Below are positions 1 through 41,298 of a stretch of 41,298 nt of DNA, one piece after another (the stretch's first letter is position 1; every line of letters begins with the position of its first letter). The position numbers and the translations under genes were made by a program. Origin of the DNA: Lachnospiraceae bacterium. Lineage in GTDB: Bacteria > Bacillota > Clostridia > Lachnospirales > Lachnospiraceae. The notes under the pieces were generated by a model that was given only the letters and a program-made list of their open reading frames with translations, made no database searches and was not told where the DNA came from. The DNA lies in NCBI GenBank assembly GCA_022510685.1, contig JAFLTA010000015.1, positions 1 to 41,298 on the forward strand, written 5' to 3'.

Positions 1-1
1 T

Positions 2-958
2 AAAGAGGTAGTTCTGGAAGCCGTCAAATGTAACGGAATGGCGTTACAGTATGCCGGTGACGAGTTGAAAAACGATAAGGAAGTGGTTCTGGAAGCCGTC
101 AAGAACACCGGTTGGACATTACAGTATGCCGGTGACGAGTTGAAAAACGATAAGGAAGTGGTTCTGGAAGCTGTTAAGTGCGGCGGAACGGCATTACAGT
201 ATGCCGGAGACGAACTGAAAAACGATAAAGAAGTAGTTCTGGAAGCTGTTAAATGTGACAGCAATGCATTAGAATTTGCCGGTGATAGATTGCAGGGTGA
301 CTATGATGTGATTTTGGCATCAGTAAATCACTTAAAGACGGTAACAATATCTGAAGTCAATAAAGCAATGCGTGATGTCAAGGCACTAGCCATGGAGGCA
401 ATTCAACAAGATGCTTTCGCATTAGGGTGTGTTGGAAAGAAAATGCAGGATGACGAGGATGTAGTGTATACAGCTGTTACAAGCAATGGAAATGCATTAG
501 GGTACGCCAGTACCGGCTTGAAAAATCATAAAAAAATTGTTTTAACAGCACTTAAAAATCTTAGTTATGGAATAGATTATTCGGAAATTGAAGATATTAT
601 CGGGGAAAAAATGCGAGATGATAAAGATGTGGCTCTGCAATTGATTAGCCAATCCGGTGAATATTTGGAATTTGTCAGTGACAGATTGCAAAATGACAAG
701 GAGGTAGTTCTGGAAGCCGTCAAGAACAGCGGATTGGCATTAAAGTACGCCGGTTACGACCTGAAAAATGATAGAGATGTGTTTCTGACTGCACTCAAGG
801 CGGACAATGTCGCACTGGAATTTGCCGGGGAAAAAATTCTGGATGACAAGGAAACTATCCTGAAAGCAATCAAAATCGACGGAGGCGCATACAATTATGC
901 CAGCGACAGATTACAAGAAGACTCGAATGTGAAGATTGTAGCAATAATGTATAAGTAA
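2..958 (+). CDS. DUF4116-repeat protein, 5' end outside the window
   Basis: The reading frame is open to the left edge (codons from base 2), so the true start lies outside and the ATG at 38 is internal. At least 318 residues are visible. The protein is built of about twelve 25-residue units with the consensus ALxYAGDxLKNDKEVVLEAVK, which is the DUF4116 repeat. The first three units are nearly identical in DNA as well, while later ones have diverged. No signal peptide, membrane segment or catalytic motif is visible. DUF4116 proteins have no established biochemical role; helical repeats of this kind usually serve as binding scaffolds, which is inference here. The NUDIX gene starts 28 bases downstream on the same strand and may be co-transcribed. 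Confidence 0.85.
   Translation, partial: KEVVLEAVKCNGMALQYAGDELKNDKEVVLEAVKNTGWTLQYAGDELKNDKEVVLEAVKCGGTALQYAGDELKNDKEVVLEAVKCDSNALEFAGDRLQGDYDVILASVNHLKTVTISEVNKAMRDVKALAMEAIQQDAFALGCVGKKMQDDEDVVYTAVTSNGNALGYASTGLKNHKKIVLTALKNLSYGIDYSEIEDIIGEKMRDDKDVALQLISQSGEYLEFVSDRLQNDKEVVLEAVKNSGLALKYAGYDLKNDRDVFLTALKADNVALEFAGEKILDDKETILKAIKIDGGAYNYASDRLQEDSNVKIVAIMYK
41..270 (+). repeat. 75-bp tandem repeats encoding 25-residue DUF4116 units
   Basis: The element TTACAGTATGCCGG recurs with its shared adenine at positions 46, 121 and 196, and a diverged copy follows at 271, giving an exact 75-bp period. The three leading units differ mainly in the codons between EAVK and ALQYAG. Such nucleotide-level identity within the gene suggests recent duplication or gene conversion. 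Confidence 0.85.
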
Positions 959-986
959 AATAGTCCCATGCAGAAAAGAGGAAATA

Positions 987-1913
987 ATGAAAGCATATCA
1001 TATGAGCAAAGAGGAAAAAGAGTTTATAAAAAAATACGACATCACCAAGTATGACCAGCCGTCTATTGCTACGGACATGGCAGTGTTCTCTATTATGGGG
1101 GAAAAGGGCGATGAGAGGCAGGTTCGTGATGCGGAGAACTATCGGAAAATGCCGGAGCGAAAGTTGAAAATGTTACTCATTAAGCGGGCTTCCTACCCGT
1201 ACAAAGACTGTTGGGCATTACCCGGTGGCTTTTGTCGGAAGGATGAGGATGTATATGAAACTGCCAGGCGTGAGCTGATTGAAGAAACAAATGTGAAAAA
1301 TGCGTATTTACGACTTGCCGGAATTTTCGGTGACGTTGACAGGGACCCCCGGGGATGGATTGTTTCCCATACATTTTTAGCGCTGATTGACGGAGAGTCT
1401 TGTACCCTCCGGGCAGGCTCTGATGCGTGGGAGGCGCGTTGGTTTGAAGTGGAGATAGAAAAAAAAGAAATAGAAAAGATTTGCGGAGCGGATACAGCGT
1501 CCATGGAAAATGAGTATCATTTGCGTTTATTTAATGCGGAAATACAGACAGAATTGACTGCCGTGATACAGGAGAAAAAAGAGTTTAGAGATTACCATGA
1601 AACGGTTCGATATGAAATCATGGACAGTCAGGGCTTTGCCTTTGACCATGCAAAAATTTCCGCATATGCACTGCTTAGTCTCAGGCAGCAGGCAGAGGAC
1701 GACGGAAAGATTGTGTTTGACCTGATGCGGGAAACATTCACTCTCACAGAGTTGCAAAAGGCATTTGAAACCATATTGGATAAAAAGCTTCTGGCAGCAA
1801 ATTTCCGCAGAAAAATCGGGGAATATGTCGCAGAAACAGATAAGATGGTAGAAGGCGCGGGACACAGACCAGCCAGGTTGTTCCAGAGAAATCTGGAGGC
1901 TTTTTATCAATAA
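987..1913 (+). CDS. NUDIX hydrolase with C-terminal winged-helix domain (NrtR-like)
   Basis: This 308-residue protein has a NUDIX fold with a nearly complete NUDIX box at residues 81-103 (G-x5-E-x7-REL-x-EE, with N in place of the last G), so it probably still hydrolyses a nucleoside-diphosphate-linked substrate. Residues from about 220 onward (FTLTELQ...ILDKKL...NFRRKI...GHRPARLFQR) match the winged-helix DNA-binding part of the NrtR family, which controls NAD synthesis or ADP-ribose and sugar metabolism. No nad genes adjoin it, so the target is unknown. The start is supported by AGAGG upstream of ATG 987. The last 7 bases overlap the tail of the convergent WYL gene. NUDIX activity is an inference from motif integrity; the NrtR assignment rests on domain order. 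Confidence 0.85.
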   Translation: MKAYHMSKEEKEFIKKYDITKYDQPSIATDMAVFSIMGEKGDERQVRDAENYRKMPERKLKMLLIKRASYPYKDCWALPGGFCRKDEDVYETARRELIEETNVKNAYLRLAGIFGDVDRDPRGWIVSHTFLALIDGESCTLRAGSDAWEARWFEVEIEKKEIEKICGADTASMENEYHLRLFNAEIQTELTAVIQEKKEFRDYHETVRYEIMDSQGFAFDHAKISAYALLSLRQQAEDDGKIVFDLMRETFTLTELQKAFETILDKKLLAANFRRKIGEYVAETDKMVEGAGHRPARLFQRNLEAFYQ

Positions 1914-3175
1914 CGTTCCAGTGAGGAGATAAGCTCTTTTTTGATATCCTCAATGAGTTCTGCGGGCTCGGTTACTTTGATAAAGTAGTGGTGCTCCAGG
2001 CAGTAAAGCAGTACATTGTCGTAGTTTACATCTTTTATTTTGATGTGGCACATCTCAAAATCCGGATTGATAAATCGACTATTGATTTGTGTATCCGGAG
2101 TATCAGAGTATATTTGAATTTTTTCTTTTCCGAAATAATCGATTACATTGCCAAGCATATGTTTAGGACAGTTCAGCATAACGTGGTCAAGAGTAGTAAC
2201 TTCTGTATGCATTCCCCACATATTGGCAAATTTGGCAGTGTATTGTTTTTCCAAAAAAATATTCCTTTTAAAGAAAGGTTTCAATGTGTCCGGCATCTTT
2301 TCTCTGGCTTTACATTCTCTTGCGTCCTCCGGCTCTTTGGCGATAGTCGCCTTTTGTATACGGTCAACCCGAAAATGATACGGCTTTTCGCTGCCGTCGT
2401 AGGTGGCAATCAAATAATACTGTCCGTGGTTCCATAAAAGGGCATACGGATTTACCAGCTTGCTCTCCGGGGAGGACGGTATCAGTTCAGGCTTTGAGAT
2501 AGCTTTTTTTTGATTGACTTGGTAGGCGGCATAGGTCAGTTCCACCTGGTACTTATTTTGGATAGCCTCGTAAAGAATCGTCACATTCTCCAAAAAAGTA
2601 CCGGCATGTTTGGCAGAGGAAGGTCTTTGCGGAAAGAATTCCGAAAGTGCTTTCGTGTGCGCTGTCGCGTTATGAGAGTCATTCTTTCCGGCAGTTGCAT
2701 TTAATATATGAAGTACCTTGACTAAGTAATCACAGCTTTCTTTTGATATATAGTGGTTGGATATAACGGAACCGCAGATCATATTCAGGTTTCCAGCATC
2801 GATAATCGGCTCAAAATAGTATTTTATCTGCTTTTTTCCGGTTTTAACGGAGACAATATTTCCTCCCAATGTCAGCTGAAAAAGTGTAGACAACTGCCGG
2901 GGAATCGTGTTGTCGCTCTCTGCAAGGTGAGATAGCCTGGTGAGTTTATCCAAAGTTCTGGATAAGGTTTTTTGGCTGGGAATCGTTTCGCCGAAAAGCA
3001 TAGAAAGTTTCGTATATATTTCGCTCTCTTTTAGTGGTGCTTCTTTTGATGAATGAGTTTTCAGGATATCAGTAATCATCAGAATCCACAACTCACTTTC
3101 ACAGGACTTAATCAAAGCAAAATCTATCGTCTGGCTGTCCATGCTTATAGCGTGCCGCTGATTGTCTCTTGTCAT
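1907..3175 (-). CDS. WYL-domain transcriptional regulator
   Basis: This protein of 422 residues has an N-terminal helical region (about 25-120) that fits a winged helix-turn-helix and a central WYL domain (about 200-285), recognised from NPYALLWNHGQYYLIATYDG followed by YHFRVDRI. A C-terminal WCX-like extension follows. WYL proteins are ligand- or nucleic-acid-sensing regulators, often tied to DNA damage or phage defence (PafBC, DriD, BrxR, CapW). The start at 3175 is supported by ACGGAG upstream; an internal Met at residue 12 is an alternative. It is convergent with the NUDIX gene and divergent from the AAA+ gene, sharing a 307-base intergenic region that carries a GGACA-N4-TGTCC palindrome. 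That makes it the best candidate to bind this and two further copies. Confidence 0.85.
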   Translation of the reverse strand: MTRDNQRHAISMDSQTIDFALIKSCESELWILMITDILKTHSSKEAPLKESEIYTKLSMLFGETIPSQKTLSRTLDKLTRLSHLAESDNTIPRQLSTLFQLTLGGNIVSVKTGKKQIKYYFEPIIDAGNLNMICGSVISNHYISKESCDYLVKVLHILNATAGKNDSHNATAHTKALSEFFPQRPSSAKHAGTFLENVTILYEAIQNKYQVELTYAAYQVNQKKAISKPELIPSSPESKLVNPYALLWNHGQYYLIATYDGSEKPYHFRVDRIQKATIAKEPEDARECKAREKMPDTLKPFFKRNIFLEKQYTAKFANMWGMHTEVTTLDHVMLNCPKHMLGNVIDYFGKEKIQIYSDTPDTQINSRFINPDFEMCHIKIKDVNYDNVLLYCLEHHYFIKVTEPAELIEDIKKELISSLERY

Positions 3176-3482
3176 AAAAATCTCCGTTCCGCCGCCTTCA
3201 TCGGCGGCATAAATGGCAATGAAAAAAACTGGTTTTCACATTATATTACTCCCGGTGTATAGGCTGCTTTATCTATGAATGTTACAAATAGTTCTAATAC
3301 TAATTATATAGTATTCGAGAGAAAAAACAATAAATGATGTGAAAAAAAGATGTAAAAATGGACATTTTTGTCCAATATGCACTCCGGGCTTCTGATATAC
3401 TTTCGGAGAAATAACAGAACAGAGCTTGATGGAAGGCAATGTATTCCATTGTGCTCTAAAAGAGAATGGAGGCGCATAACTT
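3176..3482. other. Divergent intergenic region between WYL regulator and AAA+ gene
   Basis: This 307-base region carries the control signals for both flanking genes. On the minus strand a TATAAT (bases 3240-3245) could be the -10 of the WYL gene, though no good -35 is seen. A GC-rich hairpin (GCCGCC 3189-3194 pairing with GGCGGC 3201-3206) lies in the WYL leader just before its ribosome site. On the plus side lies the palindrome at 3360-3373. No further ORF is supported. Confidence 0.6.
3360..3373. promoter_or_regulatory. GGACA-N4-TGTCC palindrome, copy 1 (putative operator)
   Basis: The sequence GGACATTTTTGTCC has 5-bp perfect arms, extended by a T/A pair on each side. A -10-like TATACT sits at 3396-3401, 22 bases beyond the palindrome, which puts the palindrome centre at -41.5 from the predicted start near 3408. 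The same geometry recurs at copy 3. It probably activates the AAA+/clpP operon. The WYL protein as binder is inferred from adjacency. Confidence 0.6.
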
Positions 3483-5444
3483 ATGAAGAAACTTAAAGTG
3501 TTGACACCGGATGTCAGGGAAGGGTATTTAAGAAATTCCAATATCAAAGGTGAGCATTACCGTTATCTGCACGTGGATATGAGCTACGACGACGAAACGC
3601 TGGCTCATGATGTGGGTGCAGGAGCAAAGCAGTTTGCGGAGATAAAAAAGCTAGTCAACAGAAATCATTCCAAATTTTACTTAGTTGACTGCAACAGCGT
3701 GGAGGATGGTCTGAAGGCAGTCACCTATATGGAAGCTTCTTTCATCGGAAACGACTTTTATGAAGATTATTTTGAGAATCAATCTTATATGTTTGATGAC
3801 GGAACGTATTATGGAGAAGATGAAGAAGATGATGATGATTGCGGATGGATGGAGTATGCGAATAATATTCCGGTGATTCGTTATTCAGAGCTTATGAATT
3901 ATATGAACAGAAGCGGCGTAGGTTTTCAAATAGGAAATCAGGAGTTTCTGGCAGGAAATATAGGCAATGTTTTGAAACCTTATTGGGTGGATTGTAATGA
4001 AAATTCTATCTGCTTGATATATGAACCCGTATTTTTTGGTGGTGATGACGATAGGATTTCCAATGTCATAAAATTCTTCAAAAAAAATGCCCATGTATAT
4101 CTGCTCAATGCCTATCCGCCAGAGGAAGAAAAGCCAGAAACAGAAAAGACTTCTATCGAGGAAGAGGATGATATTTTTGATTTGCCTTTTTATTCCGATT
4201 CAGATGATTTTGATATGGGGATTTCCGGTGTAGAAAGGTGCAAATTTTTAATTGAATCTAACGCAAATCAAATAGATGTGACACTGACTGCAGAGAAGAC
4301 GAAAAAGGCGGATGAATTCTATTTTAGACAGCTTTGTCAGTATCATGACTTAAAGAGAGAAAAAGGCATCCGGGTTGACAAGATTATGGAGCAGGTAAGA
4401 CGGATAGATGAAGATTTTCCATGGGGATTTTTACAGAAAATATTTAATAGAGTGCATCATATGGAGCCTGACTGCAAGACATTACGGCAAGTTCATTTTG
4501 CAGAGATGGGAATCATCAGCAAGAGCATTAAAGTTAAGGTCGCGAAAGAAAATAAGAAGAACATGAAGGAACTGATTGGGATGAAGAGTGTGAAAGAGCA
4601 GCTGAAGCAATTCATGGATACACAGAAATTTAAGAAATATTGTGTGGAGAATGGTCTTCCGAGCATGGATTATCACAATGTATTGCTGTTTTTGGGAGCA
4701 CCGGGGACTGCCAAGACCACTTGTGCCCAGACGTTGGGGGAGATGATGCTGCAGGAAAATATGCTCAAAGGAAAACGTTTTGCCAGTGTGTCGGGAGCAG
4801 AGTTAAAGGGTGCTTATGTGGGACAGACAGCACCTAAGGTTCACCGGTTGTTTGCTGAAAATGACATTATTTTTATTGATGAGGCATATTCTCTTACAGC
4901 GTCAGACAAGTCGGGAATCATGGATTCATACAGTCAGGAAGCATTGGCGCAGTTGGCAATCGAGCTGGAGCAGCATAGTTCAGATAAACTAATCATTTTT
5001 GCAGGATATGGCGGTAAGGATGTAAACAGCAAAGACAATAAGATGAAGCTGTTCTTAGAAGCGAATCCGGGTATCCGCAGCCGGATTAATGATACCATCT
5101 ACTTTCCGTCTTATAGTGGTGAGGAGATGGCTGAAATTATCAAGGGAATTATCGGTCAAAAAGGCTTGAATTTGGAAGCGGAGGAGCAGATTACAAAGAG
5201 CATCATTGCCTACTTTGATTCCAGAACAGACAAAGATGATTTTGGAAATGGAAGGGAAGCGCGTTCCTTTGTAGAGCATTGTTTTATGCAGATTGCGAGT
5301 CGTGTAATGCAGATGCCCGAGAGCAAGCGGAGCAAGAAGACGATGTGTACAATCATTCCGCAGGATATTGAGAAAACAATCGAAAAACTGAATGAGAGCA
5401 GCAAGGTGCAAGATGGCAGAAATGTTGCTTTCGGCTTAATGTAA
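3483..5444 (+). CDS. CbxX/CfqX-family AAA+ ATPase with acidic N-terminal domain
   Basis: This 653-residue protein has an AAA+ module in its C-terminal half: Walker A GAPGTAKTT (residues 405-413), Walker B IIFIDEA (D466, E467) and an arginine-finger segment NPGIRSRI, the pattern of the CbxX/CfqX group that includes SpoVK and type VII secretion EccA proteins. Residues 1-250 match nothing I recognise and contain very acidic stretches (EDEEDDDDCG, SDSDDFD). Relatives such as SpoVK are about half as long, so the N-terminal part is a large extra domain, perhaps for substrate choice. The start follows ATGGAGG with good spacing. A ClpP-type protease gene begins 14 bases after the stop. The protein ends in AFGLM, a hydrophobic tail that might dock on the protease; this is speculation. 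Confidence 0.85.
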   Translation: MKKLKVLTPDVREGYLRNSNIKGEHYRYLHVDMSYDDETLAHDVGAGAKQFAEIKKLVNRNHSKFYLVDCNSVEDGLKAVTYMEASFIGNDFYEDYFENQSYMFDDGTYYGEDEEDDDDCGWMEYANNIPVIRYSELMNYMNRSGVGFQIGNQEFLAGNIGNVLKPYWVDCNENSICLIYEPVFFGGDDDRISNVIKFFKKNAHVYLLNAYPPEEEKPETEKTSIEEEDDIFDLPFYSDSDDFDMGISGVERCKFLIESNANQIDVTLTAEKTKKADEFYFRQLCQYHDLKREKGIRVDKIMEQVRRIDEDFPWGFLQKIFNRVHHMEPDCKTLRQVHFAEMGIISKSIKVKVAKENKKNMKELIGMKSVKEQLKQFMDTQKFKKYCVENGLPSMDYHNVLLFLGAPGTAKTTCAQTLGEMMLQENMLKGKRFASVSGAELKGAYVGQTAPKVHRLFAENDIIFIDEAYSLTASDKSGIMDSYSQEALAQLAIELEQHSSDKLIIFAGYGGKDVNSKDNKMKLFLEANPGIRSRINDTIYFPSYSGEEMAEIIKGIIGQKGLNLEAEEQITKSIIAYFDSRTDKDDFGNGREARSFVEHCFMQIASRVMQMPESKRSKKTMCTIIPQDIEKTIEKLNESSKVQDGRNVAFGLM

Positions 5445-5458
5445 AGGAGGAGATGGAA

Positions 5459-6019
5459 ATGGTAATCAATCCGGCAGTTATTGACGAAATGGGAAAGACA
5501 AGCGATATTTTTTCGAGGAATTTAGATCGGAGAGTCGTGCATTTGGTAGGGGAAGTCACAGATGAAATGGCAGCTTCCATAATCGCACAGCTGCTGCATC
5601 TGGATGCTATGAGTGCAGAGGATATCCAACTGTACATCAATAGTCCCGGCGGTTCCGTGTCGGCAGGCATGGCGATTTATGATACCATGCAGCTGATCAA
5701 ATCGGACGTGGCGACCGTGTGTGTGGGAAAGGCGGCAAGCATGGGGGCGGTTCTGTTGTCCGGCGGGGCAAAAGGGAAACGTTCTATGCTTCGCCACAGT
5801 GAGGTGATGATCCATCAACCCTCCGGGGGCATGAACGGTCAGGCGACAGACATCGTAATCACGGCGGAGCATATTAAAAAAATTAAGCAGATGTTGAATG
5901 AAATACTGGCGGAAAACTGTGGCAAAGACATCAGTGAGCTGGCAGAAGATACGGAGCGGGATTTCTGGATAACCGCGGAGGAAGCTGTCGAGTATGGAAT
6001 CACCGATAAAATTTTGTAG
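5459..6019 (+). CDS. ClpP-type serine protease (accessory paralogue)
   Basis: This 186-residue protein belongs to the ClpP family, which forms tetradecameric chambers that degrade proteins fed by AAA+ unfoldases. The catalytic triad is intact: S94 in KAASMGA, H119 in MIHQPSGG and D164 in EDTERD. The Ser-His spacing of 25 equals that of E. coli ClpP. The start at 5459 is chosen because AGGAGG (5445-5450) lies 8 bases ahead, while ATG 5453 would be only 2 bases away. It is not beside clpX or tig, as housekeeping clpP usually is, but directly follows the AAA+ gene, so it is probably a dedicated partner or a second ClpP. A housekeeping copy elsewhere in the genome cannot be judged from this window. 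Confidence 0.9.
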   Translation: MVINPAVIDEMGKTSDIFSRNLDRRVVHLVGEVTDEMAASIIAQLLHLDAMSAEDIQLYINSPGGSVSAGMAIYDTMQLIKSDVATVCVGKAASMGAVLLSGGAKGKRSMLRHSEVMIHQPSGGMNGQATDIVITAEHIKKIKQMLNEILAENCGKDISELAEDTERDFWITAEEAVEYGITDKIL

Positions 6020-6076
6020 CAGCCGGTATGTTTTTCATAGCAATTACGATATACTATAGCATGGAAGGAAAAAGTT

Positions 6077-6090
6077 GGACAGATTTGTCT
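6077..6090. promoter_or_regulatory. GGACA-N4-TGTCY palindrome, copy 2 (putative operator)
   Basis: The sequence GGACAGATTTGTCT matches copies 1 and 3 except for the last base. It lies 58 bases after the clpP stop and about 74 bases before the start predicted from the promoter at 6123-6151. No -10 exists at the spacing seen for the other two copies, so its mode of action may differ or it may be decayed. Confidence 0.45.
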
Positions 6091-6122
6091 TAAAGATGAA
6101 CGGATGGGAGAGGGGGAATGTG

Positions 6123-6151
6123 TTGATGCTAAGGGGGAGATGGAGTATAAT
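6123..6151 (+). promoter_or_regulatory. Sigma-A-like promoter ahead of small ORF and addB
   Basis: TTGATG (6123-6128) and a consensus TATAAT (6146-6151) are separated by 17 bases. It would drive the small ORF at 6228 and then addB/addA. Confidence 0.6.
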
Positions 6152-6227
6152 GGGTGACAGGGGGATTTGTTGTCCGGATAGGAAGTTAGAGCGCAGAATG
6201 GGGTAGACGATAAAAGGAGGAATGGTC

Positions 6228-6347
6228 ATGACGCATAAGGAACTTGTGGCTGGGTTAAATTGGCAAATTGAAGATAATAGCGATGAATTAAAGTTAGAGA
6301 AGTGTGAGTCATTTTTATTGGATGTGATGATAAAAGTGTTACTGTAG
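6228..6347 (+). CDS. Small ORF of 39 residues, possibly the start of a frameshifted gene
   Basis: An AGGAGG at 6215-6220 stands 7 bases before ATG 6228, followed by 39 codons and TAG. The peptide begins MTHKELVAGLNWQIEDNSDE and is not recognised. Another frame becomes open just before the stop and runs from about 6332 to 6506 with plausible coding content (DKSVTVVDLKLNVGVAS, then YIGIPYKSN). This suggests that one longer gene was split by a small insertion or deletion near 6325-6335. It could also be a genuine short peptide translated ahead of addB. No function is assigned. Confidence 0.45.
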   Translation: MTHKELVAGLNWQIEDNSDELKLEKCESFLLDVMIKVLL

Positions 6348-6506
6348 TGGATTTGAAACTGAATGTAGGCGTGGCTAGCGAAAGTTATATAGGCATACCA
6401 TATAAATCAAACAGAGGGAGAAAAAATAGTGGTGACGACATAGGTATACGAACAGTAAGAAGACAGGATGAAATCCATCACAGGAAGGAGGAGGCATGGA
6501 CTGGTT
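6332..6506 (+). pseudogene. Possible out-of-frame remainder of the small ORF
   Basis: In the frame of GAT AAA AGT GTT, codons are open until TAG at 6504-6506, inside the addB start. The product (SVTVVDLKLNVGVASESY and onward) reads like real protein, but no start or ribosome site is seen in this frame. It is best explained as the 3' part of a gene broken near 6330. Confidence is low because the stretch is short. Confidence 0.3.
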
Positions 6507-9327
6507 AGAGAAGAAGGGCGATAAGCTTCTGCTGTGTGAGAATATCAAAGAAGCAAATCGGTGGATGCGAAGGATTAACAAAACGAGTAAAATATACACG
6601 CAGGGAGTGACTGCGTGTACGATATCGGACTTGGCAAAAAACATTGTTGAGATGGCAGTGGCTTTTTCGACTTCCCTGGATGAACTTCGTGAGGTGAAAG
6701 TACTCGATGATGCAGCGGCATCTCGTATTATGCTTGAAGTGTTGCAGGACCGTAATGTCCGTGCTGAATGTGAGGGGAAGGGAGTAACCTTCATTCCGGA
6801 AGCATCCATTGACAATGCGCTTGCGTTGAAAATTATACAGGCTTTCCACAAACTGAGGCTCGGCGAGAGGAAAGCGGAGTCAGACTCCGCAGGACGAGAA
6901 GATGGGTACAGACGGCTACTCGGAATTTTGTTGGAAAAATACGAAGACAAATTAAAAGATGCCGGCTATTATGACAGATGTATGATTTTGAAAAAAGCAA
7001 TAGAATGCTTAGAAAACGCAGAGTACATAAAGGACTACCAAGCGCAGTATTCCAGGATGGATGTTGCCTGTCTGATGCCATGGGAGCGGACATATGAGGA
7101 GAACCGGTTTTTGAAAAAAATAGAAAGCATATCATCTGTACAGGAAATGACGATGATAGACATGCGCGTTTTTGACAAAGGGAAGAAGGTTTCGTATGAA
7201 TTTGTAAAGGCATATGGTGCTGCAAATGAGATTCGTCATATAGCGGATGAGATAGAGGGGCAGAAAATCCCCTATGGTGACGTAACGGTTTTATATTCCT
7301 CACAGGAGCATGACTCTTTTATTCGTACCGTTTTTGGAGAGCGTGGAATTCCCTACTGTATGCCGGCGGGAAGATTGGCGTTAGACAACGATTACATTGA
7401 CCTTCTCTACCGGTTGCTAGACTGGATGCAGACAGGAGGTTTTCAGAGTGCAGAAGGGTTTCTCAAACGCTCCGGATGCCTCTCTCTGTGGGAGGAGGCA
7501 GACGAGGAAACAGGGCAAAGCGAGGAAGTGAAGCAAAACGAGGGTGAAAAGCAGAGCGCGGAACCGAAGCAGAACAAAAAGAAAGGTCGATCGCTGTTGC
7601 CGGAGGCACTACGGGACATACGGGATATTCATCAGAAGTTTTCGACCGGGGGAGAGGTGACCTTTTATAGTTTGTTAAAGGAGTTGGAGGATTATTTAAA
7701 AAAATACTCCCATGTTCCTAATCCGAACTGGAAAACGGCTAAGGAGTGCATAAACAGCATATATGACAGATACGAAGGGGCGGCGCCGGTGTCTTTTAAG
7801 GATGCAGCAGCACGCTTGCAGGAAGAATTGACAACGATACGGACTGCAGAGGAGGAAAGGCAGGATGCGGTATGTGTCATTCCGATTCAAAAGAGGAGTG
7901 TGCTAGAGCGCGGACATAATTATATCGTGGGATTATCGGATTATCATTTCCGGGAAACACTGTTGGATTCTGCCATTCTTTCGGATGAGCAGTTGAAAAA
8001 TCAGGTTAAAGTGGACGCTTCCTATTCGGCAGATGACAGAGATAAGGATTATGTGGAACTGGAATTGGATGCAGAGAGGAGAAAGCAGGAGCATCTGACA
8101 GACACCATGAATACTCTTTTTGAGGGCAGAATCGTCCTGTCGTATAGTTCCTATGACTCCGTCAATCAGAAAAAAATATCCCCTTCCCTTTACTATCTGG
8201 ACATTATGAAGGAAAAAGAGGGAAAGGAGAAACCGGTAGGAGGGTATTCGCTTCTTTCATACAATTATGTGGATGATGCAGCGTTGTTTCCGAATACGGC
8301 AGAGGACAATCAGGAGGAAGATGGGGCAGGCTCCGCGAAAGTTCCGGTTTTCAGTCAGTCCGCCCTATATACGATGTTAGTTTGTTCCCGCAAGTATTTT
8401 TATAAGAAAGTCTTACATATTCCGGATGAGGAAGAAAAAGACAGAAATGCAGGAATATGGCTGGAGCCTCTTGTTAAGGGGACTCTTTTTCACAGTGTAT
8501 TAGAGAAGTACATAAACAGTGAGTTAAAGGACGTGGAAATACCGGCAGGGGAGTTAAATCAGGTAGTTTTCGATCGTATTTTTTCTGAAACAATTGAAGG
8601 TACCAGGGAGGAGGTGCCCTGTGAGTCTGAAGTTGTGTATGAGATGGAAAAACAGTCGTATCAGGAAATTTTAGAACGATTTTTGACAGAGCTGCATATA
8701 GAACTTTCAAAGAGTGAGCAGAAATGGAAAGTGTATCAGTGTGAGATGAAGATTGGCCTGAACGAAAAGCGAAAGCACCGTCCGGAGGATGAGTACAGGG
8801 AAGAGTACGAGTTTGAATACGAAGATGAGCCGGGGGAGGTGCATAAAGAGAAACTTACAGTGGCTTATCACGGAGAATTGGACAGAGTGGATTTTTATGT
8901 TGACAGCAAGGGTATCACACACTTTCGGATTGTAGACTATAAAACGGGAAAACAGAATAGTCATAAACAGAAACTGGATTGTGATATCTGGCCGCAGCAT
9001 ATCATATATGCCCGCCTGTTGGAAAATAAAGTCAAAGATTGTGTTGTGGATGAGTTTGTATATGAATACCTTTTCGAGAAGGCACCGGAAAAAAGAAAAA
9101 TTGTATATACAAAGGAACAATTGGAAGGGCTTCCTGTATATGTGAAGGAAGTGTTAATCAGGACTCTCGCAAAACACGATTACGCGTGGCGTCCTCCGAT
9201 TAACAGGGACAAAACGGACAAAGAAGAAGCTAAAAAAGTTGACGGTATACTAAAAGAACATGAAAAGACATGTGAATACTGTTCTTACCAGGATATGTGC
9301 CGGGAAAGGATGGGTAGAAAATTATGA
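6496..9327 (+). CDS. addB: AddB-like PD-(D/E)XK nuclease, short form
   Basis: This 943-residue protein resembles AddB, the partner of AddA in the helicase-nuclease that processes DNA double-strand ends for recombination. The C-terminal RecB-type nuclease is visible as GELD (D796) and IVDYKTGK (D814, K816). The four cysteines of the AddB iron-sulfur cluster are present: C630 in LVCSRKYF, then C926, C929 and C935 near the C-terminus, with the typical CxxC-x5-C spacing. Bacillus subtilis AddB has 1166 residues; this protein is about 220 shorter, and no Walker A is visible at its N-terminus, so the helicase-like part is probably inactive. A GGAAGGAGGAGG site precedes ATG 6496. Its stop overlaps the addA start as ATGA, indicating coupled translation. 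Confidence 0.8.
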   Translation: MDWLEKKGDKLLLCENIKEANRWMRRINKTSKIYTQGVTACTISDLAKNIVEMAVAFSTSLDELREVKVLDDAAASRIMLEVLQDRNVRAECEGKGVTFIPEASIDNALALKIIQAFHKLRLGERKAESDSAGREDGYRRLLGILLEKYEDKLKDAGYYDRCMILKKAIECLENAEYIKDYQAQYSRMDVACLMPWERTYEENRFLKKIESISSVQEMTMIDMRVFDKGKKVSYEFVKAYGAANEIRHIADEIEGQKIPYGDVTVLYSSQEHDSFIRTVFGERGIPYCMPAGRLALDNDYIDLLYRLLDWMQTGGFQSAEGFLKRSGCLSLWEEADEETGQSEEVKQNEGEKQSAEPKQNKKKGRSLLPEALRDIRDIHQKFSTGGEVTFYSLLKELEDYLKKYSHVPNPNWKTAKECINSIYDRYEGAAPVSFKDAAARLQEELTTIRTAEEERQDAVCVIPIQKRSVLERGHNYIVGLSDYHFRETLLDSAILSDEQLKNQVKVDASYSADDRDKDYVELELDAERRKQEHLTDTMNTLFEGRIVLSYSSYDSVNQKKISPSLYYLDIMKEKEGKEKPVGGYSLLSYNYVDDAALFPNTAEDNQEEDGAGSAKVPVFSQSALYTMLVCSRKYFYKKVLHIPDEEEKDRNAGIWLEPLVKGTLFHSVLEKYINSELKDVEIPAGELNQVVFDRIFSETIEGTREEVPCESEVVYEMEKQSYQEILERFLTELHIELSKSEQKWKVYQCEMKIGLNEKRKHRPEDEYREEYEFEYEDEPGEVHKEKLTVAYHGELDRVDFYVDSKGITHFRIVDYKTGKQNSHKQKLDCDIWPQHIIYARLLENKVKDCVVDEFVYEYLFEKAPEKRKIVYTKEQLEGLPVYVKEVLIRTLAKHDYAWRPPINRDKTDKEEAKKVDGILKEHEKTCEYCSYQDMCRERMGRKL

Positions 9328-12300
9328 TGAGAACTGACTTGGATGAACAAAGAAAACGTGAACGGATAAAGACACCTACAGATAAAAGTGTGTTTGTTGA
9401 AGCAGGTGCTGGTGCCGGAAAGACGACATTGATAGTATCCCGTCTGATTAACCAGCTAAAACAGGGAATTCTGCCGGAGCATATTGTTGTTATCACCTTT
9501 ACAAATAAAGCTACAGAGGAACTGCAGGAGCGCATAATCAAAGAATTAAAGGATGCCGGCAGGAAAGCGGGATTAAGTGAAGAGGAGCGTAAAAATCTTA
9601 ACTATGCACAACAGAATATGGACAGACTCCACATATCCACCATACACAGTTTTTGTTTTAAGCTGCTCAAAGAAAATGCATTGACAGCCGGTGTTCCGGT
9701 GGATATCGAGATGATGGAGGAGCCGGAGAGATTAGCTGAGCAGGAAGTCCTGTTTGAGGACTGGTATGCCAGGCTGGATAGAAGCATCATGAATCAGTTA
9801 TACGCTCTTTTTCCGGGCAGTAATAGCTATATGGCAAGAAATTGTTTAAAGGATGCGTATGCCAAAATAGCAACGCGTCCGCAAGAGGTAGAAGTGTACC
9901 GGGAGAATACGGACTTTGATAAGTATGAAGATATGATTGAGCAGGGGAATCAGCTGCTGAAGGATTTTGCCGGAGAAATTTATCGAATACTTCCCGACAA
10001 AAATAAGCGGAATATGGAGTCTGTTTTTCATGACTTGCTGAATGAGGAGGAGAAGGCGGTCAACAAACCGTTCCGCACAGCAATTGAGGAGCTATATCGA
10101 TTTGATGGGAATCAGGTAGACATGCCGGAGGAAGCTATATGGGATATTAATAAACTGTTAAAAAGCGTGGAGAAAGCCTTCAACAAGCAAAACGGGCATT
10201 ATGAAAAGGACATTGCACAGGGGTTAAACGAGGCGTTATCGAAGTCAGAAATATATAAAAACCTGGATGAGTACATAAAGCAATACGAGTTTTATTGTAC
10301 GGATTTGATTACATCACTGGCACAGGATGCACGGGAATATTACAGAAAGCACCGGAATGTTAGAACCGTCTCCAATGATTCTCTTTTGGAGCAGGCAAGG
10401 GATCTGGTCTGCAGACATTCGGAGCTGGCGCGTCAGTTGGCGAAGAAGTACCGGCATCTTTATATTGATGAATTTCAAGATGTGGACCATATGCAGGCAG
10501 AGCTGGCTTTGTGCTTCAAGGAGAATGGAAGCCGACTTTTTCTGGTAGGGGATCCCAAACAGTCTATATACCGTTTCCGGGGTGCGGAACCAAAATTGTT
10601 TGACAAAATTAAAAAGGACATGACAGAGGATAAGGACTCCGAGGTTTTTGAGTTGGATGATAATTACCGTTCTTCCGGCAAGGTGATTGACTGGGTAAAT
10701 ACTGTTTTCAAGCAACGTTTTACCGATATAAAATATCGTGATATGAAAGTCGGCGGCACAAAGAACATCTCGGGTCATGCTGACCGTTTGCTGGATGGAG
10801 TCTATAAGTATGACAAGGATAACCGGTTGGAAATCGTCGAGGAAGATGCGGAACAACTGGCAGATGTCATCGACAGACTGGTATCCGGTGAGTATTGTAT
10901 TTTCGATGGGGAAAACGCTCCACGTCCCGTCCGTTACAAAGATTTTTTGGTTCTCACATGGACGACAAAAAATATACCTGCCTATACGCAGGCGTTTAAG
11001 GATAAGGAAATTCCATTTCTCGTGGATGGGAAGGAACCTCTGTCAGTCTATGTGGTTTTGAATCGTTTTCGTCTGTTGTACCGCTATCTGGCAAGATATG
11101 AAAAAAAGTATATAGAAGGTGCCATTGAAGCTTTGTCGCAGGATGATACAGAGGTGTTGGAAAGAAAGAGTGCCGTGGACTTTCTTCGTACTTGGAAAAA
11201 GGAGACGAAAGAGCTGGATGGAAAAGGGAAAGCCGGCTATCTGTCAGGAAAAACAGAATATCTGATTCCAAGAGGGAGAGTGCTTAAGGAACAGGAGATG
11301 AACTCCATTCAGACTAAACTGGTACAGATGGTGGAGAAGGTGTGTGCAACAGCTACGTCCGCTAATGCCTACCTCCTTGCAGAAGAATTTGACCGATATG
11401 TCAGTACAGAATTGGAACATGAACTCGTTCTGGAAGAAAATGCCGATGCCGTGCGAATCATGAATATGCATAAGGCGAAGGGACTGGAAGCGGGTGTGGT
11501 GATTTTGGCTGACAGGGTGGCGAGTAAAAAAATGTCAGAGCAAACATACATGGATAGTGACACCGCTGTAACCCCACGGAAATATACATTATATACAGAT
11601 TATCGGTACGGACAGTTTAACGGTGTTATTTCCGGACTCTCTCAAATGCCGGAGAAGGTGGCGGCCGGTGAGGAGGAGAAAGAACAGGAAGAGGTAAGAA
11701 AACAGTATGTCGCTGCCACCAGAGCAAAACAGGCACTGATTATTATGAATCCCATACGTGGTAGCCGGGAAAAAGGAAAGAAAGACTATTTTTCGGATTA
11801 TATGGATGCGGTCAAAAATTCTCTTGCCGATAAGCTGAGAAAAAACGGGGATATGATGGAAGATGGTGTTGAAGACGGCAATGGTGAAAGCGGCGAAAAT
11901 TCTGTCAGGAGAGATGCTCAAAAGAAATGTTTCCAAAAGAAGGAGCGGACAGAGGAAGCGGCACAAAGGGAAGAACAGTATATAAGCATTACGCCGAGCG
12001 GTCTTGAAGTCGGGGGAAACAGTGCGAACGCAGATGAAACAAAGAGCGAAGGTGACGCAAAGAGCGAAGTACGTCCGAAAGGAAATATCTTCGGTACGGT
12101 CATGCACCGCTGCTTTGAACTCATGATGATTCAGATTATGAGCCCGGATGCGGAAAACCGGAGAAAGAACAAAAAATTAGCAGACATTTTTGCAGGAACG
12201 GGACAGATATCCCGGATTATTCGGCAGGCTCTTGTGGAAAATTATAGCGATATTAAGAGCAAATACGAGGCACCGGATGAAAGCGGAAATCCAAGATACA

Positions 12301-12740
12301 AAAAAGAAATGTTAAAGTATCAGGAGCATCTGGAAATATTCCTCAATGATTTTTTGGATGATAAAGATGTCGCAGATATTATTTCCCGGACGGAAGAATA
12401 TTACACAGAATATCCGTTTTCTTTTGACGCATCGAAACGCGATGCTAAGGATATGTTTGAGAAACTGGCACCATATCTGGAAAAGAAAAAGATAGAAATA
12501 GGTGATGAGCAGCGTGTATGGGTCAATGGAACGATGGATTTGGTGTTGCACCTGCAGGATGGAAACGTTATCATATTGGATTATAAATCGGATACAAAAG
12601 GCGATAATGTATCCATAGAAAAGTTTGACGAGTATTTAAACAAATATAATGGGCAACTGGAGTTATATAAATATGCTGCCACGCGCATATTTGATGTGAC
12701 GATGGATAAAGTAGAGACGATTCTATATCATTTATACTAG
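9324..12740 (+). CDS. addA: AddA-like UvrD-family helicase with nuclease domain
   Basis: This 1138-residue superfamily 1A helicase shows Walker A in EAGAGAGKTT (K33), motif Ia FTNKATEEL, motif II YIDEFQD, motif III VGDPKQSIYRFRGA and motif VI YVAATRAKQAL. The C-terminal end has a RecB-like nuclease motif, GTMDLVLHLQDGNVIILDYK. Both parts match AddA, the 3'-5' translocating helicase and 3'-strand nuclease of AddAB. A charged, low-complexity linker (about residues 835-905) separates helicase and nuclease. The protein is somewhat shorter than B. subtilis AddA (1232). The ATG at 9324 overlaps the addB stop; ATG 9327 is equally possible. With the short AddB it may form the organism's AddAB or a second, diverged complex; that cannot be settled here. 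Confidence 0.85.
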   Translation: MMRTDLDEQRKRERIKTPTDKSVFVEAGAGAGKTTLIVSRLINQLKQGILPEHIVVITFTNKATEELQERIIKELKDAGRKAGLSEEERKNLNYAQQNMDRLHISTIHSFCFKLLKENALTAGVPVDIEMMEEPERLAEQEVLFEDWYARLDRSIMNQLYALFPGSNSYMARNCLKDAYAKIATRPQEVEVYRENTDFDKYEDMIEQGNQLLKDFAGEIYRILPDKNKRNMESVFHDLLNEEEKAVNKPFRTAIEELYRFDGNQVDMPEEAIWDINKLLKSVEKAFNKQNGHYEKDIAQGLNEALSKSEIYKNLDEYIKQYEFYCTDLITSLAQDAREYYRKHRNVRTVSNDSLLEQARDLVCRHSELARQLAKKYRHLYIDEFQDVDHMQAELALCFKENGSRLFLVGDPKQSIYRFRGAEPKLFDKIKKDMTEDKDSEVFELDDNYRSSGKVIDWVNTVFKQRFTDIKYRDMKVGGTKNISGHADRLLDGVYKYDKDNRLEIVEEDAEQLADVIDRLVSGEYCIFDGENAPRPVRYKDFLVLTWTTKNIPAYTQAFKDKEIPFLVDGKEPLSVYVVLNRFRLLYRYLARYEKKYIEGAIEALSQDDTEVLERKSAVDFLRTWKKETKELDGKGKAGYLSGKTEYLIPRGRVLKEQEMNSIQTKLVQMVEKVCATATSANAYLLAEEFDRYVSTELEHELVLEENADAVRIMNMHKAKGLEAGVVILADRVASKKMSEQTYMDSDTAVTPRKYTLYTDYRYGQFNGVISGLSQMPEKVAAGEEEKEQEEVRKQYVAATRAKQALIIMNPIRGSREKGKKDYFSDYMDAVKNSLADKLRKNGDMMEDGVEDGNGESGENSVRRDAQKKCFQKKERTEEAAQREEQYISITPSGLEVGGNSANADETKSEGDAKSEVRPKGNIFGTVMHRCFELMMIQIMSPDAENRRKNKKLADIFAGTGQISRIIRQALVENYSDIKSKYEAPDESGNPRYKKEMLKYQEHLEIFLNDFLDDKDVADIISRTEEYYTEYPFSFDASKRDAKDMFEKLAPYLEKKKIEIGDEQRVWVNGTMDLVLHLQDGNVIILDYKSDTKGDNVSIEKFDEYLNKYNGQLELYKYAATRIFDVTMDKVETILYHLY

Positions 12741-12754
12741 TATGTGGTAAAATC

Positions 12755-12768
12755 GGACAAATTTGTCC
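12755..12768. promoter_or_regulatory. GGACA-N4-TGTCC palindrome, copy 3 (putative operator)
   Basis: GGACAAATTTGTCC is a perfect 14-bp palindrome and the best of three copies. A -10-like TATCAT lies at 12791-12796, again 22 bases beyond, so the palindrome centre is at -41.5 from the predicted start near 12803. It would control the three-gene set starting at 12844. Confidence 0.65.
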
Positions 12769-12843
12769 TGTTAATCCTCCTTCTTTTTGCTATCATGATT
12801 GACGTAACAAAGATTGATAAGCAAAAGGAAGGAGGATTTTTTT

Positions 12844-13368
12844 ATGAAAAGGCAAATTAGGAGAAGCGTGTTTGAGACAAATTCAAGTGCCGTACACAGT
12901 CTGATAGTCACGAAAAATAATGATTACTTTTCGGAAAATGAAGTGAGAGATAATTTTAAATTTTTGTGGGGCAAGCCTGTTAAATGGAGTTATGAAGATA
13001 TGACGTTTCCCATAGAATTTCAGGTGCTGACATCGTTGTATGACAAAGCAAGATACGTGTTAGCCTTAATGTGCAGGCAAATAGGAGACAATGTATACGA
13101 GGAAGTAAATACCGTTATCCGGTCATATGTTCCCGATTTTTCCGGATTTGAATTTGAAACATTGGATTTGCCAAATGGTTTGGTGGAGGAAAATCTGATT
13201 GATTTTTTACAAAAGGAAGATATCACGATTACAGAGTTTCTCACAAACAAGCGATATGTGGTCATTGTTGACGGTGATCATGATGACTGCGACTACAACC
13301 GCCTGAAAAAAAGCGGACTTTTCAATAAGGAAATGGTGGAGAGAGAGTATATCGGTGAAGATTTTTAA
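12844..13368 (+). CDS. Unknown protein with N-terminal RRSVFETNSSAVHSL motif
   Basis: This 174-residue protein begins MKRQIRRSVFETNSSAVHS. A FETNSSSxHS-type N-terminus is, to my recollection, shared by uncharacterised bacterial and phage proteins, but no function is known to me. The rest has no recognisable domain, signal or membrane segment. It is acidic, with aromatic-rich strands. The start at 12844 is chosen because GGAAGGAGG (12827-12835) precedes it, whereas the in-frame ATG at 12814 has no ribosome site. A radical SAM gene starts 15 bases after the stop. Since the N-terminal motif is rich in Ser, Thr, Asn and His, it could be a modification or recognition site, which is speculative. 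Confidence 0.75.
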   Translation: MKRQIRRSVFETNSSAVHSLIVTKNNDYFSENEVRDNFKFLWGKPVKWSYEDMTFPIEFQVLTSLYDKARYVLALMCRQIGDNVYEEVNTVIRSYVPDFSGFEFETLDLPNGLVEENLIDFLQKEDITITEFLTNKRYVVIVDGDHDDCDYNRLKKSGLFNKEMVEREYIGEDF

Positions 13369-13383
13369 GATGGAGGGATGGAG

Positions 13384-14331
13384 ATGGAGTTGCCGGGCAC
13401 ATATAAAAATGGCAATTATATCGTAAAGCTTCTGCCGGACGGAACGAAGGTCAGAGAGACCGATGAAAATGAATTTATTCCTGCATTTGCAGAGAGTTGT
13501 GACTGCAAAATCACAGACCGGTGTGACGGCGGATGTCCGTATTGCTATGAGGGGTGTACACCGGAGGGTAGACATGGCGACATTTTACAGTATAAATTTT
13601 TGGATACGTTACATCCCTATACAGAACTTGCAATTAATGGCAATGATATGAGTCATCCGGATTTAGTTCCGTTTCTCTGCAAACTGAAGGAAAAAAGAGT
13701 GATCGTGAATATGACTGTAAATCAGATTCATTTTGAGAAATATCAAGAGTTGATTTGTGAGTTGGTTGACAGAAAGCTGATATACGGATTGGGTATTTCG
13801 CTGAAAGTGCCGACGGAGCAGTTTATAGCACAAGTAAAACGATATCCCAATGCAGTTATCCATGTCATTAACGGTGTTTTAACACGTTGCGATGTGGAGA
13901 GGCTGTCTGATAACAATCTGAAGTTGCTTATTTTGGGATATAAGACGTTGAGGCGCGGGGATGTTTGGTATAGCGAGGAATATGAAAATATTACAGAGAG
14001 ACAGAACTGGCTGAAAGTAAGTCTGCCGGATATTATCAGTCATTTTCAAGTGGTCAGCTTTGATAATCTTGCTCTGGAGCAGCTTGGCGTAAAAGAGTGG
14101 ATGGATGAGGAGAAATGGAGCGAATTTTATATGGGAGATGATGGGAATTACACATTTTACCTTGACCTGGTGGAAGGCAGCTTTGCCGGGAACTCCCTTA
14201 CATCTTACAGATATCCGCTCATGGAGCATATTGATGACATGTTTCGTAAACAGAAAGGAGAGTATCATTATGGAAAAAAAGATTGTGAATATGAGTATTT
14301 GGCGTGTGAGCAAAAGAGAGAGGGGTTATAA
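13384..14331 (+). CDS. Radical SAM protein of unknown substrate
   Basis: This 315-residue protein has the radical SAM cluster motif CX3CX2C as C47-DGG-C51-PY-C54, with extra cysteines C39, C41 and C58 close by that could bind a second cluster or shape the site. This motif binds a 4Fe-4S cluster that cleaves S-adenosylmethionine to a 5'-deoxyadenosyl radical. The C-terminal half has no clear SPASM or other auxiliary cluster motif, though a few cysteines occur near the end (DCEYEYLACEQ). The start at 13384 gives GGAGGG a 6-base spacing; ATG 13378 would leave none. Translation overlaps the next gene by 62 bases. The position between two uncharacterised genes suggests that one of them may be its substrate or partner. 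Confidence 0.8.
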   Translation: MELPGTYKNGNYIVKLLPDGTKVRETDENEFIPAFAESCDCKITDRCDGGCPYCYEGCTPEGRHGDILQYKFLDTLHPYTELAINGNDMSHPDLVPFLCKLKEKRVIVNMTVNQIHFEKYQELICELVDRKLIYGLGISLKVPTEQFIAQVKRYPNAVIHVINGVLTRCDVERLSDNNLKLLILGYKTLRRGDVWYSEEYENITERQNWLKVSLPDIISHFQVVSFDNLALEQLGVKEWMDEEKWSEFYMGDDGNYTFYLDLVEGSFAGNSLTSYRYPLMEHIDDMFRKQKGEYHYGKKDCEYEYLACEQKREGL

Positions 14332-15115
14332 ACTCTCGGGAATTGCGGATCATCATCCGAAACTGGGGAGAAATGTGTATGTCGCAGGGACATCGACTCT
14401 CAAAAAGTATAGTTTTGAGGAGGATGTTCTCACCTACGAAACGAGGAACACGATTTATAAATGTCCTTTGAAATACATGGAGACCGAGCTGGGATTCGGT
14501 GAAATAATGCATTATGATGAGAATCAGGTGAAAAAGTACGAGGAGTCAGACAGTATGCTGGATAAAATCATGGCTGCGTCTGTCAGAATATTGACGGGAA
14601 ATGAATCAGACAGTGATTTTGCTAAGTACATATTAAAACTTGCCGAAGCGGGAAAAGCAGAGTTGGAGGCGGCAAAAAAAGCGGATGATGAACGCTTGAT
14701 CAATATTGCAAAGAATTACGAGAATTGTGTGTACCTGGAGGTTTCCAATATCGACTGCGGAGACAAACTGGCATATCATTTGGGGGATGAATGCGGGGTG
14801 GTTGAGCCGATACTGCATTCGGGAATGTTTCAAGACAGTGTATTATACATGGAGTTTGGAGTTTTGGATTTTCGGTATTTTCCTATGGCAGGGTTTAGTA
14901 TGGAGACATACAGTTGGTCTGACAACATTATGCAGGTCGTGATAAAAAACGTAGAGGAGGATACCATTTATTTTAACCATGAAGAAGTGGCACCTGGCGA
15001 AACGAAGGTGTTTACACCACAGGGACACCGTGAAGGACTTTTTTCACCGGACTGTTATAATGGAAAATCTGTTTTTTCAGGAGCAGTATGGGAGATTCCC
15101 GAGGATGATGATTGA
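14270..15115 (+). CDS. Unknown protein, third gene of the radical SAM set
   Basis: This 281-residue protein matches no family I recognise. Its start at 14270 is supported by AAAGGAGAG seven bases ahead. This places the first 62 bases inside the radical SAM gene, an overlap that argues for coupled translation. A longer reading from 14105 lacks such a site. The N-terminal 85 residues are basic and strand-rich; residues about 85-155 are probably helical (AKYILKLAEAGKAELEAAKKA); the C-terminal part is rich in aromatic residues and ends in EIPEDDD. No signal peptide or membrane segment is seen. Confidence 0.7.
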   Translation: MEKKIVNMSIWRVSKRERGYKLSGIADHHPKLGRNVYVAGTSTLKKYSFEEDVLTYETRNTIYKCPLKYMETELGFGEIMHYDENQVKKYEESDSMLDKIMAASVRILTGNESDSDFAKYILKLAEAGKAELEAAKKADDERLINIAKNYENCVYLEVSNIDCGDKLAYHLGDECGVVEPILHSGMFQDSVLYMEFGVLDFRYFPMAGFSMETYSWSDNIMQVVIKNVEEDTIYFNHEEVAPGETKVFTPQGHREGLFSPDCYNGKSVFSGAVWEIPEDDD

Positions 15116-15134
15116 TGAGAAACAGGATTGAAAA

Positions 15135-15151
15135 GGTTGCTTTCAGCAACC
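15135..15151 (+). other. Small hairpin after the radical SAM set
   Basis: GGTTGC (15135-15140) pairs with GCAACC (15146-15151) around a 5-base loop. It lies 19 bases after the preceding stop and immediately before a much stronger hairpin. Confidence 0.5.
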
Positions 15152-15156
15152 TTGCC

Positions 15157-15194
15157 GCAGGCGGAGAGTTTTGCAAACGAAACTCTCCGCCTGC
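15157..15194 (+). terminator. Perfect 15-bp hairpin at the accessory/sporulation boundary
   Basis: Bases 15157-15171 pair perfectly with 15180-15194 (stem beginning GCAGGCGG, 8-base loop). It probably ends transcription from the upstream gene set, although only a mixed TTCTCGTG follows and not a run of T. A role as an RNA stabiliser is an alternative. Confidence 0.5.
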
Positions 15195-15215
15195 TTCTCG
15201 TGACGATTTGTACAA

Positions 15216-15244
15216 GTAATATTTTTGGACATCCTGCATATATT
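15216..15244 (+). promoter_or_regulatory. Sigma-E-like promoter of the spoIIIA operon
   Basis: GTAATATT (15216-15223) and CATATATT (15237-15244) are 13 bases apart, close to the mother-cell sigma-E consensus (ATATT, 13-14 bases, CATA). Sigma-E control of spoIIIA is established in Bacillus and Clostridioides. Confidence 0.65.
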
Positions 15245-15285
15245 GGATTAGGGTACCGTTATCCTAAACGAGAGGAGGAAAGGCT

Positions 15286-16281
15286 GTGAAAGAAACCAGA
15301 GAGCGGGAAATATTGGGAATATTACCGGGAAAAATCAGACGAATCATGGGGCGTCTGTCCATTGATTGGGAACGGCTGCAGGAAATTCGTCTGCGCATCA
15401 GTGAACCCGTTATACTACGCTATGGCGGGAAAGAATACTTTTTGGCACAGGAGGGATTTTTGAGCAGAGAGCCGGATGTGGCAGTACATATACACCGGGA
15501 GGAGTTAAAAGAAGCGATGGAATATATCAGCAACTATTCCCGCTATGCCTATGAGGAGGAAATGAGGCAGGGATTTCTTACGATACAGGGAGGTCATCGT
15601 ATTGGACTAGCCGGTCGGGTTATCCGCGAAGACAATCATATTAAAGGGATGCAGCATATTTCCTGTATGAATGTTCGGCTTGCCCATGAGGTAATCGGCT
15701 GTGGAAAGAAAGTGCTTCCTTATCTTCTGGATGGAAAAAGCATACATAATACGTTGATTATATCGCCGCCATGTGGGGGAAAAACAACACTATTGCGTGA
15801 CATTATTCGTCTCCTTTCGGAGGGGGTGGTACAGTACAAAGAAAGTTCTGTGTCCGGATTTACGGTGGGAGTGGTAGATGAACGCTCAGAAATCGGTTCC
15901 TGTTATCAGGGGATACCCCAAAATGATTTGGGGCGTCGTACTGATATTTTAGATGCCTGTCCTAAAGTAGAAGGGATATTTTTGTTAGTGCGCTCTATGT
16001 CACCACAAGTAATCGCTGTGGATGAAATCGGTTCTGTCGCTGATGTGGAAGCCATGGAGTATGCCATGAACAGCGGTGTGAAACTTCTTGCAACGGTACA
16101 TGGAGCCACCATGGAGGAAATACGGAAAAAACCGGGATTGGCGAGATTAGTAAAAGAAAAAGTTTTTGAGAGATATATATTACTGGGAGGGAAAGTAGGG
16201 CAAGTCCGGGCGGTGTTTGATGGGAGAGGAACAGTTGTCACAGCTCTCAGAGAACGGGAAGGAGCGCGGGAAGTATGTTGA
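15286..16281 (+). CDS. spoIIIAA: Stage III sporulation protein AA, ATPase
   Basis: SpoIIIAA is the cytoplasmic secretion-type ATPase of the SpoIIIA-SpoIIQ channel that links mother cell and forespore. This 331-residue copy has a P-loop PPCGGKTT (161-168), an aspartate-rich Walker B in VIAVDEIG, and the usual ATVHG segment after it. The P-loop has Ser at the first Gly position and CG where relatives often have GC, but the GKT core is intact. It starts with GTG 15286 after GGAGGAAAGG and overlaps spoIIIAB by 7 bases. It is the first gene of the eight-gene operon behind the sigma-E-like promoter. Confidence 0.95.
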   Translation: MKETREREILGILPGKIRRIMGRLSIDWERLQEIRLRISEPVILRYGGKEYFLAQEGFLSREPDVAVHIHREELKEAMEYISNYSRYAYEEEMRQGFLTIQGGHRIGLAGRVIREDNHIKGMQHISCMNVRLAHEVIGCGKKVLPYLLDGKSIHNTLIISPPCGGKTTLLRDIIRLLSEGVVQYKESSVSGFTVGVVDERSEIGSCYQGIPQNDLGRRTDILDACPKVEGIFLLVRSMSPQVIAVDEIGSVADVEAMEYAMNSGVKLLATVHGATMEEIRKKPGLARLVKEKVFERYILLGGKVGQVRAVFDGRGTVVTALREREGAREVC

Positions 16282-16802
16282 AGTGGATAGGATGTCTGAT
16301 GGTGCTTTCGGGATGCACGGGAATAGGATGGTATTTTTCGGGACTGGCGAAGAAACGGATTCGTATCATGCAGGAATTGGAGGGGTTATTGCAGAGGTTG
16401 TACGGTGAAATTGAGTATGCAGCCAATGATATACCGGAAGTTTTTCGTTCCATGGAGAAAGAGAGCGTTTATTTTAAGGGATTTTGGGAAAGAATGGGTA
16501 CCCGTATGGAGGAGGGGAGGGCAGCCCGTCTGTGGGAAATCTGGCGGGAAGAAATTTCCCGCAAGGAATTGTATCGAAGAAGTATCCGTTTTTTGGGACA
16601 GGAAGAATTATTTATCATGCAGGAAATCGGACGTAGTCTGGGACAGACGGACAGGCAGAGTCAGCTACACACCCTTGCGTTATACCAGGAGCGTCTTCAT
16701 AAAGTATTAGAACGAGTGGAGCAGGAATGTCATGGACAAGCAAGAGTTTACCGGGTGGCAGGAGTCACCGCCGGATTTTTTTTGGTAATTCTTCTTTTGT
16801 AA
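16275..16802 (+). CDS. spoIIIAB: Stage III sporulation protein AB
   Basis: SpoIIIAB resembles the T2SS protein GspF and is part of the mother-cell side of the SpoIIIA channel. This 175-residue protein has an N-terminal hydrophobic segment (WIGCLMVLSGCTGIGWYFSG), a long helical cytoplasmic part and a C-terminal membrane segment (VAGVTAGFFLVILLL). Size and topology match the family. It overlaps spoIIIAA by 7 bases and is followed 23 bases later by spoIIIAC. Confidence 0.92.
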   Translation: MLKWIGCLMVLSGCTGIGWYFSGLAKKRIRIMQELEGLLQRLYGEIEYAANDIPEVFRSMEKESVYFKGFWERMGTRMEEGRAARLWEIWREEISRKELYRRSIRFLGQEELFIMQEIGRSLGQTDRQSQLHTLALYQERLHKVLERVEQECHGQARVYRVAGVTAGFFLVILLL

Positions 16803-16825
16803 AAGTATAGGAAATGAGGTAAAGA

Positions 16826-17026
16826 ATGACTATTAATCTGATTTTCAAAATTGCGGCAGTGGGAATACTGGTTTCCGTATTGGGACAGGTGCTGAAGCAT
16901 TCCGGCAGGGACGAGCAGGCATTTTTGGTCAGTCTTGCGGGACTGATTCTCGTTCTTATGTGGGTAGTGCCATACATACAAGAATTGTTTGAGACCATAG
17001 AAAACCTGTTTATGGTTGGGATGTAA
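16826..17026 (+). CDS. spoIIIAC: Stage III sporulation protein AC
   Basis: This 66-residue, almost wholly hydrophobic protein has two membrane helices (IFKIAAVGILVSVLGQVL and AFLVSLAGLILVLMWVV), the usual form of SpoIIIAC, an integral membrane part of the channel complex. An ATGAGG site precedes it. Its place between spoIIIAB and spoIIIAD confirms the call. Confidence 0.92.
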   Translation: MTINLIFKIAAVGILVSVLGQVLKHSGRDEQAFLVSLAGLILVLMWVVPYIQELFETIENLFMVGM

Positions 17027-17046
17027 ATCGAAGTGGGGGAGATTCT

Positions 17047-17427
17047 ATGTTAAAGGTTGCGGTGATTGGAGTGATTGGATCCATGTTGGCGTTACTGTTA
17101 AAAGGGGAACGCGCAGAACAGGGCTTGTGGGTCATCCTTGCCTCCTGTCTTCTCATACTGGGAATGTCATTGTCGCGGATAGAAAGTATTCTTTCTGTGG
17201 TTCACAGTTTGGAGGAATCTTTGGGGGAGGGGGCACTTTATCTGCAAGTGCTGCTAAAAATGATCGGAATTGCCTATGTGGCAGAGTTTGGCTCCGGATT
17301 GTGCAAAGATGCCGGATATGGAGCCGTGGCGGGACAGATTGAGTTTTTTGGAAAGCTAATGCTGTTGGCGGTGAGTATGCCGGTTATTCAAAATTTGATT
17401 ACTTTAATCGGAACCATAGGGGGATAG
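17047..17427 (+). CDS. spoIIIAD: Stage III sporulation protein AD
   Basis: This 126-residue membrane protein has about four hydrophobic helices and the conserved IAYVAEFGSGLCKDAGYGAVAG segment in its second half (quoted here only to mark residues about 75-97). SpoIIIAD is part of the mother-cell membrane complex. The stop is one base before the start of spoIIIAE. Confidence 0.92.
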   Translation: MLKVAVIGVIGSMLALLLKGERAEQGLWVILASCLLILGMSLSRIESILSVVHSLEESLGEGALYLQVLLKMIGIAYVAEFGSGLCKDAGYGAVAGQIEFFGKLMLLAVSMPVIQNLITLIGTIGG

Positions 17428-17428
17428 G

Positions 17429-18550
17429 TTGAAAAATCAACATTTTTCGTTACTGTTTGCCATCGATAAAGGTGGCGGAATGGGGGGTGCTATGGAGACA
17501 GCAGAGGGGACAGATAGTGTGTTAGGAGAGCTTTCCGGAGAGGAAATACAGGATATGCTGGATTCTATGTTAGGAGAGCAGCAATTTTCCTTTATGGACT
17601 ATGTGGCACAGTTAGCGCAGGGGAAAATGCCCGTTCGTGTTTCGGAAATGGGACAGGAAATTTTACAGGGGTTTTGGTCAAACTGGCAGCAGCATAAAAG
17701 CATGTATCTGTATCTGTTATTGCTGGCGGTGGTTGGTGCTGTGATGACTAACCTGTCAAAATTGCTGCAGGGGAAGCAGGTGGCAGAAACGGCATTTTAC
17801 GGTGTATATCTATTATTTTTTACCTTGCTTGCCTCCGCTTTTGCCGAAGCCTCCGGGTTGGCGGCGCAGACGCTGACAGGTCTGTTGGATTTTATCAAAG
17901 TGCTTACCCCTACCTATTTTATCAGTATGAGTTTTTCACAGGGGGCAGGTGCCAGTGCTATCTATTATGAATTTTCACTGGTTTTGGTCATGGTGGTGGA
18001 TTATCTTTTAGTGAGATTTTCCATCCCTGCTATTAATGTTTTTTTTCTGTTAAAAGTAGCAAATGAGCTGTCGGAAGAAGAAATGTTCAGTAAAATGGCA
18101 GAGCTTATCAGTGACTTTATTAAGCTGGCAATGAAAGCTCTGTTTGGCGTGACCATGGGCATCAATGTCATTCAGGGATTAATCGTTCCGGTTTCTGCGC
18201 AGATGCAAAATAATGCACTGGTCAAGGTAGGTGGTTCCATTCCCGGTGTGGGAAATACGATAAGTACAGTGACGAGTACTGTTTTGTGTGCAGCGAAACT
18301 GGTAAAAAATGCTGTGGGTGTTGCCGGGGTGATAGCGGTGTTTTTGTTATGTGCCATCCCGCTGTTAAAACTTCTTTTTTGGCGATTTGGGTATCAGCTT
18401 ATTGCAGCGGTAGTGCAGCCGGTATCTGACAAAAGAATCATACGTTGCCTGGGCGCCGTTACAGAATCGGTGAGCCTTCTGGTTCAGGCAGTATCTCTCG
18501 GGGCAATGCTTTTCATATTATCTATATTAGTAGTCAGTGCCATGACATGA
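17429..18550 (+). CDS. spoIIIAE: Stage III sporulation protein AE
   Basis: SpoIIIAE is the large polytopic membrane protein of the channel. This 373-residue copy has a short polar N-terminus, an acidic region (LGELSGEEIQDMLDSML) and then about seven membrane helices from residue 85 on. The TTG at 17429, only one base after the spoIIIAD stop, follows AGGGGGA; an ATG further in (MGGAMETAEG) is an alternative start. No N-terminal signal peptide is visible, unlike many SpoIIIAE proteins, which may mean the start is misplaced or the signal is absent in this lineage. A 72-base gap separates it from spoIIIAF. Confidence 0.9.
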   Translation: MKNQHFSLLFAIDKGGGMGGAMETAEGTDSVLGELSGEEIQDMLDSMLGEQQFSFMDYVAQLAQGKMPVRVSEMGQEILQGFWSNWQQHKSMYLYLLLLAVVGAVMTNLSKLLQGKQVAETAFYGVYLLFFTLLASAFAEASGLAAQTLTGLLDFIKVLTPTYFISMSFSQGAGASAIYYEFSLVLVMVVDYLLVRFSIPAINVFFLLKVANELSEEEMFSKMAELISDFIKLAMKALFGVTMGINVIQGLIVPVSAQMQNNALVKVGGSIPGVGNTISTVTSTVLCAAKLVKNAVGVAGVIAVFLLCAIPLLKLLFWRFGYQLIAAVVQPVSDKRIIRCLGAVTESVSLLVQAVSLGAMLFILSILVVSAMT

Positions 18551-18622
18551 GGAAACTCTTTTATATACCGGCACGTGGGAGGCGGTGGGGGATGTGTAGA
18601 ATGTTAGGAAACGGAGGCGGTT

Positions 18623-19126
18623 ATGGAGGAGTGGATTCGTCAGATTGTTACTTATGTTGTATTAATTACGGTTCTTCGCGGATTAATCACCAAACCGCAT
18701 TACGAGCAATATTTCCGTTTTTTTAGTGGTATCATCCTGATTCTTCTCGTGGTGTCTCCTCTGCTGAGTATAGTCAATTGGGAATCTGTGTGGTATGAGA
18801 ATCTGCAGGAAAAATTGTTTCAGATGGATATGGACAGTATCAGGGAAGAATTAGCGGTGACAGAGGGAAAGAGAGAAGAGATGATTTTGGAGGAATATAA
18901 ACGGCAGATTGGGAAACAGGTGATCCGTATAGGAGAGCAATGGGAGATTTCGGTGGATGAAGTTGCGTTGCAAGTCGGGGAACAAGGTGAAGTCCTGCGG
19001 ATGGAGATTCACCTTCGCACGGGAGATGTCACCAGACAGCATACCAAAGAGCAGTTGCGGGAATTTAAGAAGACAATAAGCAGTCGGTATGAGTTGCAGG
19101 AGGAGCAGGTGGTGCTATGGATTTAA
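18623..19126 (+). CDS. spoIIIAF: Stage III sporulation protein AF
   Basis: SpoIIIAF is a membrane-anchored part of the channel with a ring-building domain. This 167-residue protein has two N-terminal hydrophobic segments (IVTYVVLITVLRGLI and FSGIILILLVVSPLLSIV) and a soluble C-terminal part with a helix-strand pattern (IGEQWEISVDEVALQVG). ACGGAGG precedes ATG 18623. Its last 10 bases overlap spoIIIAG. Confidence 0.9.
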   Translation: MEEWIRQIVTYVVLITVLRGLITKPHYEQYFRFFSGIILILLVVSPLLSIVNWESVWYENLQEKLFQMDMDSIREELAVTEGKREEMILEEYKRQIGKQVIRIGEQWEISVDEVALQVGEQGEVLRMEIHLRTGDVTRQHTKEQLREFKKTISSRYELQEEQVVLWI

Positions 19127-19776
19127 AGACAGGTAAAACAGTATTTGGCAGGAATCAGGAGGATGTGAAAGGAGAAGGGAAGGAAAGACCGGAGCCGGGA
19201 AAAAAGAGCGGAATTTTGGATTTGCAGGCAATTGGTTTGCCGCGACTGATTATCATAGTTCTCGCAGGGATTTTTCTGCTGATACTTTCCATTCCGCAAA
19301 AGAAGGAGGGGGGTACTGGCAGGCAGAAATCAGCGGTAGAGGGAACGGTTCTGGATGAGGCTTCCGGTGAGGTGGCACAAAATGCCATGGAGCAGTACAC
19401 TGCCCGAAAAGAAAAACAGCTGGAGGAGCTGCTTACAAAAGTGGATGGAGTGGGGAAAGTGCAGGTGATGATTACCCTCGCTTCCTCAGAAGAAAAAATC
19501 ACGTTGCAAAATGACTCTGCCACCCAGGAGAGCACAGTGGGAAACAGTACACAGCAGAGTCAGGAAAGACAGTCCATGTCCGTGGAGACTGTACTTATTC
19601 ACCGTGATGGAGAGGAAGCCCCTTATTTAGTGCAAATCATTTCTCCGGAGGTGGAGGGCGTGGTGGTTGTTGCCCAGGGTTCTGACGGCAGCAAGGTGGA
19701 TACAGAAATAATTGCAGCCGTGCAGGCATTATTTTCTGTTGATGCACATAAAATTAGGGTAATGAGGATGAAATAA
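19117..19776 (+). CDS. spoIIIAG: Stage III sporulation protein AG
   Basis: SpoIIIAG forms the large ring in the space between mother cell and forespore. This 219-residue protein has a basic cytoplasmic N-terminus, one membrane helix near residues 43-59 (LIIIVLAGIFLLILSI) and an outer domain ending with the YscJ/FliF-like ring-building motif (LEELLTKVDGVGKVQVMI, then a C-terminal GSDGSKVDTEIIAAVQALF). The ribosome site GGAGGAG lies in the end of spoIIIAF. Confidence 0.92.
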   Translation: MDLKTGKTVFGRNQEDVKGEGKERPEPGKKSGILDLQAIGLPRLIIIVLAGIFLLILSIPQKKEGGTGRQKSAVEGTVLDEASGEVAQNAMEQYTARKEKQLEELLTKVDGVGKVQVMITLASSEEKITLQNDSATQESTVGNSTQQSQERQSMSVETVLIHRDGEEAPYLVQIISPEVEGVVVVAQGSDGSKVDTEIIAAVQALFSVDAHKIRVMRMK

Positions 19777-19808
19777 CATATGCTTAAAACGCAGAAATGA
19801 GGTATTTT

Positions 19809-20519
19809 ATGAAAAAACTAGTTCACAAGAACCAAATTATTATTACGGCACTGGCAGTAATGATTGTAGTGGCAGGGTATTTGAATTTTACCGGTCAGGA
19901 AATTACCACCAGTAATTTGCTGCAGGGTAACACAGAGCAGACAAAATCTGAGAAAGATGCCAAAGCGGACAAAGGGGACGACAAGAAAAAGAAAGATGAC
20001 AGTAAAAAAGCAAAGGAAGATGGCGAGGAAGCAGAAGAAACGATGACAAAGGATATATCGGAGGAGGACAGTGCACAGGTCACAGTGAATGACAAGGGAG
20101 AAGTTGTGGCATCCCAGGAAAATCCGGGGGAGGCAGTTATGGTTTCCAATACCATTGGTGCGGATTATTTTTCCTCTGCTAAATTATCCAGAGAGCAGAC
20201 GCGCGCCAAAAATAAAGAAACATTGATGGAGATTATCAATAACAAGAATGTGGCATCGGCAGACAAGAAGTCAGCAGTGAAAGAAGTGGCAGAAATCACC
20301 CAGATGGCAGAAAAAGAAAATGCTACCGAGATGATGCTTACGGCAAAAGGATTTCAGGAAGCCATGGTGAGCATCAGCGATGGAAATGCAGATGTTGTGG
20401 TGAATGCCGAGGAACTTACCAGCAAGCAGATGGCTCAGATTCTTGATATCGTGAAACGCAAGACCGGTCTTGCGGCAGAAAATATAGTGATTACACCTGT
20501 ACAGGTAGAAAAGAAATAA
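19809..20519 (+). CDS. spoIIIAH: Stage III sporulation protein AH
   Basis: SpoIIIAH joins forespore SpoIIQ across the intermembrane space. This 236-residue protein has a short N-terminus, one membrane helix (IIITALAVMIVVAGYL), a very charged linker (about 40-90, rich in Lys, Asp and Glu) and a C-terminal ring-building domain ending in TGLAAENIVITPVQVEKK. The ATG at 19809 is preferred because TGAGGT lies 6 bases ahead; the in-frame ATG 19797 lacks a site. It is the last gene of the operon. Confidence 0.92.
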   Translation: MKKLVHKNQIIITALAVMIVVAGYLNFTGQEITTSNLLQGNTEQTKSEKDAKADKGDDKKKKDDSKKAKEDGEEAEETMTKDISEEDSAQVTVNDKGEVVASQENPGEAVMVSNTIGADYFSSAKLSREQTRAKNKETLMEIINNKNVASADKKSAVKEVAEITQMAEKENATEMMLTAKGFQEAMVSISDGNADVVVNAEELTSKQMAQILDIVKRKTGLAAENIVITPVQVEKK

Positions 20520-20567
20520 CGAGATTCGTAAACTGCGATTATACAAAAATCTCATTTTTCCGACTCT

Positions 20568-20595
20568 TTGCAAAATTACAATTTTTTGGTATTAT
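20568..20595 (+). promoter_or_regulatory. Possible sigma-A promoter for the Asp23-nusB operon
   Basis: TTGCAA (20568-20573) and TATTAT (20590-20595) are 16 bases apart, in the 197-base gap between spoIIIAH and the Asp23 gene. TATAAA at 20593 is an alternative -10. A vegetative promoter is expected here because the genes downstream are housekeeping genes. Confidence 0.45.
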
Positions 20596-20716
20596 AAAAT
20601 GTAATGGTTTATGCATGGATAACCGGTGAAATACTAAATATGGATTTGTTTTGCACTGTTATCCCGGCGTGATGGAGTCATCATGCTTTTAGTCGGCAGA
20701 ATAGGAGGTAATAATC

Positions 20717-21076
20717 GTGGCTAACGAACAGGAAAATAAAGGAATCGGCGAAGTAAAAATTGCATCGGATGTAGTGGCAATCATTGCAGGACTGGCAGCA
20801 ATGGAAGTGGACGGTGTGTACGCAATGGGAGGCAATCTGACGAATGAACTGTCCAGTATGCTCGGCAGAAAGAGCTTGTCCAAAGGTGTGAAGGTGCAGA
20901 TGGAAGCCGGTGTGGTTCACGTGGATATGATGATACACGTGCGTTATGGATATAACATTCCGAAAATATCGGAGCAGGTGCAGGAAAGAGTATCTCAGCA
21001 GATTGAGACTATGACAGGTCTTTCCGTTTCCGAAGTCAATATACGTGTTGCCGGAGTCAACCTGGCAAACGAATAG
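20717..21076 (+). CDS. Asp23/Gls24 family protein (YqhY-like)
   Basis: This 119-residue protein is a typical short Asp23/DUF322 protein (GEVKIASDVVAIIAGLAAME, then VDMMIHVRYGYNIPKISEQVQ). The Bacillus homologue YqhY, also beside nusB, is linked to acetyl-CoA carboxylase control. The accBC genes often found upstream are absent here. It starts with GTG 20717 after AGGAGG. The nusB start follows 16 bases after its stop. Confidence 0.9.
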   Translation: MANEQENKGIGEVKIASDVVAIIAGLAAMEVDGVYAMGGNLTNELSSMLGRKSLSKGVKVQMEAGVVHVDMMIHVRYGYNIPKISEQVQERVSQQIETMTGLSVSEVNIRVAGVNLANE

Positions 21077-21092
21077 AGGAGAATACGAAATC

Positions 21093-21533
21093 ATGCCAAA
21101 AAAGATGACAAGAAAACAAATGCGGGATCAGTTATACCGTATGCTGTTTCAGTTGGATTTTCATCAAAGTGATGAACTTAAGGAACAGGTTAGTTTGTTT
21201 CTGGAGGATTTGACGGACATCTCCGATGCCGATAAGGCAGAACTGCAAGCCAAATTCGAGGGAGCAGCCGAAAAAGTGGAGCAGTTGGATGCCCTGATTG
21301 ACGAAAAATCCAGCGGATGGAGCGTGAAGAGATTGGCAAAAGCAGATTTGACAGTTCTTCGTCTGGCACTGTATGAGATTCTCTATGACGAGAAGGTGCC
21401 GGACGGTGTTGCGCTCAACGAGGCAGTGGAGCTGGCAAAGAAGTACGGAGAAGATAAATCTTCCCGTTTTGTAAACGGGGTTCTGGCATCGATTGTGCGT
21501 GAAAGGAGCCAGTCTGATGGAGAGAATGCGTAA
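21093..21533 (+). CDS. nusB: Transcription antitermination protein NusB
   Basis: NusB binds boxA RNA with NusE and supports antitermination on rRNA operons. This 146-residue protein is all-helical with the characteristic C-terminal KADLTVLRLALYEI, VPDGVALNEAVELAKKYG and SRFVNGVLA elements. ATG 21093 follows AGAGGAGAA; an upstream in-frame reading from 21045 lies inside the Asp23 gene and lacks support. It overlaps the xseA start by 17 bases. Confidence 0.95.
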   Translation: MPKKMTRKQMRDQLYRMLFQLDFHQSDELKEQVSLFLEDLTDISDADKAELQAKFEGAAEKVEQLDALIDEKSSGWSVKRLAKADLTVLRLALYEILYDEKVPDGVALNEAVELAKKYGEDKSSRFVNGVLASIVRERSQSDGENA

Positions 21534-22740
21534 CGGGGCAGATACTATCTGCTCGGTTTCTCAGATAAATCAATATATTAAAAATCTGTTTGTCAGAGAT
21601 TATACCCTCAGCCGTGTGCGGATTCAGGGAGAGATATCTAATTGTAAATATCATTCCTCAGGTCATATTTATTTTACCCTAAAGGATGAAGCCTCCCAGA
21701 TATCCTGTGTCATGTTTGCCGGATACAAGAAGGGCTTGGACTTTCACATGGAGGAGGGGCAGAGTGTTACTGTGCTGGGAAGTATCAGTGTGTATGAACG
21801 GGATGGCAAATATCAGTTGTACGCACGGGAGATTACCAGACAGGGTGCAGGCAAACTGTATGAAGAATATGAAAAGCGGAAAAAGCGCCTCTTAGAGGAG
21901 GGGCTTTTTGACGAAAAGCGAAAAAAGGTAATTCCGCCCTATGTCGGCGCAATCGGTGTAGTAACTTCCCGGACGGGAGCGGTGATTCAGGATATCTGTA
22001 ATGTGTCCCACAGGCGGAATCCCTATGTCAGGATCCTATTGTATCCGGCACAGGTTCAGGGAGAGGGTGCGGCAAAAACATTGATTGCGGGCATCCGCTA
22101 TTTTGAGAATACAGATGTGGATACGATTATTATCGGCAGGGGCGGTGGCTCCATAGAGGATTTATGGTCGTTTAATGAGGAAGAAGTGGTACGGGCAGTG
22201 GCAGAATGTTCCAAACCCATCATTTCGGCAGTGGGTCATGAGACGGATACCACTCTCACAGATTATGCGGCAGATATGCGGGCGCCAACTCCTTCTGCAG
22301 CGGCAGAGCTGGCAGTTTATTCCTATCGGGATTTTGAACTGGGACTTAAGGATGCTGTCTACAATTTACAGGTGGGTATTCGCCATGTTCTCAAAATGAA
22401 ATCGCTGTGTCTTGCCCGTTATGAAGTGGCACTCAGCCATCTTAGTCCGCAGGATCAGATTCGTCAGAAAAGGTTGTATCTGGCAGACAGTGAGGAACGT
22501 TTGCGTCGACTGATGGAGCAAAAACTTACTTCTGCAAAACATCAGATGGCTTTGTATGTGGAAGAGCTTAAGGGCTTATCACCCTTATATAAATTGCAGG
22601 GCGGTTATTCCTATGTGGCAGATGAGAAGGGGGACAATATTCATTCTGTAAAGCAACTGCGGGAGGGACAAGCATTATCGCTTACTTTTACAGATGGACG
22701 AGCTGATGTACAAGTGAAAAAAATAACTCCCGATGATTAA
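21517..22740 (+). CDS. xseA: Exodeoxyribonuclease VII large subunit
   Basis: XseA is the catalytic subunit of exonuclease VII, which degrades single-stranded DNA from both ends. This 407-residue protein has an N-terminal OB fold (VRIQGEISNCKYHSSGHIYF), a central nuclease domain with GRGGGSIEDLWSFNEE and SAVGHETDTTLTDYAADMRA, and a long C-terminal helical region that binds XseB. The ATG at 21517 is 8 bases from AGGAG, so the longer reading from TTG 21493 is rejected. It lies in an operon with xseB, ispA and dxs. Confidence 0.95.
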   Translation: MERMRNGADTICSVSQINQYIKNLFVRDYTLSRVRIQGEISNCKYHSSGHIYFTLKDEASQISCVMFAGYKKGLDFHMEEGQSVTVLGSISVYERDGKYQLYAREITRQGAGKLYEEYEKRKKRLLEEGLFDEKRKKVIPPYVGAIGVVTSRTGAVIQDICNVSHRRNPYVRILLYPAQVQGEGAAKTLIAGIRYFENTDVDTIIIGRGGGSIEDLWSFNEEEVVRAVAECSKPIISAVGHETDTTLTDYAADMRAPTPSAAAELAVYSYRDFELGLKDAVYNLQVGIRHVLKMKSLCLARYEVALSHLSPQDQIRQKRLYLADSEERLRRLMEQKLTSAKHQMALYVEELKGLSPLYKLQGGYSYVADEKGDNIHSVKQLREGQALSLTFTDGRADVQVKKITPDD

Positions 22741-22802
22741 GGGGATACTACTTGTAAAAGCTATTGTTGGGACAGAGAGAAACGGAAAAGAGGTAATCAT
22801 CT

Positions 22803-23021
22803 ATGGCAAAAAAATTGAGTATCGAAGAATCTTTCGAGCAGTTGGATACATTGATTGGTGAACTGCAGGAGGGTGACTTGACATTAGAGGAGTCTTTTAA
22901 GAAATATGAAGAGGGGATGAAGTTGATTAAACATTGCAGCGAAAGCATTGATAAAGTAGAAAAGAAGTTAGAAATCATTGAGGCGCAGGAAGATACGGAC
23001 GCGAGAGGTGACAATTCATGA
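22803..23021 (+). CDS. xseB: Exodeoxyribonuclease VII small subunit
   Basis: This 72-residue helical hairpin protein has the family signature SIEESFEQLDTLIGELQEGD and LTLEESFKKYEEGMKLI. Several XseB copies wrap around XseA to form the active enzyme. AAAGAGG precedes the ATG. Its stop overlaps the start of ispA (ATGA). Confidence 0.95.
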   Translation: MAKKLSIEESFEQLDTLIGELQEGDLTLEESFKKYEEGMKLIKHCSESIDKVEKKLEIIEAQEDTDARGDNS

Positions 23022-23926
23022 GGCAGCTAAACAGTGAAGAATTTGAAAAAGAGCTTTCAGAGCGTGTGGAGAAGATAGAATTAATACTACAAGAGGCATT
23101 GCCGGCACATATTACTATGCAAAAAACGATACGGGATGCCATGGAATACAGCTTGATGGCAGGGGGAAAGAGGCTCCGCCCGCTGTTGCTTTCTGAGACA
23201 TATCGGCTGTTTGGGGGAGAGGATATGCAGCAAATTCATCCGTTCATGGCGGCTCTGGAAATGATTCATACGTACTCTCTGGTTCACGATGATTTGCCTG
23301 CAATGGATAATGATGAGTATCGCAGGGGCAGAAAAACCACTCACATTGTTTTCGGGGAGGATATGGGAATTTTGGCAGGCGATGCCTTGTTAAACTATGC
23401 GTATGAGACGGCTGTAAAGGGTGCAGCTGCCTGTGGGCAACCGGAGCGCGGATTGAAGGCGTTGGAGATTTTGTCGGAGAAAGCCGGTGTCTATGGAATG
23501 GTGGGAGGTCAGGTGGTTGACGTAGAACTGACCGGCAAACCATTGGAGGAGGAGCAGTTGGATTTCATTTACCGCTTAAAAACAGGAGCGCTTTTAGAGG
23601 CGGCGTTTATGTCAGGAGCGGCATTGGCGGGAGCCGGTGATGAAGAATTACAGCGTATGGAGAGGATTGGCTGTCTGGTAGGACAAGCTTTTCAGATACA
23701 GGATGACATTTTGGATATCGTGAGTACCACAGAGGAACTCGGTAAGCCGGTGGGCAGTGATGTCCGCAATGAAAAGACCACATATGTATCACTACATGGA
23801 ATGGACGCGGCGAAAAAAGCCGTGGAGGAGTATTCCCAAGAGGCATTGGAGCTTTTGGACTCTGTGCGAGGTGAAAATCCGTTTCTTGCCACATTGATTA
23901 CCGCATTGATACACAGAAAAAAATGA
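23018..23926 (+). CDS. ispA: Short-chain polyprenyl (farnesyl-type) diphosphate synthase
   Basis: This enzyme condenses dimethylallyl and isopentenyl diphosphate to geranyl and farnesyl diphosphate. The 302-residue protein has the first Asp-rich motif DDLPAMD (91-97), with the two-residue insertion typical of bacterial short-chain enzymes, the basic GGKRLRP segment (49-55) and the second Asp-rich motif in QIQDDILD. It overlaps xseB by 4 bases and is followed by dxs, the usual isoprenoid arrangement in Clostridia. Exact chain length is inferred from the motif. Confidence 0.93.
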   Translation: MRQLNSEEFEKELSERVEKIELILQEALPAHITMQKTIRDAMEYSLMAGGKRLRPLLLSETYRLFGGEDMQQIHPFMAALEMIHTYSLVHDDLPAMDNDEYRRGRKTTHIVFGEDMGILAGDALLNYAYETAVKGAAACGQPERGLKALEILSEKAGVYGMVGGQVVDVELTGKPLEEEQLDFIYRLKTGALLEAAFMSGAALAGAGDEELQRMERIGCLVGQAFQIQDDILDIVSTTEELGKPVGSDVRNEKTTYVSLHGMDAAKKAVEEYSQEALELLDSVRGENPFLATLITALIHRKK

Positions 23927-23942
23927 TGAAGTTTATCTTTAG

Positions 23943-23960
23943 CACGATGGCACTATCGTG
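23943..23960 (+). other. Small hairpin just before dxs
   Basis: CACGAT (23943-23948) pairs with ATCGTG (23955-23960) around a 6-base loop, 34 bases before the dxs start. It may act on translation or mRNA stability; no T-run follows, so it is not a typical terminator. Confidence 0.4.
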
Positions 23961-23993
23961 TGGCAGCGTGTTAATACACAGGAAAAAGGAGAA

Positions 23994-25904
23994 ATGATTT
24001 ATGCCGATACGGCATTGGGGGAAAGGTTGATAGGATTGCTGGAACAGATAAAGAAACCAAATGACATTAAGAATATTAATCCATCGGAATATAAGGAACT
24101 GGCAAGGGAAATCCGAAGATTTCTGGTGCAAAAGGTAAGCCGTACAGGGGGGCATCTCGCTTCCAATTTAGGTGTGGTTGAACTTACGATGGCGATACAT
24201 TTATGCTGTGATTTTCCACAGGATCAGGTTGTATGGGATGTGGGGCATCAGTGTTATACCCACAAGCTGCTCACCGGACGACAGGATGGTTTTGATACAC
24301 TGCGTCAGTACGGTGGAATGAGTGGCTTTCCTAAACGTGGGGAGAGTGATTGTGATGCCATGGATACCGGACACAGCTCTACATCCATCAGTGCGGCATT
24401 GGGACTGGCAAAAGCCAGAGACATACAGGGGAGCGATAACAAAATCTTTGCTGTGATCGGAGATGGAGCCCTGTCCGGCGGGATGGCATATGAGGCTTTG
24501 AATAATGCAGCGAGGCTCAAATCCAATCTCATCATCGTGTTAAATGACAATCAGATGTCTATTGCTAAAAATGTGGGCGGAATGTCTAATTATTTGGGAA
24601 AAATCCGTACAAATAATAATTACACCGAATTAAAGCAGGATGTGGAGCGGATTTTGGAAAGACTGCCCCATGTGGGAAATCGCCTGACGGAAAAAATCAG
24701 GGATATTAAAGATTTAGTAAAACGTATTTTCATTCCGGGAATGCTTTTTGAGGATATGGGACTTACTTATATCGGACCGATAGACGGACATAATGTGGCA
24801 CAGATGGTATCAACATTTCGGAATGCCTTCAAGATGAATGAGGCAGTCATTGTGCATGTCAGTACGCAAAAGGGAAAGGGATACCCTCCCGCGCAAAAGG
24901 ATCCGTCTGCCTTTCATGGTGTGGGTCCGTTTCGCCTGTCGGATGGAAAATTAAAAGTATCCAAAGGCAATGTTTTGTCCTATACCGATGTATTTCAGGA
25001 TACGATACTGAAACTGGCGGAAAGGGATGAGCGTGTTGTGGCGATTTCGGCAGCAATGCCTTCCGGAACCGGGTTATCTGCCATGGCAGAACAGCATCCG
25101 GATAGATTTTTTGATGTGGGAATTGCGGAGGAACATGCCGTAACGTTTGCGGCAGGGCTTGCATTGGGAGGAATGCGACCGGTGGTGGCATTGTATTCCA
25201 CGTTTTTGCAGAGAGCCTATGATCAAATATTGCATGACGTCTGCATTGGCGGACTGCCTGTGATTTTCGCTGTGGACCGTGCAGGGCTGGTAGGAAGTGA
25301 CGGAGAGACCCATCAGGGGATTTTTGATATGGCGTTTCTCTCTCAGATGCCGGGACTGACAGTGATGGCGCCTAAAAATATATGGGAGTTGGAAACGATG
25401 TTTGAGTATGCTCTTACGTTAGATGCTCCGGTAGCGATACGTTATCCCAGAGGGGCTGCCTATGACGGTCTTGGTGATTGCAAAGAGCCTATTACTCATG
25501 GGAAAAGTGAGTGGATATGTCGCGGGGCAGAGGTAGTTTTATTTGCTGTGGGCAATATGGTGGAAATCGCTATGGAAGTGGTCACGCGATTGCGCGAGGG
25601 GGGACTGGAACCGACACTTATTAATGCGCGTTTTATCCGACCGTTTGATGAGGAGCTTTTGAGAGAGTTGGCGGCAGAGCATTCTCTGGTGGTGACGCTG
25701 GAAGACGGTGTGATAAGCGGTGGCTTTGGACAGGCAGTGGCGGCATGGTATGAGACGGCAGAAGATGTGACGATGGAGGTAATCAATGTGGCACTGCCGG
25801 ATGCATTTATTGAGCATGGAACGGTAGATAAACTGCGTAGGAAATATGGATTGGATGCAAATTCGGTTATCGATGTCATTCAGGCAAAAAGGAGAAAAGA
25901 GTGA
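23994..25904 (+). CDS. dxs: 1-deoxy-D-xylulose-5-phosphate synthase
   Basis: Dxs joins pyruvate and glyceraldehyde 3-phosphate in the first step of the MEP isoprenoid pathway, using thiamine diphosphate. This 636-residue protein has the expected GDGALSGGMAYEALNNA cofactor motif with the later NDNQMSI, the FFDVGIAEEHAVTFAAGLA region with its catalytic Glu, and the DRAGLVGSDGETHQG segment. ATG 23994 has an AAGGAG site, but only 2 bases away, so the start is less certain. The upstream GTG 23958 lies in a hairpin arm and has no site. The stop overlaps the tlyA start. Confidence 0.95.
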   Translation: MIYADTALGERLIGLLEQIKKPNDIKNINPSEYKELAREIRRFLVQKVSRTGGHLASNLGVVELTMAIHLCCDFPQDQVVWDVGHQCYTHKLLTGRQDGFDTLRQYGGMSGFPKRGESDCDAMDTGHSSTSISAALGLAKARDIQGSDNKIFAVIGDGALSGGMAYEALNNAARLKSNLIIVLNDNQMSIAKNVGGMSNYLGKIRTNNNYTELKQDVERILERLPHVGNRLTEKIRDIKDLVKRIFIPGMLFEDMGLTYIGPIDGHNVAQMVSTFRNAFKMNEAVIVHVSTQKGKGYPPAQKDPSAFHGVGPFRLSDGKLKVSKGNVLSYTDVFQDTILKLAERDERVVAISAAMPSGTGLSAMAEQHPDRFFDVGIAEEHAVTFAAGLALGGMRPVVALYSTFLQRAYDQILHDVCIGGLPVIFAVDRAGLVGSDGETHQGIFDMAFLSQMPGLTVMAPKNIWELETMFEYALTLDAPVAIRYPRGAAYDGLGDCKEPITHGKSEWICRGAEVVLFAVGNMVEIAMEVVTRLREGGLEPTLINARFIRPFDEELLRELAAEHSLVVTLEDGVISGGFGQAVAAWYETAEDVTMEVINVALPDAFIEHGTVDKLRRKYGLDANSVIDVIQAKRRKE

Positions 25905-26776
25905 GAGAGCAGAAAGGGAAAGAGCGACTGGATGTCCTGCTGGTGAAACGGGGATTGGCGCAGTCCAGAGAAAAGGCGAAAGCACTCATTATGACGGGAA
26001 ACGTGTTTGTGGGGCAGCAGAGGGAAGATAAGGCGGGCAGTACATTTCCGGAGGATGCAGATATCACGGTGAAAGGCTCACCGATGAAATATGTGAGCCG
26101 TGGGGGATATAAACTGGAGAAAGCTATGGAGTTATGGCAGATACCTCTGGAAAACCGTATTTGTATGGATGTGGGTTCCTCCACAGGCGGTTTTACGGAT
26201 TGTATGCTGCAAAACGGTGCGGCAAAAGTCTACGCCATTGATGTGGGAACGAATCAGCTGGCATGGAAATTGCGGCAGGATGAGAGAGTTGTGTCAATGG
26301 AAAAGACGAATATCCGCTATGTGACACGGGAGCAGGTGCCGGAAAAAATAGCTTTTTCCTCCATAGACGTGGCATTTATTTCTCTCACGAAAGTATTGAT
26401 ACCCGTGTGGAATTTACTGGCGGAAGGCGGCAAGGTGGTCTGTCTGGTGAAACCGCAGTTTGAGGCGGGCAGGGAAAAAGTAGGAAAAAAAGGCGTGGTC
26501 AGAGACAGTGCGGTACATGAAGAAGTGGTGTGTGAAGTTATGACCTTTGCATTGGCGATGGGATTTGTTATATTGAATTTGGATTTTTCGCCCATAAAGG
26601 GACCGGAAGGTAATATAGAGTACTTGTTGTATCTGGAAAGACCGGAGCAATCGGAAGATATTACAGAGGTTGTCCCGGAGCGTATGACTGAGGCAGAAAA
26701 GATTTTTGAACAAGGGTACATGGAATTGGCGAAAAAGACAGTAGCGGCAGCGCATGAGGCGTTGGATACGTTATAG
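25901..26776 (+). CDS. tlyA: TlyA-family rRNA 2'-O-methyltransferase
   Basis: TlyA family enzymes methylate ribose in 16S and/or 23S rRNA. This 291-residue protein has an N-terminal S4 RNA-binding domain (RLDVLLVKRGLAQSREKAKA) and an FtsJ-like Rossmann methyltransferase domain with MDVGSSTGGFTDCMLQNGA as the SAM site, DVAFISL, and LVKPQFEAGR. It starts with GTG 25901, overlapping dxs by 4 bases. It is commonly found between dxs and nadK in Firmicutes. Confidence 0.93.
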   Translation: MREQKGKERLDVLLVKRGLAQSREKAKALIMTGNVFVGQQREDKAGSTFPEDADITVKGSPMKYVSRGGYKLEKAMELWQIPLENRICMDVGSSTGGFTDCMLQNGAAKVYAIDVGTNQLAWKLRQDERVVSMEKTNIRYVTREQVPEKIAFSSIDVAFISLTKVLIPVWNLLAEGGKVVCLVKPQFEAGREKVGKKGVVRDSAVHEEVVCEVMTFALAMGFVILNLDFSPIKGPEGNIEYLLYLERPEQSEDITEVVPERMTEAEKIFEQGYMELAKKTVAAAHEALDTL

Positions 26777-26850
26777 TCAGGACAGCCATTGCAAAATGGA
26801 TTCGGGCTTCAAGAGATGATGGGAGTCACATGGCAGAATGGAGGCTTGCA

Positions 26851-27717
26851 ATGAAGCATTTTTGTATCATAACGAACAGTGATAAGGGGGCAAACCGACA
26901 GATTGCAAAGCGTGCGGTAGAATATTTGCAGCAGCATGGCGGAAGCTGTGTGGTTTTGGAAAACCGTCTGGAGGAGACAGGGGGGATACGTCACTTTACG
27001 GCAGTGAAGGATATTCCGGAGGAAGTGGAGTGTGCCATTGTGCTGGGAGGAGATGGCACAATGGTACAAGCAGCCATTGATTTAGTGCACTGTGATGTGC
27101 CGATTCTGGGAGTGAATACCGGTACGTTGGGATTTCTCACTGAAGTGGAATGCCAGAGTCTGGAGGAAGCCTTAGAAAGGCTTTTGCTTGACAATTACTC
27201 CACGGAACGGCGGATTATGCTAAAGGAGACGGAAAAATTTAAGGGAATAGACAGCAGGACGTCTTGTTATGCACTAAACGACATGGTCATCACAAAGCAG
27301 GGAGGTTGTCGTCTGATTACCATAAAAGTGTATCAGGGGGAGGAATTGATAGATGTATACCGGGCAGACGGTCTGATCGTGTCAACCCCTACCGGTTCAA
27401 CCGGTTACAATCTGTCTGCAGGGGGACCTGTGCTGGTGCCGGGGCTTCATGCCACTGTGGTGACGCCTATTTGTCCTCATTCCCTAAACAAGAGAAGTCT
27501 TTTGTTAGATGCAGGGAACCGGATTACACTGGAAATCGGGCAGACAAAAGAAGTGGGTGAAGATTTGGCGGTATTGTCCGCAGATGGCAGGTATGTGGGC
27601 GATTTAAAAACAGGAGACAGACTGGTGTTAGAAGTACCCCATGCCACCACAGAATTTATTAAACTTTCCGGTAAAAATTTTTATGAAAAAATGCGTCAGA
27701 AACTGAATGGAGACTAG
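26851..27717 (+). CDS. nadK: NAD kinase
   Basis: NadK phosphorylates NAD to NADP. This 288-residue protein shows the GGDGT motif (66-70) and NTGTLGFLTEV, and later the TPTGSTGYNLSAGGP motif that holds the nucleotide. ATG 26851 is preferred because ATGGAGG lies 6 bases ahead; the in-frame ATG 26830 has only a weak site. The position between tlyA and argR is typical. Confidence 0.95.
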   Translation: MKHFCIITNSDKGANRQIAKRAVEYLQQHGGSCVVLENRLEETGGIRHFTAVKDIPEEVECAIVLGGDGTMVQAAIDLVHCDVPILGVNTGTLGFLTEVECQSLEEALERLLLDNYSTERRIMLKETEKFKGIDSRTSCYALNDMVITKQGGCRLITIKVYQGEELIDVYRADGLIVSTPTGSTGYNLSAGGPVLVPGLHATVVTPICPHSLNKRSLLLDAGNRITLEIGQTKEVGEDLAVLSADGRYVGDLKTGDRLVLEVPHATTEFIKLSGKNFYEKMRQKLNGD

Positions 27718-27765
27718 GTTGAAAAATTTGTGCTGCCGGTGAAGGTAGCGGAATGAGGGACTGGT

Positions 27766-28227
27766 ATGAAGTTAGAGCGGAGAGCAAAGATTATAGAACT
27801 GATAGGAAAATATGAGATTGAGACCCAGGAGGAGTTGGCGGAGAGGCTGCTTGCTGCCGGGTATTCCGTGACACAGGCGACGATTTCCAGAGATATTCGG
27901 GAATTGAAGCTTACCAAGGTGCCGGTGGGAGACGGGGCAAGGCAGAAATATACGTTACTGCAGGAGGAGGCAAATCTGTACCATAAGTATGTCAGGATAC
28001 TTCAGGACGGGCTTTTGTCGCTGGATCAGGCAGAGAACCTTCTGGTCATAAAAACGATTTCCGGTATGGCGATGGCGGTAGCGGCTGCTATCGATAAACT
28101 GGAAATTTCAGGAGTGGTCGGAACTATTGCCGGAGACGATACGGTGATGTGTGCTGTGCGCTCCGTAAGGGAAGTTGCCGGGGTGCAAATGCGTATTGCC
28201 GAACTTATGCGTGAGGATGGACAGTAA
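27766..28227 (+). CDS. argR: Arginine repressor ArgR
   Basis: ArgR is the arginine-sensing hexameric regulator of arginine synthesis and breakdown. This 153-residue protein has an N-terminal winged helix (TQEELAERLLAAGYSVTQAT, then ISRDIRELKL) and a C-terminal oligomer domain with the ligand-binding GTIAGDDTVM. In Firmicutes recN normally follows directly; here a yebC gene and a large surface-protein gene are in between. Confidence 0.95.
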   Translation: MKLERRAKIIELIGKYEIETQEELAERLLAAGYSVTQATISRDIRELKLTKVPVGDGARQKYTLLQEEANLYHKYVRILQDGLLSLDQAENLLVIKTISGMAMAVAAAIDKLEISGVVGTIAGDDTVMCAVRSVREVAGVQMRIAELMREDGQ

Positions 28228-28246
28228 TGAAAAATCGTGATATAAT
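28218..28246 (+). promoter_or_regulatory. Sigma-A-like promoter for yebC
   Basis: TGGACA (28218-28223) and TATAAT (28241-28246) are 17 bases apart. The -35 lies within the last codons of argR. It suggests that yebC is a separate transcription unit. Confidence 0.6.
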
Positions 28247-28287
28247 AATATATTAGGATTTACCTGTGGAAAAAATGGAGGTAGAGT

Positions 28288-29016
28288 ATGTCAGGACACT
28301 CAAAGTTTTCTAACATAAAACACAAGAAAGAGAAAAATGATGCTGCGAAAGGAAAAATTTTTACGGTTATCGGGCGTGAGATTGCAGTTGCGGTGAAAGA
28401 GGGAGGTCCGGATCCGGATAACAACGGAAAACTCCGTGATGTAATCGCCAAGGCTAAAGCTAATAATATGCCAAACGACACCATTGAGCGTGGCATTAAG
28501 AAAGCCGCCGGAAATATTGATGCGGTAAATTATGAGGAAGTTACCTATGAGGGCTACGGTCCCAATGGAACAGCCATTATCGTTAAGGCGTTGACGGATA
28601 ATAAAAACCGTACCGCAAGTAATGTAAGAAACGCATTTACAAAGGGCGGTGGCAGTGTGGGGACACAAGGATGTGTATCCTACATGTTTGATGAAAAGGG
28701 TCAAATTATTATAGACCGGGAAGAGTGCAGCATGGAGGCTGACGAGTTGATGATGTTAGCTCTGGATGCCGGAGCGGAGGATTTCGTGGAGGAAGAAGAC
28801 TCCTTTGAAATTACAACGGCACCGGCGGATTTTGGCACTGTGCGGGAAACGTTGGAGAAGGAAAATATTTCCATGGCAAGTGCAGAGGTCACAATGTTGC
28901 CACAGACTTATGTTACCCTCACTGATGAGGCTGATATCAAGCAGTTGCAGCGAACACTGGATTTGCTTGATGAAGACGATGATGTACAGGACGTTTATCA
29001 CAACTGGGATGAATGA
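28288..29016 (+). CDS. YebC/PmpR-family protein
   Basis: This 242-residue protein is a complete YebC-family member ([20 protein letters not shown] at the start, [29 protein letters not shown]). Relatives have been described as transcription regulators and, more recently, as translation factors helping ribosomes at proline stretches. ATGGAGG precedes the ATG. It probably has its own promoter and no clear terminator after it. Confidence 0.95.
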
Positions 29017-29128
29017 CCTGTCACGATATATAGTAGTGTAGAATGTTGGTAAAATTGCCGATATAATACACGAATATTTATGTTACTTTTATACATTCAC
29101 ATAATCAGTAAAAGAAATGGGGAGAGTT

Positions 29129-32100
29129 ATGAAACAATACAATAAGCATCTTAATAAAAGAATAATAGGAGGTTTATCACTGTTTTTGGTATGTCTGCTG
29201 GGATTTACCGTCTATTTTGGTGTAAAGAACCGGGACACTGCCCAGGCGGCAAGCTATATGGTTTCGAATGGTAGTGGTGAACAGGCTCCTGATACCGGAA
29301 CGATTAAGATGCGCCGTGCCAGTGATAATTTGCAGCTGTCGGGAATGGATACTACCAAAGAAGTAGATACCATTGTATGGGAGAGTCTAGCACCGGAAAA
29401 TTTGATGATAACAGGTGCTGTCTCAGGGAAATTTACCGGTAACCCGGTGGCGATTCGAGCTCTGAAAGTAGGTCCGTCTGCTGTTTCTGTAACGGTGACA
29501 TATAAGGACGGCACGCAGGACGTCATTACTGTAACGGTGGATGTTCAGTTTTCCATTAGTGAAGATTTGGTGGGAGTAACAGGAGTCAGAATGGCGCAGT
29601 TGTATCCGGATGATGAGAGAAGATCTTTGATTATGGACTATGGTACTTCCGTGCCCATCGGTGCTGATACTGCTGGTAGTAATTTTCTGAAATTAACTCT
29701 CGGAAACGGTTTGGAAGCGGAATGGACGGTTGGAAATAAGGATGTCATTCAATACAACCCGGGTGGTACGGGGAATCCTCCCAGAATAGCGGCTGTAGGT
29801 GCAGGTCCTACAACACTTCACGTTTCCTGGACAGATGGTACAGAGACTTATGAGGATGAGATAAAAGTTTATGTTCGTCCACAGATACGTTCCGCGGATG
29901 GAAATACCGTACTTGCCGGTACAGATTACAGTTCCGGTTCTCCCGTGGAACCTTCTAATTCTGTGACTGTCAATGATGGTGATATGATACGAATTAGTGT
30001 TCAGGATACTTATAATTCTCAGATTACTATTGGTGATAAGATTGTGTGGGTTATCTTCAAAGGGCAGGGAGAGAATGCGAAATTGGTTAGAGACTCCTTG
30101 GGAAATACAGGCTATGATCCAAGTGATCCAAATGCTATAGATGATTCCGATGATGCTACCCTGACCTATTATAACGATAGAATTCAAGGTGTACACTATT
30201 ACCGGGTGGATGCTAAATCCGGAGAATATAACGTACAGTTCTATGTAAAGGGAACGTACACAAATTTTGAGGAAAGCAGAGACGATGAACTTCGCAGTAA
30301 TTGTGATCCCGTGAATCTCTTGACAAGAGTGAACTGTAATTTCACGGACAGGACGGTAACTATCGGTCTGAATGGTAGTTATGATTTGTCTGAGGCATTT
30401 AATATTCCGGCACATATTTTGAGAGAGTATTTTACAATAACGATTTTGGATCCAGAAAAAGGTGAGCCCATGACAAATGCACCGGTTACTTATGATCAGT
30501 TGCAGATGTTGATCAGAACAAGGGCATTGGGCAAAGCCAAGGTTACCGTTAAGTTGAATGCAGGAATGAACATATCAGAACTTCCGGGATTTCCAGCGGA
30601 TAAAGATACGGCGATTGTAGATATTACGGTATCTAACACATTTTCTTTAAATATTACAGAGGCGGAAATGTCCGTAGGCGGTAAATTGGATTTGCACGGT
30701 ATTATCGGTAACAATGATATGGTAGAGGCAAACCAGTTTAAGTGGAGCATTGAGGGAGACGGAGATCAGTATGTAAGTCTTAGCAGTACGCAGGGGCAGT
30801 ATATCACCGTGACTGCTGAGAAAGCGACACCATCTAACACACAGGCGGTAGTCAGGCTGGCATGGACCGATAAAGACGGTGTTACGTTTGTGGCAACCTG
30901 TACCATCGTTGTTCGTACGGCTGCGGACAATTTTGAAATTGTACCGAGTGAGATAACGCTGGAGTCCGGACAGACAGCGATTTTACGTACATCCATAGAT
31001 GCTATGCGTGCAAATATTGACTGGCTGTCTTCAGATACTTCCATGGTGACGGTATCTGCAAATGATGGTAATGTCACTGCAGAGATAACAGCCGGCACGA
31101 AAGTAGGTACTGCGGTCATCACAGCATATAATAAAGATAACGGAAGGTATGCAACCTGCGTGGTAACAGTTACAGCACCGATTACGGACATACGCATTGA
31201 TAAAGGGGAAGAATTTACTACGACACTGGTTTCGGGATTCGTATTCTTAAAGGCGCTCTATGAGCCTGCGAATGCGACAGAGACCGAATTGGAATGGACT
31301 GCCAGAAATGTGAATCCGAATATTAAAGAGCCGGTGGCATCCGTTGATGAGAACGGTGTAGTGACACTGCTTACAGAGGGTGAGGTTCTCATTACGGTAA
31401 AACCGAAATATAATCCGAATAATGTGGAGGCACATTGTATCATTACGATTCTGGAAGATCCGATTACTAAGATTATTACGGATGTGAGCCATTTGGAGAT
31501 GATCGTGGGAGATATCTATCAGGTATCTACGACGCTTGTTCCGGAGACTCCGTCAGACCCCACATTAAATTGGAGTGTACTCAGTGGTGAGGATGTTGTC
31601 ACCGTGGACAGTGATGGTCGCATTATAGCGCTTTCCGCAGGTACGGCGGTAGTCAGAGTAACGGGTAATCCGCGTAAGGACGGGCAGAGTCCGGCAGAAG
31701 CATTAATTACCATTACGGTAAGAAATCGCTTAGAGAGCATCCACTTTAGTCAAAAATATTATGAAGTGGAAGTGGGTGGACAGTTGCAGTTGGAGGTATT
31801 ATTTGAGCCGCAGGATAACGTCAATAAGACGCTTCATTTTGATTCTGCAGACCCTGAGCTGGCAACAGTAAACGACGAGGGAATTGTCACAGGTGTTGAA
31901 ATCGGTGGTCCGGTAGTTATTACCTGTTGGGCAGAAGATATCGGAAAGCAGAGTCCGATTCAGTGTTATGTGACAGTCACCAAGAAAAAAATACCGGCAA
32001 CGGATTTTGCTATCGAGCCTACGAGTAAAACAGTAATGGTAGGATATTCCTTCCAGATTACGCCTAAGTTTACACCGGAGGATACATCGGATCAGACGGT

Positions 32101-33463
32101 TCTTTATGAATCAGCAGATGCTACCGTTGCGAAGGTAGATGAAAACGGAAAGGTTACAGGTGTAAAGGAAGGTGTGACAGCCATTATTTGTACGCCAGCG
32201 CAGGGTGGTAGTGGTCTCACGAAATCCTGTACGGTTACAGTCATACCGGCAGTGAAGCTGACCTTGTCACCGTCCAGCAGAGAGATTGCCAAGGGACAAA
32301 GCTTTACCATCAAAAAGATTGTGACGCCTTCCAATGCCGATAAATCGGCGACATGGAAGACTTCTAACAAGAGTATTGCCACGGTTTCCGGCGGAAAGGT
32401 AACGGGTAAAAAGATTGGTTCCTGTACCATTACCTGTACATTGACAAAGTCAAAGGTCAGTGCAACCTGTCGTGTGAAGGTAGCTAAGTTAAAGACGAAG
32501 ATTAAATTAGATAAGACCAATATCCGTATTGGTATCGGCCAGACATACAAATTGAAAAAGACCATAACCACGAATGCTTCTAAAAATCCTGGTGTAAAAT
32601 GGAAATCTTCCAATAAAAAGATTGCCAGTGTCAGCAGCAGCGGAAAGGTAAAAGGTAAAAGACTTGGGTCTGCTAAGATTACAGTTACGACGACAGATAA
32701 GATAAAGGCAAAAGCTACTTGTCGCGTCACGGTAATCCGTCGTATAACCAGCGTGTCCATTAATAAAGATTTTGAAACATGTTTTGTAGGACACAGCATA
32801 AAACTGAAGGCTACGGTAAAACCGAAGAATGCCAGCATTAAGAAGGTAAAATGGTCTTCTTCTGACAAGAATATTGCTAAGGTTTCCGGTGGTAAGGTAA
32901 CCGGTATTGCACCGGGTGAAGTTACAATTACTGCAAAGGCAAAAGACGGAAGTGGCAAGAAAGCGGAGTGTGTCGTAAAAGTATTAGAGGAAGTGCCGGT
33001 AACCAGTATTGTAGTGGCACAGAATAGTATGACCCTGAAAAAGGGAGATAAGGCAAAACTGTCATATAGTGTGTTGCCAAACAAGAATTCTGACACATTG
33101 AAGTTTGCTTCCGACAATAAGCGTGTAGCTAAGGTGACATCCAAAGGAGTCGTTAAGGCAGTGGGAACCGGTACTGCAGAAATTACGATTATGTCCAGTG
33201 GTGGTGTTACATCCAAAGTTACCGTCAATGTCGTGGCACTGAATAAAACATCTTTGCGGATGCGTCAGTATGATACAGAAATGTTGAGAGTGTTTGGTAC
33301 GGATGAGACGGTGGCATGGTATACATCCAATGCCCGTGTTGCTACGGTATCCGGAGGAACGGTAACCGGTAAAGGCAAGGGAAGTGCGTATATCTATGCA
33401 TATGTAAAGGGCTGTAAGCTGGCTTGTAAAGTAACGATTACATCTGTTAATAGCAAAAGATAG
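29129..33463 (+). CDS. Large secreted protein with many BIG2 Ig-like domains
   Basis: This 1444-residue protein has an N-terminal signal sequence (basic NKHLNKR, hydrophobic GGLSLFLVCLLGFTVYFG, likely cleavage after AQA) and then tandem Ig-like BIG2 domains, seen from about ten recurrences of W-x-SS/D...A-x-V-x-G-x-V-TG...A-x-ITV. The N-terminal two thirds are acidic to neutral; the last third, from about residue 1030, is very rich in Lys, Ser and Thr (TSNKSIATVSGGKVTGKK). No LPxTG motif or C-terminal membrane helix is present, so it is either released or held by charge. ATG 29129 follows GGGGAGAG. BIG2 proteins are usually adhesins or cell-wall proteins. Its site between argR and recN looks like an insertion into a conserved gene order. 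Confidence 0.88.
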   Translation: MKQYNKHLNKRIIGGLSLFLVCLLGFTVYFGVKNRDTAQAASYMVSNGSGEQAPDTGTIKMRRASDNLQLSGMDTTKEVDTIVWESLAPENLMITGAVSGKFTGNPVAIRALKVGPSAVSVTVTYKDGTQDVITVTVDVQFSISEDLVGVTGVRMAQLYPDDERRSLIMDYGTSVPIGADTAGSNFLKLTLGNGLEAEWTVGNKDVIQYNPGGTGNPPRIAAVGAGPTTLHVSWTDGTETYEDEIKVYVRPQIRSADGNTVLAGTDYSSGSPVEPSNSVTVNDGDMIRISVQDTYNSQITIGDKIVWVIFKGQGENAKLVRDSLGNTGYDPSDPNAIDDSDDATLTYYNDRIQGVHYYRVDAKSGEYNVQFYVKGTYTNFEESRDDELRSNCDPVNLLTRVNCNFTDRTVTIGLNGSYDLSEAFNIPAHILREYFTITILDPEKGEPMTNAPVTYDQLQMLIRTRALGKAKVTVKLNAGMNISELPGFPADKDTAIVDITVSNTFSLNITEAEMSVGGKLDLHGIIGNNDMVEANQFKWSIEGDGDQYVSLSSTQGQYITVTAEKATPSNTQAVVRLAWTDKDGVTFVATCTIVVRTAADNFEIVPSEITLESGQTAILRTSIDAMRANIDWLSSDTSMVTVSANDGNVTAEITAGTKVGTAVITAYNKDNGRYATCVVTVTAPITDIRIDKGEEFTTTLVSGFVFLKALYEPANATETELEWTARNVNPNIKEPVASVDENGVVTLLTEGEVLITVKPKYNPNNVEAHCIITILEDPITKIITDVSHLEMIVGDIYQVSTTLVPETPSDPTLNWSVLSGEDVVTVDSDGRIIALSAGTAVVRVTGNPRKDGQSPAEALITITVRNRLESIHFSQKYYEVEVGGQLQLEVLFEPQDNVNKTLHFDSADPELATVNDEGIVTGVEIGGPVVITCWAEDIGKQSPIQCYVTVTKKKIPATDFAIEPTSKTVMVGYSFQITPKFTPEDTSDQTVLYESADATVAKVDENGKVTGVKEGVTAIICTPAQGGSGLTKSCTVTVIPAVKLTLSPSSREIAKGQSFTIKKIVTPSNADKSATWKTSNKSIATVSGGKVTGKKIGSCTITCTLTKSKVSATCRVKVAKLKTKIKLDKTNIRIGIGQTYKLKKTITTNASKNPGVKWKSSNKKIASVSSSGKVKGKRLGSAKITVTTTDKIKAKATCRVTVIRRITSVSINKDFETCFVGHSIKLKATVKPKNASIKKVKWSSSDKNIAKVSGGKVTGIAPGEVTITAKAKDGSGKKAECVVKVLEEVPVTSIVVAQNSMTLKKGDKAKLSYSVLPNKNSDTLKFASDNKRVAKVTSKGVVKAVGTGTAEITIMSSGGVTSKVTVNVVALNKTSLRMRQYDTEMLRVFGTDETVAWYTSNARVATVSGGTVTGKGKGSAYIYAYVKGCKLACKVTITSVNSKR

Positions 33464-33475
33464 TTAATAAATATG

Positions 33476-33507
33476 CGCCAACCGGATTGATGTTCGGTTG
33501 GCGTTTT
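33476..33507 (+). terminator. Rho-independent terminator after the BIG2 gene
   Basis: CGCCAACCG (33476-33484) pairs perfectly with CGGTTGGCG (33495-33503) around a 10-base loop and is followed by TTTT. It lies 12 bases after the stop. Confidence 0.85.
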
Positions 33508-33626
33508 AAACATCCTGAGATAACAGCTGAGGACTAAATAAGGTCAAAATCAGAGCTGCTATCTGACACATAACGAAAAGAATGGTACGGGGGAGCGTTT
33601 CAGACTGAGTAGAAATGGAGGATATT

Positions 33627-35318
33627 GTGTTAGTAAACTTACATGTGAAAAACCTTGCCATCATTGACGAGGTAGAGGTGGATTTTTCGGAGCATATGAA
33701 TGTTCTCACCGGAGAGACCGGTGCCGGGAAATCCATCATTATCGGTTCGATTAATTTAGCTTTGGGAGGGAAATTTTCCGGGGATATGATACGAAACGGT
33801 GCGGAATCCGCATTGGTGGAGTTGTTGTTTTCCGTGGAAAAGCCGGAGGAAAAGCAGGCATTGGAAGCACTGGGGGTACTCCCGGAGGAGGATACCGTGC
33901 TGATATCCCGAAAACTAATGCCGAAGCGAAGTGTATGCAGAGTAAACGGTGAGACAGTGACTCAGAGTGCACTGCGGGAGATTGCCGGTGTATTGATAGA
34001 CATTCACGGGCAAAATGAGCAGCAATCCTTGCTGCATACGAGTAAACACATGCAGATTCTGGACAGATACGGACGAGAGGAACTTTCCGGGTTACTGTCA
34101 GAATTTCAGGCAGGATTTCAGGAATATCGAAAAATAGAGCAGGAATTGAATGAGAGAGAGGTTCCGGAGGAGGAAAGACTGCGGGAAATCTCTTTTCTGC
34201 AGTATGAACTGGAGGAGATTACTCAGGCGAAGCTCCGAGCCGGAGAGGAGGAGGAGCTGGAGGAGGAATATAAGCGTCTTTCTAATGCCACGGCAATTGC
34301 GGAGGAGTTAGGCGAAGTCCATCGTTTGACCTCTGCAGGAAATATGGCTGCCTCCGAGCAAATCGGGCAGGGACTCAGAGCGTTATTAAAAGTGGCGGAA
34401 TACGATGAGAAAATACAGAATTTTTCCAGCCAGCTTTCGGATATTGACAGCTTATTGACGGACTTTAACCGGGATGTTTCCACATATATGGATGACTTTG
34501 TAGTAGATCCGCAGGCACAGCAAGAGGTGGAGAAACGCCTGGACCAAATTCGCAGCATACAGGCGAAATATGGCTCTACGGTAGAGAAAGTACAGGAATA
34601 TGCTGAGCAGGTACAGGAAAAGCTGAAAAAATACGAGGAATACGATACATATCGAGAAGGCCTGTTGCAGCAACAGCAGCAGTTGCAGAGTAAATTGGAT
34701 GATCTGGCTGAAAAGGTTACAAAACTTCGCCAATCCTATGGGGCAGTGTTGGAAGAAAAAATAAAGGAAGCCTTGATTGATTTGAATTTTTTACAGGTAG
34801 AGTTTCATATTGATGTTCGTCAGTTAGAGGAGTATAGCATGCAGGGACTGGATGAAGTGGAGTTTATGATTTCCACCAATCCGGGAGAGCCTATGCGCCC
34901 CATTGGTTCAGCGGCTTCCGGCGGTGAACTCTCCCGTATTATGTTAGCGGTCAAAGCAGTTCTTGCGGAGCATGATGAAATCAGCACATTGATATTTGAT
35001 GAGATTGACGTGGGAATCAGTGGAAGAACCGCACAGAAAGTAGCAGAAAAAATGGCGTTAATCGGTGCGGGACACCAGGTGATCTGTATATCCCATCTGG
35101 CACAGATTGCAGCAATGGCAGATACCCATTATCTCATTGAGAAGAAGAATGAGCAGTCCCACACGGCGACAGATATATATCCCTTATCTGCGGAGGAGTC
35201 GGTGACGGAATTGGCGCGCATTTTAGGAGGCGCACAGATTACCGAAGCCGTCCGGGAGAGTGCGAGGGAGATGAAAGCGCTGGCAGACGAAGAAAAACAA
35301 AAATTACGGGCTATCTAG
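33627..35318 (+). CDS. recN: DNA repair protein RecN
   Basis: RecN is an SMC-like ATPase acting early in double-strand break repair. This 563-residue protein has Walker A GETGAGKS (29-36), a Gln/Glu-rich coiled-coil middle part (about 150-370), the ABC signature ASGGELSRIMLA and Walker B LIFDEIDVGISG. The GTG at 33627 is chosen because TGGAGG (33616-33621) lies 5 bases ahead and the resulting MLVNLHVKNLAIIDE fits the family's N-terminus. The ATG at 33615 has no ribosome site. Confidence 0.95.
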   Translation: MLVNLHVKNLAIIDEVEVDFSEHMNVLTGETGAGKSIIIGSINLALGGKFSGDMIRNGAESALVELLFSVEKPEEKQALEALGVLPEEDTVLISRKLMPKRSVCRVNGETVTQSALREIAGVLIDIHGQNEQQSLLHTSKHMQILDRYGREELSGLLSEFQAGFQEYRKIEQELNEREVPEEERLREISFLQYELEEITQAKLRAGEEEELEEEYKRLSNATAIAEELGEVHRLTSAGNMAASEQIGQGLRALLKVAEYDEKIQNFSSQLSDIDSLLTDFNRDVSTYMDDFVVDPQAQQEVEKRLDQIRSIQAKYGSTVEKVQEYAEQVQEKLKKYEEYDTYREGLLQQQQQLQSKLDDLAEKVTKLRQSYGAVLEEKIKEALIDLNFLQVEFHIDVRQLEEYSMQGLDEVEFMISTNPGEPMRPIGSAASGGELSRIMLAVKAVLAEHDEISTLIFDEIDVGISGRTAQKVAEKMALIGAGHQVICISHLAQIAAMADTHYLIEKKNEQSHTATDIYPLSAEESVTELARILGGAQITEAVRESAREMKALADEEKQKLRAI

Positions 35319-35375
35319 TAAATTAGTACCGTTATGCCGGCAAATTGGTGTCAGTATTCGATACATAATTTTTAC

Positions 35376-35415
35376 CGAAGAAATGCCGGGAGTTTATTCC
35401 CCCAGCATTTCTTCG
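35376..35415. terminator. Hairpin spanning the spoIVB stop codon, between recN and spoIVB
   Basis: CGAAGAAATGC (35376-35386) pairs perfectly with GCATTTCTTCG (35405-35415). The spoIVB stop (35394-35396) lies in the 18-base loop. No strong T-run follows on either strand, so bidirectional termination is plausible but unproven. Confidence 0.5.
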
Positions 35416-36695
35416 ATAAATATACCATATCCTTTTGTGGGATTATTGACAAAGACATGGGTGACAGCTCCTATCAGCTTGCCGTTTTGCAGTATGGGAC
35501 TTCCGCTCATGCCCTGTACAATACCCCCTGTTTTTTCTAACAATTCCGGGTCAGTGACACGAAGTACCAATCCTTTTTTATCTTTTGCATTGAGATGGAT
35601 TTCCTCAATTTCTATTTCATATTCTTTGACTGCACTGTCCAGTTGACAACGAATGGTTGCCTTTCCGGTTTTAATTTCCTGTTTCAGTGCCAGAGGGATT
35701 CCTTCGTTTTCACGATATTGATAGGAAGTATCAGAGACCTTTCCCGAGATTCCCCATATATTGTTGGTATAGACGCTGCCGATCTTATCGCTATCTGACA
35801 GGTGCACGCTGCCGGACAATTCTCCGGGAGAGCCTTTTTTGCCGGCAATTACCTGATTCACTGTCGCCTTGTAGAGACCACCGTCCTGTAAATTGATTAA
35901 CAGTCCGGTATCTACATCTGTGATGCCATGTCCCAGTGCGGCAAACGTACCGTCCTCCAGAACACAGGTCATCGTGCCTATGCCTTCTGTGTCTTCGCGC
36001 AGCCATACCCCCAGTTGATAAGTGCCGCCTGCAGTGCGAACAGGGTTTAGTTTAACATCAATTTTGCTGTTTCCCCGACGAATTTTTAAATGCAGTGTAT
36101 CTTTTTCGTTTTCCTGTAAAATAGCAGATACCTGTGCTATATTTTGAACGTTGGTATCGTTGATGCTGAGAAGGTAATCGCCTGCCTGTAGGATTCCTTC
36201 AGCTGGATGGTAGACAAAGCCGTCCTCTCCGCGGATGTCCGATGTGCCGAGTATCATGATACCGTCGGACTCCAGATATATGCCTACAGCATCTCCGGAG
36301 GGCATGACTTTTGTTTCCGGGATGACATCTATCTTCAGTGAGCCGCATGGAATCACCCCAAACAGTTTTAGATTCGCCTGATAACTTCCGATATTGTTGC
36401 CGGTCATCTGTACCGGATGGTCGAGATTAAAATTGCCGTTGGCTTTCTTGTCATTTTGAATGGAGACCGCATGAATGTCATCGGAGGAAAGCATTCCCTG
36501 AAAGGGAAGGTCTAAATCTAACAACTCTTTTCTGTTTTCATAGAGAATGATTTTTCCCGGGACAGAGTCAGCGGCTTGATAGAGATAATATCCCGCCATG
36601 CCGGATAACTGTAATAAAAGGATTAAAATCAAGCAAAGTCGATAGTTCTGTACTCTTTTCGGCCTTTTATGTTTATGAAATCTTTTAATACCCAT
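35394..36695 (-). CDS. spoIVB: SpoIVB serine peptidase (sporulation signalling)
   Basis: SpoIVB is made in the forespore and secreted to the intermembrane space, where it cleaves SpoIVFA to activate pro-sigma-K processing. This 433-residue protein has an N-terminal membrane anchor (LCLILILLLQLSGMAGYYLY), a PDZ domain (about 110-190, GILQAGDYLLSINDTNV), and the protease domain with AALGHGITDVDTG (His) and QGMSGSPILQNGK (Ser near residue 397). AAGGAGG ahead of ATG 36695 sets the start; the longer reading to 36731 lacks one. It is on the minus strand, convergent with recN and divergent from spo0A, whereas recN-spoIVB-spo0A is usually colinear. Confidence 0.95.
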   Translation of the reverse strand: MGIKRFHKHKRPKRVQNYRLCLILILLLQLSGMAGYYLYQAADSVPGKIILYENRKELLDLDLPFQGMLSSDDIHAVSIQNDKKANGNFNLDHPVQMTGNNIGSYQANLKLFGVIPCGSLKIDVIPETKVMPSGDAVGIYLESDGIMILGTSDIRGEDGFVYHPAEGILQAGDYLLSINDTNVQNIAQVSAILQENEKDTLHLKIRRGNSKIDVKLNPVRTAGGTYQLGVWLREDTEGIGTMTCVLEDGTFAALGHGITDVDTGLLINLQDGGLYKATVNQVIAGKKGSPGELSGSVHLSDSDKIGSVYTNNIWGISGKVSDTSYQYRENEGIPLALKQEIKTGKATIRCQLDSAVKEYEIEIEEIHLNAKDKKGLVLRVTDPELLEKTGGIVQGMSGSPILQNGKLIGAVTHVFVNNPTKGYGIFIEEMLGE

Positions 36696-37021
36696 TTTTG
36701 AATTCCTCCTTATCTTCCTTCTATTTATCATGTGCCGGAAAAGGAAATTTATCCTTAAAAATCATGATTTCGTTTCTTGTTTTGCCTAATGGCGGTGTTA
36801 TTCCGGTTGTCAAATGCTGTCATATATAGAGAAGAAAGATAAAAAAGAAACGCCTTTCAAAAAGGTTTGCAGATAGCAGTCGAAATAAGACGTATCACTT
36901 TTCTTGAGGGGGAAGTAAATTGAATTTATAATCAGTAAAACGGCAATGGTGTCAGCATACGGGCATAGCTGTTTGCCAGAAATCAATATAAGTGCACACG
37001 TATGCAGAAATGAGGGAAGAC
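36696..37021. other. Divergent intergenic region between spoIVB and spo0A
   Basis: About 326 bases carry the signals of both genes. The spo0A-side promoter is listed separately. Two sequences similar to the Spo0A box TGTCGAA occur: TGTCAAA at 36808-36814 and AGTCGAA at 36878-36884. They could mediate spo0A autoregulation, but 7-base matches are weak evidence. No clear sigma-G/F promoter for spoIVB was identified. Confidence 0.4.
36904..36932 (+). promoter_or_regulatory. Sigma-A-like promoter of spo0A
   Basis: TTGAGG (36904-36909) and consensus TATAAT (36927-36932) are 17 bases apart, predicting a start near 36939 and a leader of about 83 bases. Confidence 0.6.
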
Positions 37022-37813
37022 ATGGAGAAAGTCAAAGTGTTAGTAGTAGACGACAACCGGAGAATTGTAAGTTTGTTAAAAAATGCACTGGAACGGGAGC
37101 CGGAACTGGAAGTAGTCGGTACGGCTTCTGATGGAGAAGAAGCGTTACAGTTAATTCATCTGAAACGACCGGATGTAGTGCTGTTAGATTTGATTATGCC
37201 TAAAATTGACGGATTGGGGGTGATGGAGCGGATGCAGCGGGAAGATTTTCCGATACATCCCCAGGTAATCGTGGTGTCTGCTGTCAGTCAGGAAAATGTA
37301 ACGGAGCATGCTTTTGATTTGGGAGCAGCTTACTATATTTTAAAGCCTTTTGACACTCGTGTGGTAATGGCACGGGTCAAGTCTGTAGGGCTGACAGGAG
37401 AGCGGGGAGCAAAGGTGATTACTACGGTGTTCGAGAATAAAAACCGGCTGCAGAAAAAATCCATGGAGGCAGAAGTGACACAGACCATCCATGAAATCGG
37501 TGTGCCGGCACATATTAAAGGATACCAATATCTGCGGGACGCCATCATGATGTCTGTGAGTGATACGGAAATGTTAGGCTCCATCACGAAACGTCTGTAT
37601 CCCAATATTGCCAAAAAGCACCAGACGACCCCCAGCCGCGTGGAGCGTGCGATACGTCATGCAATTGAAGTGGCGTGGAGCAGGGGGAAAATGGATACAA
37701 TTGAAGAACTGTTTGGGTATACAGTCAGTGACAGAAAAGGAAAGCCTACGAATTCGGAGTTTATCGCTCTAATAGCAGATAAAATCCGTCTCGAATACAA
37801 GATGCACGCATAG
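37022..37813 (+). CDS. spo0A: Sporulation master regulator Spo0A
   Basis: Spo0A is the response regulator that commits the cell to sporulation when phosphorylated. This 263-residue protein has an N-terminal receiver domain with the acidic pair D10/D11, phospho-acceptor D56 in [10 protein letters not shown] and the KPFD lysine, and a C-terminal DNA-binding domain with the nearly invariant [20 protein letters not shown] recognition segment. ATG 37022 follows GAGGGAAGAC and gives the same D56 numbering as Bacillus, so the longer reading from 36992 is rejected. Next come short tandem repeats and then glgA. Confidence 0.97.
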
Positions 37814-37822
37814 TGGAATACA

Positions 37823-37902
37823 CATACAAGTTTTGTATACAAGTTTTGCATACAAATTTTGCATACAAAATTTTCATGTAAGATTTTCATACAAAAATTT
37901 TC
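37823..37902 (+). repeat. About six 13-14 bp tandem repeats after spo0A
   Basis: Units of the form CATACAAGTTTTG follow each other: 37823-37835, 37836-37848, 37849-37861 (13 bp each), then longer and more diverged copies at 37862-37875, 37876-37888 and 37889-37902. The array begins 10 bases after the spo0A stop and ends 43 bases before the glgA -10 element. The units are AT-rich and partly self-complementary (ACAAAATTTT). Confidence 0.8.
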
Positions 37903-37921
37903 ATAAATGTAATAAAAACAC

Positions 37922-37950
37922 TTTTCACCATTTGGGAATTAGTTTATAAT
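37922..37950 (+). promoter_or_regulatory. Sigma-A-like promoter of glgA
   Basis: TTTTCA (37922-37927) and consensus TATAAT (37945-37950) are 17 bases apart, giving a leader of roughly 110 bases before glgA. Confidence 0.55.
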
Positions 37951-38069
37951 GAATGGTAAGTGGTTATTCCTGGAAAATAATATGGGAATATCTGCCGGAA
38001 TGCCGGAAGCAGTGCTTGCCGGCAAGTAGCAAAGAAAATAAGGAATCCGAAAGACAAAGGAGGTATTCC

Positions 38070-39515
38070 ATGAAAAATGTGTTGTTTGTTGCGTCAGAGT
38101 GCGTACCATTTGTGAAAACCGGAGGATTGGCAGACGTTGTCGGTTCTCTGCCGAAGTATTTTAACAAAAAAGAGTTTGATGTACGTGTTATGGTTCCGAA
38201 ATATGCTTGCATTCCGGAGGAATGGAAGAATAAGATGGAATATGTGACACATTTCTATATTGACCTTGCTTGGAGGAAACAGTATGTAGGTGTTTTGGAG
38301 ATGGAGATGGAAGGAGTAAAATTTTATTTTATAGATAACGAATTTTATTTCGCGGGTTTCCATCCGTATGGCAATATTCATGAAGACATTGAGAAGTTTG
38401 CGTTTTTCTGTAAAGCATCTTTGTCTGCATTGCCGAGCATTGATTTCCGTCCGGACATTATTCATTGCCATGACTGGCAGACAGGTCTGATTCCGGTATA
38501 TTTGAAGGATATGTTTGCAGAGAATCCATTCTATCATGGAATCAAAACCATCATGACAATCCACAACTTAAAGTTCCAGGGTGTATGGGATTTGAAAAAA
38601 GTACAGGATATCACGGGACTTAAATCCTATTTCTTCACGTCAGATAAGTTAGAGGCATATGGAGATGCCAACTATCTAAAGGGTGGTATTGTCTATGCCG
38701 ACGTGGTTACTACTGTGAGTGATTCCTATGCAGAGGAGATTAAAATGCCGTTTTACGGAGAGCATTTGGACGGATTGATGCGCGCCCGCAGTAACTCTCT
38801 GGTAGGTATTGTAAACGGTCTGGATTATGAGGAATATGATCCGGAGCATGATCCGCTGATTTTCCAAAATTACACGATTAAAAATTTCCGCAAGGAAAAA
38901 GTGAAAAATAAACGGGGATTGCAGAAAGAGCTGGGACTGGCAGAAGACGACAAAAAATTTATGGTGGGTATCGTATCCCGCCTCACAGATCAAAAGGGTT
39001 TTGATTTGATTGACTATGTGATTGAGGAAATCTGTGCTGAGGATACCCAGTTAGTGGTACTCGGAACCGGTGAGGAGCGTTATGAAAACCTGTTCCGTCA
39101 TTTCGAATGGAAGTATCATGACAGAGTTTCTGCCAATATTTTCTATTCCAACGAGCGCTCTCATAAAATTTATGCAGCCTGCGATGCGTTCCTGATGCCG
39201 TCTCTGTTTGAGCCATGCGGTCTCAGCCAGTTGATGAGCCTGCGTTACGGTACTGTGCCAATCGTTCGTGAGACCGGTGGATTGAAGGATACCGTTGAGC
39301 CGTATAACGAATATGATGGCATAGGAACCGGATTTTCCTTTGCGAATTATAATGCTCATGAGATGCTGGATACACTCCGCTATGCAAAGGATGTGTATTA
39401 TAACCATAGGCGCGACTGGAATAAAATCATTGACAGAGGAATGGCAATGGATTTCTCATGGAATTCTTCCGCAGATAAATATGCGGATTTGTACAAGAAT
39501 ATGTGTGGGGAATAA
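38070..39515 (+). CDS. glgA: Glycogen synthase (ADP-glucose type, GT5)
   Basis: GlgA adds glucose from ADP-glucose to alpha-1,4-glucan chains. This 481-residue GT-B enzyme has the KTGGLADVVGSLPK substrate motif (16-29), IHCHDWQTGLIPVY, and the C-terminal nucleotide site with SLFEPCGLSQLMSLRYGTVP and ETGGLKDTV. ATG 38070 follows AAAGGAGG with good spacing; a reading from 37953 lacks a site. No other glycogen gene adjoins it. A strong terminator follows. Glycogen-like stores are common in clostridia before sporulation, but a link to spo0A is only positional. Confidence 0.95.
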   Translation: MKNVLFVASECVPFVKTGGLADVVGSLPKYFNKKEFDVRVMVPKYACIPEEWKNKMEYVTHFYIDLAWRKQYVGVLEMEMEGVKFYFIDNEFYFAGFHPYGNIHEDIEKFAFFCKASLSALPSIDFRPDIIHCHDWQTGLIPVYLKDMFAENPFYHGIKTIMTIHNLKFQGVWDLKKVQDITGLKSYFFTSDKLEAYGDANYLKGGIVYADVVTTVSDSYAEEIKMPFYGEHLDGLMRARSNSLVGIVNGLDYEEYDPEHDPLIFQNYTIKNFRKEKVKNKRGLQKELGLAEDDKKFMVGIVSRLTDQKGFDLIDYVIEEICAEDTQLVVLGTGEERYENLFRHFEWKYHDRVSANIFYSNERSHKIYAACDAFLMPSLFEPCGLSQLMSLRYGTVPIVRETGGLKDTVEPYNEYDGIGTGFSFANYNAHEMLDTLRYAKDVYYNHRRDWNKIIDRGMAMDFSWNSSADKYADLYKNMCGE

Positions 39516-39557
39516 ACCGTCTTCGCAAGATACATAAATACGGAAACAAGTATCAGA

Positions 39558-39589
39558 CACCGTCATCTGGACATAGATGGCGGTGTTTT
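39558..39589 (+). terminator. Rho-independent terminator after glgA
   Basis: CACCGTCATCT (39558-39568) pairs with AGATGGCGGTG (39575-39585), with one T-G wobble and a 6-base loop, followed by TTTT. Confidence 0.85.
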
Positions 39590-39618
39590 AAGTCGTAATT
39601 TTTTTAGGGGAAATCGCT

Positions 39619-40350
39619 ATGATGATACGATTGGATAAGTGGTTGTCGGAAATGACGGATGGCAGCCGTTCAGAAGTGAAAAAGTGGATAAAACAGGGAC
39701 GCGTCTCCATAGATGGTGCTGTGATTCGTGTCCCGGAGATAAAAGTAAATCCTAAGCGGGAATGTGTATATCTGGATAATGAGGCAGTGCTCTATCAAAA
39801 GTTTGTGTATTACATGCTGAACAAGCCGGCGGGAGTCGTGTCTGCAACGACTGATAAGGAGCATCAGACTGTGGTGGATTTATTGTATCCTGTTGCACGT
39901 AAAGATATTTTTCCGGTGGGACGTTTGGATATTGACACGGAAGGGCTTTTACTGCTTACCAATGACGGTGCATTGGCACATAATCTGCTTTCCCCGAGAA
40001 AACATGTGGAAAAAACATATTTAGTTCATATTGACGGTACTCTTACAGCGGAGGATAAACAATGTCTGGAGGAGGGGATGGATATTGGTGACGAAAAGCT
40101 GACTTTGCCGGCTGTGGTGGAATCTGCCGAAGATTTCGGGCTGCCTGCCGGAGAAGGGATATGCATTACTATACGGGAGGGTCGCTACCATCAGATAAAG
40201 AGAATGTTCGGGAAATTAGGAAAAACGGTTGTGTATTTGAAGAGGCTGCGTATGGGAAAACTGTGGCTGGATGAATCATTAGAGCCGGGGCAGTACAGAG
40301 AGCTTACTGCAGAGGAGCTCGAGATGCTTAAGGTACAGCAGGGTAAATAG
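39619..40350 (+). CDS. RsuA/RluB-family rRNA pseudouridine synthase
   Basis: This 243-residue enzyme converts uridine to pseudouridine in rRNA. It has an N-terminal S4 domain (IRLDKWLSEMTDGSRSEVKK) and the catalytic motif GRLDIDTEGLLLLTNDG with catalytic D104, and ends with REGRYHQIKRMFGKLG. The two leading ATG codons at 39619 and 39622 are both possible after AGGGGA. Whether the target is 16S (RsuA-like) or 23S RNA (RluB-like) cannot be told from sequence alone. Confidence 0.9.
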   Translation: MMIRLDKWLSEMTDGSRSEVKKWIKQGRVSIDGAVIRVPEIKVNPKRECVYLDNEAVLYQKFVYYMLNKPAGVVSATTDKEHQTVVDLLYPVARKDIFPVGRLDIDTEGLLLLTNDGALAHNLLSPRKHVEKTYLVHIDGTLTAEDKQCLEEGMDIGDEKLTLPAVVESAEDFGLPAGEGICITIREGRYHQIKRMFGKLGKTVVYLKRLRMGKLWLDESLEPGQYRELTAEELEMLKVQQGK

Positions 40351-40354
40351 ACAG

Positions 40355-40400
40355 TAGCCGGATGGCACCGTTATGTTAGCATAACGGTGCCATCCGGCTA
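40355..40400. terminator. Perfect 21-bp hairpin between convergent genes
   Basis: Bases 40355-40375 pair with 40380-40400 without mismatch, around a TTAG loop. It starts 5 bases after the pseudouridine synthase stop. No T-run follows, but its strength suggests a terminator acting in either direction. Confidence 0.6.
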
Positions 40401-40403
40401 ACA

Positions 40404-40443
40404 AGGGTGTCCCTAAAATTAATCATGATTTTAGGGACACCCT
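40404..40443. terminator. Perfect 16-bp hairpin, second of the pair
   Basis: AGGGTGTCCCTAAAAT (40404-40419) pairs with 40428-40443 around an 8-base loop. In the minus direction it would form after the end of the collagen gene. It lies only 3 bases from the previous hairpin. Confidence 0.6.
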
Positions 40444-40497
40444 ATTAATATTTGCAGATGAAAAGTGATACCTTTCCGTATCTCATCTGGAAAGTTC

Positions 40498-41298
40498 CTA
40501 CTGAAGCTGCATAATTACCAAATGTGCTGATGCCGGTTTGCTACCTCCCGCAAAGGGAGTGATTGTGAGTGCCGTCGAATTGCAGGCAGGATTTCTCACT
40601 GTCAGGATGGAATTGGCAGTGCATGTTGTCACAATGGCGATACCTACAATTTGGTCAGTACAAGATGCACGACCAACGACAGTATAGTCTATCTCGTCAT
40701 TATTCAGAGTCAGTACCAATTGTCCAGCTCCCGTAATACTTACTTGAAATTGTACCAGATACGTGCCAATTTGTGTTAGATTGAAAGACTCCCCGTTGAT
40801 GGAAGTAATATCAGTACCACTGTTTGCTGCTTCATTCGGAAAACATATATCGCAACCCGGTGCAACTGTGGTAGCATTATCCGGAGGCATCAGGGCATAA
40901 AAATCTGCATAGTTTGCGATTCCACCTGCCTTGCCTTTAGGTCCGACGGGACCCGTATCTCCCTTGGGACCTTTGGGTCCTGTATCTCCCTTAGGACCTT
41001 TGGGTCCCATGGGTCCTGGTTCGCCCTGACACCCCATAGGACCAGCGGGACCCGGTTCTCCTTTGGGTCCCTTAGGTCCGGTAGCCCCTGTTTTTCCCAT
41101 AGGACCAGCGGGACCCGGCTCCCCTTGGCAGCCCTTAGGACCAGTAGGACCTGTATCCCCCTTAGGACCTTTGGGACCCATGGGACCCGGCTCCCCTTGG
41201 CATCCCATAGGACCAGCGGGACCCGGCTCCCCTTGGCAGCCCATAGGACCAGTAGGACCCGTATCTCCCTTAGGACCTTTGGGACCCATGGGACCCGG
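40498..41298 (-). CDS. BclA-like collagen-repeat protein, N-terminal end outside the window
   Basis: The frame is open to the right edge, so the true start is not included and the ATG at 41289 is an internal GPM triplet. About 41 Gly-X-Y triplets are visible (GPKGPKGDTGPTGPMGCQ pattern), including four GCQ triplets whose cysteines could link chains. After the collagen part comes a globular C-terminal domain of about 140 residues (NYADFYALMPPDN, then FNLTQIGTYLVQFQVSITGA and LVLTLNNDEIDYTVVG) that resembles the TNF/C1q-like head of BclA exosporium proteins. In spore formers such proteins form hair-like outer-coat fibres. In this window it is convergent with the pseudouridine synthase gene. Confidence 0.9.
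   Translation of the reverse strand, partial: PGPMGPKGPKGDTGPTGPMGCQGEPGPAGPMGCQGEPGPMGPKGPKGDTGPTGPKGCQGEPGPAGPMGKTGATGPKGPKGEPGPAGPMGCQGEPGPMGPKGPKGDTGPKGPKGDTGPVGPKGKAGGIANYADFYALMPPDNATTVAPGCDICFPNEAANSGTDITSINGESFNLTQIGTYLVQFQVSITGAGQLVLTLNNDEIDYTVVGRASCTDQIVGIAIVTTCTANSILTVRNPACNSTALTITPFAGGSKPASAHLVIMQLQ

Follow-up and report, generated by a model that had tools for sequence, protein, structure and literature searches.

The window (the whole stretch of DNA analysed, 41,298 nucleotides of a Lachnospiraceae assembly of 2,770,786 bases in 102 contigs, 90.65% complete) carries a cassette in which a WYL-domain regulator gene diverges from genes for an AAA+ ATPase, a ClpP-like protease and AddB- and AddA-like proteins, followed by the FETNSS protein, a radical-SAM-like protein and a third gene (Table 1). 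Copies of the palindrome GGACA-N4-TGTCC stand among these genes; a preliminary description had located three of them, with coordinates that proved right, and had proposed that they define a local, WYL-controlled regulon. The RNA starts (near 3408 and 12803) and the protein starts used here are assumed positions.

Table 1. Features of the cassette, in window coordinates
Feature	Position	Strand	Remarks
WYL-domain regulator gene, 422 aa	1907..3175	-	divergent from the AAA+ gene; proposed palindrome binder
Palindrome copy 1, GGACATTTTTGTCC	3360..3373	+	exact GGACA-N4-TGTCC; proposed operator, AAA+/clpP promoter, centre near -41.5
-10-like TATACT	3396..3401	+	exactly 22 bases past copy 1
AAA+ ATPase, 653 aa; CbbX/SpoVK-like motor bearing AAA_lid_6, plus an N-terminal region of its own	3483..5444	+	
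ClpP-like protease, 188 aa	5453..6019	+	Pfam 1.1e-71
Palindrome copy 2, GGACAGATTTGTCT	6077..6090	+	one mismatch to GGACA-N4-TGTCC; fits refined consensus
AddB-like protein, PD-(D/E)XK nuclease domain, 943 aa	6496..9327	+	relative in Su6
Divergent AddA-like UvrD-family helicase, 1138 aa	9324..12740	+	
Palindrome copy 3, GGACAAATTTGTCC	12755..12768	+	exact; proposed operator, FETNSS/radical SAM unit, centre near -41.5
Terminator-like hairpin (12773-12838) and T run (12837-12843)	12773..12843	+	spans copy-3 promoter; AGGAGG ribosome site in 3' arm
-10-like TATCAT	12791..12796	+	exactly 22 bases past copy 3
FETNSS protein (MKRQIRRSVFETNSS...), 174 aa	12844..13368	+	
Radical-SAM-like Fe-S protein, 315 aa	13384..14331	+	PHROG 16999 'Fe-S oxidoreductase', 1.9e-36
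Third gene of copy-3 unit, 281 aa	14270..15115	+	no family found

Gene content of the cassette

The regulator gene lies beside copy 1, as first described, and its product matches Pfam WYL at 1.7e-10 (41.2 bits against a cut-off of 21.8). The predicted order of its elements, a DNA-binding N-terminus, a helical linker, the WYL domain and a C-terminal domain, fits a DriD/SiwR-like protein in an AlphaFold model that is itself poor (mean pLDDT 51.9). No solved relative was found by sequence up to E 1, and related-locus searches with this protein in genome and viral contigs returned nothing useful. Another DNA-binding gene, NrtR-like, lies nearby (987-1913).

The AAA+ protein resembles CbbX/SpoVK/EccA-type motors in joining AAA and AAA_lid_6 domains, but it falls far below the NCBIfam cut-offs for CbbX, SpoVK and EccA, its own N-terminal region is large, and its gene is paired with clpP. 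The pairing is also seen in genome G447, where both AAA+ relatives are followed by a clpP-like ORF that the contig end truncates. Further relatives occur in Butyrivibrio sp. Su6 (37%) and genome G773 (28% over the motor). A related-locus search in viral contigs gave nothing useful, and tblastn against plasmids yielded 267 records, none spanning 80% of the query; the 15 of 267 listed cover mostly the motor region.

The next two genes recall AddAB, the Gram-positive RecBCD analogue, in that a UvrD-type helicase subunit has a PD-(D/E)XK subunit as its neighbour. Unlike canonical AddA, which is encoded separately in the window's genome (C6:55092, 1112.6 bits), the cassette AddA lies far below the TIGR02785 cut-off of 707.65 bits, with 171 bits for its best piece and 227.3 for the whole protein. 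In G773, a fused 1653-aa protein combines AddB and AddA parts and matches the window AddB in part. All three genomes carry a separate canonical AddA. The cassette AddA is a second, divergent copy; this, like the promoter hairpins and the conservation in other genomes, goes beyond the preliminary description. PADLOC single-protein scans of eight window proteins matched the WYL protein as CRISPR-associated, the AAA+ protein weakly to TRIP13, IetA and DolB, AddB weakly to Cas4, and AddA to GajB and RTasHel helicase models, with no match for the remaining proteins scanned. No BREX or CBASS model was among the matches listed for these eight proteins (25 of 47 for AddA).

Radical chemistry had been counted among the functions of the regulon, a view not supported here as to its core, as neither the Su6 nor the G773 cluster region holds a FETNSS or radical SAM match and phages hold relatives of the pair. 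The radical-SAM-like protein, which has no Pfam match, shows 71% identity to a protein in a viral contig and 48.5-50% to those of the listed Lak phages. The N-terminal motif of FETNSS adjoins related radical SAM genes in phages and is present, by translation, in Lak-A2, while tblastn of FETNSS against phages gave no match; among 99 relatives the protein was found in the window's genome only.

Palindromes and promoter spacing

With one mismatch allowed there are five matches in the window (shuffle mean 1.04, maximum 4; 0/100 shuffles reach 5), the two absent from the preliminary description (6747-6760 and 23752-23765) lying within ORFs and outside the refined consensus RGACA-RATY-TGTCY. This consensus was drawn up once the Su6 sites were known, one of which was first met via a search with the earlier composite GGACAN4TGTCC-N22-TANNNT; copy 1, with TTTT at its centre, departs from RATY at two positions. 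The -10-like hexamers reported exactly 22 bases beyond copies 1 and 3 are indeed there. Read by eye at 17-base spacing, the -35 regions of the sites are poor, agreeing with TTGACA at between 0 and 3 of its six positions.

Both Su6 and G773 carry the WYL gene, the AAA+ gene and divergent AddB/AddA. Three RGACA-RATY-TGTCY sites in Su6, on contig NZ_FNUR01000007.1, and two in G773, one with a mismatch, each stand 22 bases from a -10-like hexamer. Conservation upstream of the same gene, chosen in advance as the test that could refute the regulon, was found for the AAA+ gene, which is preceded by a spaced site in both relatives and is the common putative target in the three genomes, the only ones in which the 22-base geometry was seen. 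The gene for a relative of the window's WYL protein (32% identity in Su6, 26% in G773) adjoins the palindrome each time. A local regulon, with copies 1 and 3 in class-II-like geometry, is thus supported. In Su6 and G773 the longest AAA+ reading frame starts ahead of the -10-like hexamer, and at Su6 C6:36380 the next gene start lies nearly 400 bases downstream. One Su6 site, at the 3' end of the WYL gene, is coding (...DELDRFV-stop); it lies 22 bases before TATCCT and ahead of the AAA+ gene, and a chance origin for it was dropped on account of this exact spacing and neighbour. G773 and the window also share a response-regulator match, which falls on a Spo0A-like gene (36992) well away from the cassette.

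Across the eight sites (three in the window, three in Su6, two in G773), YANNNT occurs at offset 22 in the cluster direction at seven, compared with at most two of eight at any other offset from 5 to 49. The spacing holds in 4/4 sites recovered by the palindrome alone (base rate 0.036 per position), a count that excludes the window sites, which were the source of the spacing idea, and a G773 site that had been spotted by eye. The flanks are AT-rich, so a -10-like word is likelier there than the base rate.

Copy 2 does not follow this pattern. Its 14-mer is identical to the putative AAA+ operator of Su6, and the sequence at offset 22 is GGGGAA, not a -10. In Su6 and G773, AddB begins about 50 bases after AAA+ and a second site is absent, so the proposal that copy 2 serves as the AddB/AddA promoter was not borne out.

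At the scale of the whole assembly, the palindrome by itself is no commoner than its control: three exact places against three for the backward control, one of the former (C23:8116) being within an ORF, and 64 against 84 at up to one mismatch. A genome-wide regulon was therefore dropped. The composite GGACAN4TGTCC-N22-TANNNT occurs at zero mismatches at copies 1 and 3 only, and one mismatch adds nothing but their reverse readings; up to two mismatches, counts fall below control (34 forward and 21 reverse against 44 and 29). The refined composite, RGACAN4TGTCY-N22-YANNNT, gives three forward and no reverse places (control 0/0), the third, C25:16000, within an ORF. In the whole Su6 genome it gives three places, all inside 20 kb (control 0 forward, 1 reverse). 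The earlier composite finds four places there at one mismatch, one in the cluster and three outside the refined consensus (C5:61793, C12:203894 and C22:14806), and 37/40 against a control of 98/90 at up to two. A GACAN4TGTC scan of Su6 found five places, and the two without R...Y also lack the spacing. RGACAN4TGTCY occurs three times in the window, three times in 40 kb of Su6 and once in 40 kb of G773, against simulated means of 0.12, 0.08 and 0.20 (100 first-order Markov runs).

The WYL subfamily is found, the window's genome included, in 1/99, 6/392, 14/397 and 2/391 genomes of overlapping sets, at stated E limits, and in 4/79 genomes of the genus of Su6; matches below 1e-40 are confined to the window's genome, G142 and G773. 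AAA+ alignment matches occur in 4/397 genomes. RGACAN4TGTCY was not seen in the stretches scanned around distant WYL matches in the 392- and 397-genome sets, and the palindrome is absent from G573, which has divergent WYL and AAA+ genes, and from the AAA+ locus of G681. In G782, where two WYL genes occur together with this AAA+ family, GGACAAATTTGTCA stands ahead of the WYL genes, with TATAAT at 12 bases, not 22.

Hairpins over the predicted promoters

Of the spaced sites, all five that lie behind a co-directional gene (copy 3, the three Su6 sites and G773 44070) carry a strong hairpin over the -10 and start, mostly with a T run, and the two behind a divergent gene (copy 1 and G773 45950) lack one. 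At copy 1 the -10 is crossed by a weak stem of 7 pairs, and a T run is absent. The form of an intrinsic terminator, a stable hairpin followed by a U run, is seen at copy 3 and the three Su6 sites; at G773 44070 the U run is interrupted. Copy 2, despite the co-directional gene before it, stands outside both the hairpin rule and the spacing rule.

The copy-3 hairpin folds at -38.7 kcal/mol in a 110-base stretch (z -6.74, 0/200 shuffles). Folded from the assumed +1 it is nearly lost, going from -32.2 to -0.7, and the promoter hairpins of the relatives likewise become much weaker. By folding, then, the hairpin forms in read-through RNA and is hardly possible for RNA born at the promoter.

Proposed regulation and possible function

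From the fixed promoter distance and the same switch in two distant relatives, we take the palindrome to be probably the way in which the neighbouring WYL regulator turns a rare DNA-processing cassette on. We favour, with some confidence, a DriD/SiwR-like WYL activator that acts near -41.5 and switches on a repair or defence cassette together with plug-in genes; the sites, their spacing and conservation, the synteny and, by folding, the hairpins are observed, and the binder, activation, signal and function are inferred. A WYL dimer would bind RGACA-RATY-TGTCY in place of a -35 element and recruit RNA polymerase to promoters with a recognisable -10 and no good -35. One such promoter would drive AAA+/ClpP and, by proximity, divergent AddB/AddA, and a second the unit of FETNSS and radical SAM. 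At promoters preceded by a co-directional gene, read-through RNA from upstream would fold the hairpin straddling the -10 and start and should stop, while promoter-born RNA, lacking the 5' arm, would pass; each unit would therefore be silent unless WYL acts. If DriD and SiwR are a guide, the trigger may be single-stranded DNA from damage or from invading DNA, and the cassette may form a DNA-end-processing and protein-unfolding response.

A repressor role for the WYL protein, with polymerase blocked until a signal removes it, is an improbable though serious alternative. BrxR (PMC9122601) and CapW (PMC9122588) are reported to be WYL proteins that repress defence genes and have inverted repeats or palindromes as their sites; in addition, the G782 palindrome covers the -35 region, 12 bases short of a TATAAT, and by eye a TATACT can be read near 6050, upstream of copy 2. 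CapW sites are reported to overlap the -10 (PMC9122588), whereas at seven of the eight sites here the palindrome ends 22 bases before it. These seven, whose centres fall near -41.5 and which cover no good -35, would leave a repressor little to block.

Less probable still is a binder encoded elsewhere, with the WYL gene a mere neighbour, as the other DNA-binding genes nearby, the NrtR-like one for example, and the three one-mismatch matches to the first composite outside the Su6 cluster might suggest. Places with the refined composite concentrate in the WYL cluster (3/3 in Su6, 2/3 in the window's genome, the third within an ORF), which argues against a global regulator, and in blast comparisons no regulator other than WYL gave matches across the three cluster regions. 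The Gram-positive LexA box has GAAC-N4-GTTC spacing; LexA was set aside as binder, this spacing differing from GGAC-N6-GTCC.

We regard as quite unlikely an RNA element in which the palindrome stem-loop and the terminator form a protein- or ligand-controlled antitermination device. A hairpin follows five of the seven spaced sites, and the outer palindrome pair is G-C, A-U or G-U at 7/8 sites; against this, copy 1 and G773 45950 are spaced and have no such hairpin, the outer pair is A-C at G773 44070 and an inner pair is broken at G773 45950. Moreover, the terminator stem and palindrome do not overlap, and the distance between palindrome and hairpin varies (roughly 5 bases at copy 3 and roughly 25-28 bases in Su6 and G773), whereas that to the -10 is constant. 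Chance pairing of short palindromes with AT-rich -10-like words, in keeping with the control-level genome count of the bare palindrome, is very hard to reconcile with refined palindromes above simulation in the window and Su6 and the predicted spacing at all four palindrome-only sites.

The activator reading has its closest parallel in DriD, the ssDNA-sensing WYL activator of Caulobacter, whose sites are reported to keep a constant distance to weak -10 elements, over poor -35s, and which activates a divergent operon (PMC12340889). The WYL protein, the fixed -10 distance, the poor -35 and the DNA-damage theme are alike. DriD sites, as described there, serve several promoters and have their centre on the -35, closer to the start, whereas the centre here is near -41.5 in one cluster, with a hairpin overlapping most promoters, unlike in DriD. 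SiwR of Mycobacterium smegmatis is likewise reported to be a WYL activator of adjacent genes linked to genotoxic stress, but it targets DinB/YfiT-like genes from a site placed at the -26 region. BrxR and CapW (BREX, CBASS and other defence genes) share the WYL gene beside defence-like genes and the palindromic site, but are repressors, with CapW sites overlapping the -10. WYL regulators are frequent neighbours of defence genes, as is reported for about half of BrxR-family homologues (PMC9122601).

Within the literature searched, no published account was found of a cassette of WYL, AddAB/UvrD nuclease, AAA+ and ClpP, of FETNSS, or of insulation from read-through by an overlapping promoter and terminator. 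An overlap of this kind would account for the independent switching of units that lie close together on one strand. A putative operator, its promoter geometry and its target gene, conserved between two genera, are here given by sequence alone and on the activator side, and binding and activation are therefore directly testable. More tentatively, and with the odds somewhat against it, WYL, the CbbX-like AAA+ protein (with ClpP) and divergent AddB/AddA might constitute an undescribed mobile defence or DNA-end-response module, in which WYL would sense DNA ends or ssDNA from attack and foreign genes would join behind a portable operator, -10 and terminator. Candidates for such joined genes are FETNSS/radical SAM in the window, McrBC-like and dGTPase-like genes in Su6, and a small membrane-type ORF in G773.

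Palindrome and fixed spacing in the window

A pattern search confirmed the GGACA-N4-TGTCC palindrome at all three places named in the preliminary description, and the exact distance of 22 bases from copies 1 and 3 to TATACT and TATCAT, respectively, was confirmed as well. Genome-wide, the bare palindrome is unremarkable, with 3 exact places in the 2.77-Mb assembly versus 3 for a backward control, and 64 versus 84 when up to one mismatch is allowed; the distinctive part is the composite with its spacing. Palindrome-N22-TANNNT at zero mismatches is confined in this assembly to copies 1 and 3, one mismatch adds nothing across the whole assembly beyond the reverse readings of these two, and totals with up to two mismatches fall below the control. 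Copy 2 carries no promoter; because it fits the palindrome fully and equals, letter for letter, the AAA+ operator of Butyrivibrio sp. Su6, it may well be a bound site, judging from sequence.

Related cassettes and their proposed operators

The WYL protein of the window is rare, the single positive genome among 99 near relatives being the window's own. Among 392 genomes drawn from the order, a clear relative appeared in Su6 (6.1e-42; 32% identity), where WYL, AAA+, AddB and AddA follow one another on one strand. A third carrier, G773, belongs to the same genus as Su6 (WYL profile match 9.4e-48; 26% identity); here WYL is divergent from AAA+, which is followed by a 1653-aa protein combining PD-(D/E)XK and UvrD parts. 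The cassette AddA lies far under the curated cut-off for canonical AddA, and all three genomes encode a canonical AddA elsewhere, above that cut-off.

Palindromic sites in the three genomes (C6, NZ_FNUR01000007.1 of Su6; C26, contig of G773)
Site	Position	Setting
Window copy 1	3360-3373	
Window copy 2	6077-6090	one mismatch to GGACA-N4-TGTCC
Window copy 3	12755-12768	
Su6, before AAA+	C6:45795	overlaps WYL gene end
Su6	C6:36380	precedes unit of zinc-ribbon, ClpX-type zinc finger, HD/dGTPase-like, McrB-like and McrC-like genes; nearly 400 bases to first gene start
Su6	C6:25998	precedes 462-aa gene without family found
G773	C26:44070	behind PLD/helicase gene, ahead of short ORF
G773, single mismatch	C26:45950	between WYL and AAA+

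The longest AAA+ ORFs in Su6 and G773 start earlier than the protein starts assumed here, which lie downstream of the -10-like hexamer. The short ORF after G773 C26:44070, read by eye, has about 60 codons and a hydrophobic stretch (L107 about 4235). The Su6 cluster is flanked by a 270-bp direct repeat (C6:23708-23977 and 49415-49684; 96% identical, 25.7 kb apart), as if an island had been inserted or duplicated. PADLOC models pick out a dGTPase (8.5e-70) and a restriction-type AAA for Su6, and for G773 they match parts resembling ZacB/ZacC; such defence-like neighbours do not demonstrate defence by the cassette itself.

In regions of about 40 kb each, RGACAN4TGTCY, whose letters were refined post hoc after the Su6 sites, one of them first met through the composite search, occurs three times in the window, three times in Su6 and once in G773, versus means of 0.12, 0.08 and 0.20 in 100 first-order Markov simulations; the lone exact G773 site is therefore not an excess by itself. 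YANNNT stands at offset 22 in the cluster direction at 7 of the 8 sites, and at no more than two for every other offset from 5 to 49. A fair test of the spacing leaves out the window sites, which were the source of the idea, and the second G773 site, found by eye; the spacing then holds in all four sites recovered by the palindrome alone, where the base rate per position is 0.036, a figure that AT-rich flanks would raise. Across the same DNA, the spacing is matched in 11 of 334 readings taken from other 5-N4-5 palindromes. The palindrome centre is RATY everywhere except at copy 1, and the core GACAN4TGTC alone has five places in Su6, the two without R...Y also lacking the spacing. Across the whole Su6 genome, the refined composite RGACAN4TGTCY-N22-YANNNT finds the three cluster places only (one read in both directions; control 0 forward, 1 reverse). 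The first, unrefined composite (GGACAN4TGTCC-N22-TANNNT) at one mismatch finds four, three of them outside the cluster, with totals at up to two mismatches below the control; these three places slightly lower confidence in regulation by WYL.

A putative WYL activator

A WYL-controlled local regulon, as originally proposed, is the best reading of the palindromes from sequence: the regulatory element is real, with copy 2 lacking a promoter, and the regulon, which had included radical chemistry, is redrawn around AAA+ with AddB/AddA, the remaining genes varying between genomes. The geometry lies on the activator side, the distance between palindrome centre and assumed start being about 41.5, and by analogy with known WYL activators the triggering signal could be ssDNA. 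DriD sites likewise keep a constant distance from weak -10s and overlap poor -35s, and a divergent operon is activated by DriD (preprint, PMC12340889); SiwR binds ssDNA and activates adjacent genes under genotoxic stress. CapW (PMC9122588) and BrxR (PMC9122601) are repressors, and CapW sites overlap the -10, unlike the sites here.

Some genomes depart from the pattern. G782 has the same AAA+ family and two WYL-type genes, preceded by GGACAAATTTGTCA 12 bases from TATAAT; the palindrome is absent at the divergent WYL/AAA+ locus of G573 and at the G681 AAA+ locus. Overall, it accompanies this AAA+ family in 4 of 7 genomes inspected, and the 22-base geometry in 3 of 7, a sample that takes in G447, whose contigs end too soon to show it. 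G573 has a different 5-N4-5 palindrome, GGTAAATTTTTACC, between WYL and AAA+ (L068 about 6782); TATACT follows it at 12 bases in the direction of the WYL gene, paralleling TATAAT in G782.

Hairpins, the AAA+ tail and FETNSS proteins

Copy 3 has a 23-pair stem across its -10, with the ribosome site and a T run at its end; the 110-base stretch folds at -38.7 kcal/mol (z -6.74). At the three Su6 sites and G773 44070, the 5' arm of a hairpin starts inside or directly after the -10-like hexamer. Moving the start of the fold from the palindrome to the assumed +1 weakens the hairpin from -32.2 to -0.7 kcal/mol at copy 3, and at the other four from -15.1 to -3.0, -20.2 to -5.9, -20.6 to -6.2 and, over a longer stretch because the U run is interrupted, -21.1 to -7.3 kcal/mol. 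The preceding gene is co-directional at all five; at the two spaced sites that lack such a structure it runs away, copy 1 having only a weak 7-pair stem and no T run. No such hairpin occurs at copy 2, behind same-strand clpP. From folding, the simplest reading is that the hairpins would insulate against read-through RNA.

IGF-type motifs dock ClpP, so the C-terminal tail of AAA+ (window 3483-5444 and relatives) may do the same: [FIY]-G-[FL] stands near the C-terminus in 6 of 8 proteins compared (FGL, YGF, FGF, FGF, IGF, IGF), and both G447 copies, upstream of a clpP-like ORF, have ISL instead. FETNSS proteins (MKxQIRxxxFETNSSSxH...) adjoin a radical-SAM-like gene in the window (12844-14331) and in three viral contigs (L023, L024, L025) with two FETNSS genes each; Prevotella phage Lak-A2 (L123) has the same pairing, the motif occurring in five ORFs. 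The radical-SAM-like enzyme may use FETNSS proteins as substrates; FETNSS as a word was not found in the literature searched. The window opens with a 306-aa protein (38-958) containing ten DUF4116 stretches, internal DNA repeats occupy its right end (40938-41298), and the cassette adjoins the core sporulation genes Spore_III_AA (15286-16281) and Spo0A (36992-37813).
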